A stretch of 64,000 nt of DNA from Bradyrhizobiaceae bacterium PARB1. Lineage in GTDB: Bacteria > Pseudomonadota > Alphaproteobacteria > Rhizobiales > Xanthobacteraceae. Below are positions 1-64,000 of the stretch, piece after piece; positions within the stretch are counted from its first letter, which is position 1, and each line of letters starts with the position of its first letter. Under the pieces are notes generated by a model, which did not search any database, was not told the DNA's origin, and saw only the letters and a program-made list of their open reading frames with translations. The DNA is taken from contig NKIY01000001.1 in the NCBI GenBank assembly GCA_002256345.1, positions 946,194 to 1,010,193 of the forward strand, in the 5' to 3' direction. The position numbers and the translations under genes were made by a program.

Positions 1-170
1 TGTGATTAGCATCGGCTGTGTCCCCACGGTGACCGGCCTTGAGGTCATTCGGGATGTACCACAGGAATTCCGACTGAACGCTCAAGGTGATCTCCACAAT
101 GTTAGTCGCGGGGCAGGCAGGCGCGGCACGGCGCTCCGTGACACGTCATGCACGCTTTGCGTGTCATGTG

Positions 171-377
171 TCAGGCGGCCCGCAGACGGCGCGAGCCGGT
201 CCGGCTGTTGTCGAGAAGCGCGCGAACTGCGCGTTCGACCGCGCGGGCCGATCCGAAACGCGTTCCTTCGAGCGAATTGAAATCGGTTTCCGACGAAAAG
301 AAGCGGAAGCCACGTTCTTCGGCGACGACGATGCCGGCGGTACGATTGGCGATCTCGATAATATAGGCATGAGGCAT
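171..377 (-). CDS. Small conserved hypothetical protein (68 aa)
   Basis: This 68-residue frame opens with MPHAYIIEIA and continues with compact, balanced composition (RGFRFFSS, a SLEG turn, then an Ala/Arg-rich helix RAVERAVRALL). It resembles short uncharacterised proteins I recall from Bradyrhizobium-type genomes, in which an N-terminal beta-hairpin precedes an amphipathic helix. There is no signal peptide or membrane segment. No convincing Shine-Dalgarno is visible before the ATG, so the call rests on the protein reading. Function is unknown. The overlapping frames on both strands are Arg/Ser-rich and look like shadows. Confidence 0.55.
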   Translation of the reverse strand: MPHAYIIEIANRTAGIVVAEERGFRFFSSETDFNSLEGTRFGSARAVERAVRALLDNSRTGSRRLRAA

Positions 378-721
378 GTGTGTATGTCGCTGCGTGGCAG
401 CGATTCCATCCAGATATAATGATGTCGTGAAGCGAAGATTGGTGTCTGGCTGGAATCAACAACACGCGCCTGTGGCTGCAGACACGCAGCGGCGGGTCAC
501 GCTTTTGCGTAACTCACTCACTCCTGGTCTGCTGATCGCGGTCATGTGGGTGCCCCTGAAGCACGGGTTGTCGACTCAAGAATCGTCGGAATGGCCGTCT
601 CGGTCAATGAAATGGCCGTCCAAATTGGATAGCAAAACGGGCCAGGCATTCTGCAGGAGGTGTGCCCGACAGAATGCCACCTGCGTCACCGCGTGTGGCC
701 ACTGCCCGGCGGATACAAGTC
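378..721. other. Non-coding stretch with a short direct repeat
   Basis: No frame here reads as a credible protein. The only structure seen is a 10-bp direct repeat, AATGGCCGTC, at 590-599 and 611-620. Its 21-bp period is two helical turns, which could suit a tandem protein-binding site, but nothing nearby supports a specific regulator. Confidence 0.3.
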
Positions 722-995
722 TTAGCTGTCGAAACCCGCTGCAATGAAGGCCGGCAGCTTTTCATCAATGACGAGGCCGTTATCGAGGGTGCGATCAATG
801 ATTAGGGCCGACTTCGGATCGCCGCCAGCCGGAATGAGATAGGTAATATTCACGAGGGCGAGCGTGACATCGTCCAGCGAACGATAGTTCTGTGCCGGAT
901 CGAGTTCGACGATCTTCAGGTTCTTGGGATTCTCGACGATATCGAACTTCGATACTGAGAATCTCCTGCCCGGCGTGAGCTTCACCAGCGTGTCT
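722..995 (-). pseudogene. Decayed remnant of a MetQ/NlpA-family binding protein
   Basis: The C-terminal ~90 codons of an otherwise unconvincing 196-codon frame contain the NlpA hallmark block: LVKLTPG, then DIVENPKNLKIVELDPAQ and RSLDDV. This aligns with the intact homologue at 24987-25796 (DIAENPRKLQIAEIDAAQ, RSLDDV). Upstream of about position 995 the similarity vanishes, and the end (KLPAFIAAGFDS) is not the usual NlpA C-terminus. The N-terminal two thirds and signal peptide are missing. I read it as a fragment left by deletion or recombination, not a functional gene. The exact 5' edge is approximate. Confidence 0.6.
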
Positions 996-1344
996 GATAT
1001 CTCGGCGACTGGCGGATACTCTTCATGGTCAATGCCATCATGGAGCGATGGACTGAGGCGGTTGCTCGCTCGATTTGCGTGCCGCTTGTGCCCGCTTTTC
1101 AGCAACGATCCAGTGTCTTTCCTGCGACAGGTTGCCACGAGGGGAAGGATGTTCTCCATGTGCGGCGGAGTGCTTCGTTTGTGTTTGCTCCGGATTGAAT
1201 GTTCGGAAATTCCATTTTTGGTTGCTTCAAGCAGACGATTGACGCCCTCACTGTGCGGTGACGTGATGCACAAGACGATAGCGAGCCCGCACGACACAAA
1301 CGGAGCTGCCATCGGAACAGCATTTTAATCATGGAGATCATATT

Positions 1345-2280
1345 GTGATTATCAAGTCGGTCATGGCAGCGGCCCTAGCGCTGAGCGTGGCGGCGGTCGG
1401 CTTCGTTGCCCCGTCGCAGGCGCAGGCCAATGCCAACAGCCCGCTGGTGAATGGCGAGTGGCTGGAGAAGAACCTGAGCGATCCAAAGCTGCGGATCGTG
1501 GAAGTCAGCGTCGAGCCCGGTCTGTTCGAGCGCGGCCACATCCCCGGCGCGCAGAATGTGGTCTGGCACACCGATCTCGTGGACACCGTGAAGCGCGATG
1601 TCGCGTCGAAGGAGAAATTCCAGGATCTGGTGAAGAAGCTCGGCATCAATCAGGACAGCACGGTCGTCCTGTATGGCGACAACAACAACTGGTTCGCCGC
1701 CTGGGGCGCCTGGGTGTTCGACGTCTATGGCGTGAAGAACGTCAAGCTGCTGGATGGCGGCCGCAAGAAGTGGGAGGCCGACAAGCGCCCGCTCGACACG
1801 CGCAATGCCAGCGTGGCGCCCGGTACGCTCAAGGTGGCCGATGCCGATCATAAGCTGCGTGCCCGTCTCGCCGATGTGCGCGCGGCGTCCGACAGCAAGA
1901 ATATCACGCTCGTCGATATCCGCTCGCCGGATGAATATTCGGGCAAGATCTTTGCGCCGCCCGGCTCGCAGGAATTGACCGTGCGCGCCGGCCATGTGCC
2001 GAACGCGCTGAACGTGCCGTGGGGGCGTGCAGTCGCAGAGGACGGTACCTTCAAGTCGGCTGCTGATCTGAAGAAGCTCTATGCGGAAGCCGGCATTGAT
2101 GGCAGCAAGCCGATCATCGTCTATTGCCGCATCGGTGAACGCTCGAGCCACACCTGGTTCCTGCTGTCAAAAATCCTCGGCTATGACGTGAAGAACTATG
2201 ACGGCTCGTGGACCGAATACGGCAATTCCGTCGGTCTTCCCGTCATCAATGTCGCCGGCACGGTGTGGGGCGGTAAGTGA
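1345..2280 (+). CDS. Exported thiosulfate sulfurtransferase (tandem rhodanese)
   Basis: Two rhodanese domains (about residues 33-150 and 165-295) follow a Sec signal peptide with a likely AQA cleavage near residue 28, so the enzyme should act in the periplasm. The second domain carries the catalytic loop CRIGERS, with Cys261 as sulfur acceptor; the first lacks an equivalent Cys, as is usual for the regulatory half. Family role: transfer of sulfane sulfur from thiosulfate or a similar donor to a thiol acceptor. The start is GTG, preceded by GGAG eight bases upstream. Its stop overlaps the GTG start of the YeeE/YedE gene (GTGA), which implies translational coupling and a shared sulfur-uptake task. 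Confidence 0.88.
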   Translation: MIIKSVMAAALALSVAAVGFVAPSQAQANANSPLVNGEWLEKNLSDPKLRIVEVSVEPGLFERGHIPGAQNVVWHTDLVDTVKRDVASKEKFQDLVKKLGINQDSTVVLYGDNNNWFAAWGAWVFDVYGVKNVKLLDGGRKKWEADKRPLDTRNASVAPGTLKVADADHKLRARLADVRAASDSKNITLVDIRSPDEYSGKIFAPPGSQELTVRAGHVPNALNVPWGRAVAEDGTFKSAADLKKLYAEAGIDGSKPIIVYCRIGERSSHTWFLLSKILGYDVKNYDGSWTEYGNSVGLPVINVAGTVWGGK

Positions 2281-3536
2281 TCGACCATTTGATGGTGGAG
2301 CCCGCAGGCGCGGCTCCATCGGCTCGTCAGCCCGCGCCGGCCTTGTCGCCGGCGCGGGCATTTGTCGTCGATCGGTGGCCTGCAGCATTGTTGGCTGCGG
2401 GCGTTCTGCTAGCGATTGCGATCACTGCCTATGTCACGCATGGGAACGGGCATGCCCGCACGGCACTGTCGCTGATGTTCGGCGCCGCTTTTGGCATCGT
2501 GCTGCAGCGTGCGCGTTTTTGCTTCTTCTGCATGTTCCGCGAATGGTTCGATGAACGGGATCCGCGCGGCCTGTCGGGGCTGCTGGTGGCGCTTGCGGTG
2601 GGGCTCATCGGCACGTTTCTAGTATTCGGCGCTTGGCTGCCCGATGCATCGACGGGGCGGCTGCCGCCGGACGCTTTTATCGGGCCCGTTGGTCCGGCGC
2701 TCGTTATCGCGGGCTTGGCCTTCGGTGCCGGGATGGCCATCTCCGGTTCCTGTGTCAGCGCGCATCTCTATCGTCTTGGCGAAGGCTCCCCGACGGCGCC
2801 ATTTGCGCTGGTCGGGGCACTGCTTGGCTTCATGCTTGGCTTCGTCAGCTGGAACCCGATCTATCTGACACTCATCGCCGATGCGCCGGTGATCTGGCTG
2901 CCTAGATACTTTGGCTATGCAGGTGCGCTGATCGCCTCCTTTGCCGTGATTGGCTCGCTGGCTTATGTAATCCGTCAACGTCAGGCTCCGCGTCGTGCGG
3001 AACAGTCAGCCGATGGATTCACCGCGATCTTCGTCGCGCGCTGGCCGGCCTGGATTGGCGGCGCTATTATCGGCGTGCTGGCAACGCTATCCTATCTCAG
3101 GGTAGCGCCGCTTGGTGTGACGGCGGAATTGGGGGCGCGTGCAAGGCAGCTGGCCGGCGTCGTCGGTGTCGCTCCTACCAGGCTCGAAGGCCTCGACAGC
3201 CTGCGCGGCTGTATCGCCGTGGTGCGGGATTTTGCGCTGTCCGACAATGGCGTGTTCGTACTCGGCGTGATTGGTGCGTCCTTTGCCGCGGCGCTGGTCG
3301 CCAGGCAATTCAAACCATCATGGCCGACGCTCCGCCAGATCGTGCAGGGACTTCTCGGCGGCACCTTGCTGGGCTGGGGCGCCATGATCGGGCTCGGCTG
3401 CACGGTGGGGACACTGTTTTCGGGCATTTCGGCGGGCGCGCTGTCCGGATGGGTCTTCGCGGCGGCGGTGTTCGGCGGAACGGCGATCACCCTCTGGGGC
3501 GGCCGGCGCGCAGGGCTTCTGCTGCGGCCTCGCTAA
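2277..3536 (+). CDS. YeeE/YedE-family sulfur transporter
   Basis: A 419-residue polytopic protein with about ten hydrophobic segments. Conserved Cys-bearing motifs typical of YeeE/YedE (thiosulfate or sulfur-compound uptake) are present: RARFCFFCMF near residue 78, ISGSCVSAH near 158, and GLGCTVGTLFSG with Cys375. In characterised members these cysteines relay thiosulfate through the membrane. The GTG start overlaps the sulfurtransferase stop. I infer that the periplasmic rhodanese supplies or processes the sulfur species moved by this carrier. The precise substrate cannot be read from sequence. Confidence 0.85.
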   Translation: MIDHLMVEPAGAAPSARQPAPALSPARAFVVDRWPAALLAAGVLLAIAITAYVTHGNGHARTALSLMFGAAFGIVLQRARFCFFCMFREWFDERDPRGLSGLLVALAVGLIGTFLVFGAWLPDASTGRLPPDAFIGPVGPALVIAGLAFGAGMAISGSCVSAHLYRLGEGSPTAPFALVGALLGFMLGFVSWNPIYLTLIADAPVIWLPRYFGYAGALIASFAVIGSLAYVIRQRQAPRRAEQSADGFTAIFVARWPAWIGGAIIGVLATLSYLRVAPLGVTAELGARARQLAGVVGVAPTRLEGLDSLRGCIAVVRDFALSDNGVFVLGVIGASFAAALVARQFKPSWPTLRQIVQGLLGGTLLGWGAMIGLGCTVGTLFSGISAGALSGWVFAAAVFGGTAITLWGGRRAGLLLRPR

Positions 3537-3559
3537 AGGGCCGCAGGTCGCGTGAACCG

Positions 3560-4378
3560 TCACGACGTGTGCTGTCCCCAGCGTTCGACGGTCAGGCGGC
3601 TGATCGTCTTGAAGATCAGTTCCTCCACGGCGAGGCCGATCAGGATCACGGTGAGGAGGCCGGCAAACACGCTGTCGGTCTCAAGCTGTGCGCGGTTCGT
3701 ATATATAAACCAGCCGAGGCCACCCGATCGTGCGCTGACGCCGAAGACGAGTTCAGCGGCGATCAGCGTCCGCCATGCAAAGGCCCATCCTATCCGCAGG
3801 CCCGACAGGATGTGTGGAAAGGCGGCGGGCATCAGGATCTCGGTAATGAAGCGTCCATGCGACAGGCCGAGATTGCGGCCCACCATGCGCAAAGTCGGCG
3901 AGACCGACAGGAATCCGCTGTGACAGGCGAGCGCCACCGGCCAGAGCACGGAATGGACGGTCACGAACAGCAGGCTCGGCACGCCGATGCCGAACCACAG
4001 CAGCGCCACGGGCAGCAGGGCGATGGCGGGCAGGGGATTGAACATGGAGGTGAGCAGGCCGAGCGCATCGCTGCCCCAGCGCGACATCACCGCCAGCGCG
4101 GTTAGTACCATCGCGATGGCGACGGCGAGCGCATAGCCCGTTGTCAGTACGCGTAGCGAGGTGAGCGCCCGATCGGGCAGTTCGCCGGACAGCGTGGCGC
4201 GGGCGAGTGCGCCGAACGTTGCGGTCAGGGTCGGAAGCAGCAGTGAATTGTCGAGCCAGCGCGCATAGAGCTCCCATATAGCCGACAGCGCCGCGAGGAT
4301 GACGATGCGGCGTAGTGTGCTGGCATTGCTTAGCACCGACAGTCGCCGCGGCCGCTGTGGATGAACGACGTCACGCAT
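3560..4378 (-). CDS. ABC transporter permease, NitT/TauT (SsuC/TauC) type
   Basis: About 272 residues with six predicted membrane segments and the EAA-like cytoplasmic loop (GRNLGLSHGRFITEILMPAA) that contacts the ATPase. This is the family architecture for nitrate, taurine or sulfonate importers. The start MRDVVHPQ is preferred over a longer upstream frame because it overlaps the ATPase stop by eight bases. It is the last gene of a binding protein-ATPase-permease operon. It converges with the YeeE gene over a 23-bp gap, in which I saw no terminator hairpin. Confidence 0.87.
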   Translation of the reverse strand: MRDVVHPQRPRRLSVLSNASTLRRIVILAALSAIWELYARWLDNSLLLPTLTATFGALARATLSGELPDRALTSLRVLTTGYALAVAIAMVLTALAVMSRWGSDALGLLTSMFNPLPAIALLPVALLWFGIGVPSLLFVTVHSVLWPVALACHSGFLSVSPTLRMVGRNLGLSHGRFITEILMPAAFPHILSGLRIGWAFAWRTLIAAELVFGVSARSGGLGWFIYTNRAQLETDSVFAGLLTVILIGLAVEELIFKTISRLTVERWGQHTS

Positions 4379-5186
4379 TGCCGGTGGCCCCGTCGAACAC
4401 GCTTTGCTGGATCCGGCGCTCAAGCTCGGCAAAAGCAGCGGAGCCGCGGGCGCGATCCTCCGCGGATACGCGAAAACTTGCCGCAAGGCGGCCGGGATGC
4501 GCGGTCAAAGCCAGGATACGGGTACCGACTACGATGGCTTCATCGATACCATGGGTCACGAACAGCACGGTGCTGCCAGTCTCCTCGCTAAGCGTGAGCA
4601 ACTCGTCCTGCATCTGCCGACGCGTCAGCGCATCAAGGGCGGCAAAGGGCTCATCCATCAGAAGTAATCGTGGCTGCAGCGCAAAGGCGCGGGCGATCGC
4701 GACTCGTTGCTTCATCCCGCCGGACAGTGTGTGGGGATAGGCGTCGAGGAAACGACTGAGGCCGACACGAATAAGCCATTCGCGCGCCTCGTGTTCGGCC
4801 TGCGTGCGCGAAAATTTGCGTCCGCGCTCCAACGCGTAGCGGACATTGCCGAGCGCCGTGCGCCACGGCAGCAACTGGTCGAATTCCTGGAAGACCGTCA
4901 TTCGATCCGGGGCGGGACGGGTGATGGGGGCGCCGTCGATCAGGATCGCGCCGCTGCTCGGTGCCAGAAAACCGCCGATGGCCCGCAGCAAGGTGGATTT
5001 GCCCGAGCCGGAGGGGCCGATCAGCACCAAGCGTTCGCCGGCATGGAGGTCGAAGGAGACATCATCGACGGCTGTCAGCGCACCATCGCGCGTCGGATAG
5101 TCGATGCCGACATCACTGACCTGAAGCAGCGGCGCAGGGCGCGCGTCGCTCTGGGCGGCGGGACGTGCCAGAGTGAGGATCGACAC
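4371..5186 (-). CDS. ABC transporter ATP-binding protein, SsuB/TauB type
   Basis: A 271-residue ATPase with Walker A GPSGSGKST (57-65), signature LSGGMKQR, Walker B LLLMDEPFAALD and switch His in VLFVTHG. It energises import with the permease at 3560. The GTG start lies one base after the stop of the binding-protein gene upstream. The N-terminal ~20 residues are a low-complexity extension before the first strand. Family members drive taurine, sulfonate or nitrate uptake; the cargo here is not determined. Confidence 0.9.
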   Translation of the reverse strand: MSILTLARPAAQSDARPAPLLQVSDVGIDYPTRDGALTAVDDVSFDLHAGERLVLIGPSGSGKSTLLRAIGGFLAPSSGAILIDGAPITRPAPDRMTVFQEFDQLLPWRTALGNVRYALERGRKFSRTQAEHEAREWLIRVGLSRFLDAYPHTLSGGMKQRVAIARAFALQPRLLLMDEPFAALDALTRRQMQDELLTLSEETGSTVLFVTHGIDEAIVVGTRILALTAHPGRLAASFRVSAEDRARGSAAFAELERRIQQSVFDGATGNA

Positions 5187-5187
5187 G

Positions 5188-6216
5188 TCAGCTTCCGGGC
5201 TTGTCCTTGAGGCCCGACCAGAACATGTCCTGCCAGCGCGCGGGGGCCCGCTTTATCAGGCCCACCTTCGCCTCGAAGTCGGCGAATTTCTGCGCGCCCT
5301 CGGGAGCCGTCGTGAAGCGCACATTGGGGTCGCGTATGATCGCTTCGACGAAGTCCGGCGCCAGCTTGGAGGACTCCGCCTTGATATAGAGGGCCGCAGC
5401 CTCCTTCGGATTGGCCGTGATCCAGTCATTGGCACGGTCGAGCGCGCTGACGAAGGCCTCAATGGTCTTCGGATTGTCGTTGACGAATTTGGTCGTGGAA
5501 TAGACCACGTTGAACGTATGCGGCCCGCCGAGGACGTCATAGCTGTTCAGCACGGCGTGCACCTTGCCGGTCGCCAGCTGTTGCTGCACGAAGGGGGGCG
5601 AAGTGAAATGGCCGGTGATCTCCGATTTACCGGAGAGGATCGCCGCCGTCGCATCGGGATGCGGCATGCTGACGGTGAGGTCGTCGAGTTTGTCGAACTT
5701 GCCGAACGCCTTGTCCGCCGCCATCTGCAGCAGGATCGGCTGGAAGCCGACCTTGACCGACGGCAACGCGATGCGGTCCTTCTCGGTGAAGTCGGCGATC
5801 GTCTTGACGTTTGGATTACTCGTGGTCAGCACATTCGCCATCGAGCCCAGCGCAGCCACGCCAATGATTTTGGCCGTGCTGCGCGTCTTGTCCCAGGTCA
5901 GGATCATCGGGGTGATGCCCGCGGTCGCGAAATCGAGCCCGCCGGAGATCAGTGCCTCGTTCATCGCTGCAGCCCCGGACAGGCGGAGCCATTCGATAGC
6001 GGGCGGCTTGATGCTAAGCTTGCGTGCCTCTTCCTCGACGAAGCCTTTCTCATTGGCGACGATCAGCGGCAGATAGCCAACACCGAATTGCTGGGCGATG
6101 CGGAGCTTTTCGGTTTCCGACCGCGCACTCTGGGTGCCGCAGAACGAAATCACCAGCGACAGCGAGGCGATTGCGGACGCACGAAATGTCGCCCAGCGGC
6201 TGGACGGCTTGCTCAT
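5188..6216 (-). CDS. NitT/TauT-type ABC substrate-binding protein
   Basis: A periplasmic binding protein of about 342 residues: signal peptide (FRASAIASLSLVISF, cleavage near ARS-ET), then the SsuA/NrtA-like fold (LRIAQQFGVGYLPLIVANEKG; LISGGLDFATAG). The start MSKPSSRW at 6216 is chosen because GGAG sits six bases upstream; a longer frame to 6306 lacks this. It is the first gene of the three-gene importer ending at 3560. Its position beside the rhodanese/YeeE pair suggests a sulfur-containing anion, but that is inference. Confidence 0.88.
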   Translation of the reverse strand: MSKPSSRWATFRASAIASLSLVISFCGTQSARSETEKLRIAQQFGVGYLPLIVANEKGFVEEEARKLSIKPPAIEWLRLSGAAAMNEALISGGLDFATAGITPMILTWDKTRSTAKIIGVAALGSMANVLTTSNPNVKTIADFTEKDRIALPSVKVGFQPILLQMAADKAFGKFDKLDDLTVSMPHPDATAAILSGKSEITGHFTSPPFVQQQLATGKVHAVLNSYDVLGGPHTFNVVYSTTKFVNDNPKTIEAFVSALDRANDWITANPKEAAALYIKAESSKLAPDFVEAIIRDPNVRFTTAPEGAQKFADFEAKVGLIKRAPARWQDMFWSGLKDKPGS

Positions 6217-6545
6217 GAAGAACTCCGGGATGATGTGACCAGTCGATGCGGTGGCGACTGTATTGCAATCGATTGCGGGTTCCAGTGCAGAGTGGAGCAT
6301 TTGCAAAATATGGAAGGTCTGTCTCCCAGATAGGGACCAAAGAGACGGGAATTACGTCAGGACGCGCCATGACGAAATATGCGACGAGCGGGAGAACAAG
6401 CTCATATCGAGGGCAGGCTGAGGGGAATGATCGGAGCGGCTCGTTGCTAAAAACAGCACGCGCATTGCTATTTTCTCCGGCCCGTTGCGGAGGCTGGTGG
6501 GTATGCCAGAGTTCCTGCATCTGTCCTGAAAGGAGATACGTGAAA
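6217..6545. promoter_or_regulatory. Divergent intergenic region (329 bp)
   Basis: This stretch separates the leftward importer operon (start 6216) from the rightward NlpA-type gene (start 6546), so promoters for both should lie here. I could not assign -35/-10 elements with confidence. The only clear signal is AGGAGA at 6531-6536, the ribosome binding site of the rightward gene. Confidence 0.4.
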
Positions 6546-7355
6546 ATGTCTGGAATTCACGCGGTGCCACGACGGCTCGCAACGCTGGCCGTGATGCTGT
6601 CAATCGCTACGATGGCCGGTGTCGGTTTGGTAGCCGCAGAGACGATCCGCGTTGGTGTCACGGCGGGGCCGCATGCGGAAGTGATCGAGGCGGTGCGCAA
6701 GGTCGCTGCCGAGCGCGGGCTCGAGATCAAGGCGGTGGAGTTCACCGATTATGTGTTTCCCAATCAGGCGCTCGCGAATAAGGACCTGGAAGCGAATTCG
6801 TTTCAGCACGAGCCTTATCTGAAGAACCAGGTCGCCAAGACCGGTTGGAAGATCGTGAAGGTTGCCACCACCACGGCATCGCCGATGGGTATCTATTCGC
6901 GAAAGTACAAGAGCTTCGCCGACGTGCCGAACGGCGCGACCATCGCCATTCCCAACGACCCGAGCAACGGCGCCCGATCGCTGCAGATACTGGCGGTCAA
7001 TGGCATCATCACATTGAAGGATCCCACCAACACCACTGCCGGCATTGCCGACATCGCCCAAAACGCTAAGAAGCTCAAATTCGTCGAGCTCGACGCGGCC
7101 CAACTGGCACGTTCGCTTTCGGATGTTGATGCTGCGGCAGTGAACAATAACTATGCCGTGCAGGCCGGCCTCGATCCGGTCAAGGACAGCCTGATCAAGG
7201 AGCCGGCGGAAACACCTTGGGTGAACATCATCGCCGTGCGTGAGGAAGACAAGGACAAGCCGTGGGTCAAGACCCTGACGGAGGCCTATCGCTCGGAGCC
7301 TGTGAAGCAATTCATCCTGACGCGCTTCAAGGGAGCTTACGTTCCGAGCTGGTAG
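6546..7355 (+). CDS. MetQ/NlpA-family ABC substrate-binding protein
   Basis: A 269-residue NlpA-family protein: Sec signal ending near VAA-ET, then IRVGVTAGPHAEVIEAV, NSFQHEPYLKNQ, the ATIAIPNDPSNGARSLQ hinge and KKLKFVELDAAQLARSL. There is no lipobox Cys, so it should be soluble periplasmic and not a lipoprotein like classical MetQ. Family members bind methionine or related ligands. ATG 6546 is preferred over GTG 6540 because AGGAGA then sits nine bases away. No MetN or MetI lies beside it or anywhere in the window. It is monocistronic, ending at a strong terminator. Confidence 0.88.
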   Translation: MSGIHAVPRRLATLAVMLSIATMAGVGLVAAETIRVGVTAGPHAEVIEAVRKVAAERGLEIKAVEFTDYVFPNQALANKDLEANSFQHEPYLKNQVAKTGWKIVKVATTTASPMGIYSRKYKSFADVPNGATIAIPNDPSNGARSLQILAVNGIITLKDPTNTTAGIADIAQNAKKLKFVELDAAQLARSLSDVDAAAVNNNYAVQAGLDPVKDSLIKEPAETPWVNIIAVREEDKDKPWVKTLTEAYRSEPVKQFILTRFKGAYVPSW

Positions 7356-7380
7356 CGAGCGCGACACGAAGAACGAACGC

Positions 7381-7412
7381 AGAAAGCAGGCCCTCGGACC
7401 TGCTTTCTTTCT
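7381..7412. terminator. Hairpin terminator between convergent genes
   Basis: A perfect 10-bp stem, AGAAAGCAGG (7381-7390) with CCTGCTTTCT (7399-7408), loop of eight bases, followed by TTCT. The A-rich 5' arm gives a T-rich tail on the opposite strand, so it may terminate both the NlpA-type gene and the leftward operon ending at 7429. Confidence 0.8.
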
Positions 7413-7428
7413 GTTGATGCCGGACGGA

Positions 7429-8649
7429 TCAGAAGAAGCCCTTGGCCGGCAGCGGCGTCGCGTTGATCTCCAGCGCGCCGATGGCCTGGGCCTTGACGGT
7501 GACCGGATTGTGCGACGACAGCGTCCGTGCATTGCGCCAGTGACGATCCAGATTGTCCGAGGTCCTCGTCGCCGAGGCGCCGCCGGCATCGAACAGCTGG
7601 CTGCCGCTACGAATGGCGAGTTCGTCGGTGATGATCTTTGCCTGCGCCGCCCGCAAAGCGGCCACATGGGCGAGCTGGGAGTCGGCGCTGTCGCCGGCGC
7701 GACTGGCGGCATCCAGCGCATCGGCGGCGGCAAGCACCACGGATTCCGCGGCGAAGGCGTTACTCGAGATTTCACCGACGGTCTGCTGAAGGATCGGATC
7801 TTCGCGTGGATTGAGCGACGGCGAATAATAGAAGTTTCGCGCGCGTTGGCGGACCAAGGCGGCGGCATCGCGGCGTGTCGCGGCGACGATGCCGGCATTG
7901 ATGGCCGTGAGGAAGAGCTGGGCGAATGTATTGGAATAGGCGGCGCCGTAACCGACATGCGGCGCGTCGACGATCAGTTCTGATGCCTCGACGCGGACAT
8001 TACGGAAATGCGTCGTGCCGCTGCCCGTCAGGCGCTGGCCGCTACCGTTCCAGTCATCCACCAGTTCGACGCCGTCGCGTTTCACGGGAACGATGGTTGT
8101 CGCAAGCCGCTTGTCGGCGGTGGCGACGCGCACCAGAACGTAGTCGGAATAAAGAGTTCCGGTGCTGTAATATTTAACGCCGTTGAGGCGATAGCCGTCG
8201 CCATCGACGGTCACAGTGGTGGCCGGTGCGATGTCGCCGACCTGCGAACTACCTAGTTCAGTTGTGGCAAGGCCGATGAGCGCGCCGCCCACCACGTCGT
8301 CGCGCCATTTCCGGCTCTGTGGGCTGAGCGGCGTGAGGATCAGGCGTTCGACCACGCTGAAATGATTGCGCAGGATATGCGCCACATTGGCATCGGCGGT
8401 GCCGATCCTGATGACGACAGAGAACAGTTCGCGCAGGGACACGCCGCCGCCGCCATCGGCTTTGGCGATGCGGAGCGCACCGATCCGCGACTGGCGGATC
8501 AGATCGACGATATCATAGGGCAGGATACGTTCGCGCTCGCGCCGGGCTTCCTCCTGCGCGATGTAATCGAGCAGCGCGGTGAGGGACGGAGAATCGGGAC
8601 GGAGCGGCTGCGGATCACGGGCAAATTGCGGAGCGGCGACGGTGTTCAT
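7429..8649 (-). CDS. SfnB/DszC-like flavin-dependent monooxygenase
   Basis: A 406-residue protein of the acyl-CoA-dehydrogenase fold: N-terminal helical domain, a central beta domain (ATTELGSSQVGD, GVKYYSTGTLYSDYVLV) and a C-terminal four-helix domain (DAGGASATRTSDNLDRHWRN). The class includes DszC and the sulfur-acquisition oxidoreductase SfnB, which use reduced flavin and oxygen rather than acyl-CoA. It is the last gene of the ssuA-ssuD-monooxygenase operon, 30 bp after its neighbour. Expected role: oxygenation of an organosulfur compound ahead of C-S cleavage. The substrate is not known. Confidence 0.82.
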   Translation of the reverse strand: MNTVAAPQFARDPQPLRPDSPSLTALLDYIAQEEARRERERILPYDIVDLIRQSRIGALRIAKADGGGGVSLRELFSVVIRIGTADANVAHILRNHFSVVERLILTPLSPQSRKWRDDVVGGALIGLATTELGSSQVGDIAPATTVTVDGDGYRLNGVKYYSTGTLYSDYVLVRVATADKRLATTIVPVKRDGVELVDDWNGSGQRLTGSGTTHFRNVRVEASELIVDAPHVGYGAAYSNTFAQLFLTAINAGIVAATRRDAAALVRQRARNFYYSPSLNPREDPILQQTVGEISSNAFAAESVVLAAADALDAASRAGDSADSQLAHVAALRAAQAKIITDELAIRSGSQLFDAGGASATRTSDNLDRHWRNARTLSSHNPVTVKAQAIGALEINATPLPAKGFF

Positions 8650-8679
8650 GCGGATCTCGTGCGTTAGGGGACGATGGTG

Positions 8680-10017
8680 TCAGGCGGAAACGGCAGCGGC
8701 ACCGGGCGCGGCAAAACGGCTGGGCGGCCGGGCGAGGCCGAGATGGTCGCGAAGGGTGGTGCCCTCATAGTCGCGGCGGAAAATGCCGCGCTTCTGCAGC
8801 AAGGGGACGACTTCATCGACGAAACTGGCGAGGCCGCTCGGCAGCACGTCCGGCATCAGGTTGAATCCATCTGCGGCGCCTGCGGCAAACCACGCGGCGA
8901 TATCGTCAGCGATCTGCTCGGGCGTGCCGACGATGATGCGATGACCGACACCGCCGCCGAGCGCCTTGAGCAATTCGCGGACGGTGAGATTGCCCTTGCG
9001 CGCAAGGTTCACCGTGCCGTGGAACATGGTCTGGTTGGCATTCACCGGCACCGGCAGGTCCGGCAAGGGCTTGTCGAGATCGAGCAGATCCGGCGAGACC
9101 TGTAATGTGCCGGCGAGGCGCGACAGGCTGTACTGGATCGGCACCAGGTCCCACAATTCGTCCCGCCGTCGCTTGGCCTCGGCCTCGGTACCGCCGATCA
9201 CGGTGGCGAGGCCCGGCAGGATGACAATGGAATCCGATGGCCGCCCATAGGCGACCGCGCGCGATCGGAGATCGCGGGCATAGGCGACGCCATCTTCGAT
9301 GGATTGCGACAGCGTGAACACCGCTTCGGCCTGGGCCGCGGCGAGATCGCGGCCGTCGCTGGAGCCGCCGGCCTGTACGGTGACCGGCCGGCCCTGCGGC
9401 GAGCGCGGCACGTTGAGCGGGCCTTCGACATTGTAATGCGCACCGCGATGCTTGATCGCATGCACCCGCGACGTATCGACGAAGCGGGCCGATGCCTTGT
9501 CACCGATAAAGGCGTCGTCTTCCCAGCTGTCCCACAGCGCGTGGACGATCTCGACGAATTCCTTGGCGCGGTCGTAACGCGCCTTGTGCTCCAGCACCTG
9601 GGGCAGGCCGAAATTGCGGCCGGCGGCGGCATCGGCGGTCGTCACAGCATTCCAGCCGGTGCGGCCGCGGCTCGCGTGATCCAGTGTCGCGAAACGCCGG
9701 GCGATATTATAGGGCTCGTTATAGGTGGTGGAGGCCGTTGCGATCAGGCCGATATGCGTGGTGGCGGCAGCCACCGAGGCCAGAACGATGGTCGGCTCCA
9801 TGGACAGGAATGGCCGCAGATCGATGCGATCGGTCACCGCTGGCGTGTCGGCGAGGAAGATCGCGTCGAATTTGCCGCGTTCAGCGATTTTGGCGACATT
9901 GATGTAGTGCCCGACGTCGAAGAAGGCACCGGGATCGCTGTCCGGCAGGCGCCAGGCCGAGGCATAGACGCCGGAATGTAGCAGGTTCACATTGAGATGG
10001 AGTTTGCGCTTGCTCAT
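8680..10017 (-). CDS. LLM-class FMNH2-dependent monooxygenase (NtaA/SnaA/DszA family)
   Basis: A 445-residue luciferase-like TIM-barrel enzyme. Recognisable parts are LHLNVNLLHSG at the N-terminus, FDAIFLADTPAV, the TYNEPYNIARRFATLDHAS strand-helix unit and QAGGSSDGRDLAAAQAE. These place it with nitrilotriacetate monooxygenase A and DszA, two-component enzymes needing FMNH2 from a separate reductase. It lies 33 bp after a paralogue in the same operon. Probable job: cleavage of C-S or C-N bonds in scavenged organosulfur compounds. Confidence 0.87.
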   Translation of the reverse strand: MSKRKLHLNVNLLHSGVYASAWRLPDSDPGAFFDVGHYINVAKIAERGKFDAIFLADTPAVTDRIDLRPFLSMEPTIVLASVAAATTHIGLIATASTTYNEPYNIARRFATLDHASRGRTGWNAVTTADAAAGRNFGLPQVLEHKARYDRAKEFVEIVHALWDSWEDDAFIGDKASARFVDTSRVHAIKHRGAHYNVEGPLNVPRSPQGRPVTVQAGGSSDGRDLAAAQAEAVFTLSQSIEDGVAYARDLRSRAVAYGRPSDSIVILPGLATVIGGTEAEAKRRRDELWDLVPIQYSLSRLAGTLQVSPDLLDLDKPLPDLPVPVNANQTMFHGTVNLARKGNLTVRELLKALGGGVGHRIIVGTPEQIADDIAAWFAAGAADGFNLMPDVLPSGLASFVDEVVPLLQKRGIFRRDYEGTTLRDHLGLARPPSRFAAPGAAAVSA

Positions 10018-10050
10018 GGATCCTCTAGGCGGTAGCGGGGAGGGCGGCGT

Positions 10051-11442
10051 TCACTCGGCGGCGAGCGCGGGCGAGGGTGTCTGGCGAAAACTTGCGGCTG
10101 GATGCGGCGCCGCTAGACGCGCGCGCCCGGTGCCGAACAGTTTTTCGCGCAGCGTTCCGGGCTGGTAGGCGGCCTTGTAGAGACCGCGCCGTGTCAACTC
10201 CGGCACCAGCAGATCGACGATGTCCTCGAAGGTGCCGGGCGAGATGGCGAAAGCCAGATTGAGGCCGTCCACATCGGTGTCGCACACCCAGGCTTCGATC
10301 GCATCCGCGGCCTGTGCCGGCGTGCCCACGATGATCGGGCCGATCCCGCCGATGCCGACATGTTCGGCGACTTCGCGCACGGTCCATATGCGATCCGGAT
10401 CGGCACGGGTGATGTTGTCCATCGCCGTGCGGCCGGCCTCGTTGAGGACATGCTCGACCTTCTGGTCGAGGTCATAGGTGGAGAAATCGACGCCGGTCCA
10501 GCCGGACATCAGCGTCAGCGCGCCCTCGTGATTGATATAGCGGCGATAGTCTTCATGTTTCGCTCGCGCTTCCTCCTCGGTGCGGCCGAGAATGACCGTC
10601 ATGAGGCTGAAGATCAGGATTTCGGAAGGATCACGGCCGGCTTCGGCGGTGAGTACGCGGAGCGAGGCCACGCGCGGAGCGATGACCCTGGCGGATGGAC
10701 CGGAGATGAACACGCATTCGGCATGCCGGGCCGCGAACTGCTTGCCGCGCGGCGAGGAGCCCGCCTGATAGAGTACAGGCGTTCGCTGCGGGGAGGGCTC
10801 GGCGAGATGGATGGCATCCACCGTATAGTGCTGGCCGAAATGTTCTACGCGGTGCACACGTGAGGGATCGGTGAAGACGCCAGCCTTGCGATCGCGCAGC
10901 GCCGCATCGTCGTCCCAGCTGCTTTCCCAGAGTTTGTAGACCACCTCCATATATTCTTCGGCGACGTCGTAGCGGTCGTCATGCGCGGTCTGCTTCGCTT
11001 TGCCCATCCCACGGGCGGCGCTGTCGAGATAACCGGTGACGATGTTCCAGCCGATCCGTCCATCGGTGAGATGGTCGAGCGTGGAAATCCGCCGCGCGAA
11101 GGGATAGGGCGGCTCGTAGGACAGCGTGCAGGTGACGCCGAAGCCGAGATGGGTCGTGACCGATGCCATCGCGGACACCAGCATCAATGGGTCATTGACT
11201 GGCACCTGCGCGGCATTGCGCAAGGCCGCATCGACATTGCCGCCATAGACATCATACACGCCGAGCACATCGGCCAAGAACAGACCGTCGAAGCGGCCGC
11301 GTTCGAGCGTCTTGGCGAGATCGAGCCAATAGCTCAGGCGATTGTAGTCGCTGGAGCGATCGTCGGGATGGGTCCACAGACCCGGCGATTGGTGCGCGAC
11401 GCAGTTCATCGCGAAAGCGTTGAGACGGATCTGCCTGGTCAT
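10051..11442 (-). CDS. LLM-class FMNH2-dependent monooxygenase (NtaA/DszA family), second copy
   Basis: About 463 residues, with IRLNAFAMNCVAHQSPGLW, GRFDGLFLADVLGVYDVYGG, SYEPPYPFARRISTLDHLTDGRIGWNIVTGYLD cut by variable loops, and YQAGSSPRGKQFAARHAE. It is paralogous to the next gene downstream but clearly divergent, so the two probably differ in substrate. The start MTRQIRLN at 11442 has GGAG about seven bases upstream; the longer frame adds an Arg/Ser-rich tail unlike the family. It sits 31 bp after ssuD. Confidence 0.86.
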   Translation of the reverse strand: MTRQIRLNAFAMNCVAHQSPGLWTHPDDRSSDYNRLSYWLDLAKTLERGRFDGLFLADVLGVYDVYGGNVDAALRNAAQVPVNDPLMLVSAMASVTTHLGFGVTCTLSYEPPYPFARRISTLDHLTDGRIGWNIVTGYLDSAARGMGKAKQTAHDDRYDVAEEYMEVVYKLWESSWDDDAALRDRKAGVFTDPSRVHRVEHFGQHYTVDAIHLAEPSPQRTPVLYQAGSSPRGKQFAARHAECVFISGPSARVIAPRVASLRVLTAEAGRDPSEILIFSLMTVILGRTEEEARAKHEDYRRYINHEGALTLMSGWTGVDFSTYDLDQKVEHVLNEAGRTAMDNITRADPDRIWTVREVAEHVGIGGIGPIIVGTPAQAADAIEAWVCDTDVDGLNLAFAISPGTFEDIVDLLVPELTRRGLYKAAYQPGTLREKLFGTGRARLAAPHPAASFRQTPSPALAAE

Positions 11443-11473
11443 GCTGTGCTCCGTGGTTCGCAAGGCCTGGCGG

Positions 11474-12631
11474 CTAAGAGCGCGCGGATGGCTGGCGTCC
11501 GCCGAGCGGCTCGCCAAACGGGCCGGTATTGGCGCGTGCACGCCGGATTCCGGCACTCGGAGCCTTGTTCAGCAGCGGGAACACCAGTTCGGCGAAGCGA
11601 TAGGCTTCCTCCAGATGCGGGTAGCCGGACAGGATGAACGTATCGATGCCGAGGGCCTGATATTCGCGGATGCGGGCAGCCACGGTTTCGGGATCGCCGA
11701 CCAGGGCCGTACCGGCGCCTCCGCGCACGAGGCCGACGCCGGCCCATAGATTGGGGCTGACTTCGAGCTTGTCGCGCCGGCCGCCATGCAATTGCGACAT
11801 CCGCTGTTGGCCGACGGAATCCATCCGGCCGAGAATGCTCTGGGCCGATGCGATGGTCTCGTCGGTGAGGTGTGCGATCAGGTCGTCCGCTGCCTTCCAT
11901 GCCGCTTCATTGGTCTGGCGCACGATGACGTGCAACCGGATGCCAAAACTGATGCTACGTCCGCGCTGCTCCGCCAGCTTGCGGACGCGGCCGATCTTTT
12001 CGGCCACCTGATCCGGCGGCTCGCCCCAGGTCAGATATTTGTCCACCGTGTCGACCGCGACATCGATGCCGGCTTCGGACGAGCCGCCGAAATAGAAGGC
12101 CGGGCGCGGATCCTGCGCCGGCGGGTAGAGGATACGACCATCCTCGATGGTGATGTGTTTTCCCTGCACATTGACGGCTTCGCCCTTGAGGAGCTCGCCA
12201 TAGACATTGAGAAACTCGCGCGTCACCTCATAGCGTTCGTCGTGATCGAGGAAGATGCCGTCGCCGCGGTTCTCGGTGGCATCGCCGCCGGTGACGATAT
12301 TGATCAGCAGGCGACCATTGGTGAGGCGATCCAGTGTGGCGGTCATCCGCGCCGCGACCGTCGGCGATTGCAGCCCGGGCCTTACGGCGACGAGATAGCG
12401 GAGTTGCCTGGTCCATGGTGCGATCGCCGAGGCGATCACCCATGAATCCTCGCAGCTGCGGCCGGTCGGCAGCAACACGCCGTAATAGCCGAGCCTATCC
12501 GTAGCCTGCGCGATTTCGCGGAGATAGTCGAAGTCGACCTCGCGTGCGCCATGCGTGGTGCCGAGATGATGGCCGTCGCCGCTGGTGGGCAGAAACCAGA
12601 GAACCTTCAGATCGTCATTGGCTGCGGTCAT
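11474..12631 (-). CDS. ssuD: FMNH2-dependent alkanesulfonate monooxygenase SsuD
   Basis: About 385 residues. The start MTAANDDLK leads into [20 protein letters not shown], then [33 protein letters not shown] and [15 protein letters not shown], which are close to SsuD landmarks including the active-site region around the Cys and the GG-D loop. The reaction is oxidative release of sulfite and an aldehyde from alkanesulfonates, using FMNH2 and O2. The ATG overlaps the ssuA stop by four bases, so transport and desulfonation are coupled. No flavin reductase (SsuE) is encoded nearby. Confidence 0.92.
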
Positions 12632-13596
12632 GGGGCGAGCGGTCCCGCGGCGTCGGCGATGGAGATCGCCTTGGGGATGAGACCGAGCGCGTAAAAAGCA
12701 TCGGCCACCTGCTGCTGTTCCGTGATCACCTGTCTGGTGACAGGCTTGATGCCGTAGGACTGGCGTTTCAGCGCGACTTCGAGAACCGGCACGGGCAGGC
12801 CGACGGACGGGCTGAGCTGCTCGGCCACCGCCTTGATGTCGCCCTTCGCCCAATCATCGACCTCACGCAGGGCTTCGAGAATTGTCTCGATCAGCTTCGG
12901 CTCGCTCTCCTGGAATTTTTGCGAGGCGAGATAGAACTGATAATTCCAGACGGTGTCGGTGCCATCAGCAAGCGTGCGGGCGCCGATGGCGGCTTCCGCG
13001 GCGGCCTGGAATGGATCCCAGATCACCCACGCATCGACCGCGCCGCGCTCGAAGGCAGCACGTGCGTCGGCAGGCGCGAGAAACACCGGCGTGATGTCGG
13101 CATATTTGACATTCGCCTTCTCCAGCGCCTTGACCAGGAGATAGTGGACGTTCGAGCCCTTGTTGAGCGCGACCTTCTTGCCTTTCAGGTCCGCCACGGA
13201 TTTTAGCGGACTATCCTTGGGAACGAGGATCGCTTCGCCCTTCGGTGCCGGCGGCTCGAAGGCGATGTAGCGGATCGGAGCGCCTGCGGCCTGCGCAAAG
13301 ATCGGCGGCGCTTCGCCGGTATTGCCGAAATCGAGTGCGCCGACATTAATGGCTTCGAGCAGAGCCGGCCCGGCATTGAATTCGCTCCATTTGACGCTGT
13401 AACCGAGCGCTTTCAGTTTCGGTTCGAGGCTGCCTTTGCTCTTCAGCAGCACGAGCTTGCCATATTTCTGGAAGCCGATGCGGACGGTCTTGTCCTGCGC
13501 ATGGACCGCTTTCGGTGAAATGGCTGATGCGATACCGACCGCAAGGGCGAGGCCTGCGCTGGTGAGTATCTTTGTCAAGCGTCGCCTGTTCAGCAT
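12628..13596 (-). CDS. ssuA: Aliphatic sulfonate ABC substrate-binding protein SsuA
   Basis: About 322 residues: Sec signal with cleavage at VHA-QD, then [37 protein letters not shown] and [14 protein letters not shown], all strong SsuA features. ATG 13596 (MLNRRRLTK) is favoured because the AGGAGA site lies about eight bases upstream of it but directly abuts the alternative ATG at 13602. It heads an operon with ssuD and three more oxygenases, yet no ssuB or ssuC follows. It must borrow an ATPase/permease, perhaps the pair at 21916-23492. Confidence 0.9.
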
Positions 13597-14084
13597 TGCC
13601 ATTTCTCCTGTCGCCGGTGTCTGCGTTTCAGCAGCCCGCATTACAGCGCCGGTTGGCAATCCTGGGAATTCCAAAGAGAAAGCGATCGCGATGCGATCGC
13701 ACTGTTGAATCCGGTACTTCGGAGAAGGTTGTACTTCACCTGGCATGCCGGTTGTCGTGGTCGATGCCCGCCACCTTCCGAGGTGACGTGCATTCATGAT
13801 GATAGGTCGGCATGCGAATGAAACGCGAGCTCATGTACCGAGACCTACAGTTGGGCTGCGGCATCGTAGGACCTGCCTGTCGAAGCGGAAGTGAGACGAA
13901 TGAAAATATTGCATAAGAAGCTTTGTCTTAAAGCCATAGAAAAAATCGATCGTTTCCACGCAGCATCTTGGATGCCGCGCGCTTGGGCGGGAGGTTGCGA
14001 GAGCATGAAGTTCTTATTTTCGGCGATGCGTTGACGGAAACTCATCTGTTCGAAGACATGCGGTCTCTCATTCAGGAGATTGTG
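13597..14084. promoter_or_regulatory. Divergent promoter region between ssuA and livK-type gene
   Basis: About 490 bp without a gene. It must hold promoters for the leftward sulfonate operon and the rightward Liv-type operon. Two copies of the self-complementary octamer GCGATCGC sit at 13682-13689 and 13693-13700, forming a near-palindrome; regulator unknown. AGGAG at 14074-14078 is the ribosome site of the rightward gene. Confidence 0.4.
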
Positions 14085-15284
14085 ATGAATTTCGGACGTT
14101 CGCTCATCGTCATTGCAAGCGCGGCTATCGCATTGCAGGTGAACCTCGTGCAGGCCCAAGAGACGCTCAAGATCGGCGCGCCGCTGCCATTGACGGGCGC
14201 GCTGGCCCCTGAAGGTGCCAAGCTTCGACAGGGCTACGAACTGTGGCTGGAAAAGGTGAATGCCGGCGGTGGCGTCAAGGTCGCCGACAAGAAGCTCAAA
14301 GTCGAACTCGTCTATCACGACTATCAGTCGACCACGCCGAAAGCCGTGCAACTGGCTGAGAAGCTGATCAGCGACGACAAGGTGGATTTCCTGTTCTCGC
14401 CCTTCGGTTCCGGCGCGGCCAAGGCAGTCAGCACGGTCGCGGAGAAGGCCGGTGTGCCGCTGCTCGCGTCGAGCGCTTCGTCGGCGGAAGTATTCGATCA
14501 GGGCTACAAGAACCTGTTCGGCCTCTACACTGACAATAGCACGTTCAGCGAGCCGCTGGCCGATCTCGTCAAGGCCAAGCTGCCCAACGTCAAGCGCGTC
14601 GCTATCCTCGCCCGTAACGATCTCTATCCGCTGTCGCTGGCCAACGAATTCGAGAAGAGCGCCAAGAAGCGCGGCCTGGAAGTCGTGTTCTTCGAGAAAT
14701 ATCCGATCGGGACGCTCGACCATTCGTCGGCGTTGACGCAGCTGCGTGCTGCCAAGCCGGACTGGGTAATCGTCACCGGCTATATCAACGACCTCATCCT
14801 CGCCCGCAAACAGGCCGGCGAACTCAAGGTCGGCGGACAGGTCTATACCCTGATCAACGGCCCGGCCTATCAGGAGTGGATCGATGCCGTCGGGCCGCTC
14901 GCCGAGAACGTGACCACGGCGAGCTGGTTTCATCCGGTGCTGAACTACAAGAGCGATGACGTGTTCGGCTCGACGCAGAATTTCGTTGCGCAGTTCAAGC
15001 AGAAGTACAATGGCGAGCCTGACTTCACCCAGGCGTCGGGCGCCGCCGTCGGCGTTATTCTGCAGCAGGCGATCGAGCGGGCCGGTTCGAAGGATCGCAA
15101 CGCCGTCCGGGCCGAACTCGTCAAGGGCGGCTTCAAGACCTTCTTTGCGCCGATCTCGTTCGGTCCGACCGGCATGGCGGATTCCTATACGCCGCCGGTT
15201 TACCAGATCCAGCAGGGCAAGGTGAAAGTGGTCTATCCCGCCGATATCGCAACCAGCGACTTCCGCGCCACCGCCGGCAATTGA
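14085..15284 (+). CDS. Branched-chain-type (LivK) ABC substrate-binding protein
   Basis: About 399 residues: Sec signal with cleavage near VQA-QE, then LKIGAPLPLTGALAPEGAKLRQGYELW and the periplasmic-binding fold of Leu/Ile/Val-type receptors (DFLFSPFGSGAAKAVSTVAEKA; VPLLASSASSAEVFDQGY). ATG 14085 has AGGAG six bases upstream. It is the first gene of a complete livK-H-M-G-F operon. Such receptors in this group of bacteria often bind amides, urea or aromatic acids, so branched-chain amino acids should not be assumed. Confidence 0.9.
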   Translation: MNFGRSLIVIASAAIALQVNLVQAQETLKIGAPLPLTGALAPEGAKLRQGYELWLEKVNAGGGVKVADKKLKVELVYHDYQSTTPKAVQLAEKLISDDKVDFLFSPFGSGAAKAVSTVAEKAGVPLLASSASSAEVFDQGYKNLFGLYTDNSTFSEPLADLVKAKLPNVKRVAILARNDLYPLSLANEFEKSAKKRGLEVVFFEKYPIGTLDHSSALTQLRAAKPDWVIVTGYINDLILARKQAGELKVGGQVYTLINGPAYQEWIDAVGPLAENVTTASWFHPVLNYKSDDVFGSTQNFVAQFKQKYNGEPDFTQASGAAVGVILQQAIERAGSKDRNAVRAELVKGGFKTFFAPISFGPTGMADSYTPPVYQIQQGKVKVVYPADIATSDFRATAGN

Positions 15285-15303
15285 TCGCATAACTGCATTT
15301 ACG

Positions 15304-15330
15304 GCCGTGGTGGCAAATAGCCGTCACGGC
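15304..15330 (+). promoter_or_regulatory. Intercistronic hairpin between livK and livH
   Basis: GCCGTGGTGGC (15304-15314) can pair with GCCGTCACGGC (15320-15330) across a five-base AAATA loop. This makes an 11-bp stem with two central G-U wobbles and no T-run after it. Hairpins at this place often protect or partly terminate the abundant binding-protein message relative to the permease genes. Confidence 0.5.
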
Positions 15331-15350
15331 TGCAGTCTTGAGGTTTCACC

Positions 15351-16217
15351 ATGTTGTGGGTTCAGGTTCTGGTCAACGGACTGGCATTGGGCGGGCTCTA
15401 TGCCTGTATCGCTGCCGGATTCTCGTTGGTCTGGGGTGTGCTCAATATCATCAATATCCTGCACGGCTCGCTGATCGTGCTGGGTGGATATCTCGCATTC
15501 TTTGCCCATCAGTCGTTCGGCGTGAATCCATTCTTGTTCGCGCCAGTGGCTGGCGCGATGACCTTTGTGCTCGGCTACGTCGTGCAACGCGTTGCCATCA
15601 ATCCGGTGATGGGGCGTCCGGTACTCATGACCCTGGTGCTCACCTTCGGGCTCAATCTCTTTCTCGACAACGCCATGCTGGCTGGTTTCAAGGCGGACTA
15701 TCGCAAGATCAATCTGGTGCCGCCGCTCGGCGTGTTCGAGCTGGGCGATATCATCGTCCCCATTGATCGCGTCTATGCGACGGCGGTCGGTCTTTTGCTG
15801 GTCCTTGCGCTGGCTGCATTGCTGCGCTTTACCCAGCTTGGTCGTGCCATTGTGGCCGTGCGCATGGACCGCGATGCCGCGGCACTGATGGGCATCGATG
15901 TGCGCCGGACATATGCGATCGCCTTTGCGCTGGGCACATTCATGGCTGGCTCGGCAGGCGCATTGTTGGCGGCGATCTTCCCGATTTCGCCGGTGTCCTC
16001 GGGCGGCTATCTCGGCAAAGCTTTTGTCATTTGCGTGCTCGGTGGCCTCGGTAGCATTCCCGGCGTCGTGGTCGGTGGCTTTGCGCTCGGCGTGATCGAA
16101 AGCTATGGCGCGATGTTTTTCGGGCCGGAGCATGCATTGACGCTGTCGTTCCTGTTGCTGCTCGTCCTGCTGGTTGTGAAGCCGACGGGACTGCTGGGTC
16201 GAAGGGCGTTCAACTGA
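15351..16217 (+). CDS. livH: Branched-chain-type ABC permease LivH
   Basis: A 288-residue polytopic permease (about eight membrane segments) with the LivH opening LVNGLALGGLYACIAAGFSLVWGV and the cytoplasmic coupling region GRAIVAVRMDRDAAALMGID. It forms the heterodimeric channel with LivM. Its stop overlaps the LivM ATG by one base (TGATG), showing tight coupling. Start as read, 66 bp after livK. Confidence 0.91.
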   Translation: MLWVQVLVNGLALGGLYACIAAGFSLVWGVLNIINILHGSLIVLGGYLAFFAHQSFGVNPFLFAPVAGAMTFVLGYVVQRVAINPVMGRPVLMTLVLTFGLNLFLDNAMLAGFKADYRKINLVPPLGVFELGDIIVPIDRVYATAVGLLLVLALAALLRFTQLGRAIVAVRMDRDAAALMGIDVRRTYAIAFALGTFMAGSAGALLAAIFPISPVSSGGYLGKAFVICVLGGLGSIPGVVVGGFALGVIESYGAMFFGPEHALTLSFLLLLVLLVVKPTGLLGRRAFN

Positions 16218-17167
16218 TGCTTATTCGTCTCGGGATCTCTCTAGCGCTGGTCATTGCTGCGGTTGGCTTGCTCGCATTCGGCGATAATTATGTGCTGCGG
16301 CTCGCCACCACGGTTGCGATGTATGCGACGCTGGCGGTGGCGTGGAACATTGTCGGTGGATTCTCAGGCTATCCGTCTTTCGCCACAGCGGCTTTCTTTG
16401 GTCTCGGTGCCTATGCGGGTGGTCTCGCATCTGTCGCCGGCGTGCCGATCGTTGCAGCCTGGATTGCCGCCGGCGTCCTCACCGCGGCTTTCGCGACCCT
16501 GCTTGGTCTCGCGATCCTGCATCTGCGTGGCCACTATTTCGCGATCGGAAGTCTGGTCGTCGCTGATGTGCTGCGCGAAGTGACAAATTCCTGGGTCTCG
16601 CTGACAGGCGGTGGCATGGGGCTCAATGTGCCGCTGCTCGGTGGCAGCACGGGGACGCAGGCGAAGATCTTCTTCGTGGCGATGGCGCTTCTCGCGCTGC
16701 TGGCGTTTCTGGTCTCGGTCTGGATCGATCGCTCACGGCTCGGCGTCGCGTTGCGCTGTATTGAGCAGAACGAGGATGCGGCTCAGGTCATCGGCATCGA
16801 TACAAGGCGGGCAAAGGTTGCAGGCTTTGCCGCATCCAGCCTGCTGGTCGGCATTGCTGGCGCGATCTATGCGTCTTGGGTGAACTATATCGATCCGTCC
16901 GACGTCTTCGACATCTCGCTGTCGGTCAAGCCGATCATCATGGCGCTGCTCGGCGGTGTCGGCACGCTCGCCGGCCCGGTCATCGGGGCATTTGCCTTCC
17001 TCGGGCTGGAGGAGCTGATCTGGCGCAACAGCCTGGAATTCCATGCGGGCTTCCTTGGGATTCTGGTGGTGTTGCTGGTGTTGTTCCTGCCGGGCGGTCT
17101 TGGCGCATTGCGCGGAAAGGGCGCGCTCTCCTGGATTTCAGGTCTGCTCGGGAGGTCCCAGAAATGA
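16217..17167 (+). CDS. livM: Branched-chain-type ABC permease LivM
   Basis: A 316-residue permease with the LivM signature segments AWNIVGGFSGYPSFATAAFFG, LGLAILHLRGHYFAIGSLVVAD and the EAA-like loop LGVALRCIEQNEDAAQVIGID. It completes the channel with LivH. The ATG overlaps the livH stop and its own stop overlaps the livG start (ATGA), so the genes are translated as a unit. Confidence 0.91.
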   Translation: MLIRLGISLALVIAAVGLLAFGDNYVLRLATTVAMYATLAVAWNIVGGFSGYPSFATAAFFGLGAYAGGLASVAGVPIVAAWIAAGVLTAAFATLLGLAILHLRGHYFAIGSLVVADVLREVTNSWVSLTGGGMGLNVPLLGGSTGTQAKIFFVAMALLALLAFLVSVWIDRSRLGVALRCIEQNEDAAQVIGIDTRRAKVAGFAASSLLVGIAGAIYASWVNYIDPSDVFDISLSVKPIIMALLGGVGTLAGPVIGAFAFLGLEELIWRNSLEFHAGFLGILVVLLVLFLPGGLGALRGKGALSWISGLLGRSQK

Positions 17168-17916
17168 GCGCGCTACTCTCACTCGACCATGTGTCGCGGC
17201 GCTTCAGTGGCCTGCTGGCGCTGGACGATGTCTCGGTTTCGCTCAAGCAGGGCGAGATTGTCGGACTGATCGGGCCCAATGGCGCCGGCAAGACGACATT
17301 CGTCAATGTGATCAGCGGCGTTCTGAAGCCGACATCGGGATCCGTCGACTTTCTGGGCCGGTCCATTGGTGGGCTGCGTCCCGATCTCGTCGCTCGCGCC
17401 GGCATCGCCCGAACGTTCCAGATCGTGCAACCGTTCCCGCGCATGACCGTGCGCGAGAACGTCGCCGCTGCCGCTCTGTTTGCCGGTAGTGTGCCGACAC
17501 GCGACGAGGCGGGACGCGACGCCGACGCGCATCTCGCATTTTGCGGGCTGACCCGCGAGGCCGACACGCCGGCTTCGTCGCTGACACTGGCCGGACGCAA
17601 GCGTCTTGAACTCGCCAAGAGTCTTGCGTCAAAACCAAAGCTTTTGCTGCTCGACGAGGTGAATGCCGGCCTCAACGCGGCGGAGATCGACGATGCCTTG
17701 CGATTGATTTCGGAGATCGCGGGGCGGGGGATCACGGTGCTGTTGATCGAGCATTTGATGAAAGTGGTGTCGCAATCCTGCAGCCGGCTGCTGGTATTGC
17801 ATCAGGGGCGGTTGATTGCGGATGGCCAGACCGCATCGGTGATGCAGGACCAACAGGTGATCGAGGCGTATCTCGGCCAACGCTATGCCCGTCTCAAGCA
17901 GGAGAGCGCGATATGA
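17164..17916 (+). CDS. livG: Branched-chain-type ABC ATPase LivG
   Basis: A 250-residue ATPase with Walker A GPNGAGKT (37-44), GIARTFQIVQPFPRMTVREN, and Walker B KLLLLDEVNAGLN. The canonical LSGGQ signature is replaced by LTLAGRKRLE, a variant within the range of LivG-type ATPases. ATG 17164 is chosen over a much longer frame because it overlaps the livM stop exactly. Confidence 0.91.
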   Translation: MSALLSLDHVSRRFSGLLALDDVSVSLKQGEIVGLIGPNGAGKTTFVNVISGVLKPTSGSVDFLGRSIGGLRPDLVARAGIARTFQIVQPFPRMTVRENVAAAALFAGSVPTRDEAGRDADAHLAFCGLTREADTPASSLTLAGRKRLELAKSLASKPKLLLLDEVNAGLNAAEIDDALRLISEIAGRGITVLLIEHLMKVVSQSCSRLLVLHQGRLIADGQTASVMQDQQVIEAYLGQRYARLKQESAI

Positions 17917-18629
17917 GCGCAGCTTTGCTTGAAGTGGAGAGGCTCGCTGTCGGCTACGGCGACGTGCAGGTCGTCTGGGATGTCAGCCTGTCCGTGAAGC
18001 AGGGCGAGGTGATCGCTTTGATCGGCTCCAACGGCGCGGGCAAAAGTACAGTCCTGCGCGCACTGTCCGGTCTGCTGCGGCCAATTGGTGGCACGATCGC
18101 ATTCGATGGGGAGATCGTGGATACAGCATCGCCGCCCGACTTCGTTCGGCGGCGTCTGATCCACGTCCCCGAGGGGCGGCGATTGTTTGCCGGCCTGTCG
18201 GTGCACGACAATCTCATGCTCGGCGCCTATGCGCGATCCGACCGCGACAACATTGCCGGCGATCTGGAGCGGGTGTTCGATCTGTTTCCACGGCTGCGTG
18301 AGCGACGGCGTCAGGAAGCGGTGACGCTGTCCGGCGGCGAACAGCAGATGTGCGCCATCGGACGAGGTTTGATGGCATCGCCGCGTCTACTGCTGATCGA
18401 CGAATTGTCGCTTGGTCTGGCGCCGAAATTGGTCGATGAACTGGTCGAGGCGCTGCGCAAGGTGAATGCTGATGGCACTAGCCTGCTCGTGGTCGAACAG
18501 GATGTCGCTACCGCGCTCGAATTCGCGCATCGTGCCTATGTGATCGATCAGGGACGTAGCGTGGCGACAGGCACAGCGTCGGAGATCCTTCACGATCCAT
18601 CGGTCCGCGCCGCCTATCTCGGGCTTTGA
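17913..18629 (+). CDS. livF: Branched-chain-type ABC ATPase LivF
   Basis: A 238-residue ATPase: Walker A GSNGAGKST, signature LSGGEQQM, Walker B RLLLIDELSLGLAP, and the LivF-typical RLIHVPEGRRLFAGLSVHDNL. It pairs with LivG to drive LivHM. The start overlaps the livG stop (ATGA). Confidence 0.92.
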   Translation: MSAALLEVERLAVGYGDVQVVWDVSLSVKQGEVIALIGSNGAGKSTVLRALSGLLRPIGGTIAFDGEIVDTASPPDFVRRRLIHVPEGRRLFAGLSVHDNLMLGAYARSDRDNIAGDLERVFDLFPRLRERRRQEAVTLSGGEQQMCAIGRGLMASPRLLLIDELSLGLAPKLVDELVEALRKVNADGTSLLVVEQDVATALEFAHRAYVIDQGRSVATGTASEILHDPSVRAAYLGL

Positions 18630-18649
18630 CGCCTGTCAGGAGAGGAACA

Positions 18650-19285
18650 ATGAGCAAGCAAAAGCCACAGGTGGAGTACTACTTCAGCTTCATCTCGCTG
18701 TGGTCCTATGTCGGCAGCTTGGTGTTTCAGGATCTGGTCAGGCGCTATGAGGTCGATGTCGTCTACAAGCCCATCGACTTGCTTGCGGTGTTCGCGGCCG
18801 GCGGTGGCAAGCCGGTGCGCGAACGCCCCACGCAGCGACAAGCCTATCGGCTGGTGGAAATGGAGCGCTGGAAAGCGATCCGCAACATTCCGCTCGTCAC
18901 CTGGCCGAAATTCTATCCGGCCAATCCGTCGCTAGGTCATCGCATGCTGCTGATCGCGCGTGATCAGGGGCAGGATGTGGGCGCCTTCGCACATGCGGGC
19001 CTCAAGGCCGTGTGGGCTGACGAACTGGATGTCGAGGATCCGCAGACGCTGATCGAACTGGCTAATCGCAGCGGTCTCGATGGCGCAAAACTTCTGGCAG
19101 CGGCAGAGAGCAGCTTGGTGCATCAGACCGAAGCTGATCTGACGCGCGAAGCTATTGAGCGGCAGTTGTTCGGCGCTCCCTTCTATTTCTATCGCGACGA
19201 ACCCTTCTGGGGGCAGGACAGGCTGGATCTCCTCGAGGCGGCGATCGTCAACGAGCGAGCACCAATTCCATTTACGACTATGTGA
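18650..19285 (+). CDS. DsbA-like/2-hydroxychromene-2-carboxylate isomerase family protein
   Basis: A 211-residue thioredoxin-fold protein of the GST-kappa/HCCA-isomerase class. It opens with VEYYFSFISLWSYVGSLVFQDL, carries a Ser where DsbA has CxxC, and ends with FGAPFYFYRDEPFWGQDRLDLLE, the usual C-terminal block. There is no signal peptide, so it is cytoplasmic. Members use glutathione in isomerising aromatic ring-cleavage products. AGGAGAGG precedes ATG 18650, 20 bp after livF, so it probably belongs to the importer operon and hints at an aromatic cargo. Confidence 0.82.
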   Translation: MSKQKPQVEYYFSFISLWSYVGSLVFQDLVRRYEVDVVYKPIDLLAVFAAGGGKPVRERPTQRQAYRLVEMERWKAIRNIPLVTWPKFYPANPSLGHRMLLIARDQGQDVGAFAHAGLKAVWADELDVEDPQTLIELANRSGLDGAKLLAAAESSLVHQTEADLTREAIERQLFGAPFYFYRDEPFWGQDRLDLLEAAIVNERAPIPFTTM

Positions 19286-19298
19286 TGCATCGTGCCGG

Positions 19299-20231
19299 TC
19301 AGCTTTGCCGCTGCCGTGCCAGCCATTGCGTCGGCGTGAGGCCGAGTTCCGAGCGAAACGCGGATCGCAGCGCATGGGCGTCGGGGAAGCCGGCGCTCTG
19401 GGCGACACTCTCGACGCCGTGCGTGCCACTCACGAGTATCTCCTGCGCCCGCGCCAGGCGGACATGCTTGAGCCATTCTCCAAGGCTGCCACCGGTGCGC
19501 GCGCGGATATGCCGGGACAGGCTCCGTCGGCTCATGCCGGCACGTATGGCCAGTTCGTCCAGGGATGGCACGAGCCGGGGATCGGCACGCAGCGCTTCGA
19601 GGATCTCGGTGGTCCGGCGATCGGCGGATGATGCGATGGCCGGGCGCTCGATCAATTGCGGCTGTTCGCCGGCCCGCTGCGGCGCGACCACGAGATGGCG
19701 GGCGACGCGATTGGCTTCGCTGGCGCCCGAGATCCGCGCGAGCAGATGCAGGCAGCAATCGAGGCCCGACGCGATCCCGGCGGATGTCAGGACCTGGCCT
19801 TCATCGACAAACAGCGCGCCGGCATCGACGCTGACTTTCGGGTAACGCGCTGCAAACATCGGCGCGCGCGCCCAATGCGTGGTCGCGCGGCGCCCATCGA
19901 GCAATCCTGCCTGGGCCAGGCCGAACGCACCAAGGCACAGGCCGACAACGATGGCGCCCCGTTCACTGGCCGCCTGCAATTCGGTGATGATGTCTGCGGG
20001 AAGCGGCTCATCGGCACTGCGCCATCCCGGCAGGATGACGATATCGGCCTCGCGGCCCGCTTCGAGCGGATGGCTGACCTCGATGGCCAATCCGCCGATG
20101 GTTCTCAAGGCTTCGTTGGCGCAGACATCGATCTGGTGATCGCCCGCGACGAATGGCTCACCGAACACCGCAAGAGGGGTCGAGAGCATGAAAGGGCTGA
20201 TCTTGTCATAGGCGAGGACGGCGATGCGCAT
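19299..20231 (-). CDS. GlxA-family transcriptional regulator (DJ-1/PfpI plus AraC HTH)
   Basis: A 310-residue two-domain protein. Residues 1-185 form a DJ-1/PfpI-type sensor (RIAVLAYDKISPFMLSTPLAVFG; nucleophile-elbow GLCLGAFGLAQAGLLDGR). Residues ~210-310 form an AraC double helix-turn-helix (RAGMSRRSLSRHIRARTG; VAQSAGFPDAHALRSAFR). Relatives regulate amine, amide or one-carbon catabolism. It is divergent from a cysteine hydrolase 88 bp away, which is its most likely target. Confidence 0.9.
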   Translation of the reverse strand: MRIAVLAYDKISPFMLSTPLAVFGEPFVAGDHQIDVCANEALRTIGGLAIEVSHPLEAGREADIVILPGWRSADEPLPADIITELQAASERGAIVVGLCLGAFGLAQAGLLDGRRATTHWARAPMFAARYPKVSVDAGALFVDEGQVLTSAGIASGLDCCLHLLARISGASEANRVARHLVVAPQRAGEQPQLIERPAIASSADRRTTEILEALRADPRLVPSLDELAIRAGMSRRSLSRHIRARTGGSLGEWLKHVRLARAQEILVSGTHGVESVAQSAGFPDAHALRSAFRSELGLTPTQWLARQRQS

Positions 20232-20319
20232 TGGCCCAATTTACACGAATAATGTCCATCGGGCCACTGACCGGAGCCGATCAGGGTAGCTATTCAGACA
20301 TAGGCAAAGGAGCTTACGC

Positions 20320-20832
20320 ATGACCAGAACCCTTCTCGTGATCGACGTTCAGAATGAATATTTCCCCGGCGGCGCGCTGCCGCTGTGGCAGCCGGAGGAA
20401 GCCGAAACCCGCATCGTGACGGCGATCGGCCAGGCGCGCGCCGCGGGGGACAAGGTGGTGCTGGTGCAGCATGTCGGCAAACCCGATGCGCGTCTGTTTG
20501 CTGAGGGAGGCGTGGGCGTCGCGATACGGCCCGCCATTCTCGCCGCAGCTGGCGATGCGCCCATTGTCACCAAGCAATTTGCCGACGCGTTTCAAGACAC
20601 GGATCTGGCGTCTCATCTCGCCGATACGGACGTGTTGCTGATCTCGGGAATGATGACGCAGAACTGCGTGGTATTCACCGCATTGTCGCGCGCAGCCGAC
20701 GATCTCCGCGTTCAGGTCGTTGGCGACCTGTGCACAGCGCCGGCCGAAGTCGTTCATATGATCGCTCTCAACGCGCTGGGCTCGAAAGGTTTGGTCGTCA
20801 GCGCGAAAGAGACGTGGGCGAGCAGAGATTAA
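20320..20832 (+). CDS. Isochorismatase/nicotinamidase-like cysteine hydrolase
   Basis: A 170-residue alpha/beta hydrolase of the cysteine hydrolase family, with catalytic triad candidates Asp9 (LLVIDVQNEYFPGG), Lys85 (IVTKQFADAF) and Cys116 (MMTQNCVVFTA). Relatives hydrolyse amides or isochorismate. AGG precedes the ATG. The gene is monocistronic: a divergent GlxA regulator lies on one side and a terminator hairpin follows. Confidence 0.87.
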   Translation: MTRTLLVIDVQNEYFPGGALPLWQPEEAETRIVTAIGQARAAGDKVVLVQHVGKPDARLFAEGGVGVAIRPAILAAAGDAPIVTKQFADAFQDTDLASHLADTDVLLISGMMTQNCVVFTALSRAADDLRVQVVGDLCTAPAEVVHMIALNALGSKGLVVSAKETWASRD

Positions 20833-20838
20833 AGAGGC

Positions 20839-20870
20839 GACGGCAGGACCGCTGAGGCGATCCTGCCGTC
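20839..20870. terminator. Hairpin terminator between convergent genes
   Basis: GACGGCAGGA (20839-20848) pairs perfectly with TCCTGCCGTC (20861-20870) across a 12-base loop. It lies between the cysteine hydrolase stop (20832) and the end of the leftward ABC gene (20884), so it may serve both directions. There is no long T-run. Confidence 0.7.
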
Positions 20871-20883
20871 GAGCTTCAAGAGG

Positions 20884-21891
20884 TCAGGCGCCTGCCAGAT
20901 GGTCCGTGATGGTGACGGATTCCGGCAAGACCTTGCGTTCGCTCAGCCAGTTCGCCGCGTTCTGCAGTTCTGCGACGAATTTCTTGTCGGTGACCGGAAT
21001 GAGCTTGTAGTTGCGCTTGCGCTCGATGAACTGGTCGCGAATTTTATCGTCATATTTGGCGACCTTCTGGATCAGGTGCTCGGCGTCGCTGGTGTTCTGA
21101 TTGACCCACTGCGCTTCCTTTTCATAGGCAGCGTTCAGCGCGCGCACGATCGCCGGATTGTCCTTGGCAAATTTCCGTGAGGTCACATAGGACGAAAAAT
21201 CGATCTGGAACGGTAAATCGCGGCCTTCGAGAAAGATGTCGTGCGCCTTGTATTCCAGCCGCGCGATATCGACGCCCGGTGACCACATGGACCATGCATC
21301 CACCTTGCCCGAGGCGAGGGCAGGCGCGGCGTCCGGCGGATTCAAGTAGACGAACTTGACCTTGGATCGATCGACCTTGTGCTTCTCGAGTGCAGCGATC
21401 AGCAGGAATTCGCCGAGACCCGAGCGGTTGACGGCCACGGACTTGCCGACCAGATCCTCGACCTTGTTGATACCGGAATCGTCCTTGGCGATGATCGCCG
21501 TGGTGCGCGGTTCGTACAGCACGAATTGCGTGAAGACGAGCGGCGAGCCTGCGATGATCGCGGCCAGTGCCGGTGTGGTGCTTCCACCGAAGCCGAAATC
21601 CGCGCTGTCGCCAGTGACGGCCTGCAGCGTCGGTGCATGGTTCGGGAACGGGCCGAGCCACTCGACCTTGATATTCTCTTTCGCCAGTTCCTTCTCGAAC
21701 GCACCGCGCTCCTTCGCGATCAGCGTCAGCCCGTGATAGCCCCAGGTGAGACGGACCTTGTCGGTCTTGCGGCCGGTATCGGCGACGGCTTCCTCGGTGT
21801 TGGCGAAATGGATGCCGGCATAGGCGCTGAGGCCGGCCATGGCTCCGCTCAAAAGGTCGCGGCGCGACAGATCAAAGAAACGTTTCGACAT
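20884..21891 (-). CDS. Aliphatic-sulfonate-type ABC substrate-binding protein (SsuA-like, Tat signal)
   Basis: A 335-residue binding protein with an RR-type leader (SRRDLLSGAMAGLSAYAG) that suggests Tat export. The body has VRLTWGYHGLTLIAKERG, DFGFGGSTTPALAAIIAG, VGKSVAVNRSGLGEFLLIAAL and DAWSMWSPGVDIAR, in SsuA order. It is the first gene of a full binding protein-ATPase-permease operon. The cargo is probably a sulfonate or sulfate ester, by family and by the monooxygenase opposite. Confidence 0.87.
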   Translation of the reverse strand: MSKRFFDLSRRDLLSGAMAGLSAYAGIHFANTEEAVADTGRKTDKVRLTWGYHGLTLIAKERGAFEKELAKENIKVEWLGPFPNHAPTLQAVTGDSADFGFGGSTTPALAAIIAGSPLVFTQFVLYEPRTTAIIAKDDSGINKVEDLVGKSVAVNRSGLGEFLLIAALEKHKVDRSKVKFVYLNPPDAAPALASGKVDAWSMWSPGVDIARLEYKAHDIFLEGRDLPFQIDFSSYVTSRKFAKDNPAIVRALNAAYEKEAQWVNQNTSDAEHLIQKVAKYDDKIRDQFIERKRNYKLIPVTDKKFVAELQNAANWLSERKVLPESVTITDHLAGA

Positions 21892-21915
21892 GGATATACT
21901 TCCCCCGGATTGAGA

Positions 21916-22617
21916 TCAGGCAACTTCAAGATGGGTGGCAACGCCGAGTTCGCGCAGCAACTCGTCGCGTGAGGCGGCAGGGCCTCCTTGAGCGGACGCC
22001 CGGTGTTCTGCAGCGATGGTGCCGTTACGCATCACCAGGATGCGGTCGGCCAGCGCGATGGCTTCATCGACATCATGGGTGACGAGCAGGACGCCGGGCT
22101 GATGACGAGCGACGAGCTCCTTGACCAGCACGTGCATGCGGATGCGGGTCAACGCATCGAGCGCCGCGAAGGGCTCGTCGAGCAGCAACAGCCGCGGCTC
22201 TTGCACCAGCGCGCGGGCGAGCGCGACGCGTTGGGCCTGACCGCCAGACAAATTGCGCGGCCAGTCGTCGAGGCGTTCGCCGAGGCCGACCTCCACCAGA
22301 GCGGCAGCAGCGCGTTTGCGCGGATCGGCGCCGGGCAGGCCGAGCGAGACATTCTGCCAGAGCGTGTCCCATGGCAGCAGCCGATGTTCCTGAAACACCA
22401 CGGCGGGGCGTCTGGGCGCATCGACGTGCCCACCCTGAATCGGATCGAGGCCGGCGAGGGCGCGGAGCAACGTGGTCTTGCCGCAGCCACTCTCGCCGAG
22501 CAAAGCGACGAACTCGCCACGGTCGATGCGCAGATCGAGTCGATCGATGACGGTGCGGGGACCATAGGCACGCGTCAACCCGCTGACGGTGACGGCGGCT
22601 TCGGTTGACTTGCTCAT
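21916..22617 (-). CDS. ssuB: SsuB-type ABC ATP-binding protein
   Basis: A 233-residue ATPase: Walker A GESGCGKTT (41-49), the SsuB-like VVFQEHRLLPWDTLWQNVSLGL, signature LSGGQAQR, Walker B LLLLDEPFAALD, and VLLVTHDVDEA. ATG 22617 overlaps the permease stop by four bases. Its N-terminal and Q-loop wording match SsuB more closely than the other four ATPases in the window, so it is the best candidate partner for the orphan SsuA at 12628. Confidence 0.88.
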   Translation of the reverse strand: MSKSTEAAVTVSGLTRAYGPRTVIDRLDLRIDRGEFVALLGESGCGKTTLLRALAGLDPIQGGHVDAPRRPAVVFQEHRLLPWDTLWQNVSLGLPGADPRKRAAAALVEVGLGERLDDWPRNLSGGQAQRVALARALVQEPRLLLLDEPFAALDALTRIRMHVLVKELVARHQPGVLLVTHDVDEAIALADRILVMRNGTIAAEHRASAQGGPAASRDELLRELGVATHLEVA

Positions 22618-23492
22618 GCGCGTGCGCCTTTGCCGTAATTGGGGTGCCAAGCGAGCAGGCGCCGTTCGAGCAACCGTGCGATGGAGTCGGCTGCAACACC
22701 GATCAGGGCATAGATGACGATGGTGAGCACGATGACGTCGGTGCGCAGGAATTCGCGGGCATCCATGGCGAGAAAGCCAAGGCCGGATTGCGCGCCAACG
22801 GTTTCGGCGACAACGAGCGCAAGCCACGCGGTTGCGAGCGAGTAGCGCACGCCGGTGAGGATTGAGGGCAGCGCACCAGGCAGGATGATGCGCCGGATCA
22901 ATTGCCAGGTAGAGAGACCTTGCACGCGGCCGAGTTCAAGCAGTTTCGGATCAATCTGGCGGATCCCGAGTGTGGTGTTGATATAGATCGGGAAGGCGAC
23001 GCCAAGTGAGACCAGAAAGATCTTCTGTCCTTCACCGACACCGAACCAGACGATGACGAGCGGGACGACTGCGAGGAAAGGTATCGCGCGGATCATCTGC
23101 ACACTGCGGTCGATCAGCGCTTCCGCGATGCGCGAGAAGCCGACAAGCGTGCCGAGGATGAAGCCGATGCTGCCGCCAATAACGAACCCCGCGGCGGCGC
23201 GCAGCAGACTGACGCCGAGATCGGTGAGCAACGCGCCAGACAAAGTCAGCTTCCATGCCGTGCGCAGAACCTTGGACGGCGCGGGCAAGACCTGGGGTGA
23301 CAACCAGCCGACTTGCGCAAGCGCCTCCCATACGATGAGGAGAAGAACGGGCGCAATCCACGACAGAACAATCAGGTTTGGCTTGAACTGGATGCGCGAC
23401 AGCACGGACGTGCGGCGTGCCGGCGCCGCTTCGGCAGCCGCACTGTATTGTTGCTGAATGGCGTAGTCGGCATTGCTCACGCGGGCATCCAT
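22614..23492 (-). CDS. ssuC: SsuC-type ABC permease
   Basis: About 292 residues, with a short cytoplasmic N-terminus and six membrane segments. The EAA loop reads LELGRVQGLSTWQLIRRIILPGALPSIL in segments, typical of SsuC. The start MDARVSNADY at 23492 replaces a longer TTG frame. It is transcribed upstream of the ATPase, so the gene order is permease, ATPase, binding protein. Opposite strand to the SfnG-like gene that starts at 23852. Confidence 0.88.
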   Translation of the reverse strand: MDARVSNADYAIQQQYSAAAEAAPARRTSVLSRIQFKPNLIVLSWIAPVLLLIVWEALAQVGWLSPQVLPAPSKVLRTAWKLTLSGALLTDLGVSLLRAAAGFVIGGSIGFILGTLVGFSRIAEALIDRSVQMIRAIPFLAVVPLVIVWFGVGEGQKIFLVSLGVAFPIYINTTLGIRQIDPKLLELGRVQGLSTWQLIRRIILPGALPSILTGVRYSLATAWLALVVAETVGAQSGLGFLAMDAREFLRTDVIVLTIVIYALIGVAADSIARLLERRLLAWHPNYGKGARA

Positions 23493-23851
23493 CCTTCTCG
23501 TTCCAAAGAGGAGTCGAATGTAGAGCAACGAAAAGTGCGGCGTCTGATGTTTCTACGGCGAAATTGTTCTACAGCCGATATTCGCTGCGTTTCATATCCG
23601 AGCGCCCTCGCCGAGAGACGAATAATCCTGCGGCAAATCTGATCGTGGAAAATGAAACCTCATTGCCCACGTGTGTTTGCTTCAACGCTGGTCGAGCGGA
23701 AATAATTTTCGGCATCTGGCTGCGCAGGAGGAACGTGGTTCTCCATCGGTCTGCGCCATTTCGCGGCCACACGCGCAAAAGAACGTCACTGCTTGCATTG
23801 TCCTTGTTAGCTCGTCTTATAGGTCAGGAAGTTCGAGACATGAGGCAGACA
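23493..23851. promoter_or_regulatory. Divergent promoter region (about 360 bp)
   Basis: No credible gene. This is the shared upstream region of the leftward SsuCB/binding-protein operon and the rightward SfnG-like monooxygenase. It is less GC-rich than its surroundings, as expected of promoters, but I did not find a clear pair of hexamers or a strong palindrome. Confidence 0.4.
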
Positions 23852-24940
23852 ATGAGCATCGCACCTCTTCGATTTGGCGTCTGGTCACCGGTGCATGGGC
23901 CGAGGGCAGCGCATCGCGATCCCGAAGAGCCGTATGATGCATCATGGGAGCGCAACCGCGCGCTGGTGCTGCAAGCGGAGGCGCTGGGGTACGATTCCGT
24001 GCTGATTGCCCAGCACACGATCAATCCGCACCAGGAAGATCTCGATCAGTTGGAGACGTGGAGTTCTGCTGCGGCGCTTGCAGCGTTGACCGATCGAATC
24101 GAGATTATCGCAGCCATAAAGCCCTATCTGTTCCATCCCGTCGTCCTGGCCAAGATGGCGCTGCAGATCGAGAATATCAGCCGTGGCCGTTTTGCCCTCA
24201 ATCTGGTGAATGCCTGGAACAAGCCCGAACTGGAAAAGGCCGGCATCGGTTTCGCCGAACACGACGATCGCTATGCCTATGGCAAGGAATGGATCTCCAT
24301 CGTCTCGCAACTCACCAGTGGTGAAAGGCTGACGCATAAGGGAGGCAATTTCGATGTCCGCGACTATGCCCTGCGGCCCAAGGACCAGTATCGCGCGAGA
24401 CCTGCGATTTATGTGGGCGGCGAATCCGAGCCAGCACGCGATCTGGTTGCCGCGCATGGCGATGTCTGGTTCATCAATGGACAGCCATTGGCGGATGTGG
24501 CGGCGCTGATCGACAATGTGGCGTCACGGCCCCGATCTGGTGCACCGCTGCGTTTCGGGCTGTCCGCTTTCGTGATTGCGCGCGATACCGACGGGGAAGC
24601 CGAACACGCGCATCAGCGCTTGCTGACGCTGGCGGCCCAGGATGCGCCGATGAAAGCTATTCAGCGCGCCAATACCGATCCGAAGGTCGTGATGATGCAG
24701 ACCATGCAGAAGACGCCGCGGGTCGGCACCAATGGCGGAACTGCTGCGGGTCTCGTGGGAAGCTACGATAAGGTTGCCGCCCGCATCCGCGAATTCCATG
24801 CGGCCGGCATCGAACTGTTCATGCTCCAGTTCCAGCCGTTCGAAGCCGAGATGCAGCGCTTTGCGGAGCAGGTGTTGCCGCGGGTGAGGGACGTGACCGC
24901 ACAAGGCGGCGCGCGCCTGAGCTTGCCTGTCTCGACATGA
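23852..24940 (+). CDS. LLM-class flavin monooxygenase, SfnG/SsuD-like
   Basis: A 362-residue luciferase-like enzyme: PLRFGVWSPVHGPRAAHRDPEE, ALGYDSVLIAQHTINPHQ, NISRGRFALNLVNAWNKPELE, FAEHDDRYAYGKEWI, and IYVGGESEPARDLVAAHGDVWFINGQ in segments. The last block resembles SfnG (dimethylsulfone monooxygenase). It needs FMNH2 from a separate reductase. ATG 23852 has GAGG upstream at good spacing; ATG 23840, four codons earlier, is an alternative. It is monocistronic, ends in a hairpin, and is divergent from an SsuABC importer that may feed it. Confidence 0.85.
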   Translation: MSIAPLRFGVWSPVHGPRAAHRDPEEPYDASWERNRALVLQAEALGYDSVLIAQHTINPHQEDLDQLETWSSAAALAALTDRIEIIAAIKPYLFHPVVLAKMALQIENISRGRFALNLVNAWNKPELEKAGIGFAEHDDRYAYGKEWISIVSQLTSGERLTHKGGNFDVRDYALRPKDQYRARPAIYVGGESEPARDLVAAHGDVWFINGQPLADVAALIDNVASRPRSGAPLRFGLSAFVIARDTDGEAEHAHQRLLTLAAQDAPMKAIQRANTDPKVVMMQTMQKTPRVGTNGGTAAGLVGSYDKVAARIREFHAAGIELFMLQFQPFEAEMQRFAEQVLPRVRDVTAQGGARLSLPVST

Positions 24941-24966
24941 AGCCCGCGCCGGTGCCGCGGGCTTCA
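24938..24966. terminator. Hairpin terminator overlapping the stop codon
   Basis: TGAAGCCCGCG (24938-24948) pairs with CGCGGGCTTCA (24956-24966) across a seven-base loop, an 11-bp perfect stem that starts within the stop codon of the monooxygenase. It lies between convergent genes. It has no T-run, so it could also be a Rho-assisted or RNA-protecting hairpin. Confidence 0.65.
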
Positions 24967-24986
24967 TCATCGACGCAGTATCGGTT

Positions 24987-25796
24987 TTACCAGGCTGGGA
25001 GGATCGAGCCCTTGAACTTGGCGAGGATGAAGTCCTTCACTGGCTGTGAACGATAGATCGCGATGAATTTCTTCAACGCGGCTTCATCCTTGCGGTCTTC
25101 GCGTGCGGCAAAGATCAGCGTGAAATAGGGCTTTGCCTCGGCGACCTCCGTCTCGGCGATCAGTGCCGTGTTCAACGGAAGGCCGGCGAGATACGCATAG
25201 TTCGAGGAAACGAAAGCCGCGGAGACGTCATCGAGCGAACGCGGCAGTTGCGCAGCGTCGATCTCGGCGATCTGCAGCTTCCTCGGGTTCTCGGCGATGT
25301 CGAGGATGGTGGCCGACAGGCCCGTATTCGGCTTCAGTTTCAGAACGCCGGCCTTTTCAAACAGGAGCAGGGCACGCGCGGCATTGGTCGGATCGTTCGG
25401 GATCGCGATCTTGGCGCCATCGGGAATCTCGCTCGCCTTCTTGTATTTCTTCGAGAAGATGCCGGCGGGAACGAGGATCGACTCATCCAGCGCAGCGAGC
25501 TTGTAGCCGCGTGCCTTCGACTGGTTGGCGAGGTAGAAGCGATGCTGGAAATTGTTGAGATCGATATCACCGGCCTGCAATGCGGCGTTTGGCTGGTTCC
25601 AGTCGGTGAATTCGACGATCTCGGCCTTCAGGCCTTCCTTTTCCGACAGACGCGCCGCCTCGCGCAGGATGTCGCCATAGGGGCCGGCTGAGACGCCGAT
25701 CTTCAGTGGCTTGTCGGCCGCCTGGGCTTGAATGGCGGGGAAAGAGAGGACGATGGCCGACAGGGCGATGCCGAGGAAACGTGATGCGATGGTCAT
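24987..25796 (-). CDS. MetQ/NlpA-family ABC substrate-binding protein
   Basis: A 269-residue NlpA-type receptor: signal peptide with cleavage at AQA-AD, LKIGVSAGPYGDILREAARL, FTDWNQPNAALQAGDIDLNN cut by turns, AKIAIPNDPTNAARALLL, and RKLQIAEIDAAQLPRSLDDV. The signal lacks a lipobox Cys. The C-terminus FKGSILPAW parallels FKGAYVPSW of the copy at 6546. No MetN/MetI is adjacent. The start MTIASRF at 25796 precedes a clean signal peptide; the Shine-Dalgarno is weak. Confidence 0.87.
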   Translation of the reverse strand: MTIASRFLGIALSAIVLSFPAIQAQAADKPLKIGVSAGPYGDILREAARLSEKEGLKAEIVEFTDWNQPNAALQAGDIDLNNFQHRFYLANQSKARGYKLAALDESILVPAGIFSKKYKKASEIPDGAKIAIPNDPTNAARALLLFEKAGVLKLKPNTGLSATILDIAENPRKLQIAEIDAAQLPRSLDDVSAAFVSSNYAYLAGLPLNTALIAETEVAEAKPYFTLIFAAREDRKDEAALKKFIAIYRSQPVKDFILAKFKGSILPAW

Positions 25797-26074
25797 GAAT
25801 TGTCCGGGCTTGAAGTGTTCTGATGATGAGAGGATCTCGCGGTGCCGCTGCACGCAAATGCTGGCGGCGAGCGGCAATGATCCGCCAGCACAGCCAAATG
25901 CGTCAATGAAATGGAATTGCGATTATCGCGGCGTTTGGAGAGAGCTGCGGCGCGTGCGGGAGGCGGGAATGGGTGATCCTTGCATTCTGCAGATCATCCT
26001 CCCGGGCGGGAGTCGCGACGATGCGATGTCGACATTGCGAGATAGGCGCCGCCGCCCACTGTCCATGCGCCGCG

Positions 26075-27733
26075 TCAGCGGGCGTCATGCACAATTCGCC
26101 CGTCTGTCAGCGTGAGCAGGCAATCGATATTCTTCAACCGTGCTGGCGGGAGCGTGGTCGGATCTTCGGACAGCACCGTGAGGTCGGCGACATAGCCGGG
26201 CTTCAGGCGGCCCTTCCAGCCTTCGTCGAAAGTGAGAGCGGCACCCGCGGCGGTGAACAACTCCAGCGCCGTATGCGCATCGAGGCGCTGGTTTGGTCCG
26301 ATCACCTGGCCGGTGGTGCGTTCTTCGCGGGCGCACGTGGTCCATAGGGTGAAGAATGGATCATAAGGGATGTTGTCGGTGGCGATGGCGAGCGGGATTC
26401 CGGCATCGACAAGGCTGCGATGCGGTACGACGTTGTCGCCGCCATCGGGCTCGGCGAGATATTTCTGGCCGCCCTTCCAGAGATAGTAGGTCGAGATCGT
26501 GGTGACATGGATGCCCAGCTGCTTCAGCGCGCAGATGTCTTCAGGGCGGGCGCGGCCGATATGTTCGATGACCCAGCGGCGAGCGGTGATCGGGTGGCGT
26601 TCGTTCACCGCCTGCAGCACCGGCACGATGTCATGCAGCTGATCGCCGACGATGGTGTGCAGGCGCAGATCGAATTCGGCGGCGAGGAAGCAGACCTCGC
26701 GAAAATCGGACGGCGACACCGCTTGTTCGACGAAACCGGACCAGCCGGTGTCCGGCAGATGCGCACGGGCGCAGCACGCCACAACGGGATCGCCGCCATA
26801 GGCGATATGGATACCCGAGACGCGCAGCCAGCGATCGCCGAGGCCACTGCCACGCGCGCTGGCCAGCCAATCGCGCATGATACGGCGTGCTTCCGTAAGA
26901 TCGCTCCAGCTGGGGCTCACCACGAGACCGGCGCGGACGGTGAGCTCGTTCAGCTCCCACAGCCGACGATAGACCGAGATGGTCTCGGCGGCGGAGCCGT
27001 GGCCTTCATAGATGCTGGTGGTACCCTTGGCGTTGTAGAGGCGCTGCGAGCGCCTGATGCCCTCGAGCCGGTGATCGAAACCGAAGCGTGGCACCACGGG
27101 GAGGATGTCGAATTCCACGGTCGGCCGGTTGTTGTGCTCTATGATGATCCCGGTCGGCACGCCCTCGGCATCGCGTTCGATCTCGACGCCGTCGATGCGA
27201 GGGCGTGTGTCCGGGCCGATGCCGTTGAGGGCGAGTGCGCGCGAGTTCAGCGCGGTATGGCCGGGCGGCTTGCCCCAGTTGCCGAACACGCCCTGGATGT
27301 AGACGGGATGATCGGGCGCCGCGGCATCCAGTTCGTATCGGTTCGGCAGCCGCTTTTCGGCGAGGGCGGAGACGCCGTCGAAGAAAAAGGGAGGTGTGCC
27401 GGCCGGCATGGTGGCGATCCATTCGCCGGGCGGTGTCGTGGCCGCCGCTGCGCGGACGATGGCGAGGATGTCGGCAATCGAGGTGGCGCCGGTCAGCGAG
27501 GGCCGCAACGACTTCAGGCCCTCGCGCTCCATATGGGCGTGGGTATCGTTGAAGCCAGGGATCAGGCAGGCGCCCTGCAGGTCGATGCGCTGGGCAGCGG
27601 GCGCTGATGCGCGGACGTAGTCGGCCGTGCCAACGGCCGTGATGGTGTTGCCGTCGATCGCGATAGCCTCTGCCGTCGGGCGATCGGGATCGAAGGTCAG
27701 GATCCTCGCATGTTCGAAGATCCGCGCCGTCAT
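26075..27733 (-). CDS. Amidohydrolase family protein (YtcJ-like)
   Basis: About 552 residues. N-terminal beta-sandwich (IFEHARILTFDPDRP; NTITAVGTADYV), then the metal motif in LIPGFNDTHAHME, with further His ligands in LRLHTIVGDQLHD and WVIEHIGRA and an Asp in LAIATDNIPYDP, closing with GYVADLTVLSEDP. This is the amidohydrolase-3/YtcJ group of metal-dependent hydrolases acting on C-N bonds. There is no signal peptide. The ATG overlaps the permease stop by four bases, making it the last gene of the ten-gene operon and suggesting the imported compound has an amide or similar bond. Confidence 0.87.
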   Translation of the reverse strand: MTARIFEHARILTFDPDRPTAEAIAIDGNTITAVGTADYVRASAPAAQRIDLQGACLIPGFNDTHAHMEREGLKSLRPSLTGATSIADILAIVRAAAATTPPGEWIATMPAGTPPFFFDGVSALAEKRLPNRYELDAAAPDHPVYIQGVFGNWGKPPGHTALNSRALALNGIGPDTRPRIDGVEIERDAEGVPTGIIIEHNNRPTVEFDILPVVPRFGFDHRLEGIRRSQRLYNAKGTTSIYEGHGSAAETISVYRRLWELNELTVRAGLVVSPSWSDLTEARRIMRDWLASARGSGLGDRWLRVSGIHIAYGGDPVVACCARAHLPDTGWSGFVEQAVSPSDFREVCFLAAEFDLRLHTIVGDQLHDIVPVLQAVNERHPITARRWVIEHIGRARPEDICALKQLGIHVTTISTYYLWKGGQKYLAEPDGGDNVVPHRSLVDAGIPLAIATDNIPYDPFFTLWTTCAREERTTGQVIGPNQRLDAHTALELFTAAGAALTFDEGWKGRLKPGYVADLTVLSEDPTTLPPARLKNIDCLLTLTDGRIVHDAR

Positions 27734-28590
27734 GATGCCGCGTACCAGGGGAACAGCCAGCGGGCCAGCGCGACGAAGACGCGGTCGGCGAGGAAGCCGA
27801 AGGCGCCGAGCAGGGCTAGGCCGATGAACATGATATCGACACGAAACAACTGATGGCCCTGCGACATCATATAGGCGACGCCGGCGGATGCGCCGGACAG
27901 TTCGGCAGCCACCAGCACGATCAGCGAGACCGCGATGGACTGCCTGATGCCCGACAGGATGAAGGGCAATGCCGCCGGCAGCACCACCAGCAGCAGCGTG
28001 TCGCGACGGCTGGCGCCAAGGCAGGCGGCGGAGCGCAGATAGATCAGGTTGATGTCGCGAACGCCGATAAAGGTGGTGATCCAGATCGGGAAGAATGCGC
28101 CCCATGCCACCAGCACGACTTTCGACGGCTCGCCGATGCCGAACCACAACACGCAAAGCGGCACCAGTGCGATGGTGGGGATCGAGCGAAAGCCGTGCAG
28201 CAGAGGCTCGACCAGATATTGTAGCCAGCGGATACGGGCGGTGACGAGACCGAGGCTGATGCCGGCAACGAGCGCGAAGACGAAGCCGATGCCCGCGCGC
28301 TGCAGGCTGACGGCGATGTTGTGGCCGATCTCGCCGGAGGTCAGCATGGGGATGAAGGCCTGCAACACGGCGCTCGGCGGCGGAAACAGGACTTCATTGA
28401 CCCAAACGGAATAGCGCGGGATCGCTTCCCAGATTGCAATGAACACCACCACGCCGAGCACATTCAGCGCCAACCGCGTGAGCTGCGCCTTGCGGCGTGC
28501 GCGATCATTGGCGGCGCGAAACTGGGCGTCGAAGGAGGACGATGCCGGATGCGCATCAGCGGCGAGATCGGTGTTCGAAATGGTGGTCAT
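27730..28590 (-). CDS. ABC transporter permease, SsuC/TauC type
   Basis: About 286 residues: a charged N-terminal tail of ~40 residues, six membrane segments, and the EAA loop AACLGASRRDTLLLVVLPAAL. The start MTTISNTDL overlaps the ATPase stop by four bases. It forms an importer with the ATPase at 28587 and binding protein at 29360. It is the third permease of the ten-gene operon. Confidence 0.88.
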   Translation of the reverse strand: MTTISNTDLAADAHPASSSFDAQFRAANDRARRKAQLTRLALNVLGVVVFIAIWEAIPRYSVWVNEVLFPPPSAVLQAFIPMLTSGEIGHNIAVSLQRAGIGFVFALVAGISLGLVTARIRWLQYLVEPLLHGFRSIPTIALVPLCVLWFGIGEPSKVVLVAWGAFFPIWITTFIGVRDINLIYLRSAACLGASRRDTLLLVVLPAALPFILSGIRQSIAVSLIVLVAAELSGASAGVAYMMSQGHQLFRVDIMFIGLALLGAFGFLADRVFVALARWLFPWYAAS

Positions 28591-29363
28591 GCAGCCTTCC
28601 GCGTGCCGTTGCTCAATTCGCCGGAGATCGCGCCATAGAGTTCGCCGAATGCGGCCGAGCCGCGATCGCGGGGATAGGGCGCGTCGATGCGGCGATCGGC
28701 GACAATGGTGCCGGGATGTGACGCCATGATCACCACGCGCTGAGCGAGATAGACGGCTTCGTCGATATTGTGGGTGACGAAGATGACGGAGACGCCAGTC
28801 TCCTTCCACAGCCGCAGCAGATCGTCCTGCAGCGCCTGCCTTGTCATCGCATCGACCGCCGCAAAGGGTTCGTCCATCAGCAGCACTTTTGGCTCGACGA
28901 CGAGGGCCCGCGCCACGGCGACGCGCTGGCGCATGCCACCGGACATTTCGTGCGGATATTTGTCGGCAGCGGCGAGCAGGCCGACGCGATCGAGCGCTGC
29001 GAGCGCCTGCCGCCGTCGCTCGTCGCGCGACAGCGGCTTGGCGCGCAGGCCAAATTCGACATTCTGCCGGGCCGTCATCCAGGCAAACAGCGCATATTCC
29101 TGAAACACGACGCCGCGCTCGGGGCCGGGCGCCAGGATCGGCCGTTGCTGGAATGCGACGCTGCCGCGGGTCGCTTGCAGGAAGCCCGCGATCAGGTGCA
29201 GCAGCGTGGTCTTACCGCAGCCGGATGGGCCGATCAGGCAGACGAATTCGCTATTGCCGATCTGCAACGTGATGTCGCGCAGCGCCCAGGTAGGGGCGCC
29301 GTCGCGTCCCGCATAGACCTGCGAGACTCCGGAGATGTCGATCAGTGACGGGGCGCCGCTCAT
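28587..29363 (-). CDS. ABC transporter ATP-binding protein, SsuB/TauB type
   Basis: A 258-residue ATPase: Walker A GPSGCGKTT (45-53), Q-loop VVFQEYALFAWMTARQNVEFGL, signature MSGGMRQR in place of LSGGQ, Walker B VLLMDEPFAAVD and switch His VIFVTHNIDEA. It overlaps its neighbours on both sides by four bases (ATGA). Partner of the permease at 27730. Confidence 0.9.
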   Translation of the reverse strand: MSGAPSLIDISGVSQVYAGRDGAPTWALRDITLQIGNSEFVCLIGPSGCGKTTLLHLIAGFLQATRGSVAFQQRPILAPGPERGVVFQEYALFAWMTARQNVEFGLRAKPLSRDERRRQALAALDRVGLLAAADKYPHEMSGGMRQRVAVARALVVEPKVLLMDEPFAAVDAMTRQALQDDLLRLWKETGVSVIFVTHNIDEAVYLAQRVVIMASHPGTIVADRRIDAPYPRDRGSAAFGELYGAISGELSNGTRKAA

Positions 29364-30403
29364 GTCAGCGTCACGCGATCCGGCTTTGCAGTCTTCACCG
29401 GCCCGTCGGCGACGAGACCACGGAGCAGGGGACGCAGCTCGCCTTTAGGCGGCTTGGCGAGGCCCGCATCGATGGCCCACTGCGCCTGATTGACGAGATC
29501 ATCGACAAAACGTTCGTCGAAAGTGAGCTTGAAGGTGAAGGTCGAGGTCGCATCGGAGATGTCGTTGGCGGGCGTCTTGATCCGCTCGGCGATGGTCTGT
29601 GGCCAGCTCCTGTCACTGGCGATGCGGGCCTCGGCTTCGAGGAACACCTTGACGGCGGTGTTCACCAGCTCGGGTTTCTCCTTCAGCACGCGCTCGGTGG
29701 TGAGCAGCAGCTGGTGGCTCTGGAAGTATTTCTCGATGCCGTCGAGGGACATTTCCTCGACCTGCCCGTTCGACTGTTTCTGTGCGACACCGACGGTCTG
29801 GCTGACCCAGGCAAAGGCGTCGATGTCGCCGCGCACTAGGGCCGTTGTCATGTTGTTCGGCGCGAGATCGACGACCGTGACATCCTGCAGCTTGAGCCCG
29901 GCGAGTTCGAGATATTTGGCGAGGAAGAACTGGCCCGATGTGCCGATGCGCGTCGCGATCTTGCGGCCCTTCAGGCTGACGGGATTTCTCGGATCGATCG
30001 GTCCGCCCTTCTTGATGGCGATCTTCATGTCGCGCGAATAGCGGCTGTAATTGATGACAGCCACTGGACGCAGGCCGGTGAGGGCTGCGAAGACGAGCGG
30101 CGTATCGGTGGAGGCGGAGAAATCTGCCGAGCCCGACAGCAACGCCTGCATGGAATCGCGGCCGGTCTCGAAGGACGAGGTCGCCAGATCGACATTAGCT
30201 TTCTGCCAAAGGCCGGCCGCTTCCGCGACATAGGGAAGCGCCCAAGTATAGCCGGTGCTGCCATAGGCCAGAACGGCTTTGCTGCGCGCCTGCGCGATTG
30301 CCGGAGCGCCGAGCAGGCCGGTGGTGGTGACGGCGCCGGCACCGATCAGCAGGCGTCGGCGATCGATCGAGAAGCGGTGAGGAGGCTGGAGAGATCGGGT
30401 CAC
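29360..30403 (-). CDS. NitT/TauT-type ABC substrate-binding protein (Tat-like leader)
   Basis: A 347-residue receptor: leader DRRRLLIGAGAVTTTGLLG (twin-Arg-like) with cleavage near AIAQA, then VLAYGSTGYTWALPYVAEAAGL, LLSGSADFSASTDTPLVFAALTG cut by a loop, and VSLKGRKIATRIGTSGQFFLAK. It belongs to the SsuA/NMT1 fold. It is distinct in sequence from the adjacent receptor at 30446, so the operon encodes two specificities. It is the first gene of the downstream transporter set. Confidence 0.86.
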   Translation of the reverse strand: MTRSLQPPHRFSIDRRRLLIGAGAVTTTGLLGAPAIAQARSKAVLAYGSTGYTWALPYVAEAAGLWQKANVDLATSSFETGRDSMQALLSGSADFSASTDTPLVFAALTGLRPVAVINYSRYSRDMKIAIKKGGPIDPRNPVSLKGRKIATRIGTSGQFFLAKYLELAGLKLQDVTVVDLAPNNMTTALVRGDIDAFAWVSQTVGVAQKQSNGQVEEMSLDGIEKYFQSHQLLLTTERVLKEKPELVNTAVKVFLEAEARIASDRSWPQTIAERIKTPANDISDATSTFTFKLTFDERFVDDLVNQAQWAIDAGLAKPPKGELRPLLRGLVADGPVKTAKPDRVTLT

Positions 30404-30445
30404 GTAGAAATTCCTGTTGTGATGGATGAATAACGGATCGCCGGC

Positions 30446-31507
30446 CTATGCCTTCGGCGTTCCGTCGACCTGGCGCGTCGTCCAGAATTTCTCCAGCTTG
30501 AGATCGGCCAGCGCCTGGTTGAGCGGCGCGGGATATGCCCATTGCTTCACGTCGATGTCGTTGCGGATCAGCTTTTCTTCTTTCGAGAAATCGATCACGT
30601 CCTGGAACTGGGCTAGCAGGAAATCATCGACCAGCGGGTTGAACGCGTCCTTCAGCGGCTGGCCACTGAATTCCTCTCGCAGCGCTTCATAGGGCGTGCC
30701 GGATTTCGACCAGATCCGCAGCGTCTCGTCGCGATTGGCTTCATCCGCGATCCAGGCCACGGCCTTGACGAGACCCGTGACGACGCGGCGCGTCGCATCG
30801 GGATATTTTTCACGGAATGCATCGGTGACCAGGATGCCGCCGAAGCCGGTGACCTTCGGCCCGATATCCTTCGATGTGTAAAAGATATCGACGATGCGTT
30901 TTTCGCGCAGAGACAGCACCGAGCTCGACCCGATGCTGGCATCGACGCTGCCGGCGGCAAGGGCTGCGAGTTGGTCGGCCGTCTTTAGATCGACGATGGT
31001 GACGTCCTTCGCCGTCAGGCCATTGCTCTTCAGCGCGCGCAGAAAAGCCCAATGCAGGATGGTGCCCTTCTGGAACGTGACCTTGCGTCCCTTGAGGTCT
31101 TTGATGGAATGGATCGGCAGACCTTTTCGGGCGGCGCCGAAGATAGTCGTCGGACCATAGTTCAGCAGCACGCGGGTGGGCAGGCCATTGGCGCGACCGA
31201 TCACATTCGGCAGCGCGCCATATTGCGCGAAGTCGATGCGCCCATTGGCGATGCCTTCATTGACCGCAGGACCCGTGCCGGCGAGATAGGTCCATTCCAG
31301 CTTGACCGACGTGTCATTGAATTCGTTTGCGATGAAGTCCTTGGCCTGGGCGACGCCGAAGGTGGCCACGCCAAAAGGCTGGCCGAAGCCGGCGCCGAAG
31401 GCACCGAAGCGGATCGTGTCGGGATTGTCGGCGGCGCGGGCCGTGTTGGCGGTGGCCAGCAAAGCGGCGGCGCCTGCGGTGAAACTGCGTCGGGTGATGT
31501 TCTGCAT
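30446..31507 (-). CDS. NitT/TauT-type ABC substrate-binding protein
   Basis: A 353-residue receptor: RR-containing leader (NITRRSFTAGAAALLATANTARA), then IRFGAFGAGFGQPFGVATFGVAQ, RIDFAQYGALPNVIGRANGL, IKDLKGRKVTFQKGTILHWAFL and VDASIGSSSVLSLREKR. It is the receptor of the upstream transporter set (two permeases, ATPase), 14 bp after the ATPase gene. The glycine-rich segment after the signal differs from the other receptors here. Confidence 0.86.
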   Translation of the reverse strand: MQNITRRSFTAGAAALLATANTARAADNPDTIRFGAFGAGFGQPFGVATFGVAQAKDFIANEFNDTSVKLEWTYLAGTGPAVNEGIANGRIDFAQYGALPNVIGRANGLPTRVLLNYGPTTIFGAARKGLPIHSIKDLKGRKVTFQKGTILHWAFLRALKSNGLTAKDVTIVDLKTADQLAALAAGSVDASIGSSSVLSLREKRIVDIFYTSKDIGPKVTGFGGILVTDAFREKYPDATRRVVTGLVKAVAWIADEANRDETLRIWSKSGTPYEALREEFSGQPLKDAFNPLVDDFLLAQFQDVIDFSKEEKLIRNDIDVKQWAYPAPLNQALADLKLEKFWTTRQVDGTPKA

Positions 31508-31521
31508 GGTGTGCTCTTTGC

Positions 31522-32274
31522 TCAGTGTCGGAGATCGGCGAGGACGCGCTGTTTCAGCGCGACGAAATCGGGGGCTGCGCGGTCGCGCGCATTGAGTTCG
31601 ACCGGAATGATGACGCTGCGGATGCGGCCGGGGCGCGGCTCCATCACCACGATGCGGGTCGAGAGATAGACGGCTTCCTCGACATCATGGGTCACCATGA
31701 TCACGGTGGTGCGCTGTGCTTCCCAGATCTCCAGCAGAGCGTCTTGCAGACGCGTGCGGTTCAGCGAATCCAGCGCGCCAAGCGGCTCATCGAGCAGCAG
31801 GATCGACGGTCGTCGTACCAGCGCACGTGCGATGGCGGCGCGTTGAGCCATGCCGCCGGACAGTTGCGCGGGGCGGGCACGTTCGAAGCCGGTGAGGCCG
31901 ACCAGTGCGATGGCGTCGTGCACGCGCTGCGTCTTTTCTTCGACTGGCAGTGGAAACGCATCCAGCGCGAGCGCGACATTCTCCGTGAGCGTCAGCCACG
32001 GAAACAGCCGGTGATCCTGAAACACGATGCCGCGATCGGCGCCGGGGCCGTTCACTGGCGCGCCGCCGAGCAGGATCTCGCCGCGAAAGCTGTCGTCGAG
32101 CCCGACGATTAGGCGCAGCAGCGTGGACTTGCCGCAGCCGGAGGCGCCGACAATGCTGACGAATTCCCCCGGGAATACCGAGAGCGAGATGTCCTGCAGC
32201 ACGGGCAAGGGTGTCTCATCGACCATATAGGTCTTGGTGACGTGACGGATAGCGAGTTCGTTGAAGGCAACCAT
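31522..32274 (-). CDS. ABC transporter ATP-binding protein, SsuB/TauB type
   Basis: About 250 residues: Walker A GASGCGKST (43-51), IVFQDHRLFPWLTLTENVALAL, signature LSGGMAQR, Walker B ILLLDEPLGALDS, VIMVTHDVEEA. ATG 32274 is used here; an in-frame GTG at 32286 overlaps the preceding stop (GTGA) and would add four residues. It is the only ATPase following two consecutive permease genes, so it may energise a heterodimeric channel. Confidence 0.88.
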   Translation of the reverse strand: MVAFNELAIRHVTKTYMVDETPLPVLQDISLSVFPGEFVSIVGASGCGKSTLLRLIVGLDDSFRGEILLGGAPVNGPGADRGIVFQDHRLFPWLTLTENVALALDAFPLPVEEKTQRVHDAIALVGLTGFERARPAQLSGGMAQRAAIARALVRRPSILLLDEPLGALDSLNRTRLQDALLEIWEAQRTTVIMVTHDVEEAVYLSTRIVVMEPRPGRIRSVIIPVELNARDRAAPDFVALKQRVLADLRH

Positions 32275-32282
32275 GTTGTTTC

Positions 32283-33080
32283 TCACGTCAGGCCGGAGGC
32301 GCGTGCCAGCACCAGCGACGACAGCCAACGGCACAGCCGGGTGGCGAGATAACCGGCGGCGGCTAGCGCAGTGACGCCGATGATCACGATGTCCATGCGA
32401 AACTGCTCGCGGCCTTCGGACACGAAGGTGCCGATGCCGCGGCCATTGCCGATGGCGTATTCGGCGCCGACCGTGCCGATCCAGCCGCTGATCAGCGCGA
32501 TCTCGATGCCGATAGTGATGGCCGGCAAAGCGGCCGGGATCAGTACGCGACGGATTTCCTGGTGGCGAGACAGGCCGAGCACGCGCGCGACTTCGCGATA
32601 AGTGATCGACACATTCCGCAGCCCGGTGGTGGTGTTTAGCGCCACGGGGAAGAAGGCAGACAGGGCGATGTAGACGATCTTGCTCGCTTCGCCATTGCCG
32701 AACCACGCTGTCAGCAACGGGATCCATGCGAACAAAGTGATCTGCCGCAACGCGTGAAAGGTGCCGCCGCCGGCGCGCTCGGCGGTGGTGGAAAGGCCCA
32801 TGCTGCTCCCGAAAGCGAGACCAGCGGCGATGCCGATGCTAATGCCCATGATGTAACGCAGCAGGCTGGCCCCGATGGCGTGCCAGATTTCACGGCCGGC
32901 GGCATCGTCAAATGGGGCCAGCAGTAACTGTTCGAGATGGATCGCGAGCGGGCCTGACACCCACCCTACATGGACGGACCAAGCCCAGCCGATCACAAGG
33001 ACGATCGGCAGCACGAGGCCGCGAGGCCAGGTCAGGCGGCTTGCTCGTTGCGATATGATGACGGCGACGGGATGGCTCAT
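32283..33080 (-). CDS. ABC transporter permease, SsuC/TauC type (tandem, second)
   Basis: About 265 residues, six membrane segments, EAA loop REVARVLGLSRHQEIRRVLIPAAL. The start MSHPVAVI overlaps the preceding permease stop by four bases. In length and topology it matches the neighbouring permease but the sequences are clearly different. The pair probably assembles as a heterodimer rather than two homodimers, since only one ATPase and one receptor follow. Confidence 0.87.
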   Translation of the reverse strand: MSHPVAVIISQRASRLTWPRGLVLPIVLVIGWAWSVHVGWVSGPLAIHLEQLLLAPFDDAAGREIWHAIGASLLRYIMGISIGIAAGLAFGSSMGLSTTAERAGGGTFHALRQITLFAWIPLLTAWFGNGEASKIVYIALSAFFPVALNTTTGLRNVSITYREVARVLGLSRHQEIRRVLIPAALPAITIGIEIALISGWIGTVGAEYAIGNGRGIGTFVSEGREQFRMDIVIIGVTALAAAGYLATRLCRWLSSLVLARASGLT

Positions 33081-33904
33081 GCGCGCAGCTCCCAGCGCTG
33101 CAAACGACGTTCGATGCACGCGAGGCCGGTATCCATGGCGAGACCGATCAGGCCGATCACCGCCATGCCGACGATCACGATGTCGATCTGAAACAGCGTG
33201 CGGCCCCACACCATCGTGTAGCCGACGCCCTCGGTCGCGGCGAGCATCTCGACCACGATCAGTGCGATCCATGCATGGCTGAGCGCTGTGCGAAGGCCGC
33301 CGAAAATGCCGGGCACCGTGGCCGGCACGACGAGGCGACGCAGATAGGAGCCCGCGGGCAATTGCAGCACGCGCGCGACTTCGCGAAGGGGGGCGGGGAT
33401 CTGTTTGATGCTTTCCGATGTTGCGATGACCGTCGGCACGAAACTCGCTTTTGCGATCAGCACGAATTTCAGCGTCTCATCGAGGCCGAAGATCAGCAGC
33501 AGGATCGGCAGCCAGCCGAGCGAGGGGACTTGCGCCAGAAAGCGGAATGTTAAGCCGCAATAGTTCTCGACGGTACGGGACAGGCCGAGCAGGGCGCCGA
33601 AGATGAGGCCGCTTCCGGCGCCGATGACGAAACCAATCCCGATCCGCCACAGGCTGATGCGCAGGCCATCGAGGATCTCGCCGCCGCGAATGAGTTCGAT
33701 AGCGGTGCTCGCAACCAGCAAAGGTGACGGCAGGATCTGGACGGGCAGCAGATGCAGCGAGGTCGCGAGCTGCCACAGGAGCAGGATTGCCAGTGGTACA
33801 GTCAATGGCAGGAGACGATCGCCGACGACACGCCAAGTCCAGATACGCCGCGCGGTTGGACCAGGATCGATGACGCGATCGGCGATCGCGGATCTGACAC
33901 TCAT
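33077..33904 (-). CDS. ABC transporter permease, SsuC/TauC type (tandem, first)
   Basis: About 275 residues: cytoplasmic N-terminus ~30 residues, six membrane segments, EAA loop LREVARVLQLPAGSYLRRLVVPATV. ATG 33904 (MSVRSAIADR) has GGAG upstream. It lies 46 bp after the ferredoxin gene, the widest gap in the ten-gene operon, where a weak internal promoter or separate translation start is possible. Confidence 0.87.
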   Translation of the reverse strand: MSVRSAIADRVIDPGPTARRIWTWRVVGDRLLPLTVPLAILLLWQLATSLHLLPVQILPSPLLVASTAIELIRGGEILDGLRISLWRIGIGFVIGAGSGLIFGALLGLSRTVENYCGLTFRFLAQVPSLGWLPILLLIFGLDETLKFVLIAKASFVPTVIATSESIKQIPAPLREVARVLQLPAGSYLRRLVVPATVPGIFGGLRTALSHAWIALIVVEMLAATEGVGYTMVWGRTLFQIDIVIVGMAVIGLIGLAMDTGLACIERRLQRWELRA

Positions 33905-33950
33905 GTAAAACTCCGGGACGCCGCGATGCGTCTGATGGCATCGGATGCGG

Positions 33951-34271
33951 TCAATGACCGAATAGTTCGTGGCTACGATCGATGCCGCGACGGTTCTTGG
34001 TGTCCTTGGTCCATCCAACGGCACGGCGGTAGCTGCCGAGCCCGTCGACATCCTTCAGCGCGGTGGCGTGAAGACTGACTGGCGTCTCCGCGAAGGGCGA
34101 CACGTAGAGGGAATCCTCGGGGCAATAGAGCTCGCACATGAAACAGGTCTGGCAATCCTCCTGCCGCGCGATGACAGGAAAGCCGTCGGTCTTGTCGAAC
34201 ACATTGGTTGGGCAGACGCGGACGCAGATATTGCAAGAGGTGCAGGTCTCGCTATCGATAATCTCGATCAT
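33951..34271 (-). CDS. 2[4Fe-4S] ferredoxin family protein
   Basis: A 106-residue protein with two classical cluster motifs: Cys10, 13, 16 and 20 (CTSCNICVRVCP) and Cys40, 43, 46 and 50 (CQTCFMCELYCP), followed by a ~55-residue basic/aromatic tail (VGWTKDTKNRRG). ATG 34271 is preceded by GGAGG at ideal spacing and overlaps the flavoprotein stop (ATGA), so the two are made together. Small 2[4Fe-4S] subunits of this form partner AprA-like flavoproteins. Cytoplasmic; it should carry electrons to or from the FAD subunit. Confidence 0.88.
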   Translation of the reverse strand: MIEIIDSETCTSCNICVRVCPTNVFDKTDGFPVIARQEDCQTCFMCELYCPEDSLYVSPFAETPVSLHATALKDVDGLGSYRRAVGWTKDTKNRRGIDRSHELFGH

Positions 34272-35881
34272 TCCGCTGCCTCCGCAAGATAGGCATCGGC
34301 ATGCGGACGGGTCGATGTCCACACCTCGTCGAGGCCGCCGGTGGTGATGTAGTGGCGCTGCGCGAGATCCTGCTCGGGGAAGTCGTCGCGACGATGCATG
34401 CCGCGGGTCTCAGTCCGGGCGAGGGCGCTGCGATACATCCAGCGCACCGTTGCCAGCATGGCCGCGCTCTCACGGGCACGAACGATGTCCCTGTGCGGGG
34501 CCGCACCGGCGCGCGTCGCGTCGTGCCACAGCGTATCAAGTCGATCGAGCGAGGCCGTCAGGCGGCCAGCCTCGCGAAAATAATTGATCTCGTAAGGGAA
34601 GGCTTCGGCCTGCACGGCGGCTGCGAGATGGGCGCCGTTCAACGCAGGGCGCGTGCCCTGCTGCAGGCCAACCGTGCCCGCGCCCGTCGCGGGTCCGTGC
34701 AACCCACGGCCACCTTTGACGTAGCGTGCAGCACCTTGTCCGGACCAGAATCCGGAAGACATGGCCCAGGCCGCATTGTGGCTGCCGCCGCCGGTGAAGC
34801 CGCCGCAGACGAGCTCACGCGTTGCTGCGTCACCGGCAGCATAAAGTCCTGGCACCGTGGTCGCGCAGCTGTCATCGACAACACGCAGCCCGCCGGTACC
34901 GCGAATGGTGCCTTCGAGACGCAGCGTAATTGGAAAGCGTTGGGTGAACGGATCGATACCGGTGCGATCGAAGGGCAGGAAGAAGTTGGGCTGCGATGCC
35001 CGCATGGCGTCTCGGACATCGGCATCGGCCTTGTCAAGCTGCGCATAGACGGGGCCTTCGAGCAGCGCGCGTGCGATGGCCGAGCGGCCACCTTTGGAAG
35101 CGGCGCCCGGCACGGGCGATCCATTCTGATAGGTGAACGTGCCCCAGCCGAAAAACAGCGTTTTGGTCACCGATCCGAATGCCGCCGAGATTGCGTAAGG
35201 ATTGGAGAACTCCATGCTCGTGAGTTCGGCGCCGAGTTCGGCCGCCATCAGATATCCGTCACCGGTAAGTACGTTCGATCCCAGTGTCTTGCTGAGAAAC
35301 GCACAGCCGCCGGTGGCGATAACGACTGCGCCGGCGCGCACGCGCCATGGCTTGCCATCCTGCCGCTGGACACCGGCTGCGCCGGCGACTGCACCGGAAT
35401 CATCGACAAGCAGCTCGAGCGCCGGGCTTTGATCAAGGATCGTTACGCCTGCTGCCTTGGTGCGCTTGCGCATCAGGCGCATATATTCAGGGCCCTGCAG
35501 CGAATTGCGCTGTGGACGGCCGTCTGTGTCAGTGGGGTAGGGATATCCCCAATCCGCCAGCTTGTTGCCTTGCTCATAGGTGCGATCGAGCACGCGTGCC
35601 ATCCAGCGGCGATCCTGCAGATATCCGCCCATTTTCTCGCGGCCGGCCATCGCCGCTTCGCGCTTGTCGTTGTCGGGGTCGATATACCAAACGCCCGTGC
35701 CAGCTGCGGCAGTTGCGCCAGATGTGCCACAAAAGCCCTTGTCCACGAGAACGACGCGCGCGCCTTCATTGGCTGCGCTGATCGCGGCCCAGGTGCCAGC
35801 CGGGCCGCCACCGATCACGAGGACATCGGCATCGAGCGATATGGCCTCGCTTGCGTTACTGCCGCGTGTTTGCTCGCTCAT
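34268..35881 (-). CDS. FAD-dependent oxidoreductase, fumarate reductase/AprA-like flavoprotein
   Basis: About 537 residues. An N-terminal FAD-binding motif (VLVIGGGPAGTWAAISAANEG, Gly24-Gly29) is followed by VVLVDKGFCGTSGATAAAGTG, a mid-domain VVIATGGCAFLSKTLG, and the C-terminal LYAAGDAATRELVCGGFTGGG. This is the fold of fumarate reductase, succinate dehydrogenase and adenylylsulfate reductase alpha subunits. It has no signal peptide. ATG 35881 has GGAG seven bases upstream. It is coupled to a 2[4Fe-4S] protein and heads a ten-gene transporter operon. A redox step on an imported sulfur compound is inferred; substrate unknown. Confidence 0.85.
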   Translation of the reverse strand: MSEQTRGSNASEAISLDADVLVIGGGPAGTWAAISAANEGARVVLVDKGFCGTSGATAAAGTGVWYIDPDNDKREAAMAGREKMGGYLQDRRWMARVLDRTYEQGNKLADWGYPYPTDTDGRPQRNSLQGPEYMRLMRKRTKAAGVTILDQSPALELLVDDSGAVAGAAGVQRQDGKPWRVRAGAVVIATGGCAFLSKTLGSNVLTGDGYLMAAELGAELTSMEFSNPYAISAAFGSVTKTLFFGWGTFTYQNGSPVPGAASKGGRSAIARALLEGPVYAQLDKADADVRDAMRASQPNFFLPFDRTGIDPFTQRFPITLRLEGTIRGTGGLRVVDDSCATTVPGLYAAGDAATRELVCGGFTGGGSHNAAWAMSSGFWSGQGAARYVKGGRGLHGPATGAGTVGLQQGTRPALNGAHLAAAVQAEAFPYEINYFREAGRLTASLDRLDTLWHDATRAGAAPHRDIVRARESAAMLATVRWMYRSALARTETRGMHRRDDFPEQDLAQRHYITTGGLDEVWTSTRPHADAYLAEAAE

Positions 35882-36252
35882 ATATATTCTCCACAGCATG
35901 TCGGTATGCGCCAAAGCAATGGCGTATGCTGTGTGGATGTTCGCGCGATCCGTTCGCGCTGACAATTTCAGAGTTTGTCGTGAAGCAAGCACAAAAGCTT
36001 CGTGTTGCTACGCCATTGTGAAAAATTGTGTTTGCACCGCTTGATGTAGTTTGTGTAGGTCCGCATGGATGACCCGTCATGGCGAAGGGCGCTGAGCGAC
36101 AATCTCCGTCAGGTGCATGCTGCGGCAGAATGAATGCCGTGTTCTGCGCGTTATATCGGAACGGATATTGCTATTTTTCCGGATGCGTTGAAGTCGGCCG
36201 CTGCTGTGTCAATTTCGATCTCAATGATCAGGAGCATGAGGGGAGAATCGCT
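35882..36252. promoter_or_regulatory. Divergent promoter region (about 370 bp)
   Basis: No credible gene. This region separates the ten-gene leftward operon from the rightward CmcJ/NvfI-type gene, and is AT-richer than its flanks. A short inverted repeat GAAGC (35983-35987) and GCTTC (35998-36002) is visible. GAGGGGAGA just before 36253 is the ribosome site of the rightward gene. Confidence 0.4.
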
Positions 36253-37101
36253 GTGGCCATCCACTACGACATTCAGGGCGGAACTCTGCCATTCGTCACG
36301 GCGGAGTTAAATTATCTTGCGCCGACGTGTGAGAAGCCCCGGACCTACGCTTACGACCTACCCCCGGGCGAGCCGAAAAGCACGGCGCATGCGCAGCCGG
36401 TGCAGGTCAAAATCGCTGATGGGCGCCCGATACGCGACCGGCTGACTCTCGACCGCGCCGGCTTCGCACTAGTCGATCAGCAGACCGCGGTGCGCGACTT
36501 CTATGATGATGACGAGATCACACGCGTTTATTACCCGGAAGCTAGCGATTTCCTGCGCAGCAGCCTCGGTGCCGACAGGGTTTTCATTTTCGATCATACC
36601 GTGCGCAAGCGCGTGGTGGGTGCGGCGGATGTGCGCGGCGATGGCCCGCGTCAGCCAGCTAGCCGGGTTCACGTCGATCAGACCCTGCGCTCAGGGCCGA
36701 ACCGTGTTCATGAGCATCTGCCGGACGAGGCGGATGAACTGCTGCGTGGGCGCGTGCAAGTGATCAATCTGTGGCGGCCGATCAAGGGTCCGCTGCGCGA
36801 CACGCCGCTTGCAATGTGTGATGGTACCAGCGTCGCGCAAAAGGATCTGGTGGCGTCGGACCTCATTTATCCCAACCGGCAGGGCGAGACTTATTCGGTC
36901 ACCTATCATCCCGATCACCGGTGGTTCTATTTCCCGGAGATGGACGTCAATGAAGCGCTGCTGCTGAAGTGCTACGACTCCGCATCCGACGGGCGCACCC
37001 GGTTCGGGCCGCACACTGCGTTCGTCGATCCCACTACGCCTGAGGATGCGTCGCCGCGCGAAAGCATCGAGCTCCGTGCGCTGGTATTTCATCACGCTTG
37101 A
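36253..37101 (+). CDS. CmcJ/NvfI-family oxidoreductase
   Basis: About 282 residues. The pattern AELNYLAP, RVHVDQT, NLWRPIKGPLRDTPLAMCD, WFYFPEMDVNEALLLKCYDS and HTAFVDPTT...RESIELRALVF is that of the CmcJ/NvfI family. Members act in fungal and bacterial natural product or xenobiotic modification, possibly as Fe/2-oxoglutarate-like enzymes; candidate metal ligands are the His/Asp of HVD and the late His. The GTG at 36253 is chosen because GAGGGGAGA lies ~7 bases upstream; the longer ATG frame is Cys-rich and lacks a site. It stands alone between two operons. Confidence 0.78.
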   Translation: MAIHYDIQGGTLPFVTAELNYLAPTCEKPRTYAYDLPPGEPKSTAHAQPVQVKIADGRPIRDRLTLDRAGFALVDQQTAVRDFYDDDEITRVYYPEASDFLRSSLGADRVFIFDHTVRKRVVGAADVRGDGPRQPASRVHVDQTLRSGPNRVHEHLPDEADELLRGRVQVINLWRPIKGPLRDTPLAMCDGTSVAQKDLVASDLIYPNRQGETYSVTYHPDHRWFYFPEMDVNEALLLKCYDSASDGRTRFGPHTAFVDPTTPEDASPRESIELRALVFHHA

Positions 37102-37127
37102 ACGAATTTGACTGTCGCGCCGGTTGC

Positions 37128-38633
37128 TCAGGCAGGCAGCCGCGCGGCAGCCTCCATTTTGAGCCGGGAACGGTCGATCTTCTGCGTGCTGGCCAATGGC
37201 AGGGCATCAACGAACCAGACCCTGCGCGGATGCTGATAGGCAGGGGCGTGCTCAAGCGCATAAGTTTTGATGTCGTCTTCGCTCGGCTGCGTGTTGGCGC
37301 GCAGCACGATAAAGGCGACGGGTTTCTGCCCCTTGATATCATCATCCACCGGCACAACGCAGGCCTGTGCGATGGCCGGATGTTGTTCGAGGATCGCTTC
37401 GACTTCGCCAGGATAGATATTCTCGCCGCCACTGACGAACATGTCGTCGCGCCGGCCGACGAATGAATAGAAGCCATCCTTGTTGCGATGAAACACGTCG
37501 CCGGTGACGTAATAGCCATCGGCGGTGAATGCGGCGGTGAGCTCGGGGCGGTTATGATACTGGTTCATCAAGGCCGGGCTCTTGATCTCAAGCACGCCCT
37601 TGTCGCCGATGTCACCCGCCTGGTCGCGCAGGCGAAGCTGGACTTTTGGATGGGCGGTTCCGAGGGCAGGCGGTGGCGTCCGCCGGCCATCGGGGTGGGG
37701 CGCAAAGGTCACCGGGCCGGATTCGGTCGTGCCATAGGCATTCATCACCCGCGCATTCGGGAGCAGGCCGCTGATCTGCGCCAGCAGGCTGTCGCTCACT
37801 GGAGCCGAGCCCATGCGGATCACGCGCACCGATGAGAGATCGGCGGTGGCCAGCGTCTCGCGCTCGCGCAGCATCATGGCGATCATCGGCGGCACGGCGG
37901 TCAGCCAGGTGCAGCGATAGCGATCGATCGCGCCGATATAGGGTATGGCGGAAAACTGCCACAGCAACACCGTGGTGGCGCGTGAGGCCAGAGCCAGGAA
38001 GGCCAGCGCCAGGGCGTTCATGTGATAGAGCGGTGCTGCGATCAGCACCTTCTCCCCCGTCAGGGGCTCGCGCTCCTGCCGTGTCTGCACCGTCCACAGA
38101 TGCGCGGTATGGCTGAGTACCACGCCCTTGGGCCGTCCGGTCGAGCCTGACGTGTAGAGGATCAGCGCAGCCTCGTTGGCGACGGGCGCGAAGACGTCGA
38201 ATGGACCGGGGTCGATCAGCTCGGACAGGCTACCCGTGCCGGTGCGCGCCAGTCCGATGCGTTCGATGCCCGCGGGGGCGGACGCCGCACGTTCCTCGTC
38301 GCAGAACAGCAGGCGGGCGCCGCTGTCGGTGGCGACGATCTCGATCAGTTCTTTCGGAAACCGGTAATTGATCGGCACGGCCACCAAGCCGGCGCGCATG
38401 ATGCCGAGCAGCACCGCGATGAATTCGACGGAGTTGGCCGCAAGAAGAGCAATCCGGTCGCCCTGCTGATAGCCGCGCTTCTTCAGGCCCCTCGCCACGG
38501 CATTGGCGAAATCATCCAGCTCGCCATAGGTGCTGGCGGTCTCGGTGAGATTGGCATCGAGGCCGGCGAAAGCGAGTTGCCCGCGATCGATCGCGGGATC
38601 GAAAAGTTGGCCGAGATTTGTCGATGACGTCAC
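37128..38633 (-). CDS. Acyl-CoA synthetase (AMP-forming, class I adenylate-forming)
   Basis: A 501-residue ligase with the P-loop motif LYTSGSTGRPKGVVLSH, A5 motif NAYGTTESGP, A7/A8 TGDVFHRNKDGFYSFVGRRDD with the GGENIYPGEVE hinge, and the A10 catalytic Lys in STQKIDRSRLK. It activates a carboxylic acid to its CoA thioester with ATP. It is the last gene of the seven-gene operon that begins with an ABC importer, so the imported molecule or its product is probably a carboxylate. Confidence 0.9.
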   Translation of the reverse strand: MTSSTNLGQLFDPAIDRGQLAFAGLDANLTETASTYGELDDFANAVARGLKKRGYQQGDRIALLAANSVEFIAVLLGIMRAGLVAVPINYRFPKELIEIVATDSGARLLFCDEERAASAPAGIERIGLARTGTGSLSELIDPGPFDVFAPVANEAALILYTSGSTGRPKGVVLSHTAHLWTVQTRQEREPLTGEKVLIAAPLYHMNALALAFLALASRATTVLLWQFSAIPYIGAIDRYRCTWLTAVPPMIAMMLRERETLATADLSSVRVIRMGSAPVSDSLLAQISGLLPNARVMNAYGTTESGPVTFAPHPDGRRTPPPALGTAHPKVQLRLRDQAGDIGDKGVLEIKSPALMNQYHNRPELTAAFTADGYYVTGDVFHRNKDGFYSFVGRRDDMFVSGGENIYPGEVEAILEQHPAIAQACVVPVDDDIKGQKPVAFIVLRANTQPSEDDIKTYALEHAPAYQHPRRVWFVDALPLASTQKIDRSRLKMEAAARLPA

Positions 38634-39421
38634 GCGATGACCTCGATCAGCGATCCGAAGGCCGGTAATGCGACGACCACGCGATCGCGTGTTGAATGAT
38701 GGGGCAGGCCGAGCGCGACGGCACGCTCCGCCACGAGTTGCGGATCACGGCTGCGCAAGGTGACGGCAGCGAAACGCTCGGGACGTTCGGCGCCGATGCC
38801 CGCGAGTTCGCCGAACCGCTGCGCCAGCGTTGCGGCGTCAGCGACAGACAGAGCAAAGCCATTGTCGAGTTTGCCGAGGCGATCGTAGCGCGCCGCGGCG
38901 GCGGCCGGATCGGCGCTGGCAATCGTCAGTTCGACGATTCCCAAGACGCCATTGGCGTGAGTGAGCCAGTCGCGACGCCAGATCAGCTCCGGCGTATGAT
39001 GCTGGCAATAATAGACGCGACCCGCATCGAATGAATCCAGCGCCAGGCGCACCGCGGAGAACCGCGCTTCATGATCCAAACCGTCGATCTGCAACGGACG
39101 TGCGAAGTGCTGCACGGGCTGCGCGTCGAAGCCGGCGCCGATCACGTTGTTGCGCGTGGACTCGGCATCGGTGCTGGCGAAGACGAGGCCATTGAGGCCG
39201 AGCGGGCTGTCGATTAGCTCCTGTCGCACCTTGTCGCCGCCTGGGGGCAGCCCGATGAGTTCGAAATAGGCGTGTTCGAACACCATCAGATGGTTGATCG
39301 AGCCAAGCGTCGGATGATATCCGCGCGGCGTTAGCTGGAAGCCCAGTCCCGCGAACAGCTCAGCCGCGAGATCGGTCTCATAGCGCGTATTGACGACCAC
39401 ATGGTCGAGCTGCAGCGTCAT
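38630..39421 (-). CDS. VOC (glyoxalase-like) domain protein
   Basis: A 263-residue protein with two VOC-like halves. It opens with LQLDHVVVNTRYETDLAAELFAGLGF cut by a loop, and carries a metal-type Glu in AYFELIGLPPGG and a central FDAGRVYYCQHHTPELIWRRDW. It resembles the Glyoxalase_3 (PF13468-type) group. VOC enzymes catalyse isomerisation, epimerisation or ring cleavage around a metal. It overlaps the ligase gene by four bases and follows the thioesterase with a one-base gap. Confidence 0.8.
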   Translation of the reverse strand: MTLQLDHVVVNTRYETDLAAELFAGLGFQLTPRGYHPTLGSINHLMVFEHAYFELIGLPPGGDKVRQELIDSPLGLNGLVFASTDAESTRNNVIGAGFDAQPVQHFARPLQIDGLDHEARFSAVRLALDSFDAGRVYYCQHHTPELIWRRDWLTHANGVLGIVELTIASADPAAAAARYDRLGKLDNGFALSVADAATLAQRFGELAGIGAERPERFAAVTLRSRDPQLVAERAVALGLPHHSTRDRVVVALPAFGSLIEVIA

Positions 39422-39422
39422 T

Positions 39423-39839
39423 TTACTTCTCCTGCGATGGCGTCAGATAGACGCCGCGACCGCTCGCAACCAGCTTGCCGGCGCTGTCATAGACCTTCGC
39501 TTCGGCGACCGAGAACTGCTTGCCGAGCTTGATCGCCTTGCCGACGGCACGCAGGTCGCCGCGGGCGGGGCTGTGATAGTCGACGCGGAGGTCGATGGTC
39601 GGAACGCCGCGGCCATTGCTCGACACCAAGGCCCAGTCGGCGGTGAGATCGACCAAGGTGGCGAGAATGCCGCCATGAGTGTAGCCGCCCTCGAGATTGA
39701 CGACCCATTCATCGCGCCATTTGGCGGTCAGCTCGATCTCGCCATCGCCGACGGAGGTGACGTCAAGGCCGAGCCATTTGTGATAGGGCGCCTTTTGGAT
39801 GCGCGTGCGGATATCGTCGATGGATGGAGTGTCAGCCAT
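39423..39839 (-). CDS. PaaI-family hotdog thioesterase
   Basis: A 138-residue hotdog protein: HKWLGLDVTSVGDGEIELTA, EGGYTHGGILATLVDLTADWAL, TIDLRVDYHSPARGD and GKQFSVAEAKVYD. This is the PaaI/HGG-type thioesterase profile, with His-Gly-Gly at the helix start. It probably hydrolyses an acyl-CoA intermediate or product of the operon's ligase. It is not the phenylacetate PaaI, which is at 61764. Confidence 0.86.
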   Translation of the reverse strand: MADTPSIDDIRTRIQKAPYHKWLGLDVTSVGDGEIELTAKWRDEWVVNLEGGYTHGGILATLVDLTADWALVSSNGRGVPTIDLRVDYHSPARGDLRAVGKAIKLGKQFSVAEAKVYDSAGKLVASGRGVYLTPSQEK

Positions 39840-39872
39840 GATTATGGCTCCTTAGAAATAGAGAATTAGCCC

Positions 39873-40889
39873 TTACGGCGTGACGACGACCTTGCCGAGC
39901 ACGGTGCGGTCGCGGATCAGACCGAGGCCTTCGGCGGCTTGTTCCAGCGGCACGGCGCGATCGATGATGGGATCGATCTTGCCTTCGACGATCAGGTCCA
40001 GCAGTGCGACGAGGTCTTCTTCGTAGAAGCTGTTGGAGCCGCGGATATTGAGCTCGAAGCTCCAGACATAGCGGAGGTCTTCCTTCGGGTCGTAACCGGC
40101 GGTGGCTCCGCAGACCAGCAAGGTACCGCCACGCTTCAGGCATTTCAGCGACGGCAGCCAGGTGTCGCCACCGGTGAAATTGATTACCACATCGACGCCG
40201 CCGTCGTGGGTGCGCCGTTCCGGCTTGCCATACTGGCCGATCGCCCATTTGGAGAAGTCCGTGGTCTGGTAATTGACCACATGATCCGCGCCGAGCGCCT
40301 TGAGGCGTGCGCATTTCTCGTCACTGCCGGCACAGGCGATGACTTCGGCGCCGAGCAGCTTGGCCAGAATGATGCTGGCGGTGCCCACGCCGCCACTGGC
40401 GCCGAGGATCAGCACCTTGTCGCCGGGCTTGACCGTGCGATGGGTGATGAGCATGCGATGCGCGGTGCCATAGGCGACGGGCAGCGACGCCGCCTGTTCG
40501 AAGCTGACGGCATCGGGCAAGCGGATCAGCTGGCGGGCATCGGCAGCGGCATATTCGGCCATGCCGCCATCGACCATCTCACCCATTAGGCCGACGCCGG
40601 GCTTGAGCGGATTGATCAGAACGCGGTCGCCAATCGCCCAGCCCGAGACGCCGTCACCGATCTCGGTGATGGTGCCGGCGAGATCGAGGCCGATCACTAC
40701 CGGCAGTGGCACCTTGATGCCGGGCATGCCACGCACGGTAAACACGTCGTGATAGTTGAAGGACGACGCGCCGACGCGGATCACCACATGGCCTGCCGTG
40801 GCTTTCGGCATCGGCTTGTCGGTGACCACCTGCAGCTGGTCGAGTTCACCATGGGCGCTGAGCACCAGGGCTTTCATCGTGCTGGTCAT
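39873..40889 (-). CDS. Quinone-oxidoreductase-like MDR-family dehydrogenase
   Basis: A 338-residue medium-chain dehydrogenase/reductase. It has the GroES-like N-domain (SSFNYHDVFTVRG, VIGLDLAGTITEIGDGVSGW), the nucleotide-binding GASGGVGTASIILAKLLGAE, and NYQTTDFSKW. The structural-zinc cysteine cluster is absent and the catalytic-zinc ligands are not evident, which fits zinc-free enoyl or quinone reductases using NADPH. Located between the importer and the thioesterase in the seven-gene operon; it may reduce an unsaturated CoA or ketone intermediate. Confidence 0.86.
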   Translation of the reverse strand: MTSTMKALVLSAHGELDQLQVVTDKPMPKATAGHVVIRVGASSFNYHDVFTVRGMPGIKVPLPVVIGLDLAGTITEIGDGVSGWAIGDRVLINPLKPGVGLMGEMVDGGMAEYAAADARQLIRLPDAVSFEQAASLPVAYGTAHRMLITHRTVKPGDKVLILGASGGVGTASIILAKLLGAEVIACAGSDEKCARLKALGADHVVNYQTTDFSKWAIGQYGKPERRTHDGGVDVVINFTGGDTWLPSLKCLKRGGTLLVCGATAGYDPKEDLRYVWSFELNIRGSNSFYEEDLVALLDLIVEGKIDPIIDRAVPLEQAAEGLGLIRDRTVLGKVVVTP

Positions 40890-40901
40890 GACGCAGTATC
40901 C

Positions 40902-41891
40902 TTACTTGAGGCTCTTGGAACGTTCATAGGGGCCGGTGACGAACAGTTCGTCATTCAGCTTGCCTTGGATGAAGCCGCCGGCGGCGAGCACCTCATGCTG
41001 GCGCTTCAGGCTGGCGATGTCGGCGGGCTCGAACGCCACACGGTTCACGACATCCCAGTTGGTGACATAGGCCTTGGCATCGCTCGGCGAGAGGTTGGCG
41101 CTCTTCTCGAGAATGGTTGCGACTTCGGCCGGATTGGCGGAGCCCCATGCCACCGCATCGCGGAGCGCCGCCACCAAGGCCGCCACCGTATCGGGCTTCT
41201 TGGTGATCAGATCGGTGCTGACGGCGGCGACGCCGTTATAGGGCAGGCCGTCCGACTTGGTGAGCTTGCGCCATTCATCGAAGAAATTGCCGAGCTTCTT
41301 CACTTTCAGCTCGCCGTCGATTTGGTTGACGGTGATGGAGCGCAGCGCGGAGGCATCGACCTGCTTCTGAACCAGGAACTGGACGAGACGGGACTCGTTA
41401 CCGCCGACCAGCGTGTATTCTTCCGGCTTGATGCCGTAATTGCCGGCGAGGATTGCGTTGGCGAGAACGGCCGTCGATGATCCTGCGGGGGACGAACCGA
41501 GCTTCTTTCCCTTCAGCTCTGCGATCGAATTGATGGGAGAGTCGCTAGGAACGACGATCTGCACGTCGGCTGGCTGGGTTGCCGCGAACAGCTTGATCGG
41601 TACGCCTTCATTGACGGCGCTGAACACGCCGGCGAGCGGTGCGGCAAAGGCGACATCGATGGAGCCGGATGCGATGGCACGGATCGGGGCGATGAGATCG
41701 GGGAAGTGGATGAACTCGGCATCGATGCCGCGCTTCTTCAGGAAGTCGTGCGACTCCAGCACGGAGCCATAGCCGAGGCTGACGCCGCTGGTCCAATAGC
41801 CGATGCGCACTTTCTGCTGCGCTTGCGCCGGGATGGTCACGGCAAATGCCGCAAGGGCTGCGACGGCAAACAGGGTCTTCCGGAAGATCAT
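40902..41891 (-). CDS. NitT/TauT-type ABC substrate-binding protein
   Basis: A 329-residue receptor: signal peptide ending TIPAQAQQ, then VRIGYWTSGVSLGYGSVLESH, DVAFAAPLAGVFSAVNEGV, LKGKKLGSSPAGSSTAVLANA and VNQIDGELKVKK. It has the SsuA/TauA fold. It lies 17 bp after the permease gene in a permuted order (ATPase, permease, receptor). The cargo probably enters the acyl-CoA steps encoded downstream. Confidence 0.87.
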   Translation of the reverse strand: MIFRKTLFAVAALAAFAVTIPAQAQQKVRIGYWTSGVSLGYGSVLESHDFLKKRGIDAEFIHFPDLIAPIRAIASGSIDVAFAAPLAGVFSAVNEGVPIKLFAATQPADVQIVVPSDSPINSIAELKGKKLGSSPAGSSTAVLANAILAGNYGIKPEEYTLVGGNESRLVQFLVQKQVDASALRSITVNQIDGELKVKKLGNFFDEWRKLTKSDGLPYNGVAAVSTDLITKKPDTVAALVAALRDAVAWGSANPAEVATILEKSANLSPSDAKAYVTNWDVVNRVAFEPADIASLKRQHEVLAAGGFIQGKLNDELFVTGPYERSKSLK

Positions 41892-41908
41892 GGCAGATGC
41901 CTCGTCGG

Positions 41909-42673
41909 TTAGGATTGCTGTTTCCAGCGGGACAGGAAGCGTTCAAGCGGTTTGAGAAGGCCGGATTCGAAGATGAGCATCAGCGTGACCAGCATCACGG
42001 TCCAGGCGAAAACCTTGTCGCTCTGCACGAGGTCGGCGGCCTGGCGCAGGCGATAGCCAATGCCGTTCGATGACCCCAATGTCTCGGCGACAAGCGACAC
42101 CCGCCAGCCGAAGCCGAATGCGAGGCGCGCGCCGGAGAAGAAATAGGGCAAGATGCTGGGCAGGTAGACTTTCACAAGGATCTGCAGCCGCGACATCCGG
42201 AACGAGCGCGCCAGATCGACATACTGCCGGTCCACGGTGCGGGTGCCTTGCCAAACATTGGTCAGGATCAGCGGAAACGCTGTCATGAACACGACGAAGA
42301 TGGTCGTCGCATCCGAGATACCGAACCAGATGATGGCGAAGATCGCCCAGATCGCCGATGACACGGTATTAAGGACAGCCAGGACCGGTTCGAAGAAGGT
42401 CGCCAGCTTCCGGTTGGCGCCGAGCACAAGGCCGGCCAGCGTGCCGGCGACAGTGCCGAGCGCAAAACCGCTGAACACGCGGTTCATAGTGGCGGCGACA
42501 TCGCGACTGAAGCTGGCGCTGTGAATCAGTGCATTGACAGCGTCCAGCACCTTCGCCGGGCTCGGCAGCACGAAGGAGGGGACCTTGTTGGAGGCGTACC
42601 ACCACAGCAGCACGATCGCCCCGAACAACAGGCAACGCTGCAGCAAGATGCTGCTGATACGCGTGAACGACAT
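41909..42673 (-). CDS. ABC transporter permease, SsuC/TauC type
   Basis: A 254-residue permease with six membrane segments and the EAA loop YVDLARSFRMSRLQILVKVYLPSIL. It lies four bases after the ATPase gene. It forms the importer with the genes at 42678 and 40902. Confidence 0.87.
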   Translation of the reverse strand: MSFTRISSILLQRCLLFGAIVLLWWYASNKVPSFVLPSPAKVLDAVNALIHSASFSRDVAATMNRVFSGFALGTVAGTLAGLVLGANRKLATFFEPVLAVLNTVSSAIWAIFAIIWFGISDATTIFVVFMTAFPLILTNVWQGTRTVDRQYVDLARSFRMSRLQILVKVYLPSILPYFFSGARLAFGFGWRVSLVAETLGSSNGIGYRLRQAADLVQSDKVFAWTVMLVTLMLIFESGLLKPLERFLSRWKQQS

Positions 42674-42677
42674 GATC

Positions 42678-43442
42678 CTATAACTCGAGACGCAGCTGGC
42701 GGATCTGCTCGTTGATGGCGGGATCGGTCGGAATGCGCGGGCGCGGAAAATCCACCGTCTCGATGCTGCGGATACGCCCCGGCCGCGGGCTCATGACAAC
42801 GATGCGATCGGCCAGCACGACGGCTTCCTCGACATCATGGGTTACGAACAGGATGGTGGTGCCATGAATGGCCTGCAGCCGCAGCAATTCGCCATGCATC
42901 TGGCTGCGCGTCTGCGGGTCGAGTTTTGAGAACGGCTCGTCCATCAGCAGAATGCGCGGCTCGACGACGAGGCTGCGCGCGAGCGCAACGCGGCTGCGCA
43001 TGCCGCCGGAGAGCTGATGCGGCCACGATTTTGCAAAATCGGACAGGCCCACATGCGCAAGCATCGCATCGGCTTTCGCATGCCGGGTGCGGCGATCGAA
43101 AGACTGCGCTTCGAGACCGAATGCGACATTGGCGCGGGTGTTGCGCCAGGGCAATAGGCGATCTTCCTGGAACATGTAGGCGATGTCGCCGCTGCTGCTT
43201 TGCGCAACATCGACGTCGCCGTTCATGCTGATGGCGCCGCTATCGGGGGGCAGCAGGCCTGCAATGATGTTGAGCAGTGTGCTCTTGCCGCACCCCGACG
43301 TGCCCAGCAAAGCGACGACTTCGCCCTGGCGAACGGTCAGCGAGATATCGTCGAGAACCCTGAGCGCGTCAAAGCTCTTCCCGATTCCCGTCAGCGCGAT
43401 CGCTGGCGTTCCGACATATGGCTGAGGCTGGTGAACGTTCAT
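42678..43442 (-). CDS. ABC transporter ATP-binding protein, SsuB/TauB type
   Basis: About 254 residues: Walker A GTSGCGKST (47-55), YMFQEDRLLPWRNTRANVAFGL, signature LSGGMRSR, Walker B ILLMDEPFSKLD and ILFVTHDVEEA. ATG 43442 has a weak AGG site; ATG 43457 would add five residues. It is the first gene of the seven-gene operon, so the operon's promoter should be just upstream, in 43458-43600. Confidence 0.88.
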   Translation of the reverse strand: MNVHQPQPYVGTPAIALTGIGKSFDALRVLDDISLTVRQGEVVALLGTSGCGKSTLLNIIAGLLPPDSGAISMNGDVDVAQSSSGDIAYMFQEDRLLPWRNTRANVAFGLEAQSFDRRTRHAKADAMLAHVGLSDFAKSWPHQLSGGMRSRVALARSLVVEPRILLMDEPFSKLDPQTRSQMHGELLRLQAIHGTTILFVTHDVEEAVVLADRIVVMSPRPGRIRSIETVDFPRPRIPTDPAINEQIRQLRLEL

Positions 43443-44187
43443 CGCGTGGCCTGGCATGAGAGATAGCAGGCAAATTGTGCAGTGCCATGTTGCTTTGAGA
43501 TTTAGTCAAAACCAGATGGCGATGAAAGTGATCTGCCGCGTTCGCGTGGAATAACAACGCGCGCGTCGTTCATGTCGCTGCGGGAGGTGAATCATTCGCT
43601 TCGGCGACGCCATAAGAGGAGATGTTTCTAGGCGCCCGGGTGTGTCCCGCCATGGATATAACGCGATGGGTGCAATCGCGTGTCACGCAGAAATGAAAGC
43701 GACGCGCGGCGGATGACTGTTGTTGTTCAGTTCAGCGCTGTTTACGCGCCGTCGCGGCAACTAACAAAACCGATGCGCGGTAGTGGGCGCAGCAACTACA
43801 TGTGCTGCGGTGTCGTTGACGGAGTCAGCGTGCCGTGCTCCGTAATTCATTGTAATCAAGACGCTGGCACGCCCCGGATAGGCGAAACGAACACCGGACA
43901 GCGTGACGAGCGGCTGCACCGTCATCGGCCCGCATCTGCATGACCGCCTGACGCCGGCAGTGGCCGCAGAACTGGAGCGGCTGCATCCTTCGTCGCGCCA
44001 GGACTCGGCGCCTAGCATTCGCACAAGCGAGATGGTTGCATTGTTGCGCGGGGGACGAAGTTTCCCGCGTGCGTGCGTAGCGAAGAATAATATGGTGCGC
44101 GAGGGGGAGTCATTGGGTGATCTTGCCGTGTAGAAAGTTCCGGTAGGCTGCTAGTTTCATCTGAAACGTCACTCAGAGAGACCGACC
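43443..44187. other. Gene-poor spacer with a possible ABC ATPase fragment
   Basis: About 745 bp between the importer operon and the metallo-hydrolase, with no complete gene. On the minus strand, 43925 down to about 43856 reads MTVQPLVTLSGVRFAYPGR, which looks like the first strand of an ABC ATPase and then degenerates. Plus-strand frames here lack family features. The remainder probably holds the promoters of both flanking operons. Confidence 0.4.
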
Positions 44188-45303
44188 ATGTCCGTTGATC
44201 TTCGCCGCCGTGATTTCCTCAAAAGCTCAGCCTTGTTTGCCGGTATGGCAGCGGCAGGTTTCTCCTGCGTCGAGATCGCCAGTGCGGCGCAGATCGAGGT
44301 GCCGACCGTCGACAAGCTCGCGATCCGCGTGCTGGTCGATCAGCAGCATGACCAGTTTCTCCGCGGCAGTACGGTGAACGGCGTCGTCCATGAGGGGCCG
44401 GGCGCGGCCCGCAGCGCCGATGCGCGCAATGTGCTGCACAATGAATGGGGCCTGTCGTTGCTGCTGGAATCGCAGCGCGCCGCAGACCAGCAGACTATCT
44501 TACTCGATTTCGGCTACACATCGCCGGCGATCATCAACAATATGGACCTGCTGAAGGTTGACCCCGCCAAGATCAAGGCGCTGATCGTCAGCCACGGCCA
44601 TATCGATCATTATGGCGGCCTGATCGGCTTCCTGGAGCGTCACCGCGCAGTGCTGCCGCCGGACCTCAAGCTTTATGCCGGCGGCGAGGACAATTTCTGT
44701 CACCGTACCAGCCGCACATCGACCGGCGCCTATGGCGAAGGCGGCACGCTGGAGCGCAAGCAGATCGCCGCGCAGAATGTCACCACGGTGCTGTGCGAAA
44801 CGCCGACCGTGATCCAGGGCCACGCTTTCACTACCGGCAAGATCAAGCGCAACAGCGTTGAGAAGATCCTGCCGAACACGTTTGTGGACTACACCGAGAA
44901 GGACGGCGAGAGCTGTTCCTATGGCCATTACACCGCCGCCGAACTGCAGGGCAAAATGGTGCCGGACGAGCATGTGCATGAGCATGCCACCTGTTTCAAT
45001 GTCCGCGGCAAGGGGCTGGTGGTGATCAGCTCCTGCGGCCATGTGGGCATCGTGAATTCGGTGCGCCAGGCCCAGGAGATTTCCGGCGTCCAGAAGGTGC
45101 ATGCCATCGTTGGCGGCTTCCATCTCGGGCCGGCGCCTGCGGATTATCTCAAGCAGATCGTCAGCGAGGTGAAGAGCCTCGATCCCGACGTGGTGATCCC
45201 GATGCATTGCAGCGGCCTCAACTTCCTGCTCGAGGCATGCGCGCAAATGCCCGACCAGGTCATCAACACCTCGACGGGAAGCAAGCTGATCTTCGGCGCG
45301 TGA
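44188..45303 (+). CDS. Tat-exported metallo-beta-lactamase-fold hydrolase
   Basis: A 371-residue protein with a twin-Arg leader (RRRDFLKSSALFAGMAAAGF). The MBL metal motif SHGHIDHYGG (His136, His138, Asp140, His141) is followed by SSCGHVGIVN and VIPMHCSGLNF. This arrangement fits the subgroup related to dihydropterin-type phosphate synthases and other small-molecule hydrolases. It is probably periplasmic with a dinuclear metal site. Its stop overlaps the start of the SCO gene (TGATG). Substrate unknown. Confidence 0.86.
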   Translation: MSVDLRRRDFLKSSALFAGMAAAGFSCVEIASAAQIEVPTVDKLAIRVLVDQQHDQFLRGSTVNGVVHEGPGAARSADARNVLHNEWGLSLLLESQRAADQQTILLDFGYTSPAIINNMDLLKVDPAKIKALIVSHGHIDHYGGLIGFLERHRAVLPPDLKLYAGGEDNFCHRTSRTSTGAYGEGGTLERKQIAAQNVTTVLCETPTVIQGHAFTTGKIKRNSVEKILPNTFVDYTEKDGESCSYGHYTAAELQGKMVPDEHVHEHATCFNVRGKGLVVISSCGHVGIVNSVRQAQEISGVQKVHAIVGGFHLGPAPADYLKQIVSEVKSLDPDVVIPMHCSGLNFLLEACAQMPDQVINTSTGSKLIFGA

Positions 45304-45932
45304 TGTCCATCGATCGGGGCGCATGCCTTTTGAAACGTGCGGGGCTGCTGGTGGCTCTGCTGCTGGCGACGTCCGGCGGCGCATCGGCACAGACGGAATC
45401 GCGGCGGTCAGCAGCAGAGCTGATGGACGCCGTGATGTGGAATCGCGAGCCGATCGGCGGCGCGTTCGCGCTGACGGATCAGGCGGGCCAGCCCCGCACC
45501 GATCGCGATTTCCGCGGTAAATATTTGCTCGTCTATTTCGGCTTCACCTTTTGCCCCGATGTCTGCCCGACCGACCTGCAGGCCATCGGTCTCGCGATGG
45601 ATCAGCTCGGCGCCCGCGCTCATGCCGTGCAGCCGCTGTTCGTGACGCTGGATCCTGCGCGCGACACGGTGGAGCAGCTCGCGCAATATGTGCCGCTGTT
45701 CCATCCAAAGCTGGTCGGTCTGACCGGCAGCGAAGCCGCCATTGCCACGACAGCTGAGGCATATCGCGTCTATTTCAAGCGCGTACCGTTCAAAAAGAAC
45801 CCGGCCGACTACACGGTCGATCATTCCGCCTTTGTCTATCTCGTCGATCCCGACGGAAAATATCTCGGCTTCTTCCCGCCCGGCACGCCGGCGGAGCGCA
45901 TGGTCGAGATGATCAAGCCGCATCTTAGATAG
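45303..45932 (+). CDS. SCO family protein (copper chaperone/thiol redox)
   Basis: A 209-residue thioredoxin-fold protein: signal or anchor LLVALLLATSGGASA, then YLLVYFGFTFCPDVCPTDLQ with the Cu-binding Cys84 and Cys88 and the conserved later His in YTVDHSAFVYLVD. SCO proteins deliver copper to cytochrome oxidase CuA or act as thiol reductants. No oxidase genes are near. Coupling to the metallo-hydrolase suggests a role in that protein's maturation or redox state. Confidence 0.88.
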   Translation: MSIDRGACLLKRAGLLVALLLATSGGASAQTESRRSAAELMDAVMWNREPIGGAFALTDQAGQPRTDRDFRGKYLLVYFGFTFCPDVCPTDLQAIGLAMDQLGARAHAVQPLFVTLDPARDTVEQLAQYVPLFHPKLVGLTGSEAAIATTAEAYRVYFKRVPFKKNPADYTVDHSAFVYLVDPDGKYLGFFPPGTPAERMVEMIKPHLR

Positions 45933-45937
45933 AGCGG

Positions 45938-45965
45938 ATGTCCGCAACTGGCGTAAAGCGGACAT
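45938..45965. repeat. Inverted repeat ATGTCCGC/GCGGACAT
   Basis: ATGTCCGC (45938-45945) and GCGGACAT (45958-45965) are perfect reverse complements around a 12-base spacer, starting six bases after the SCO stop codon. It could act as a transcript-end hairpin but has no T-run. The right arm with its flank (GCGTAAAGCGGACAT) recurs at 46389-46403. Confidence 0.6.
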
Positions 45966-46388
45966 GGAAAAGATCGCAGATCGAGCATTTGCAGATCCCT
46001 GTAATTTGAAGAGAGTTCCCTGTTCGAGTGTTTAGGGAATTTCGAGGGTTAACGTTCGGAATCCCCGGAAGACCGCTGTGGTCGAGATCAGGAACGCAGG
46101 TAAAAGCATGGTTTCCCCGAAAATTCCCTGTTTGCAGTGAATTTTTCAGGAGCAAGGTGCGAGATGCACTCCCGCCCCAGCCAGGCCATCCGGGCATTGG
46201 GCCAAGCTGTCATTTCGTCTAAGAAATGTCCAAGATGTGGCGGGCCTCCCGGCTTCTAAGAAGTCTCTGAGTAGTAGGCTAGGCTCCAAGGGGCGCCACT
46301 TCCCAAAAATCTCCGATCGACCATTTCGAGGTTCCCGCTTGGGGCAGGTCGGAGGTGGGACTTGGTTGATTGCCAATGCCCGCTCAAG

Positions 46389-46403
46389 GCGCAAAGCGGA
46401 CAT
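46389..46403. repeat. Second copy of the GCGGACAT repeat arm
   Basis: GCGCAAAGCGGACAT differs by one base from GCGTAAAGCGGACAT at 45951-45965. I see no matching left arm nearby, so this looks like a partial or decayed copy. Confidence 0.5.
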
Positions 46404-46550
46404 TGATGAGACGCTGTTATCTGGTCGTGCGCAACCGAAAGTGATTGTCTGACGCGTCGGCCATCTGCGTTTAGGAGACACGTCGGTTCCTGCAGCCAGT
46501 TTTCTTCAGGTGTTGTCGCTCCTAACCAAGGTTAAATCAGCAAAGATGGA

Positions 46551-47447
46551 TCATTGTTCAAAACGCACGCCAAGTAAGCGTTTGTTCCGATCCGCCACCT
46601 GAATTGTCGCCGTCGTGCCAACGATCAGTTGATCTTTATCGGCCTTCTCGATGTTGATGCGCACGGGGATGCGTTGCGCGAGCCGTACCCAGGAGAAGGT
46701 TGGATTGACACTGGCAAGAAGGCTCGCCCCCGAACTTCTGTCCCGGTCCTCGATGCCTCCAGCGATGCTTTCGACCTGCCCATTCAGAATCGTCCCGCCC
46801 ATCAACCTCACATCGACAGCATCGCCGACATGAACGCGTGGGAGTTTGGTCTCTTCGAAATAGCCTTCGATACGCACGGTATCGGTGTCGATCAGGGCCA
46901 TGATGCCGCGCCCCGCGGCTAGATAGGTGCCGGGCCGTAAATCGAAATTGGTCACACGTCCATTCGCGGGCGCACGGATTTCCGAGCGATTGAGATTGAG
47001 ACGCGCGACATCCAGATCGGCAACAGCCTGGCTATGGGCCGCCCTGGCCTGCAGGTCCGCCGCGCGGACAGTCTCTCGCTGCTGCTGCGACACGACGCCT
47101 TCGCTCAGCTTTTCGTATCGTGCGCGATCGCTGGCAGCCTTCTCGGCCGCGGCTTCGCGGTTGGCCAAGGCGGCCTCTGCTTGCCGGACTGCGAGGCGGA
47201 AACGTTCGGGATCCAGCCGCAGTAAGATGTCGCCCTTGCGGACAAGTTGATTGTCCCGGATCAATACCTCTTCGACGAGACCGGGTACATCGGAGGCTAC
47301 GGCGATGACGTCGGCGCGGACGTGGCCGTCCCGGGTCCAGGGCGTCGTCTCGTAATGCTCCCACATGCCGATGAACATAGGTGCCGCGACTCCCAGTGTC
47401 AGCGTGGTGAGCAGAACACGCGGAAAAATCGAACCCGCTATCCTCAT
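46551..47447 (-). CDS. HlyD/EmrA-like efflux periplasmic adaptor (AaeA-like)
   Basis: About 298 residues: N-terminal membrane anchor (VLLTTLTLGVAAPMFIGMW), half-motif lipoyl-like strands (VIAVASDVPGLVEEVLIRDNQ, GDILLRLD), an Ala/Glu/Arg-rich hairpin ~85-150, then RAPANGRVTNFDLRPGTYL. It is the adaptor of a FUSC/AaeB-type aromatic-acid efflux system. ATG 47447 overlaps the DUF1656 stop by four bases, which excludes a longer frame. Confidence 0.88.
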   Translation of the reverse strand: MRIAGSIFPRVLLTTLTLGVAAPMFIGMWEHYETTPWTRDGHVRADVIAVASDVPGLVEEVLIRDNQLVRKGDILLRLDPERFRLAVRQAEAALANREAAAEKAASDRARYEKLSEGVVSQQQRETVRAADLQARAAHSQAVADLDVARLNLNRSEIRAPANGRVTNFDLRPGTYLAAGRGIMALIDTDTVRIEGYFEETKLPRVHVGDAVDVRLMGGTILNGQVESIAGGIEDRDRSSGASLLASVNPTFSWVRLAQRIPVRINIEKADKDQLIVGTTATIQVADRNKRLLGVRFEQ

Positions 47448-47662
47448 GAAAGTAGCTTTCCCAGAATTGCGTAGAAGACATTGATCAAGATCACGAAGAT
47501 GGCGAAGTCGAACAGCGCCGGGTGCCACGCAAATTTCCGGATATCGACGGCTGCGAATTTGCGGGTCATTGCGGAAGCCATAAAGCAGATGGCAAGCGCG
47601 CAAACGCAGGCAATTGCGAAAGTCGGCACGTATACGCCTGCGATAGAGATTTCCTCGTTCAT
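47444..47662 (-). CDS. DUF1656 small membrane protein (AaeX-like)
   Basis: A 72-residue protein with two hydrophobic helices (FAIACVCALAICFMASAM and FDFAIFVILINVFYAIL) and the typical start EEISIAGVYVP. DUF1656/AaeX proteins accompany AaeA and AaeB-type genes. ATG 47662 overlaps the stop of the upstream FUSC fragment (ATGA). Confidence 0.86.
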   Translation of the reverse strand: MNEEISIAGVYVPTFAIACVCALAICFMASAMTRKFAAVDIRKFAWHPALFDFAIFVILINVFYAILGKLLS

Positions 47663-48168
47663 CGAACGACCTCGCCGGATGAGAAAGCATGGGCATTTGG
47701 AAACAGCGTGCGACGCAGACCTATCAGTGCGAGCTGTCGCTTTTGGCGGGTGGTAGGCTCGCCGTTCTCGGCGCATAGCGCGCTGTCAATCGCCCTCAGG
47801 AGGGCTCTAGCGTCGTCGGGCTTCAGCTCCTTATTGCCACGCGCAAACCAGCGGAATGCGCGCGAAAGCATGGGAAATAGCAGTGGAATTTCAGGGCCAT
47901 CCGGCGTGTTGTCATGTGCGGAAAATTCCTTCAGGGCGAGCAGGTCGAGGCCAATTTGCAGCGCGGCCAGCGAACGGAGGGCTTCCACCCTGATATCGGT
48001 GCCGGAGCCGGCCAGTCGGGGAATGACCAAGCCGAAGCGATCGAGCATGACGCTGACCCATCTCGTGCGGTTCATCGGCCGGCGTGTAGCGGCCAGCCTC
48101 GCCAGATCAGCCCAGCCATGGACTAGCAGGCGCTGCGCCGCGCGTGATGCCGAAGCGAGCGCAACCAC
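47659..48168 (-). CDS. FUSC-family C-terminal fragment (split from upstream gene)
   Basis: A 169-residue cytoplasmic segment: SRAAQRLLVHGWADLARLAA, RWVSVMLDRFGLVIPRLAG, GTDIRVEALRSLAALQIGLD. In single-chain FUSC/AaeB proteins this directly follows the last membrane helices. Here it is in a different frame from, and overlaps by 46 bases, the larger upstream frame, with GTG as the only early start. Most likely the two were one gene of ~690 codons broken by a one-base indel near 48140-48170, or a sequencing error. Independent translation cannot be excluded. Confidence 0.7.
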   Translation of the reverse strand: MVALASASRAAQRLLVHGWADLARLAATRRPMNRTRWVSVMLDRFGLVIPRLAGSGTDIRVEALRSLAALQIGLDLLALKEFSAHDNTPDGPEIPLLFPMLSRAFRWFARGNKELKPDDARALLRAIDSALCAENGEPTTRQKRQLALIGLRRTLFPNAHAFSSGEVVR

Positions 48169-49733
48169 CGTATGGCGATGAACGCTGCCAGCAGCCCGAT
48201 CAGCGCGGCTGCATTGCTGTTGATGAACAGAGCGAAGTCAACGCTGAATTTGTTCTGCAGATCGAGGGCGCTGATCAGACCAAGGCCCAGTGCCAACGCC
48301 TTGATGAAATGGCGGGGATTGGCCTGCAGATAGCCGATGATGAGGAATGTCGGCGCCAGCGAGAACACCAGCATCGGAAAGCCGGTGATGGCCGGGAAGA
48401 TCAAGAACAGGTAGATGGCGGCGATCGGTAGGCAGGCCAGCGTCCAGAGCGCGTAGGAAATCAGGGACGGCGCGGGGTCGTCGAGGCTGCTGTAGATGGC
48501 GGCGGCGATCGCGGCGATCTGCGCGGCGACGCCGCCTTCCGGCCACGCCGCTGCGATCCAGATTGCGCAGCAGCCGAGCACGGCGACAGCGAGAGCGGCT
48601 ACCGACAAAGCGGCGAGGCCGGGATCACGATGCAAGTACCGCCTGACATGCCGATGCGGGAAGTCGGCTCTACCCTTCCGTGCGGAGGTCCGGGAGGTGT
48701 CGTGCAGCGCTGTGGATATGTTGTGGGCGGTAGCCAGCGCGTCGATCAAGGTTGCTAAATTGGCGACTGTTCCAGCTTCGAGAAGCCGATCCCACTCGCT
48801 GCGATCGCGGCCGCGGCCCTCGAACGATTTGCATTGTCTGATCAAGTCGTCTGCATCCGTCGGTGGTCGATCCTGATCGCTTGTCCAGCTGACGAAGTCT
48901 GACAGCAAGTCGTTCATCTCGGCCGAACGCCGTTTGCCTAATGCCGTGAGGCTGTCCTCGACCGCGAGTAGCATCGGCAAGACCAATGCGAGCTTGTCCT
49001 GCACGGCTCGTATGGTCCGCAGGTCCGGCATCCTCGCCGCAGTGTCGTAACGCAGATGCGTCGATAACATTTCGAGTTGCGTGACGTCGGCGGCCAGCTG
49101 CCAGCGCACTGGATCCGGAGTCTCGTCGATGCGTGTAGAAAGTCCGTCGCTCGTCCGTGCGAAGGCGTCGGACATTGCGGCGCGCAGCGATTTCAGAAGG
49201 GGGGTGGTGACATCGCTCGGAAACAAGAGTGTGTGCACCAGCGTCGCGCAGCTGATGCCGAGCAGGATTTCCTCGACCCGCGAAAGCGCGGTATCGAAGA
49301 CCATGGCTGGCGCGTTCACGCTGGAAAACGCGACGGTGGTCGCGGTGTAGCCTGCCAACAGGAACACGTAGCTGCGCGGGGTGCGGTCCTGCAGGGAGAT
49401 GTAGAGGCAGAGCCCGGCCCAGGCGGTGACTGCGACCGACAACAGAGCTGGCTGATCGACAAGGGACGGCACTAGCGTCAAAGCAGCGCATGCGCCCAGC
49501 AATGTCCCGAGAAAACGATAGATAGCGCGCGACCGAACCGCTCCGGCGAATGGTTGTGCGGTCAAATAAACGGTGAGCATGGCCCAATAGGGCCGCTGTA
49601 ATCCGAGGCGAAAGGCGAGATAGATCGCGAGCATCGCCGCGATGAACGAATTCGCCGAGAACAGCGCCCACTTGGGATCGAGTTGGCCGGGGGATGCGGC
49701 GGCAAGAAATCGAGACAGGGGTGACTGCGGCAT
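48123..49733 (-). CDS. FUSC/AaeB-type efflux membrane protein (C-terminally truncated)
   Basis: A 536-residue protein with two membrane blocks: N-terminal (ANSFIAAMLAIYLAFRLGLQ, YWAMLTVYLTAQPFAGAVRS) and a second around residues 360-525 (LSVAALAVAVLGCCAIWIAA, SLISYALWTLACLPIAAIYL). A soluble helical domain lies between. It is the transport subunit of an aromatic-carboxylate or drug efflux system. The last ~10 residues (HHARRSAC) are out-of-frame reading; homologous sequence continues in the next frame, so the protein looks truncated. An AraC regulator lies divergent, 85 bp away. Confidence 0.82.
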   Translation of the reverse strand: MPQSPLSRFLAAASPGQLDPKWALFSANSFIAAMLAIYLAFRLGLQRPYWAMLTVYLTAQPFAGAVRSRAIYRFLGTLLGACAALTLVPSLVDQPALLSVAVTAWAGLCLYISLQDRTPRSYVFLLAGYTATTVAFSSVNAPAMVFDTALSRVEEILLGISCATLVHTLLFPSDVTTPLLKSLRAAMSDAFARTSDGLSTRIDETPDPVRWQLAADVTQLEMLSTHLRYDTAARMPDLRTIRAVQDKLALVLPMLLAVEDSLTALGKRRSAEMNDLLSDFVSWTSDQDRPPTDADDLIRQCKSFEGRGRDRSEWDRLLEAGTVANLATLIDALATAHNISTALHDTSRTSARKGRADFPHRHVRRYLHRDPGLAALSVAALAVAVLGCCAIWIAAAWPEGGVAAQIAAIAAAIYSSLDDPAPSLISYALWTLACLPIAAIYLFLIFPAITGFPMLVFSLAPTFLIIGYLQANPRHFIKALALGLGLISALDLQNKFSVDFALFINSNAAALIGLLAAFIAIRWLRSLRHHARRSAC

Positions 49734-49765
49734 GGTCCTGATCGTCCGTGAAGCATGCGGACCAT
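49732..49765. promoter_or_regulatory. Inverted repeat in the FUSC/AraC divergent promoter
   Basis: ATGGTCC (49732-49738) and GGACCAT (49759-49765) are perfect reverse complements, with a nested GTCCG (49744-49748) and CGGAC (49758-49762). It overlaps the start codon of the efflux gene and lies in the 85-bp gap before the AraC-type gene, so it could be a regulator site. It could also be chance. Confidence 0.35.
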
Positions 49766-49818
49766 ATGCCTTGCCGCCTCGCAGGAATTTCGATATTCTA
49801 CCAATTAATTTCCAAAGT

Positions 49819-50688
49819 ATGACAATGCGCGGCAGGCTTCATCAGCACTACCGTCAATTCGATCCAGACAGCCTGGATCGTCCGATCGTGACGGGCATGG
49901 TGGATACGCAGGAAAAAGAGGATGAGCTGCCGGTCCATACCCATTGTAAGGGGCAGCTGGTACTCGCCCTGCGCGGCGGTGTGACCTGCGAGGTGCCAAG
50001 CGGACTCTGGATGGTCCCCCCGCGTTGTGGCGTCTGGATCCCCGGCGGCATGCCGCATAGCAACCGGGTCACCGCCAATGCCAGCCTTCTCTTTCTCTAT
50101 GTGGACATGGGAGCCGCAAGCGTGCCGCAGGAATGCTGCACGCTCTCTATTACGCCGCTGCTCCACGAGCTGATTCATCGCATGGCGACGCTGCCGCCGC
50201 TTTACGATCCGCAAGGGCCCACAGCCCAGATTGCCGCGGTGCTCCTGAATGAGCTGATCGCCATGCCGACGGAACGGCTGCATCTTCCGATCACGCGTCA
50301 TTCGAAATTGCGCTTTATCGCTGATGCCTTGATGAACGATCCGGCCGATCGCCGGACCGTGGCGGAGTGGGCGGAAGCTGCCGCGCTCGGCGAGCGGACG
50401 CTGATGCGTCTTGTGGTCACCGAGACGGGTATGACTTTCAGTCGCTGGCGTCAGCAGCTTCAGATCATCGTTGCCATCCAGAAACTATCTGCCGGGGACA
50501 CGGTTCAGTCAGTTTCGGGGGCGCTGGGCTATGAGTCCGTGAGCGCTTTCATCACCATGTTCAAGAAGGCGCTCGGAAAGTCGCCCGCACGATATTTCTC
50601 CGAGCGCGAGGCCGGCCAGACCAGGTATCTTCGGCCCGATCTGCCCGGTGATGCACTGCAAACCGCGCCGGATGGGCGGGGCGCATGA
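49819..50688 (+). CDS. AraC-family transcriptional regulator
   Basis: About 289 residues: an N-terminal cupin-like sensor (ELPVHTHCKGQLVLALRGGV, PPRCGVWIPGGMPHS) and a C-terminal AraC double helix-turn-helix (EWAEAAALGERTLMRLVVTE; GDTVQSVSGALGYESVSAFI). ATG 49819 (MTMRGRL) is used; the site before it is weak. It is divergent from the FUSC efflux operon, its likely target, and the sensor domain probably binds the exported compound. Confidence 0.88.
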   Translation: MTMRGRLHQHYRQFDPDSLDRPIVTGMVDTQEKEDELPVHTHCKGQLVLALRGGVTCEVPSGLWMVPPRCGVWIPGGMPHSNRVTANASLLFLYVDMGAASVPQECCTLSITPLLHELIHRMATLPPLYDPQGPTAQIAAVLLNELIAMPTERLHLPITRHSKLRFIADALMNDPADRRTVAEWAEAAALGERTLMRLVVTETGMTFSRWRQQLQIIVAIQKLSAGDTVQSVSGALGYESVSAFITMFKKALGKSPARYFSEREAGQTRYLRPDLPGDALQTAPDGRGA

Positions 50689-50916
50689 GGCGACCGGCGG
50701 GGGCGACGCAACGGCATCGGCCTTTGGTCACGCAGCGCAGCGGCGACCTCAACATGGCAAGCGGGCGGTTGTAAACGCGGCCAGTCAGAAAACTGCTCGT
50801 GCTTCAGCGGGCACGTGAGATCCTATCCTCGAACCGTACGACGAGCTTATTGAACCGGGACGTGGAAGTGAAACAATTCAGGTTGGCGGCGATACTACGT
50901 TGGCCTACGAGGAAGT

Positions 50917-51786
50917 ATGAATCATCCACTGCCGTCCATTATCGATCAGTTCAAATGTGAGCCTTCCCGCACGGGCTCTCTCATAATCACGTTTTACGGC
51001 GATGCAATTCTACCCCGTGGAGGGTCGGTTTGGTTAGGAACCCTCCTGGCGTTCCTCGAATTGCTCGAGATCGACGGCGGGGTGGTACGAACAGCTATGT
51101 CGAGACTTGCGGCGGATGGGTGGCTCGAGCGCGAGAAGATTGGTCGCAAGAGTTACTACAAGCTTGCCGCTGGCGGCCGCGAACGTTTCGAGAGCGGTAT
51201 TCGGCATGTTTATCATCCACAGGTGAACGCGTGGGAGGGGCGGCTCGAAATGTTGCTGATCGGCAATGGCGCCGATCGCGAGGCGGCGCGGGCGGAGCTC
51301 TTAGAGGCTGGCTTCGGAAGTCCTATGCCGGGCGTATGGGTCGCGCCTGCGGGCACGCCAGTACCAGGAGCGGCGGGGGACGTCATTCGACTCGACGTCT
51401 CCGCGAGCAACGAGATGGGGCAACGGCTGATTGGCGGAGCTTGGCCATTGTTGGAAATCGGCGGAGCGTATCGCGACTTCCTCAACACTTTCGCGCCATT
51501 GCAAGCTTGGCTCGGCGGCCGGGAACGCCTGTCGTCTGCCGATGCGATTGTCGCCCGTGTCCTGCTCATCCATCAGTATCGCCGGGTGCTGCTGCGCGAT
51601 CCATTACTCCCTGCCGCTCTTCTCCCAGGCGATTGGCCGGCGGCGGAGGCGCAGCGGCTATGCGGACGCATCTATCGGGCACTACTTCCTCTGTCCGAAC
51701 AGTGGCTGGACGTTTTCGGCGAGAGTGCGAGCGGCAGCTTGCCAGCACCGGATATCGAATTGGAAAAACGGTTCGTTCTTACCTGA
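50917..51786 (+). CDS. paaX: Phenylacetic acid degradation repressor PaaX
   Basis: A 289-residue PaaX-family regulator: winged-helix N-domain ([41 protein letters not shown]), central domain around [11 protein letters not shown] and the C-domain ([26 protein letters not shown]). In E. coli and Pseudomonas, PaaX represses paa promoters and is released by phenylacetyl-CoA. It is immediately upstream of paaA, the usual arrangement in alphaproteobacteria. Start as read; no strong Shine-Dalgarno. Confidence 0.93.
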
Positions 51787-51807
51787 TTTTCATGTTACAA
51801 GAAATTG

Positions 51808-51835
51808 TTGCAATCGAGAATAAATGTTATATATT
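51808..51835 (+). promoter_or_regulatory. Candidate sigma70-like promoter for paaABCDE
   Basis: TTGCAA (51808-51813), a 16-base spacer and TATATT (51830-51835) form a plausible promoter in an AT-rich gap between paaX and paaA. The partly dyad-symmetric stretch from ATGTTAT at about 51824 to AATACAT at about 51849 overlaps it and is a candidate PaaX operator. The paaA ribosome site GGAGG follows at 51852-51856. Confidence 0.45.
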
Positions 51836-51863
51836 GAGAGGTAATACATCGGGAGGATCGGGC

Positions 51864-52856
51864 ATGTACACGCAAGCCCTGAATGCGGCGCAAGCCGACG
51901 ACCATCATGTCGATGATGCAGCCAGGCTGGCGCGATTTGATGAACGTGTAGCCGCCGAAGAGCGCATCGAGGCCAATGACTGGATGCCAGAGGCCTATCG
52001 TCGGACGCTCACGCGCCAGATTTCGCAGCACGCTCATTCCGAAATCATTGGCATGCTACCAGAGGGCAACTGGATCACCCGTGCGCCGACGCTGCGCCGC
52101 AAGGCCGCGCTGCTGGCCAAGGTGCAGGATGAATGCGGCCACGGCCTTTATCTCTATGCGGCCGCAGAGACGCTTGGCACCTCGCGCGAGGAGCTGATCG
52201 ATCAGATGCTGAGCGGCAAGGCGAAGTACTCGTCCATCTTCAACTATCCGACGCTGACCTGGGCCGATATCGGCGCGATCGGCTGGCTGGTCGATGGCGC
52301 CGCTATCATGAACCAGATCCCGCTCTGCCGCTGCTCCTACGGACCCTATGCGCGCGCGATGATCCGCGTGTGTAAAGAAGAGTCGTTTCATCAGCGCCAA
52401 GGTTACGAGATCATGGTCGTGCTCGCGCAAGGCTCGCCCGACCAGAAGGCGATGGCGCAGAGCGCGCTGGATCGCTGGTGGTGGCCTTGCCTGATGATGT
52501 TCGGCCCGCCAGATAGTGCGAGCCAGCACAGCGACCAGTCCACACGCTGGAAGATCAAGCGCTTCTCCAATGACGAGCTGCGCCAGAAATTCGTCGATGC
52601 CACGGTGCCGCAGGCACAGTATCTCGGCTTGACCATGCCGGACCCGGACCTCACCTGGAATGAGGCCACGGGGCACTGGGATTACGGCGCCATCGATTGG
52701 GCCGAATTCCAGGAAGTGCTGGCGGGCAACGGCCCCTGCAATCGCGACAGGATGGCGGCGCGCCGCAAGGCGCATGATGATGGCGCCTGGGTGCGCGAAG
52801 CCGCCGAGGCCTATGCCGCCAAGCAGCGCGCCCGTCGCGCTGACATTGCAGCTTGA
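51864..52856 (+). CDS. paaA: 1,2-phenylacetyl-CoA epoxidase subunit PaaA
   Basis: A 330-residue diiron oxygenase alpha subunit. Metal-ligand helices are visible in [23 protein letters not shown] and [21 protein letters not shown], with [20 protein letters not shown] upstream. With PaaC it forms the catalytic core that makes 1,2-epoxyphenylacetyl-CoA using O2 and NADPH-derived electrons from PaaE. ATG 51864 has GGAGG upstream; the longer frame upstream is the PaaX shadow. Confidence 0.95.
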
Positions 52857-52875
52857 GACGGATAGGGAACGGATC

Positions 52876-53163
52876 ATGAGCACGCCGAACAGCCAGCTTT
52901 GGGAAGTCTTCATCCGCAGCCGCAATGGCCTTGCACACAAGCATGTGGGATCGTTGCATGCCGCCGATGCCACGCTAGCGATGCAGGCCGCGCGCGATAT
53001 CTACACCCGCCGCGGTGAGGGGCTGTCGATCTGGATCATCCCGTCGAACGCCATCATCGCGTCCGACCCGGCCGAGAAGGGCATGATGTTCGAGCCGTCG
53101 CTGTCGAAGGCCTATCGGCATCCGACCTTCTACGATGTTCCGGAAGAAGTCGGGCATATGTAA
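52876..53163 (+). CDS. paaB: 1,2-phenylacetyl-CoA epoxidase subunit PaaB
   Basis: A 95-residue protein with the PaaB pattern LWEVFIRSRNGLAHKHVGSLHA, ARDIYTRRGEGLSIWIIPS and the C-terminal KAYRHPTFYDVPEEVGHM. It is a small accessory subunit that bridges PaaAC units and is needed for activity with PaaE. 19 bp after paaA. Confidence 0.95.
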   Translation: MSTPNSQLWEVFIRSRNGLAHKHVGSLHAADATLAMQAARDIYTRRGEGLSIWIIPSNAIIASDPAEKGMMFEPSLSKAYRHPTFYDVPEEVGHM

Positions 53164-53224
53164 GCGGACGCCGCGTCCTCCGTATTCGCATCAACGGCCG
53201 CATCGGCCGCACAGGATGATTGCC

Positions 53225-54001
53225 ATGGCCGTCGTTTCCATTTCCGTCAACGAAAGTCCGCTCGTCCTGTATGCGCTCCGGCGCGCGGACGATGCCCTGA
53301 TCCTCGGCCATCGCCTGTCCGAATGGTGCGGCAATGCGCCAATGCTCGAGGAGGATATGGCGCTCGCCAATATCGGCCTCGATCTGATCGGCCAGGCGCG
53401 CGAACTCTATACTTACGCTGGCAAGGTCGAAGGCGCCGGGAATGACGAGGACCGCCTCGCTTATCTGCGCGACGTCCGCCAGTATCGCAACCTGCTGCTG
53501 GTAGAGCAGCCGAATGGCGATTTCGCCCGCACCATCATCCGCCAGTTCCTGTATTCGGCTTTCGCCGATCTCTACTGGCGCGCGATGATGACCTCGCCGG
53601 ATGCGACGCTAGCAGCCATCGCCGCGAAGTCCGAGAAGGAAAGTGCCTATCATCTGCGACACTCGTCCGAATGGGTGATCCGTCTCGGCGATGGTACGGA
53701 CGAAAGCCATCGCCGCGCGCAAGTGGCGCTCGACGATCTCTGGGCCTTCACCGGCGAGTTGTTCCACGTGGACGACAGCGATCGAAACCTGAGCGCCGAT
53801 GGTGTGGTCATCGATCCCGAACGCTTGCGATCGGCATGGCGCGCGACGATCGACGACGTGCTGAAGACGGCGACGCTGACCCTGCCCGCCAGGGATTGGA
53901 TGCAGAAGGGTGGACGTTCCGGCCATCACAGCGAACATCTCGGCCATCTCCTCAGCGAGTTGCAATCGCTGCAGCGCTCGTTCCCCGGCGCGACATGGTA
54001 A
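53225..54001 (+). CDS. paaC: 1,2-phenylacetyl-CoA epoxidase subunit PaaC
   Basis: A 258-residue ferritin-like subunit: YALRRADDALILGHRLSEWCG, LANIGLDLIGQARELYTYAG, ESAYHLRHSSEWVIRLGDG and a C-terminal GRSGHHSEHLGHLLSELQSL. It is structurally related to PaaA but lacks its full metal site, serving as the scaffold subunit. ATG 53225 (MAVVSISV) is preferred over upstream ATGs, giving the normal PaaC length. The stop overlaps the paaD start. Confidence 0.94.
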   Translation: MAVVSISVNESPLVLYALRRADDALILGHRLSEWCGNAPMLEEDMALANIGLDLIGQARELYTYAGKVEGAGNDEDRLAYLRDVRQYRNLLLVEQPNGDFARTIIRQFLYSAFADLYWRAMMTSPDATLAAIAAKSEKESAYHLRHSSEWVIRLGDGTDESHRRAQVALDDLWAFTGELFHVDDSDRNLSADGVVIDPERLRSAWRATIDDVLKTATLTLPARDWMQKGGRSGHHSEHLGHLLSELQSLQRSFPGATW

Positions 54002-54498
54002 TGGCCGTCACCAGCGACAACAATCTGCGCGCGGTCGCCTGGGCGGCCGCGGCGCAGGTGGCAGACCCGGAAATCCCGGTGCTGACCATCGCGGATCTCG
54101 GCGTACTCAGGGACATCGCGGTGGTGGATGGGCAAGTCGAAGTGACGATCACGCCGACCTATTCGGGCTGCCCGGCGATGAACATGATCGCACTGGAAAT
54201 CGAGCTCGCGCTGGCGCGCGAAGGGATTGCTAATTCAGTCGTCACCACGGTGCTGTCGCCGGCCTGGACGACGGACTGGATGAGCGACGAGGGTCGTCGC
54301 AAGCTGAAAGACTACGGCATCGCGCCGCCGCAACAGGGCGGGGGACGCCGCACGCTATTCGGCGAACAGCAGGTGGCCTGCCCGCAATGCGGGTCGACCG
54401 CGACCGAGGTGCTGTCCGAATTCGGCTCGACCTCCTGCAAGGCACTGTGGCGTTGCAAGAGCTGCCGTGAACCATTCGATTACTTCAAGTGTCACTAG
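54001..54498 (+). CDS. paaD: Phenylacetate epoxidase maturation protein PaaD
   Basis: A 165-residue MIP18/DUF59-type protein: AQVADPEIPVLTIADLGVLRD, ITPTYSGCPAMNMIALEIE, and a C-terminal zinc-ribbon-like set CPQCG...CKALWRCKSC. PaaD is implicated in Fe-S or metal assembly for the epoxidase. ATG 54001 overlaps the paaC stop (TAATG). Confidence 0.94.
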   Translation: MAVTSDNNLRAVAWAAAAQVADPEIPVLTIADLGVLRDIAVVDGQVEVTITPTYSGCPAMNMIALEIELALAREGIANSVVTTVLSPAWTTDWMSDEGRRKLKDYGIAPPQQGGGRRTLFGEQQVACPQCGSTATEVLSEFGSTSCKALWRCKSCREPFDYFKCH

Positions 54499-54509
54499 GA
54501 AGCGGTGCG

Positions 54510-55589
54510 ATGTCTCACACGCCAAAATTCCATCGTCTTGCCGTCGATGACCTGCGCCGCGAAACGCCCGATGCGGTGTCGATGACATTCGCGATCCCCG
54601 ACGATCTCGCGGGCGATTACAGTTTCGCGCCCGGCCAGTATCTGACGCTGCGCACCATGATGGACGGCGAGGAAGTCCGCCGTTCCTATTCGATCTGTTC
54701 GAGCCCGGACGACCGCGAATTGCGGATCGCCGTGAAGAAGGTCGATGGTGGTGCGTTCTCGAGCTGGGCGCTCGATCATCTGAAATCCGGCGACGAACTT
54801 GACGTCATGACGCCGACCGGGCGTTTCGGCGTGACGCATGCGCCGGACGAAGCGCGCATCCATGTGGGCTTCGCGGCGGGCTCGGGCATCACGCCGCTCA
54901 TGTCGATCGTTCGCGGCGTGCTCGCGCGCGAGCCGAAGAGCCGTTTTTTCCTGTTTTACGGCAACCGCACCACCTCCGGCATGCTGTTTCGCCAGGCGCT
55001 GGAAGAGCTGAAGGACCGCTTCATGGGGCGGCTGTCGGTATTCCATGTGCTGTCGCAGGAGGAGCAGGACCTGCCGATCCTATGCGGTCGGCTGGATCAC
55101 GACAAGGTTTCAGTCCTGCTGCGCGCCATGGTGCCTGCGCAGGCGATCGATCATGTCTTCATCTGCGGCCCGGTAGCGATGAGCGAGGAGATCGCGGCCA
55201 CTTGCGCCGAACTCGGCATTGCTGATGAGCGAGTTCATGTGGAACGGTTCGTGTCGGGGCTCGGCGGCAAGCCGCGGCCGAAGGCGATCGTACTGCCCGA
55301 AGCACCGCCAAAGGCGCTGGCCTCGCTGATCGTCGACGGCAAACGCAAGGACGTGCCGATGGTGGAGGGCGAGACGGTTCTCGATGCCGCACTGCGCGCC
55401 GGCATGGATCTGCCCTATGCCTGCAAGGGCGGCATGTGCAGTACCTGCCGCGCCAAGGTGGTCGAGGGCGAGGCGCAGATGGATGTGAATTATTCGCTGG
55501 AGCCGTGGGAGCTGCAGGCCGGCTTCGTGCTGACCTGTCAGGCGCATCCGGTGTCGGAGCGGATTGTGGTCGATTACGACCAGATGTAG
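54510..55589 (+). CDS. paaE: 1,2-phenylacetyl-CoA epoxidase reductase PaaE
   Basis: A 359-residue ferredoxin-NADP reductase type protein. FAD domain (RRSYSICSSPDD), NAD(P) domain (HVGFAAGSGITPLMSIVRGV) and a C-terminal plant-type [2Fe-2S] domain with Cys ligands in LPYACKGGMCSTCRAKV and VLTCQAHP. It passes NADPH electrons to PaaA. ATG 54510 follows AGGAAGCGG. It is the last gene of the rightward paa operon and abuts the leftward thioesterase gene with no gap. Confidence 0.95.
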   Translation: MSHTPKFHRLAVDDLRRETPDAVSMTFAIPDDLAGDYSFAPGQYLTLRTMMDGEEVRRSYSICSSPDDRELRIAVKKVDGGAFSSWALDHLKSGDELDVMTPTGRFGVTHAPDEARIHVGFAAGSGITPLMSIVRGVLAREPKSRFFLFYGNRTTSGMLFRQALEELKDRFMGRLSVFHVLSQEEQDLPILCGRLDHDKVSVLLRAMVPAQAIDHVFICGPVAMSEEIAATCAELGIADERVHVERFVSGLGGKPRPKAIVLPEAPPKALASLIVDGKRKDVPMVEGETVLDAALRAGMDLPYACKGGMCSTCRAKVVEGEAQMDVNYSLEPWELQAGFVLTCQAHPVSERIVVDYDQM

Positions 55590-56015
55590 TTATTTCGCGT
55601 CACGCATCAGCGCATAGGCGGTCTGGGCGAGCGCGACCGGCCTGGTATCATTCACCGGGCGAATTTCGACGCTGCCGAAGGCCATGGTGCGGCCGATGCG
55701 CAGCACGCGCGCGTCCGCGAGCAGATCGGTCTGTTTCGCCGGCTTGAGGAAGTGGACGGTCTGATCCACAGTGGTCATCGGCAGATAGCCGCCCGCGGCC
55801 GCCGAAATCGCGAACACCATCGCCGTGTCGGCCAGCGACATCAACGCCTGGCCGCAGACCACGCCATTGTCACGGCAGAGCTTCTCCGAGAAACGCATGC
55901 GCAGGACGGCGCTATCGACTTCAATGCGCTCGACTGAAAGATCGAGATTCTGAACCCAAGGCGCGAACACGGTCTGCAGCAAGGTGGTGGCGGCAGTCTG
56001 GTCGAATGTCGTCAT
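55590..56015 (-). CDS. PaaI-family hotdog thioesterase
   Basis: A 141-residue hotdog protein: NGVVCGQALMSLADTAMVFAI and TVDQTVHFLKPAKQTDLLADAR. The HGG motif is replaced by CGQ, so the active-site detail differs from PaaI at 61764. It is the last gene of the leftward paa group, 27 bp after the P450. It may rescue CoA from dead-end intermediates. Confidence 0.82.
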   Translation of the reverse strand: MTTFDQTAATTLLQTVFAPWVQNLDLSVERIEVDSAVLRMRFSEKLCRDNGVVCGQALMSLADTAMVFAISAAAGGYLPMTTVDQTVHFLKPAKQTDLLADARVLRIGRTMAFGSVEIRPVNDTRPVALAQTAYALMRDAK

Positions 56016-56042
56016 CGATGGTGTCCTGTATGGTTGTGGGAG

Positions 56043-57293
56043 TTACCCGAGCGTAACGGGCAGAGCGGTGAAGCCGCGAAACCGTGCGCGGCGTGCGCGC
56101 TGGGCGGTGCCGGCTGCCTTGAAGGCCGGGAACCGCGCGATAAAGCGGCCGATAGCGATGCGGCCTTCCATGCGCGCGAGATTGAGGCCGGCGCAGACAT
56201 GGGCGCCCGAGGCGAAAGCGAGATGCCGGTTAGGCGCGCGTGCGATATCGAGCTGATCAGGCGAAGTGAATTGCGCGGGATCGCGATTGGCGGCGCCGAT
56301 GCAGAGCGTGATCAGCGAGCCCTTGGGCAAGGCAATGCCGCCGATCTCGGTATCGACGGCCACGCCGCGATTGCCGAGCTGGTTCGAGCTTTCGAAGCGC
56401 AGGAATTCCTCCATGGCAGTGCGGATCAAGGTGGGGTCGTCGATCAGGCGCTGTTTCTGCTCGGGAAACCGAAGCAGCAATTCGAGGCCGTTGCCGATCA
56501 GGTTGGTGGTGGTCTCGTGGCCGGCATTCAGAATGAAGATGCAGTTCTGCAGCAATTCGGTCTCGCTCAGCTTCTCGCCATCGGCGGTTTCACCGACGAT
56601 GAGCCGCGTCAGCACGTCATGCTCGGCATCGCCCGGCCTGGCGCGGCGATCGGCGACGAGGCTGTGGAGGTAATCGAGGAATTCAGCGACGGCGCGTTCG
56701 CCGCGGTTCTGGACTTCCGGCGACAGTTTCGGCTCCAGCGCACCGAGGATGGCGAGTGACCAGCCGCGAAGCGGGCCACGCTCGGCATGGGGCACGCCAA
56801 GCAGATTGCCGATCACCTCAATCGGAATGGCGGAGGCGAAATCCTCGATCAGGTCGACGGCGCCGCGGGCTTCCATATCGTCGAGCAGGCCATCGACCAG
56901 CGCGATCAAACGTGGCTCTGTCTCGGCGATGGCGCGCGGATTGAGTGCGCCGGCGATGAGATGGCGAACGCGGGTATGCAGGGGCGGATCGTTGAACACC
57001 AGGCTGGTGGTGTGATGTTCGAAAAGTAGCGAGCCCGTGCCATATTTGGGTGCGAACTCGACCTTCTTGTCGGAGCTGAAGCGCGTGGTGTCTTTGTAGA
57101 TCGCTTCGAGGTCGCTGTGCCGTGTCAGGAACAGCGAGCCATCGGGCATGCGGTGGACGGGATCAAGCGTCTGCAACGCGCGATAGGTCGGATATGGATC
57201 GTCATAGAACGTGTCGGGCAGGGTCTGCAGCGAAAAATCGCGCACCAGCGCCCGGTCGCCGTCAGCGGAGGATGAGTCGATGGAAACGGCCAT
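56043..57293 (-). CDS. Cytochrome P450 (bacterial class)
   Basis: A 416-residue P450: I-helix AGHETTTNLIGNGLELL, K-helix EFLRFES (an ExxR variant region with EEFLRF), and the heme-binding loop FASGAHVCAGLNLARMEG with Cys367 as thiolate ligand. It is soluble and needs ferredoxin/reductase partners, which are not adjacent. It sits inside the leftward paa group, 36 bp after an EthD-type gene, which is unusual for phenylacetate loci. The substrate may be an aromatic side-chain compound. Confidence 0.9.
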   Translation of the reverse strand: MAVSIDSSSADGDRALVRDFSLQTLPDTFYDDPYPTYRALQTLDPVHRMPDGSLFLTRHSDLEAIYKDTTRFSSDKKVEFAPKYGTGSLLFEHHTTSLVFNDPPLHTRVRHLIAGALNPRAIAETEPRLIALVDGLLDDMEARGAVDLIEDFASAIPIEVIGNLLGVPHAERGPLRGWSLAILGALEPKLSPEVQNRGERAVAEFLDYLHSLVADRRARPGDAEHDVLTRLIVGETADGEKLSETELLQNCIFILNAGHETTTNLIGNGLELLLRFPEQKQRLIDDPTLIRTAMEEFLRFESSNQLGNRGVAVDTEIGGIALPKGSLITLCIGAANRDPAQFTSPDQLDIARAPNRHLAFASGAHVCAGLNLARMEGRIAIGRFIARFPAFKAAGTAQRARRARFRGFTALPVTLG

Positions 57294-57329
57294 ACATGCA
57301 TCTCCGCTGATATTTGATCGTGCGAGGGC

Positions 57330-57641
57330 CTAGCTAAGGATTTCGTTGATCTGCACCAGTGCCTGGCTGTCGGTGAAATTCGGGATGTCGGCAAAGATTT
57401 CGCGGCCATGGGCCGTGCCGGCGGCCTTGAAATCGTCGAGCGAGCCGAAGGTGATCAGCGCCATCACCTGATATTCGGCGCTGCCACCGTCGGCCTTGCT
57501 GAGGCCCTTGACCACCTGCACCTGCTTGAGGCCATGCCCACCCCAGCGCTCTTTCACCAGCGGGATATGTTTGCTCTGGTAGTAATCGAGATCGAATTTG
57601 GTGCCGCCGGCGGCGGGATACATGACGGTGACGAGGATCAT
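57330..57641 (-). CDS. EthD family protein
   Basis: A 103-residue dimeric alpha/beta-barrel protein: VTVMYPAAGGTKFDLDYYQSK cut at the turn, HIPLVKERWGG and YQVMALITFGSLDDFKAAG. EthD was first seen in a P450 (Eth) ether-cleavage operon, where it is needed for activity by an unknown mechanism. Here too it is next to a P450 gene, so the two may work together. Confidence 0.85.
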   Translation of the reverse strand: MILVTVMYPAAGGTKFDLDYYQSKHIPLVKERWGGHGLKQVQVVKGLSKADGGSAEYQVMALITFGSLDDFKAAGTAHGREIFADIPNFTDSQALVQINEILS

Positions 57642-57669
57642 CGCTTCTCTCCTGTTGTGATACGTCTGA

Positions 57670-59694
57670 TCAGGCGCGCATGGCGTTCATGGTCAGAAGC
57701 TCATAGGTCGCGGCGGTGTCGCCGGTGGCGGTGGTGATCTCGACGTCCCAGCGCACTTCGCCATATTGCTTGTTGCGCGGTGACTTCTCCTTGGCGGTGA
57801 GGCGCACCTTGATGGCCTCGCCGGGCTGCACCGGCTTAACGAAGCGCAACGAGTCGAGGCCGTAATTGGCGAGCACCGGGCCCGGATCGGGATCGACGAA
57901 CAGGCCGGCGGCGAAGGACAACAGCAGATAGCCGTGGGCGACGCGGCCGGGGAAGAACGGATGCCCCTTGGTCGCTTCCTCGTCCATATGGGCGTAGAAG
58001 GTGTCGCCGGTGAAATGCGCGAAGTACTCGATATCCTCGAGCGTGATGGTGCGTTCCTTTGATGTGAAATTCTGGCCGATGGCGAGATCGTCGAAGTGAT
58101 AGCGGAACGGATGCTTGCCTTCGACCACCGGTGCACCCTTGCTCCAGCTTGCGGTGATGCCGGCGAGCATGGTCGGTGAGCCCTGCAGAGCGGTGCGCTG
58201 CATGTAATGCTGCAGACTGCGGATGCCGCCGAGTTCCTCGCCGCCGCCAGCGCGGCCGGGTCCGCCATGCACCATCTGCGGCATCGGCGATCCGTGGCCG
58301 GTTTGCTCCTTGCCGCAGTCGCGGTCGATGACGACGAGACGGCCATGGAAGGTGCCGATGCCGAAGGCGAGATCGGCAGCGGTCTTGATGTCATGGGTGT
58401 AAAGCGAGGCGACGAGACTGCCGCCGCCGCGATTGGCGAGCGCGATGGCATCGTCCAGCCCGTCATAGCCCATCACAGTGCAGACCGGGCCGAAGGCCTC
58501 GATCTCATGCACGCTGGCGGCCTTGCGGGGGTTGGCGCAATGCAGCAGTAGCGGTGGCACGAAAGCCCCACGCGTGGCATCGGCGCCCTCGACCGTGAAA
58601 TTGTCGGGATCGCCAGACACCAGTTCGGCTTCACCCCGGAGCTTGGCCACATGTGCCAGCACATCGCGGCGCTGCGCGAGGCCGACCAGCGAGCCCATCC
58701 GCACGTTGTCGAGTTCAGGATTGCCGATGACGATCCTGCCGAGCCGTTCGCGCAGGGCGGTGATGACCGCATCGACATGACCGGCCGGGACCATCGCGCG
58801 GCGGATCGCCGTGCATTTCTGGCCGGCCTTGACGGTCATTTCCTTGACGATCTCCTTCACGAACAGGTCGAACTCCGGCGTGCCCGGCGCAGCGTCGGGC
58901 GCGAGGATGGCGGCATTGAGCGAATCCCGCTCGGCGATGAAGCGCACGGCTTCGCGCGCGATCACGGGATGGCGCTGCAGGGTCTGCGACGTCTCCGCCG
59001 AGCCGGTGAAGGAGACGACGTCCTGGCAGGTGAGGTGATCGAACAGGTCGCCGGTGGAGCCGACGACGAACTGGAATGCGCCCTCGGGCAGGACGCCGGA
59101 TTCCACGATCATGCGCGCGAGGGCATGCGCCACATAGGAGGTGACGGTGGCGGACTTGGTGATGACGGGGACGCCGGCCAGCAGCGCGGGCGCCAGTTTC
59201 TCCAGCATGCCCCAGCAAGGGAAGTTGAAGGCGTTGATATGCACGGCGGCGCCATGCAGCGGCGCGGCGATGTGCCGGCCGGCGAAGGTGCCGCCTTTCG
59301 ACAGCGGCTCTACCACGCCGTCGAGCAGGAAGGTCGAGTTCGGCAATTCGCGGCGGCCCTTGCCGGCATAGGCGAACAGCGTTCCGATGCCGCCGTCCAC
59401 ATCGATCATGTTGTCGATGCGGGTCGCGCCGGTCATGAAAGACAGCCGGTACAGCTCGTCCTTGCGCTCGGTGATGTACTGGCCGAGCTTCTTCAGGAGG
59501 TCCGCGCGCTGATGGAAGGTCAGGGGCCGCAGACGGGCGCCACCGGTGGTGCGCGCATAGTCGAGAGCCTTCTTCATGTCCAGGCCGCCGCTTGACGCCT
59601 GCGCGACCACGTCGCCGGTGACGGCGCTGGCGATCTCGATCAGGCTCGCTGACGGGGCCGCCCATTGTCCTTGAACGTAGCTCTGGAGTTTCAT
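57670..59694 (-). CDS. paaZ: Bifunctional oxepin-CoA hydrolase/semialdehyde dehydrogenase PaaZ
   Basis: A 674-residue fusion. Residues 1-515 are an aldehyde dehydrogenase (NAFNFPCWGMLEKLAPALLAG; VSFTGSAETSQTLQ; catalytic Cys in KAGQKCTAIRRAMVP). Residues ~530-674 are a MaoC-like R-specific hydratase (FAHFTGDTFYAHMDEEATKG, PGRVAHGYLLLSFAAGL). The hydratase opens oxepin-CoA and the dehydrogenase oxidises the semialdehyde to 3-oxo-5,6-dehydrosuberyl-CoA. Full length, both active centres present. Confidence 0.95.
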   Translation of the reverse strand: MKLQSYVQGQWAAPSASLIEIASAVTGDVVAQASSGGLDMKKALDYARTTGGARLRPLTFHQRADLLKKLGQYITERKDELYRLSFMTGATRIDNMIDVDGGIGTLFAYAGKGRRELPNSTFLLDGVVEPLSKGGTFAGRHIAAPLHGAAVHINAFNFPCWGMLEKLAPALLAGVPVITKSATVTSYVAHALARMIVESGVLPEGAFQFVVGSTGDLFDHLTCQDVVSFTGSAETSQTLQRHPVIAREAVRFIAERDSLNAAILAPDAAPGTPEFDLFVKEIVKEMTVKAGQKCTAIRRAMVPAGHVDAVITALRERLGRIVIGNPELDNVRMGSLVGLAQRRDVLAHVAKLRGEAELVSGDPDNFTVEGADATRGAFVPPLLLHCANPRKAASVHEIEAFGPVCTVMGYDGLDDAIALANRGGGSLVASLYTHDIKTAADLAFGIGTFHGRLVVIDRDCGKEQTGHGSPMPQMVHGGPGRAGGGEELGGIRSLQHYMQRTALQGSPTMLAGITASWSKGAPVVEGKHPFRYHFDDLAIGQNFTSKERTITLEDIEYFAHFTGDTFYAHMDEEATKGHPFFPGRVAHGYLLLSFAAGLFVDPDPGPVLANYGLDSLRFVKPVQPGEAIKVRLTAKEKSPRNKQYGEVRWDVEITTATGDTAATYELLTMNAMRA

Positions 59695-59742
59695 GGGACT
59701 GCTCTCTTGCTGGAGGAGTTGGAGGTCAGGCGTGATGCATGG

Positions 59743-60381
59743 CTACTTGCGCCGCGCCGCTGCGCGTTTAGGCACGGGAGCCGGCACGACGATCAGGTCG
59801 CGTGTGCCGTCCACGATGAGTTTGGTGACCAGATCGGCGTAATCGGCGCGGCTGAAGGGGCCGTTGTTGCGGAACCAGAGATAGTGCCAGTTCACCATGC
59901 CGAACAACGACATGGTCACTGGCTTCAGCATCGTCGTGTCCTTGATCTGCGGCGCGACGCCGATCACCGCCGACGAGAACACGCGCACGAGATCGCGCTC
60001 CATGTTCTTGAGCGCGGTCTGCCGCTCGTCGGAGAGGAAGCGCATACTGCTGATCTGGACGCTGTGCTGGGCGTCGGCGTCGCGATAGGCTTCGAGTAGC
60101 GCAGCGACCAGTTCGCGCAGTCGCGCTTGCGGCGCCAGATCGGGCTGGTCGGCGGCCTCGACGACCTGGTTCAGGTCTTCCAGATGGACGCGGATGACGT
60201 CGAACAGCAGCTCATCCTTATCTTTGTAGTAGTGATAGAGATTGGCCTTAGACACGCCGCAGGCGGCGGCGATCCTGTTCATGGATGCGCGGTCGTAGCC
60301 GTATTCGGAGAACAGCTCCGCCGAGCGATCGAGGATCGCACGGCGCTTGTCGTCGTAATTATTGGCGCGTGGTCGTGCCAT
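59743..60381 (-). CDS. TetR/AcrR-family regulator (PaaR-like candidate)
   Basis: A 212-residue repressor: N-terminal HTH (RRAILDRSAELFSEYGYDRAS, MNRIAAACGVSKANLYHYYKDK) and a ligand domain that ends in a basic tail. TetR-type regulators called PaaR control paa genes through phenylacetyl-CoA in several bacteria. It lies 23 bp after paaK, so it is likely autoregulated as part of the paaG-I-K-tetR-Z operon. A matching palindrome lies at 63085-63104. Confidence 0.87.
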   Translation of the reverse strand: MARPRANNYDDKRRAILDRSAELFSEYGYDRASMNRIAAACGVSKANLYHYYKDKDELLFDVIRVHLEDLNQVVEAADQPDLAPQARLRELVAALLEAYRDADAQHSVQISSMRFLSDERQTALKNMERDLVRVFSSAVIGVAPQIKDTTMLKPVTMSLFGMVNWHYLWFRNNGPFSRADYADLVTKLIVDGTRDLIVVPAPVPKRAAARRK

Positions 60382-60404
60382 ACTGAATCAAAGTCCTTTG
60401 AAAT

Positions 60405-61739
60405 CTAGCCTTGCGGCCGGCGATCGAAGATGCGCCGGGCCTTGCCGGCGGATCGTTCGATGCTGTCGGCGTCGCGAATGACGACGCGGGAGGTGATGCC
60501 GATCGTGTCCTTGATGGCCGATTCCAGGCGGCTGGCTGCGGCCTTGCGCGCATCGGGATCGGTGAAATCGGGACGCGCCTCGACGTGGATCTCCATTTCG
60601 TCCATGCGGCCCGACCGCGTCAACACGATCTGGTAATGCATCGACAACTCCGGGATGATCAGAAGCTTCTCTTCGATTTGGGTGGGAAATACATTCACCC
60701 CGCGCAGGATGATCATGTCGTCGCTGCGGCCGGTGACTTTCTCCATCCGCCGCATGGCGCGCGCGGTGCCGGGCAGCAGGCGTGTCAGATCGCGCGTGCG
60801 GTAACGGATGATCGGCATCGCTTCCTTGGTCAGCGAGGTGAAAACGAGCTCGCCTTCTTCGCCATCGGGCAGCACCTTGCCGGTGAACGGATCGATCACC
60901 TCTGGGAAGAAGTGGTCTTCCCAGATATGCAGGCCGTCCTTGGTCTCGACGCATTCGCTGGCGACGCCGGGGCCGATCACCTCCGAGAGGCCGTAGATAT
61001 CGACGGCATGGATATCGAAGGCTTCCTCGATTTCCTCGCGCATCGCATTGGTCCAGGGCTCTGCACCGAAGATGCCGATGCGCAGCGATGACTTTCGGGG
61101 ATCGAGGCCCTGCTTCCTGAATTCATCGAGGATCGCCAGCATGTAGGACGGCGTCACCATGATGATGTCCGGCTTGAAATCATTGATAAGCTGCACCTGG
61201 CGCTCGGTCATGCCGCCGGAGACCGGAATCACCGTGCAGCCAAGCCGTTCGGCGCCGGCATGGGCGCCGAGGCCGCCGGTGAACAGGCCGTAGCCATAGG
61301 CATTGTGCAGCTTCATGCCGGCGCGTCCGCCGGCCGCGCGGATCGAGCGCGCGACGACATCGCTCCAAGTGTCGAGGTCGCGCTTGGTGTAGCCGACAAC
61401 GGTGGGCTTGCCGGTGGTGCCCGACGAGGCGTGAATGCGGGCGACGTCCTTCTCGGGCACGGCAAACATGCCGAACGGATAGTTGTCGCGCAAGTCGGCC
61501 TTGGTGGTGAACGGAAAGCGGGCGAGATCGTCGAGGCTCTTGAGATCGTCCGGGCGAATGCCGGCTGCGTCGTACTTCGTACGGTAATGCGGAACGTTGT
61601 CATAGGCATGGCGCAGCGACCATTTGAGCTGCTCGAACTGCCAGGCGCGCAGATCGGCGGTCGATGCGACCTCGAAACGGTCGAGTTCGGTGGGCTGGGG
61701 CGTTAGTTGGTCCAGCTTGCGCAATGGCATCTGCAACAT
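60405..61739 (-). CDS. paaK: Phenylacetate-CoA ligase PaaK
   Basis: A 444-residue adenylate-forming ligase: RIHASSGTTGKPTVVGYTKRD (P-loop), VDIYGLSEVIGPGVASEC, RSDDMIILRGVNVFPTQIEE and the C-terminal DSIERSAGKARRIFD with the catalytic Lys. It converts phenylacetate, ATP and CoA to phenylacetyl-CoA, the first step of the pathway and source of the inducer. Confidence 0.95.
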   Translation of the reverse strand: MLQMPLRKLDQLTPQPTELDRFEVASTADLRAWQFEQLKWSLRHAYDNVPHYRTKYDAAGIRPDDLKSLDDLARFPFTTKADLRDNYPFGMFAVPEKDVARIHASSGTTGKPTVVGYTKRDLDTWSDVVARSIRAAGGRAGMKLHNAYGYGLFTGGLGAHAGAERLGCTVIPVSGGMTERQVQLINDFKPDIIMVTPSYMLAILDEFRKQGLDPRKSSLRIGIFGAEPWTNAMREEIEEAFDIHAVDIYGLSEVIGPGVASECVETKDGLHIWEDHFFPEVIDPFTGKVLPDGEEGELVFTSLTKEAMPIIRYRTRDLTRLLPGTARAMRRMEKVTGRSDDMIILRGVNVFPTQIEEKLLIIPELSMHYQIVLTRSGRMDEMEIHVEARPDFTDPDARKAAASRLESAIKDTIGITSRVVIRDADSIERSAGKARRIFDRRPQG

Positions 61740-61763
61740 GGGGCTCTCCCGGGCGTCTTTTGC

Positions 61764-62237
61764 TTATGAGTTTGGTGCCGGCGCGCTCGCGAGCAGCTCG
61801 CCGGAGATCGTGCGCGAATGGCCCCGGAATTCGGCGACCACGACATTTTTGCTGTCGCGCACGGTGACATCGTAAATGCCGCCACGGCCGGCCTTCGAGC
61901 GTTCGATGGCGTGTGCGGTCAGCGTTTCGCCTGCGGACACCGGGCGAAGAAACGTCACCGCGCATTGCTGGGCGACGGTACGCTGATTGTAGGTATTGCA
62001 GGCAAAGGCAAAGGCCGAGTCGGCCAGCGTGAACATGAAGCCGCCATGGCAGATGTCATGGCCATTGGTCATATCCTTGCGGATAGGCATGGATAACACG
62101 GCCTCCCCCGGCGCGATGCGGACGATGGACATACCGAGCGCTTTGCTGGCGCGGTCGTCCTGCCACATCGCATCTGCGCAAGCCTGTGCGATGTCCTGCG
62201 CTGAATGGTCGGACGATGTGTTGCGCGGCTCCATCAC
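61764..62237 (-). CDS. paaI: Phenylacetyl-CoA-pathway thioesterase PaaI
   Basis: A 157-residue hotdog thioesterase: NGHDICHGGFMFTLADSAFAFA with the His-Gly-Gly motif and AVTFLRPVSAGETLTAHA. PaaI hydrolyses ring-hydroxylated phenylacetyl-CoA and so relieves CoA trapping. Its ATG overlaps the paaG stop by four bases, and it is followed by paaK. Confidence 0.93.
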   Translation of the reverse strand: MMEPRNTSSDHSAQDIAQACADAMWQDDRASKALGMSIVRIAPGEAVLSMPIRKDMTNGHDICHGGFMFTLADSAFAFACNTYNQRTVAQQCAVTFLRPVSAGETLTAHAIERSKAGRGGIYDVTVRDSKNVVVAEFRGHSRTISGELLASAPAPNS

Positions 62238-63025
62238 TGCCTCCCGACAAAGCGCGGCGCGCGCTTTTCCATGAAGGCGGTGACGCCTTCGGAATAATCG
62301 GGCAGGCGGCCGGCCTCGCCCTGCAGGTCGCGTTCGAGATCGAGTTGCTGATCGAGGCTGTTTATTTCGGATAGGTCGAAAGCACGCTTCATCAGCGCGA
62401 GACCGGCGGTGGGCTGCGTCGCGAAAAGTGCGGCGAGACGATGCGCTTCGGTCATCAGTTCGGCATCATCGACTGTCTTCCAGATCATGCCCCAGGCCTC
62501 GGCCTGTTCGGCCGACACCGGCTCGGCGAGCAGCGCGATGGCCCGCGCACGCGCGACGCCGATTAGGCGCGGCAGAATCCAAGTGCCGCCGGCATCGGGC
62601 ACAAGGCCGAGCTTGGCGAAGGACTGGATGAATTTTGCGGAGCGCCCCGCGATCACGATGTCACCAGCGAAGGCCACATTCGCGCCGGCACCGGCAGCGA
62701 CGCCGTTCACGGCCGAGATCACCGGCATCGGCAGGCTGCGCAGCTTGCGGATCAGCGGATTGTAGTAAGCCTGGATGGTCACCGAGAGGTCTGGCGTTTC
62801 GCCGGGCGTGTAGACGCCATCCGACAGATCCTGGCCGGCGCAGAAGCCGCGGCCGGCGCCGGTGAGGATGATGGCCCGGCAGGACTTATCGGCTTCTGCG
62901 GCAATCAATGCTGCCATCAGTGCCTTGTGCATCGCTGCCGTGAACGAGTTGAGCCGATCCGGCTTGTTGAGCGTCAGGACGCGATAGCTGTCCCGCATAT
63001 CCGTGACGACGAGCTCGGACTCCAT
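62234..63025 (-). CDS. paaG: 1,2-epoxyphenylacetyl-CoA isomerase PaaG
   Basis: A 263-residue crotonase-fold enzyme: AIILTGAGRGFCAGQDLSDG, MPVISAVNGVAAGAGANVAF and FIQSFAKLGLVPDAGGTWIL, with Asp in the PDAGG loop as the likely catalytic residue of the PaaG type. It isomerises the ring epoxide to oxepin-CoA. It is the first gene of the leftward paa operon. Confidence 0.92.
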   Translation of the reverse strand: MESELVVTDMRDSYRVLTLNKPDRLNSFTAAMHKALMAALIAAEADKSCRAIILTGAGRGFCAGQDLSDGVYTPGETPDLSVTIQAYYNPLIRKLRSLPMPVISAVNGVAAGAGANVAFAGDIVIAGRSAKFIQSFAKLGLVPDAGGTWILPRLIGVARARAIALLAEPVSAEQAEAWGMIWKTVDDAELMTEAHRLAALFATQPTAGLALMKRAFDLSEINSLDQQLDLERDLQGEAGRLPDYSEGVTAFMEKRAPRFVGRQ

Positions 63026-63084
63026 CGTTTCCTCCCATTGGTCCCGCTGTGCGGCTCTGCGCCGTTCTGACGCTTACGCTACTA

Positions 63085-63104
63085 TTGACCAACCGGTCGG
63101 TCAA
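63085..63104. promoter_or_regulatory. Candidate TetR-type operator (palindrome)
   Basis: TTGACCAACC (63085-63094) and GGTCGGTCAA (63095-63104) form a 20-bp palindrome with nine of ten pairs matched. Its left TTGACC is spaced 18 bases from TATGGT (63109-63114), so it may overlap a -35 element of the rightward binding-protein gene. The right half gives TTGACC for the leftward direction. It lies between paaG and the Liv-type gene, fitting a repressor that controls both. Confidence 0.65.
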
Positions 63105-63218
63105 CCATTATGGTTTGTCCTAGGTTCGGAGGACATCGCGCGCCGCGTGGCCGTAAGATGGGCCCTCGAATGCCGGGCAAGCTCGAAAACGAGCGGCCTT
63201 CATAGGGAGGAGAGCGAG

Positions 63219-64000
63219 ATGTCGAGACAATCGCAATTCAAGAATCTTTTTCTGGCCGCAGCGATTACGTTGCCCGCATCCATCATGTCATTTGCTGGCA
63301 CGGCATCGGCGCAACAGACGGTCAAGATCGGCTCCGTGCTGTCGGTGACCGGCCCGGCGTCGTTCCTCGGCGAGCCCGAAGACAAGACGCTGCGCATGTA
63401 TGTGGACAAGATCAACGCAGCGGGCGGTGTGGCTGGCAAGAAGATCGAGCTGGTCATCTATGACGACGGCGGCGACGCCAACAAAGCGCGCACTTTTGCT
63501 ACGCGACTGGTGGAAGACGACAAGGTCGTCGCCATGGTGGGCGGCTCGACTACCGGTACGACGATGGCGATGATTCCGGTGTTCGAGGAGGCGCAGGTAC
63601 CGTTCATCTCGCTCGCCGGTGCGATCGAAGTCGTCGAGCCGGTGCGCAAATACGTGTTCAAAACGCCGCATACCGACAAGATGGCATGTGAAAAGATTTT
63701 CGAGAACTTGAAGCAGCGCAATTTCACCAAGATCGCGATGATCTCCGGTACGGACGGTTTTGGCGCATCGATGCGCGCGCAATGCGTCAAAGTGGCGCCG
63801 ACCTATGGCGTGCAAATCGCCGCCGAGGAAACCTACGGCCCACGCGACAGCGACATGACCGCGCAGCTCACCAAGATCAAGGCGGCGCCAGGCATCCAGG
63901 CGGTGGTCAATCCGGGCTTCGGCCAGGGACCGGCGATCGTGACGCGCAACTATGCGCAGCTCGGCATGTCCGCCACGCCGCTTTATCAGAGCCACGGCGT
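63219..64000 (+). CDS. Liv-type ABC substrate-binding protein (partial, runs off window)
   Basis: The frame stays open from ATG 63219 to the window end. It reads MSRQSQFKNLFLAAAITLPA (signal peptide, cleavage near ASA-QQ), then VKIGSVLSVTGPASFLGEPED, AMVGGSTTGTTMAMIPVFEE and KIAMISGTDGFGASMRAQCV. GGAGGAGAG precedes the start. It is a Leu/Ile/Val-type receptor, 5' part only (260 codons). Divergent from paaG across a putative TetR operator, it probably belongs to an importer for phenylacetate or a related aromatic acid. Confidence 0.85.
   Translation, partial: MSRQSQFKNLFLAAAITLPASIMSFAGTASAQQTVKIGSVLSVTGPASFLGEPEDKTLRMYVDKINAAGGVAGKKIELVIYDDGGDANKARTFATRLVEDDKVVAMVGGSTTGTTMAMIPVFEEAQVPFISLAGAIEVVEPVRKYVFKTPHTDKMACEKIFENLKQRNFTKIAMISGTDGFGASMRAQCVKVAPTYGVQIAAEETYGPRDSDMTAQLTKIKAAPGIQAVVNPGFGQGPAIVTRNYAQLGMSATPLYQSHG

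Follow-up and report, generated by a model that had tools for sequence, protein, structure and literature searches.

The predicted ten-gene operon described here, located within a window of 64,000 nucleotides (the whole stretch of DNA that was analysed), is probably (roughly 0.7) an asf-type operon used for scavenging sulfur from aromatic sulfonates. On sequence comparison, its flavoprotein/ferredoxin pair is the AsfA/AsfB of the asf aromatic-sulfonate system and not AprAB. The operon is an arrangement built from known parts, namely the AsfAB pair, two uptake systems and a hydrolase.

Operon layout

All ten genes were placed on the minus strand (26075..35881) by an open reading frame and junction check, and the coordinates of all ten bore out the order and the gaps of no more than 46 bp given in the preliminary description (Table 1). 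Pfam families comprised FAD_binding_2 and Succ_DH_flav_C, BPD_transp_1 permeases, ABC ATPases, two NMT1/SsuA-family receptors and Amidohydro_3. These families, together with two CxxCxxCxxxC motifs, agreed with the earlier recognition of an FAD flavoprotein and an eight-cysteine 2[4Fe-4S] protein.

Table 1 Genes of the operon and candidate partner genes in the window
Feature	Position	Strand	Basis
asfA, FAD flavoprotein, 537 aa	34268..35881	-	PF00890, PF02910; CH34 match 64.2% identity
asfB, 2[4Fe-4S] ferredoxin-like subunit, 106 aa	33951..34271	-	Fer4 families
Cassette I permease 1 (perm1)	33077..33904	-	PF00528; top-scoring window permease for first permease of L110, L135, L027, L069, L075
Cassette I permease 2 (perm2)	32283..33080	-	PF00528; top-scoring window permease for second permease of L110, L135, L027, L069, L075
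Cassette I ATPase	31522..32286	-	PF00005; cassette I locus comparison; start GTG 32286 or ATG 32274
Cassette I substrate-binding protein (rec1)	30446..31507	-	PF09084; TIGR01728 136.7 bits < cut-off 163.5; cassette I locus comparison
Cassette II substrate-binding protein (rec2)	29360..30403	-	PF09084; GTG start; TIGR01728 121.1 bits < cut-off 163.5
Cassette II ATPase	28587..29363	-	PF00005; matched in L103, L133, L134
Cassette II permease	27730..28590	-	PF00528; matched in L103, L133, L134
Cassette II amidohydrolase (Amidohydro_3)	26075..27733	-	PF07969 204 bits
ssuD, FMNH2-dependent alkanesulfonate monooxygenase, candidate partner outside operon	11474..12607 (start taken from HMM match)	-	TIGR03565 617.5 bits, cut-off 518.2
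SfnG/SsuD-like luciferase-type monooxygenase, second candidate partner	23900..24940 (scanned range, start provisional)	+	PF00296; TIGR04021 218.6 bits < cut-off 382.95

Overlaps of 4 bp were found at asfA/asfB, perm1/perm2 and all three junctions within cassette II (rec2/ATPase, ATPase/permease and permease/amidohydrolase). The perm2/ATPase junction of cassette I was either a 4-bp overlap (GTG 32286) or an 8-bp gap (ATG 32274), and the remaining junctions were gaps of 46 bp (asfB-perm1), 14 bp (cassette I ATPase-rec1) and 42 bp (rec1-rec2). A pattern scan placed no terminator-like or promoter-like site at any operon junction; all sites fell inside coding sequence, with three terminator-like (6.5 expected in shuffles) and one promoter-like (2.0 expected) in the operon.

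Gene order was identical in two other asfA genomes of the same genus, G015 (loci L105 and L106) and G003 (L107, whose contig begins within asfA), so the ten-gene arrangement is more than a chance one. The DNA upstream had 65% mean column identity to G015 in a two-sequence alignment, from which no motif is claimed.

Identity of the flavoprotein/ferredoxin pair

AsfA was 64.2% identical over 97% to a site on CHR2 of Cupriavidus metallidurans CH34, the sole CHR2 match at E ≤ 1e-20. The position of this match agreed with Rmet_4334, as checked with three TauD anchor genes. Six TauD genes are numbered in the CH34 paper, Rmet_4136, 4409 and 4633 among them (PMC2864759); one TauD-like ORF was located near each of these three expected places (710, 1004 and 1263 kb), and Rmet_4334, interpolated by hand to ~923 kb, was approached by the asfA match at 928 kb. 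The window and CH34 proteins fell in one clade (SH-aLRT 97; 9 of the 97 rows of the tree). Counting against the asf reading, two Pseudomonas homologues (L059, L070) lay in another clade; the published AsfA used for comparison was that of CH34, whereas the asfA mutant was made in Pseudomonas putida S-313.

In the partner protein, among AsfB rows taken at a score of at least 60 bits, both CxxCxxCxxxC motifs (eight Cys), G79 and G86 were present in 104/104 and W87 in 103/104. The 4-bp asfA/asfB overlap recurred in 79 of 102 locus records with both genes on one strand, in which some genes were counted twice (L005 and L105, for example). The pair therefore belongs to a named system, and the earlier statement that no named pathway has this gene set is superseded by the CH34 match and its position anchors.

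In the available portions of a review, an asfA transposon mutant of P. putida S-313 is reported to have lost the use of aromatic sulfonates and kept that of aliphatic sulfonates; asfA is given as necessary for aromatic sulfonates as a sulfur source and as a key marker for their use, with asf complementing ssu (PMC4267179). An asfR gene is reported for CH34 (PMC2864759). No LysR regulator (AsfR) was an immediate neighbour of the operon here (upstream, CmcJ/NvfI family; downstream, NlpA lipoprotein), and none was among the three CH34 ORFs tested upstream of asfA. Because this regulator is not beside asfAB, the operon is regarded as an AsfAB-based variant and not an asfRABC cluster.

Linkage of AsfA to importers

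Neighbours were compared across 81 AsfA loci. The 79 loci obtained from a scan for relatives represent the best 80 of 190 and are not a census; bit thresholds for neighbour labels were set after the neighbour scores had been viewed. In the 65 loci with full 5-kb flanks (16 of the 81 left out), an importer gene of the same class was present within 5 kb of asfA in 48, compared with 1 of 20 random stretches, and a receptor/ATPase/permease set in 34, again compared with 1 of 20. No importer gene was found within 5 kb in 17 of these 65 loci. Across all 81, the full set was present in 38 and any importer gene in 55. The outcome that would have refuted the preliminary description, with most homologues lying away from transporter loci, was therefore not observed. 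Its proposal that the redox pair takes part in scavenging an imported sulfur compound is supported.

Fold and residues of AsfA

In fold, AsfA groups with fumarate and PAPS reductases: the 50 best fold matches listed came without exception from chains of succinate dehydrogenase, fumarate reductase, aspartate oxidase or APS/PAPS reductase. Arg327 and Arg355 were present in 93/93 rows, counted after four long-branch sequences (L101, L015, L023, L086) were left out of 97; L015 and L023 also carry both arginines.

The catalytic residues of FrdA (His232, His355 and Arg390) aligned by profile with AsfA Y229 (89/93 rows), E323 (88/93) and T363 (Ser or Thr in 16/17). Fumarate reductase and succinate dehydrogenase were rejected on these missing residues and on scores of 87.3 of 932.7 bits (TIGR01176) and 101.3 of 567.3 bits (TIGR01812). 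Dissimilatory APS reductase, the basis of the AprAB-like label first attached to the pair, was likewise rejected at 68.2 of 557 bits (NF005331). Neither of the catalytic residues of AprA is kept; in a distant alignment (24% identity) Arg265 lies in a stretch opposite a gap in AsfA, and His398 aligns with I326, next to R327. No AprA match (TIGR02061) was found in the genome itself at E ≤ 1e-100 among the four of eight candidates scored. When AsfA residues 218-394 were compared on their own with PDB sequences, no useful match emerged.

From the fold, the missing FrdA and AprA residues and the protein's own arginines, we infer that AsfA handles substrate and is not an NADH reductase. The most serious competitor, which we nevertheless regard as unlikely, holds that AsfA and AsfB form only an electron chain running from NAD(P)H through AsfA and AsfB to an oxygenase that alone touches the sulfonate. 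This is how the pair is described in the CH34 paper (PMC2864759) and, in the portions available, solely so in the review (PMC4267179), and AsfA does give a Pyr_redox_2 match of 53 bits. That match was best over residues 19-202, which is the FAD domain stretch, and no separate nucleotide-binding domain was evident beyond it among the ten Pfam families listed. The fold matches also speak against this reading, and a dedicated oxygenase is not constant beside the pair, with an LLM monooxygenase within 5 kb in 21 of the 65 full-flank loci.

Importer cassettes and amidohydrolase

In a comparison of 19 loci picked by hand, importers I and II are separable cassettes, each found alone beside asfAB elsewhere, as anticipated by the suggestion of two distinct importers. 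Cassette I alone was found in Paracoccus, Haematobacter, Rhizobium and Brucella; Azospirillum and CH34 had only cassette II, together with the amidohydrolase. The two stood in series in the window and two same-genus genomes; neither was present at most other AsfA loci in the tree, where labels at short loci (L001-L023, ~1.5 kb flank) undercount neighbours. The rec2 protein scored 460.5 bits against the receptor of the Azospirillum locus (L133).

This separability, together with a Variovorax locus (L134) that has cassette II and no AsfA within 12 kb, is what favours a reading as two abutting operons, divided at the 42-bp rec1-rec2 gap and with the second unrelated to AsfAB. We consider this improbable: the order is the same in 3/3 same-genus asfA genomes, the amidohydrolase and asfA are confined to the same 3 of 18 genomes of the genus, cassette II adjoins asfAB in both Azospirillum and CH34, and the pattern scan found no terminator-like site at the gap in question. 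In plasmid records with an amidohydrolase homologue at E ≤ 1e-60, the amidohydrolase gene lay within 5 kb of asfA in seven of eight. Its matches to PDB sequences were weak and partial, and for this reason no substrate is claimed.

Of the original term "SsuABC-type importers", the superfamily (PF09084) stands; the closer assignment does not, since the NCBIfam cut-offs were missed by both receptors (Table 1), the permeases (122-145 of 347 bits, NF008470) and the ATPases (180-193 of 395 bits, NF008420).

Monooxygenases and sulfur context

Two candidate monooxygenase partners lie outside the operon (Table 1), ssuD being 13 kb away. Homologues of the SfnG/SsuD-like protein (607-623 bits) were located near asfA in three loci (L024, L025, L065) and probably in L108, for which monooxygenase labels were pooled. 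SsuD scored above cut-off in 14 of 16 asfA genomes (G476 and G865 being the exceptions) and in 22 of ~194 others, the latter being 200 minus six known asfA genomes and possibly including further asfA carriers.

The preliminary description left the cargo as a sulfur or nitrogen compound; of these, sulfur is favoured by the neighbours scanned. A nitrogen or aromatic-acid cargo, with an incidental link to sulfur, would be in keeping with the amidohydrolase in the operon and with phenylacetate-type genes that, judged from the ORF list, seem present at 52-62 kb. Improbable as well, this reading is opposed by window neighbours above their cut-offs (SsuD, two NtaA/DmoA monooxygenases and two SsuA-family receptors) along with a sulfur transporter and a rhodanese, and by the full-flank loci, 23/65 of which had a gene for an LLM monooxygenase, SfnB or MetQ no more than 5 kb from asfA, versus 0/20 random stretches.

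Comparison with known systems

The asfRABC cluster of P. putida S-313, as far as the accessible sources describe it, resembles the operon in joining an AsfA flavoprotein, an AsfB ferredoxin and import genes. In asfRAB of CH34, cassette II and the amidohydrolase stand alongside the 64% identical AsfA but are convergent with it. The present operon differs from both in having two importers and an amidohydrolase downstream of asfAB, all in one orientation, and no LysR regulator as an immediate neighbour. On Azospirillum argentinense p4 (L133), an FAD-binding protein, ferredoxin, SsuA-type receptor, ATPase, permease and amidohydrolase form one run, but with cassette II only and with an extra FAD/NAD(P)-binding protein following. 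On Paracoccus aminophilus pAMI6 (L135), the genes after asfAB are those of cassette I for the receptor, both permeases and the ATPase; cassette II is absent, and the receptor comes first, whereas it is last here. The SsuEADCBF alkanesulfonate system, on which the aryl pathway reportedly depends (PMC4267179, as available in part), shares the importer superfamily; unlike it, the operon has no internal SsuD, and its receptors fall under the SsuA-family cut-off.

The PAPS reductase of Methanothermococcus thermolithotrophicus (8A8O) is also built from an FAD alpha subunit and a small two-cluster beta subunit but has only 19% identity to AsfA in the fold alignment, and the APS-reductase catalytic residues reported as kept there are not kept in AsfA. 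That AsfAB is itself such an assimilatory APS or PAPS reductase is highly improbable: despite sequence and fold matches to 8A8O and matching sizes (571 + 104 aa there, 537 + 106 aa here), it is rejected on the NF005331 score and the AprA residues, with weak further support from PF01507 genes over cut-off in 16/16 asfA genomes (three CysH/CysD-type matches in the genome itself, all outside the window), weak because this broad family was also matched in 14/14 controls.

Proposed mechanism

In the proposed asf-type pathway, two NMT1/SsuA-class ABC importers would take up two related organosulfur cargos, as their families suggest, and the amidohydrolase might act on what importer II brings in, cleaving a C-N bond or one like it. 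AsfA and AsfB would assemble into an FAD/2[4Fe-4S] complex with the architecture of PAPS or fumarate reductase. Electrons would be exchanged between its clusters and its FAD, and the flavin would act either on the aromatic sulfonate itself or on some intermediate. Cleavage of the C-S bond would then fall to an FMNH2-dependent monooxygenase, for which the candidates are SsuD at 11.5 kb and the SfnG-like protein at 23.9 kb. Sulfite enters cysteine synthesis, and this would be the last step. The third and fourth steps are in keeping with the requirements for asfA in P. putida S-313 and for ssu in the aryl pathway reported in the review (PMC4267179, available in part).

A bolder and doubtful form of the proposal would see in AsfAB a new catalytic class: as an FAD/iron-sulfur enzyme it would activate the aromatic sulfonate directly, through transient ring reduction or an FAD-sulfonate adduct. 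An SsuD-type monooxygenase, an enzyme that works on carbons bearing a hydrogen, could then split the activated compound to phenol and sulfite. Activation by AsfAB would account for the reported need of aromatic sulfonates for both asf and ssu, when aliphatic sulfonates do not need asfA. Against this form, ring reduction requires very low potentials.

Significance

Organic forms, chiefly sulfate esters and sulfonates, make up more than 95% of the sulfur in soil (PMC4267179, available in part). In a literature search that covered few subscription papers, no name for this operon layout was found among the matches listed, and none of the papers in those matches treated asfA together with "amidohydrolase" or "fumarate reductase". 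The available parts of the literature on Rhodococcus, Gordonia, Paraburkholderia and Bradyrhizobium did not name the AsfA/AsfB pair, and asfA occurred in the accessible text of PMC4070957 in a reference title only. From the locus and its relatives come a fold for AsfA, a set of invariant residues, a hydrolase that recurs as a partner, and a pair of dedicated importers; with these, what AsfAB does can be put to a direct test. The operon could in this way help to reveal the function of a poorly understood enzyme pair.

Organization of the operon

An ORF check of the window placed all ten genes on the minus strand, in the order asfA, asfB, perm1, perm2, ATP1, rec1, rec2, ATP2, perm3 and the amidohydrolase. 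The widest gap at the operon junctions is 46 bp, and neighboring genes overlap by 4 bp at five or six junctions, according to which ATP1 start is used; a pattern scan of these junctions found no terminator-like or promoter-like site. The preliminary description had given ten leftward genes with gaps of at most 46 bp, and this was borne out, as were its gene families by family scans. The host genome is 6.95 Mb.

Features of the window
Feature	Coordinates	Strand	Remark
Rhodanese, then Sulf_transp (YeeE/YedE-class) membrane protein	1345-3536		4-bp overlap
SsuD	11474-12607	minus	at 11.5 kb
SfnG-like enzyme	23.9 kb
Ten-gene operon	26075-35881	minus
asfB	33951-34271	minus
asfA	34268-35881	minus
CmcJ/NvfI family oxidoreductase	36079-37101		divergent from asfA; 339.9 bits, cut-off 80
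Apparent further receptor/permease/ATPase set	40902-43457		named by ORF reading

Identity of the flavoprotein/ferredoxin pair

The window flavoprotein matched 59 plasmid or megaplasmid records at E ≤ 1e-20. On replicon CHR2 of Cupriavidus metallidurans CH34 it matched a single place with 64.2% identity. Given that the CHR2 record carries no gene names, the position of Rmet_4334 was tested by using TauD genes as anchors, six of which have locus numbers in the CH34 paper (PMC2864759). One TauD-like ORF was found in each 50-kb stretch expected for Rmet_4136, 4409 and 4633 (at 710, 1004 and 1263 kb), and none in the fourth stretch, 935-985 kb. Hand interpolation between the first two anchors put Rmet_4334 at approximately 923 kb, and the flavoprotein match lies at 928 kb. 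Because this position fits Rmet_4334, the window pair is, as judged from sequence, AsfA and AsfB. The closest named AsfA sequences, among the matches listed, are from Bradyrhizobium, so the host probably belongs to the Nitrobacteraceae.

The pair had been labeled AprAB-like, which was incorrect, as Arg265 of AprA lies opposite a gap in AsfA and His398 opposite I326. Nor does the statement hold that no named pathway has such a gene set, since the CH34 AsfA match places the pair in the known AsfAB kind of system. The idea of a scavenging redox step stands in outline. A review (PMC4267179) reports that a transposon insertion in asfA of P. putida S-313 abolished use of aromatic sulfonates and left aliphatic use intact; a second review (PMC10441942) states that the asf and ssu clusters are both required for aromatic sulfonates. 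In PMC9694294, asfA serves as a marker gene, and the sequences given include alphaproteobacterial ones.

Structure and residues of AsfA and AsfB

The best 50 fold matches of the AsfA AlphaFold model (pLDDT 84.3, pTM 0.88) were all flavoproteins of fumarate reductase, succinate dehydrogenase, aspartate oxidase or APS/PAPS reductase. Residues with known roles in FrdA and AprA were compared, and His232, His355 and Arg390 of E. coli FrdA align with AsfA Y229, E323 and T363. AsfA as FrdA or AprA was rejected, the residue positions of neither being matched. R327 and R355 are invariant in 93/93 rows, and position 240 is Lys or Arg in 91/93. From the fold matches and this residue pattern, AsfA would be neither FrdA nor AprA, yet appears to be built like enzymes whose FAD contacts the substrate directly. 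Calling AsfA a simple NADH reductase would find little backing in the structure: no nucleotide-binding domain apart from the FAD stretch was found among the Pfam families listed, and Pyr_redox_2 (53 bits) scored best over residues 19-202, inside that stretch. None of 25 NCBIfam families reached its cut-off (best 25 of 89).

Beyond the cluster motifs of AsfB, G79 and G86 are conserved in 104/104 rows and W87 in 103/104; residues 79-87 may mark the contact with AsfA.

Importer cassettes and the amidohydrolase

The window transporter genes were scored against 19 hand-picked related loci (L numbers), three of them from the same genus. Cassette I (rec1, perm1, perm2, ATP1) best fits the importer adjoining asfAB in L110, L135 (Paracoccus), L027 (Haematobacter) and L069 (Rhizobium); further matches lie beside asfAB in Brucella (L075, and L092, which is broken) and, on the strand opposite to asfAB, in L109. 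The gene order on the asfAB strand in these relatives is asfA-asfB-receptor-permease-permease-ATPase. Cassette II (rec2, ATP2, perm3, amidohydrolase) fits the importer annotated as adjoining asfAB in Azospirillum L133, and its match in CH34 (L103) lies beside asfAB in convergent orientation. Importers in six of the 19 chosen loci (L067, L080, L089, L056, L081, L084) fit both cassettes poorly. The window thus joins two arrangements that occur separately elsewhere.

With a 200-bit receptor threshold, the 97 AsfA tree rows comprised, besides the window, six with cassette I, two with cassette II and the amidohydrolase, 52 with another importer ATPase and 36 with none. Because so few rows carry either, both cassettes are minority partners of AsfA.

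Amidohydrolase homologues (E ≤ 1e-60) occur in eight plasmid records. In seven of these, five from Azospirillum and two from Cupriavidus, asfA lies no more than 5 kb away; the eighth, from Variovorax, has cassette II amid sulfur genes and no AsfA within 12 kb. Within the genus, amidohydrolase and asfA are co-present in the same 3/18 genomes (p = 0.0012, relatedness ignored). A stricter threshold (E ≤ 1e-90) gave amidohydrolase matches in 2/299 phylum genomes, both of the window's genus.

Distribution of asfA and its neighbors

Homologues of asfA were found in 3/18 genus (E ≤ 1e-60), 2/385 class (1e-40), 6/199 order (1e-30) and 12/398 phylum (1e-30) genomes, in overlapping samples that each include the own genome. 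At least 79 AsfA loci in named genomes (best 80 of 190) span Pseudomonadota, Actinomycetota, Cyanobacteriota, Bacillota and other groups. When CH34 and Paraburkholderia caribensis are counted in, 74/81 loci have an AsfB-like ORF within 5 kb of asfA, and seven have none (L028, L029, L093, L095, L098, L099, L101).

Flanks of a full 5 kb were available for 65 loci: a receptor/ATPase/permease set occurs in 34 of them, any importer gene in 48, and at least one importer, monooxygenase, SfnB or MetQ gene in 57, which leaves eight with none of these. Of 20 random 20-kb stretches drawn from four genomes with asfA, one contained the set (Fisher p = 8e-5 for the full set and 3e-8 for any importer gene, the loci being partly dependent). 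SsuD scored over cut-off in 14/16 asfA genomes versus 22 of approximately 194 others, a difference that genome size and habitat may confound.

Two AsfA/AsfB-like pairs occur per locus in five Actinobacteria (L050, L052, L054, L057, L058), where the copies split between two clades of the AsfA tree, and in two Bacillota (L035, L063), the second copy of L035 being broken over two ORFs. One genome of the same family, G378, has three AsfA-like places (L008, L007, L009), of which the L007 match starts only at residue 184 and L009 is split across several frames. In G476, which has no SsuD over cut-off, a pair of SsuD fragments, one of them containing a stop, lies approximately 4 kb from asfA (G476:C3:123151-123449).

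Sulfur surroundings and significance

Besides SsuD, the window encodes two NtaA/DmoA monooxygenases, another enzyme of luciferase type, two receptors that pass their SsuA-family cut-offs, an SfnB-like enzyme below its own, and the rhodanese and sulfur transporter tabulated above; in gene content it resembles a sulfur-scavenging island. A second candidate oxygenase is the SfnG-like enzyme, close homologues of which lie near asfA in Bradyrhizobium (L024, L025, L065).

AsfAB is a kind of system already known. Added here are the serial two-cassette layout, the amidohydrolase as a recurring partner within one branch, and a residue pattern in AsfA that argues for a catalytic subunit.
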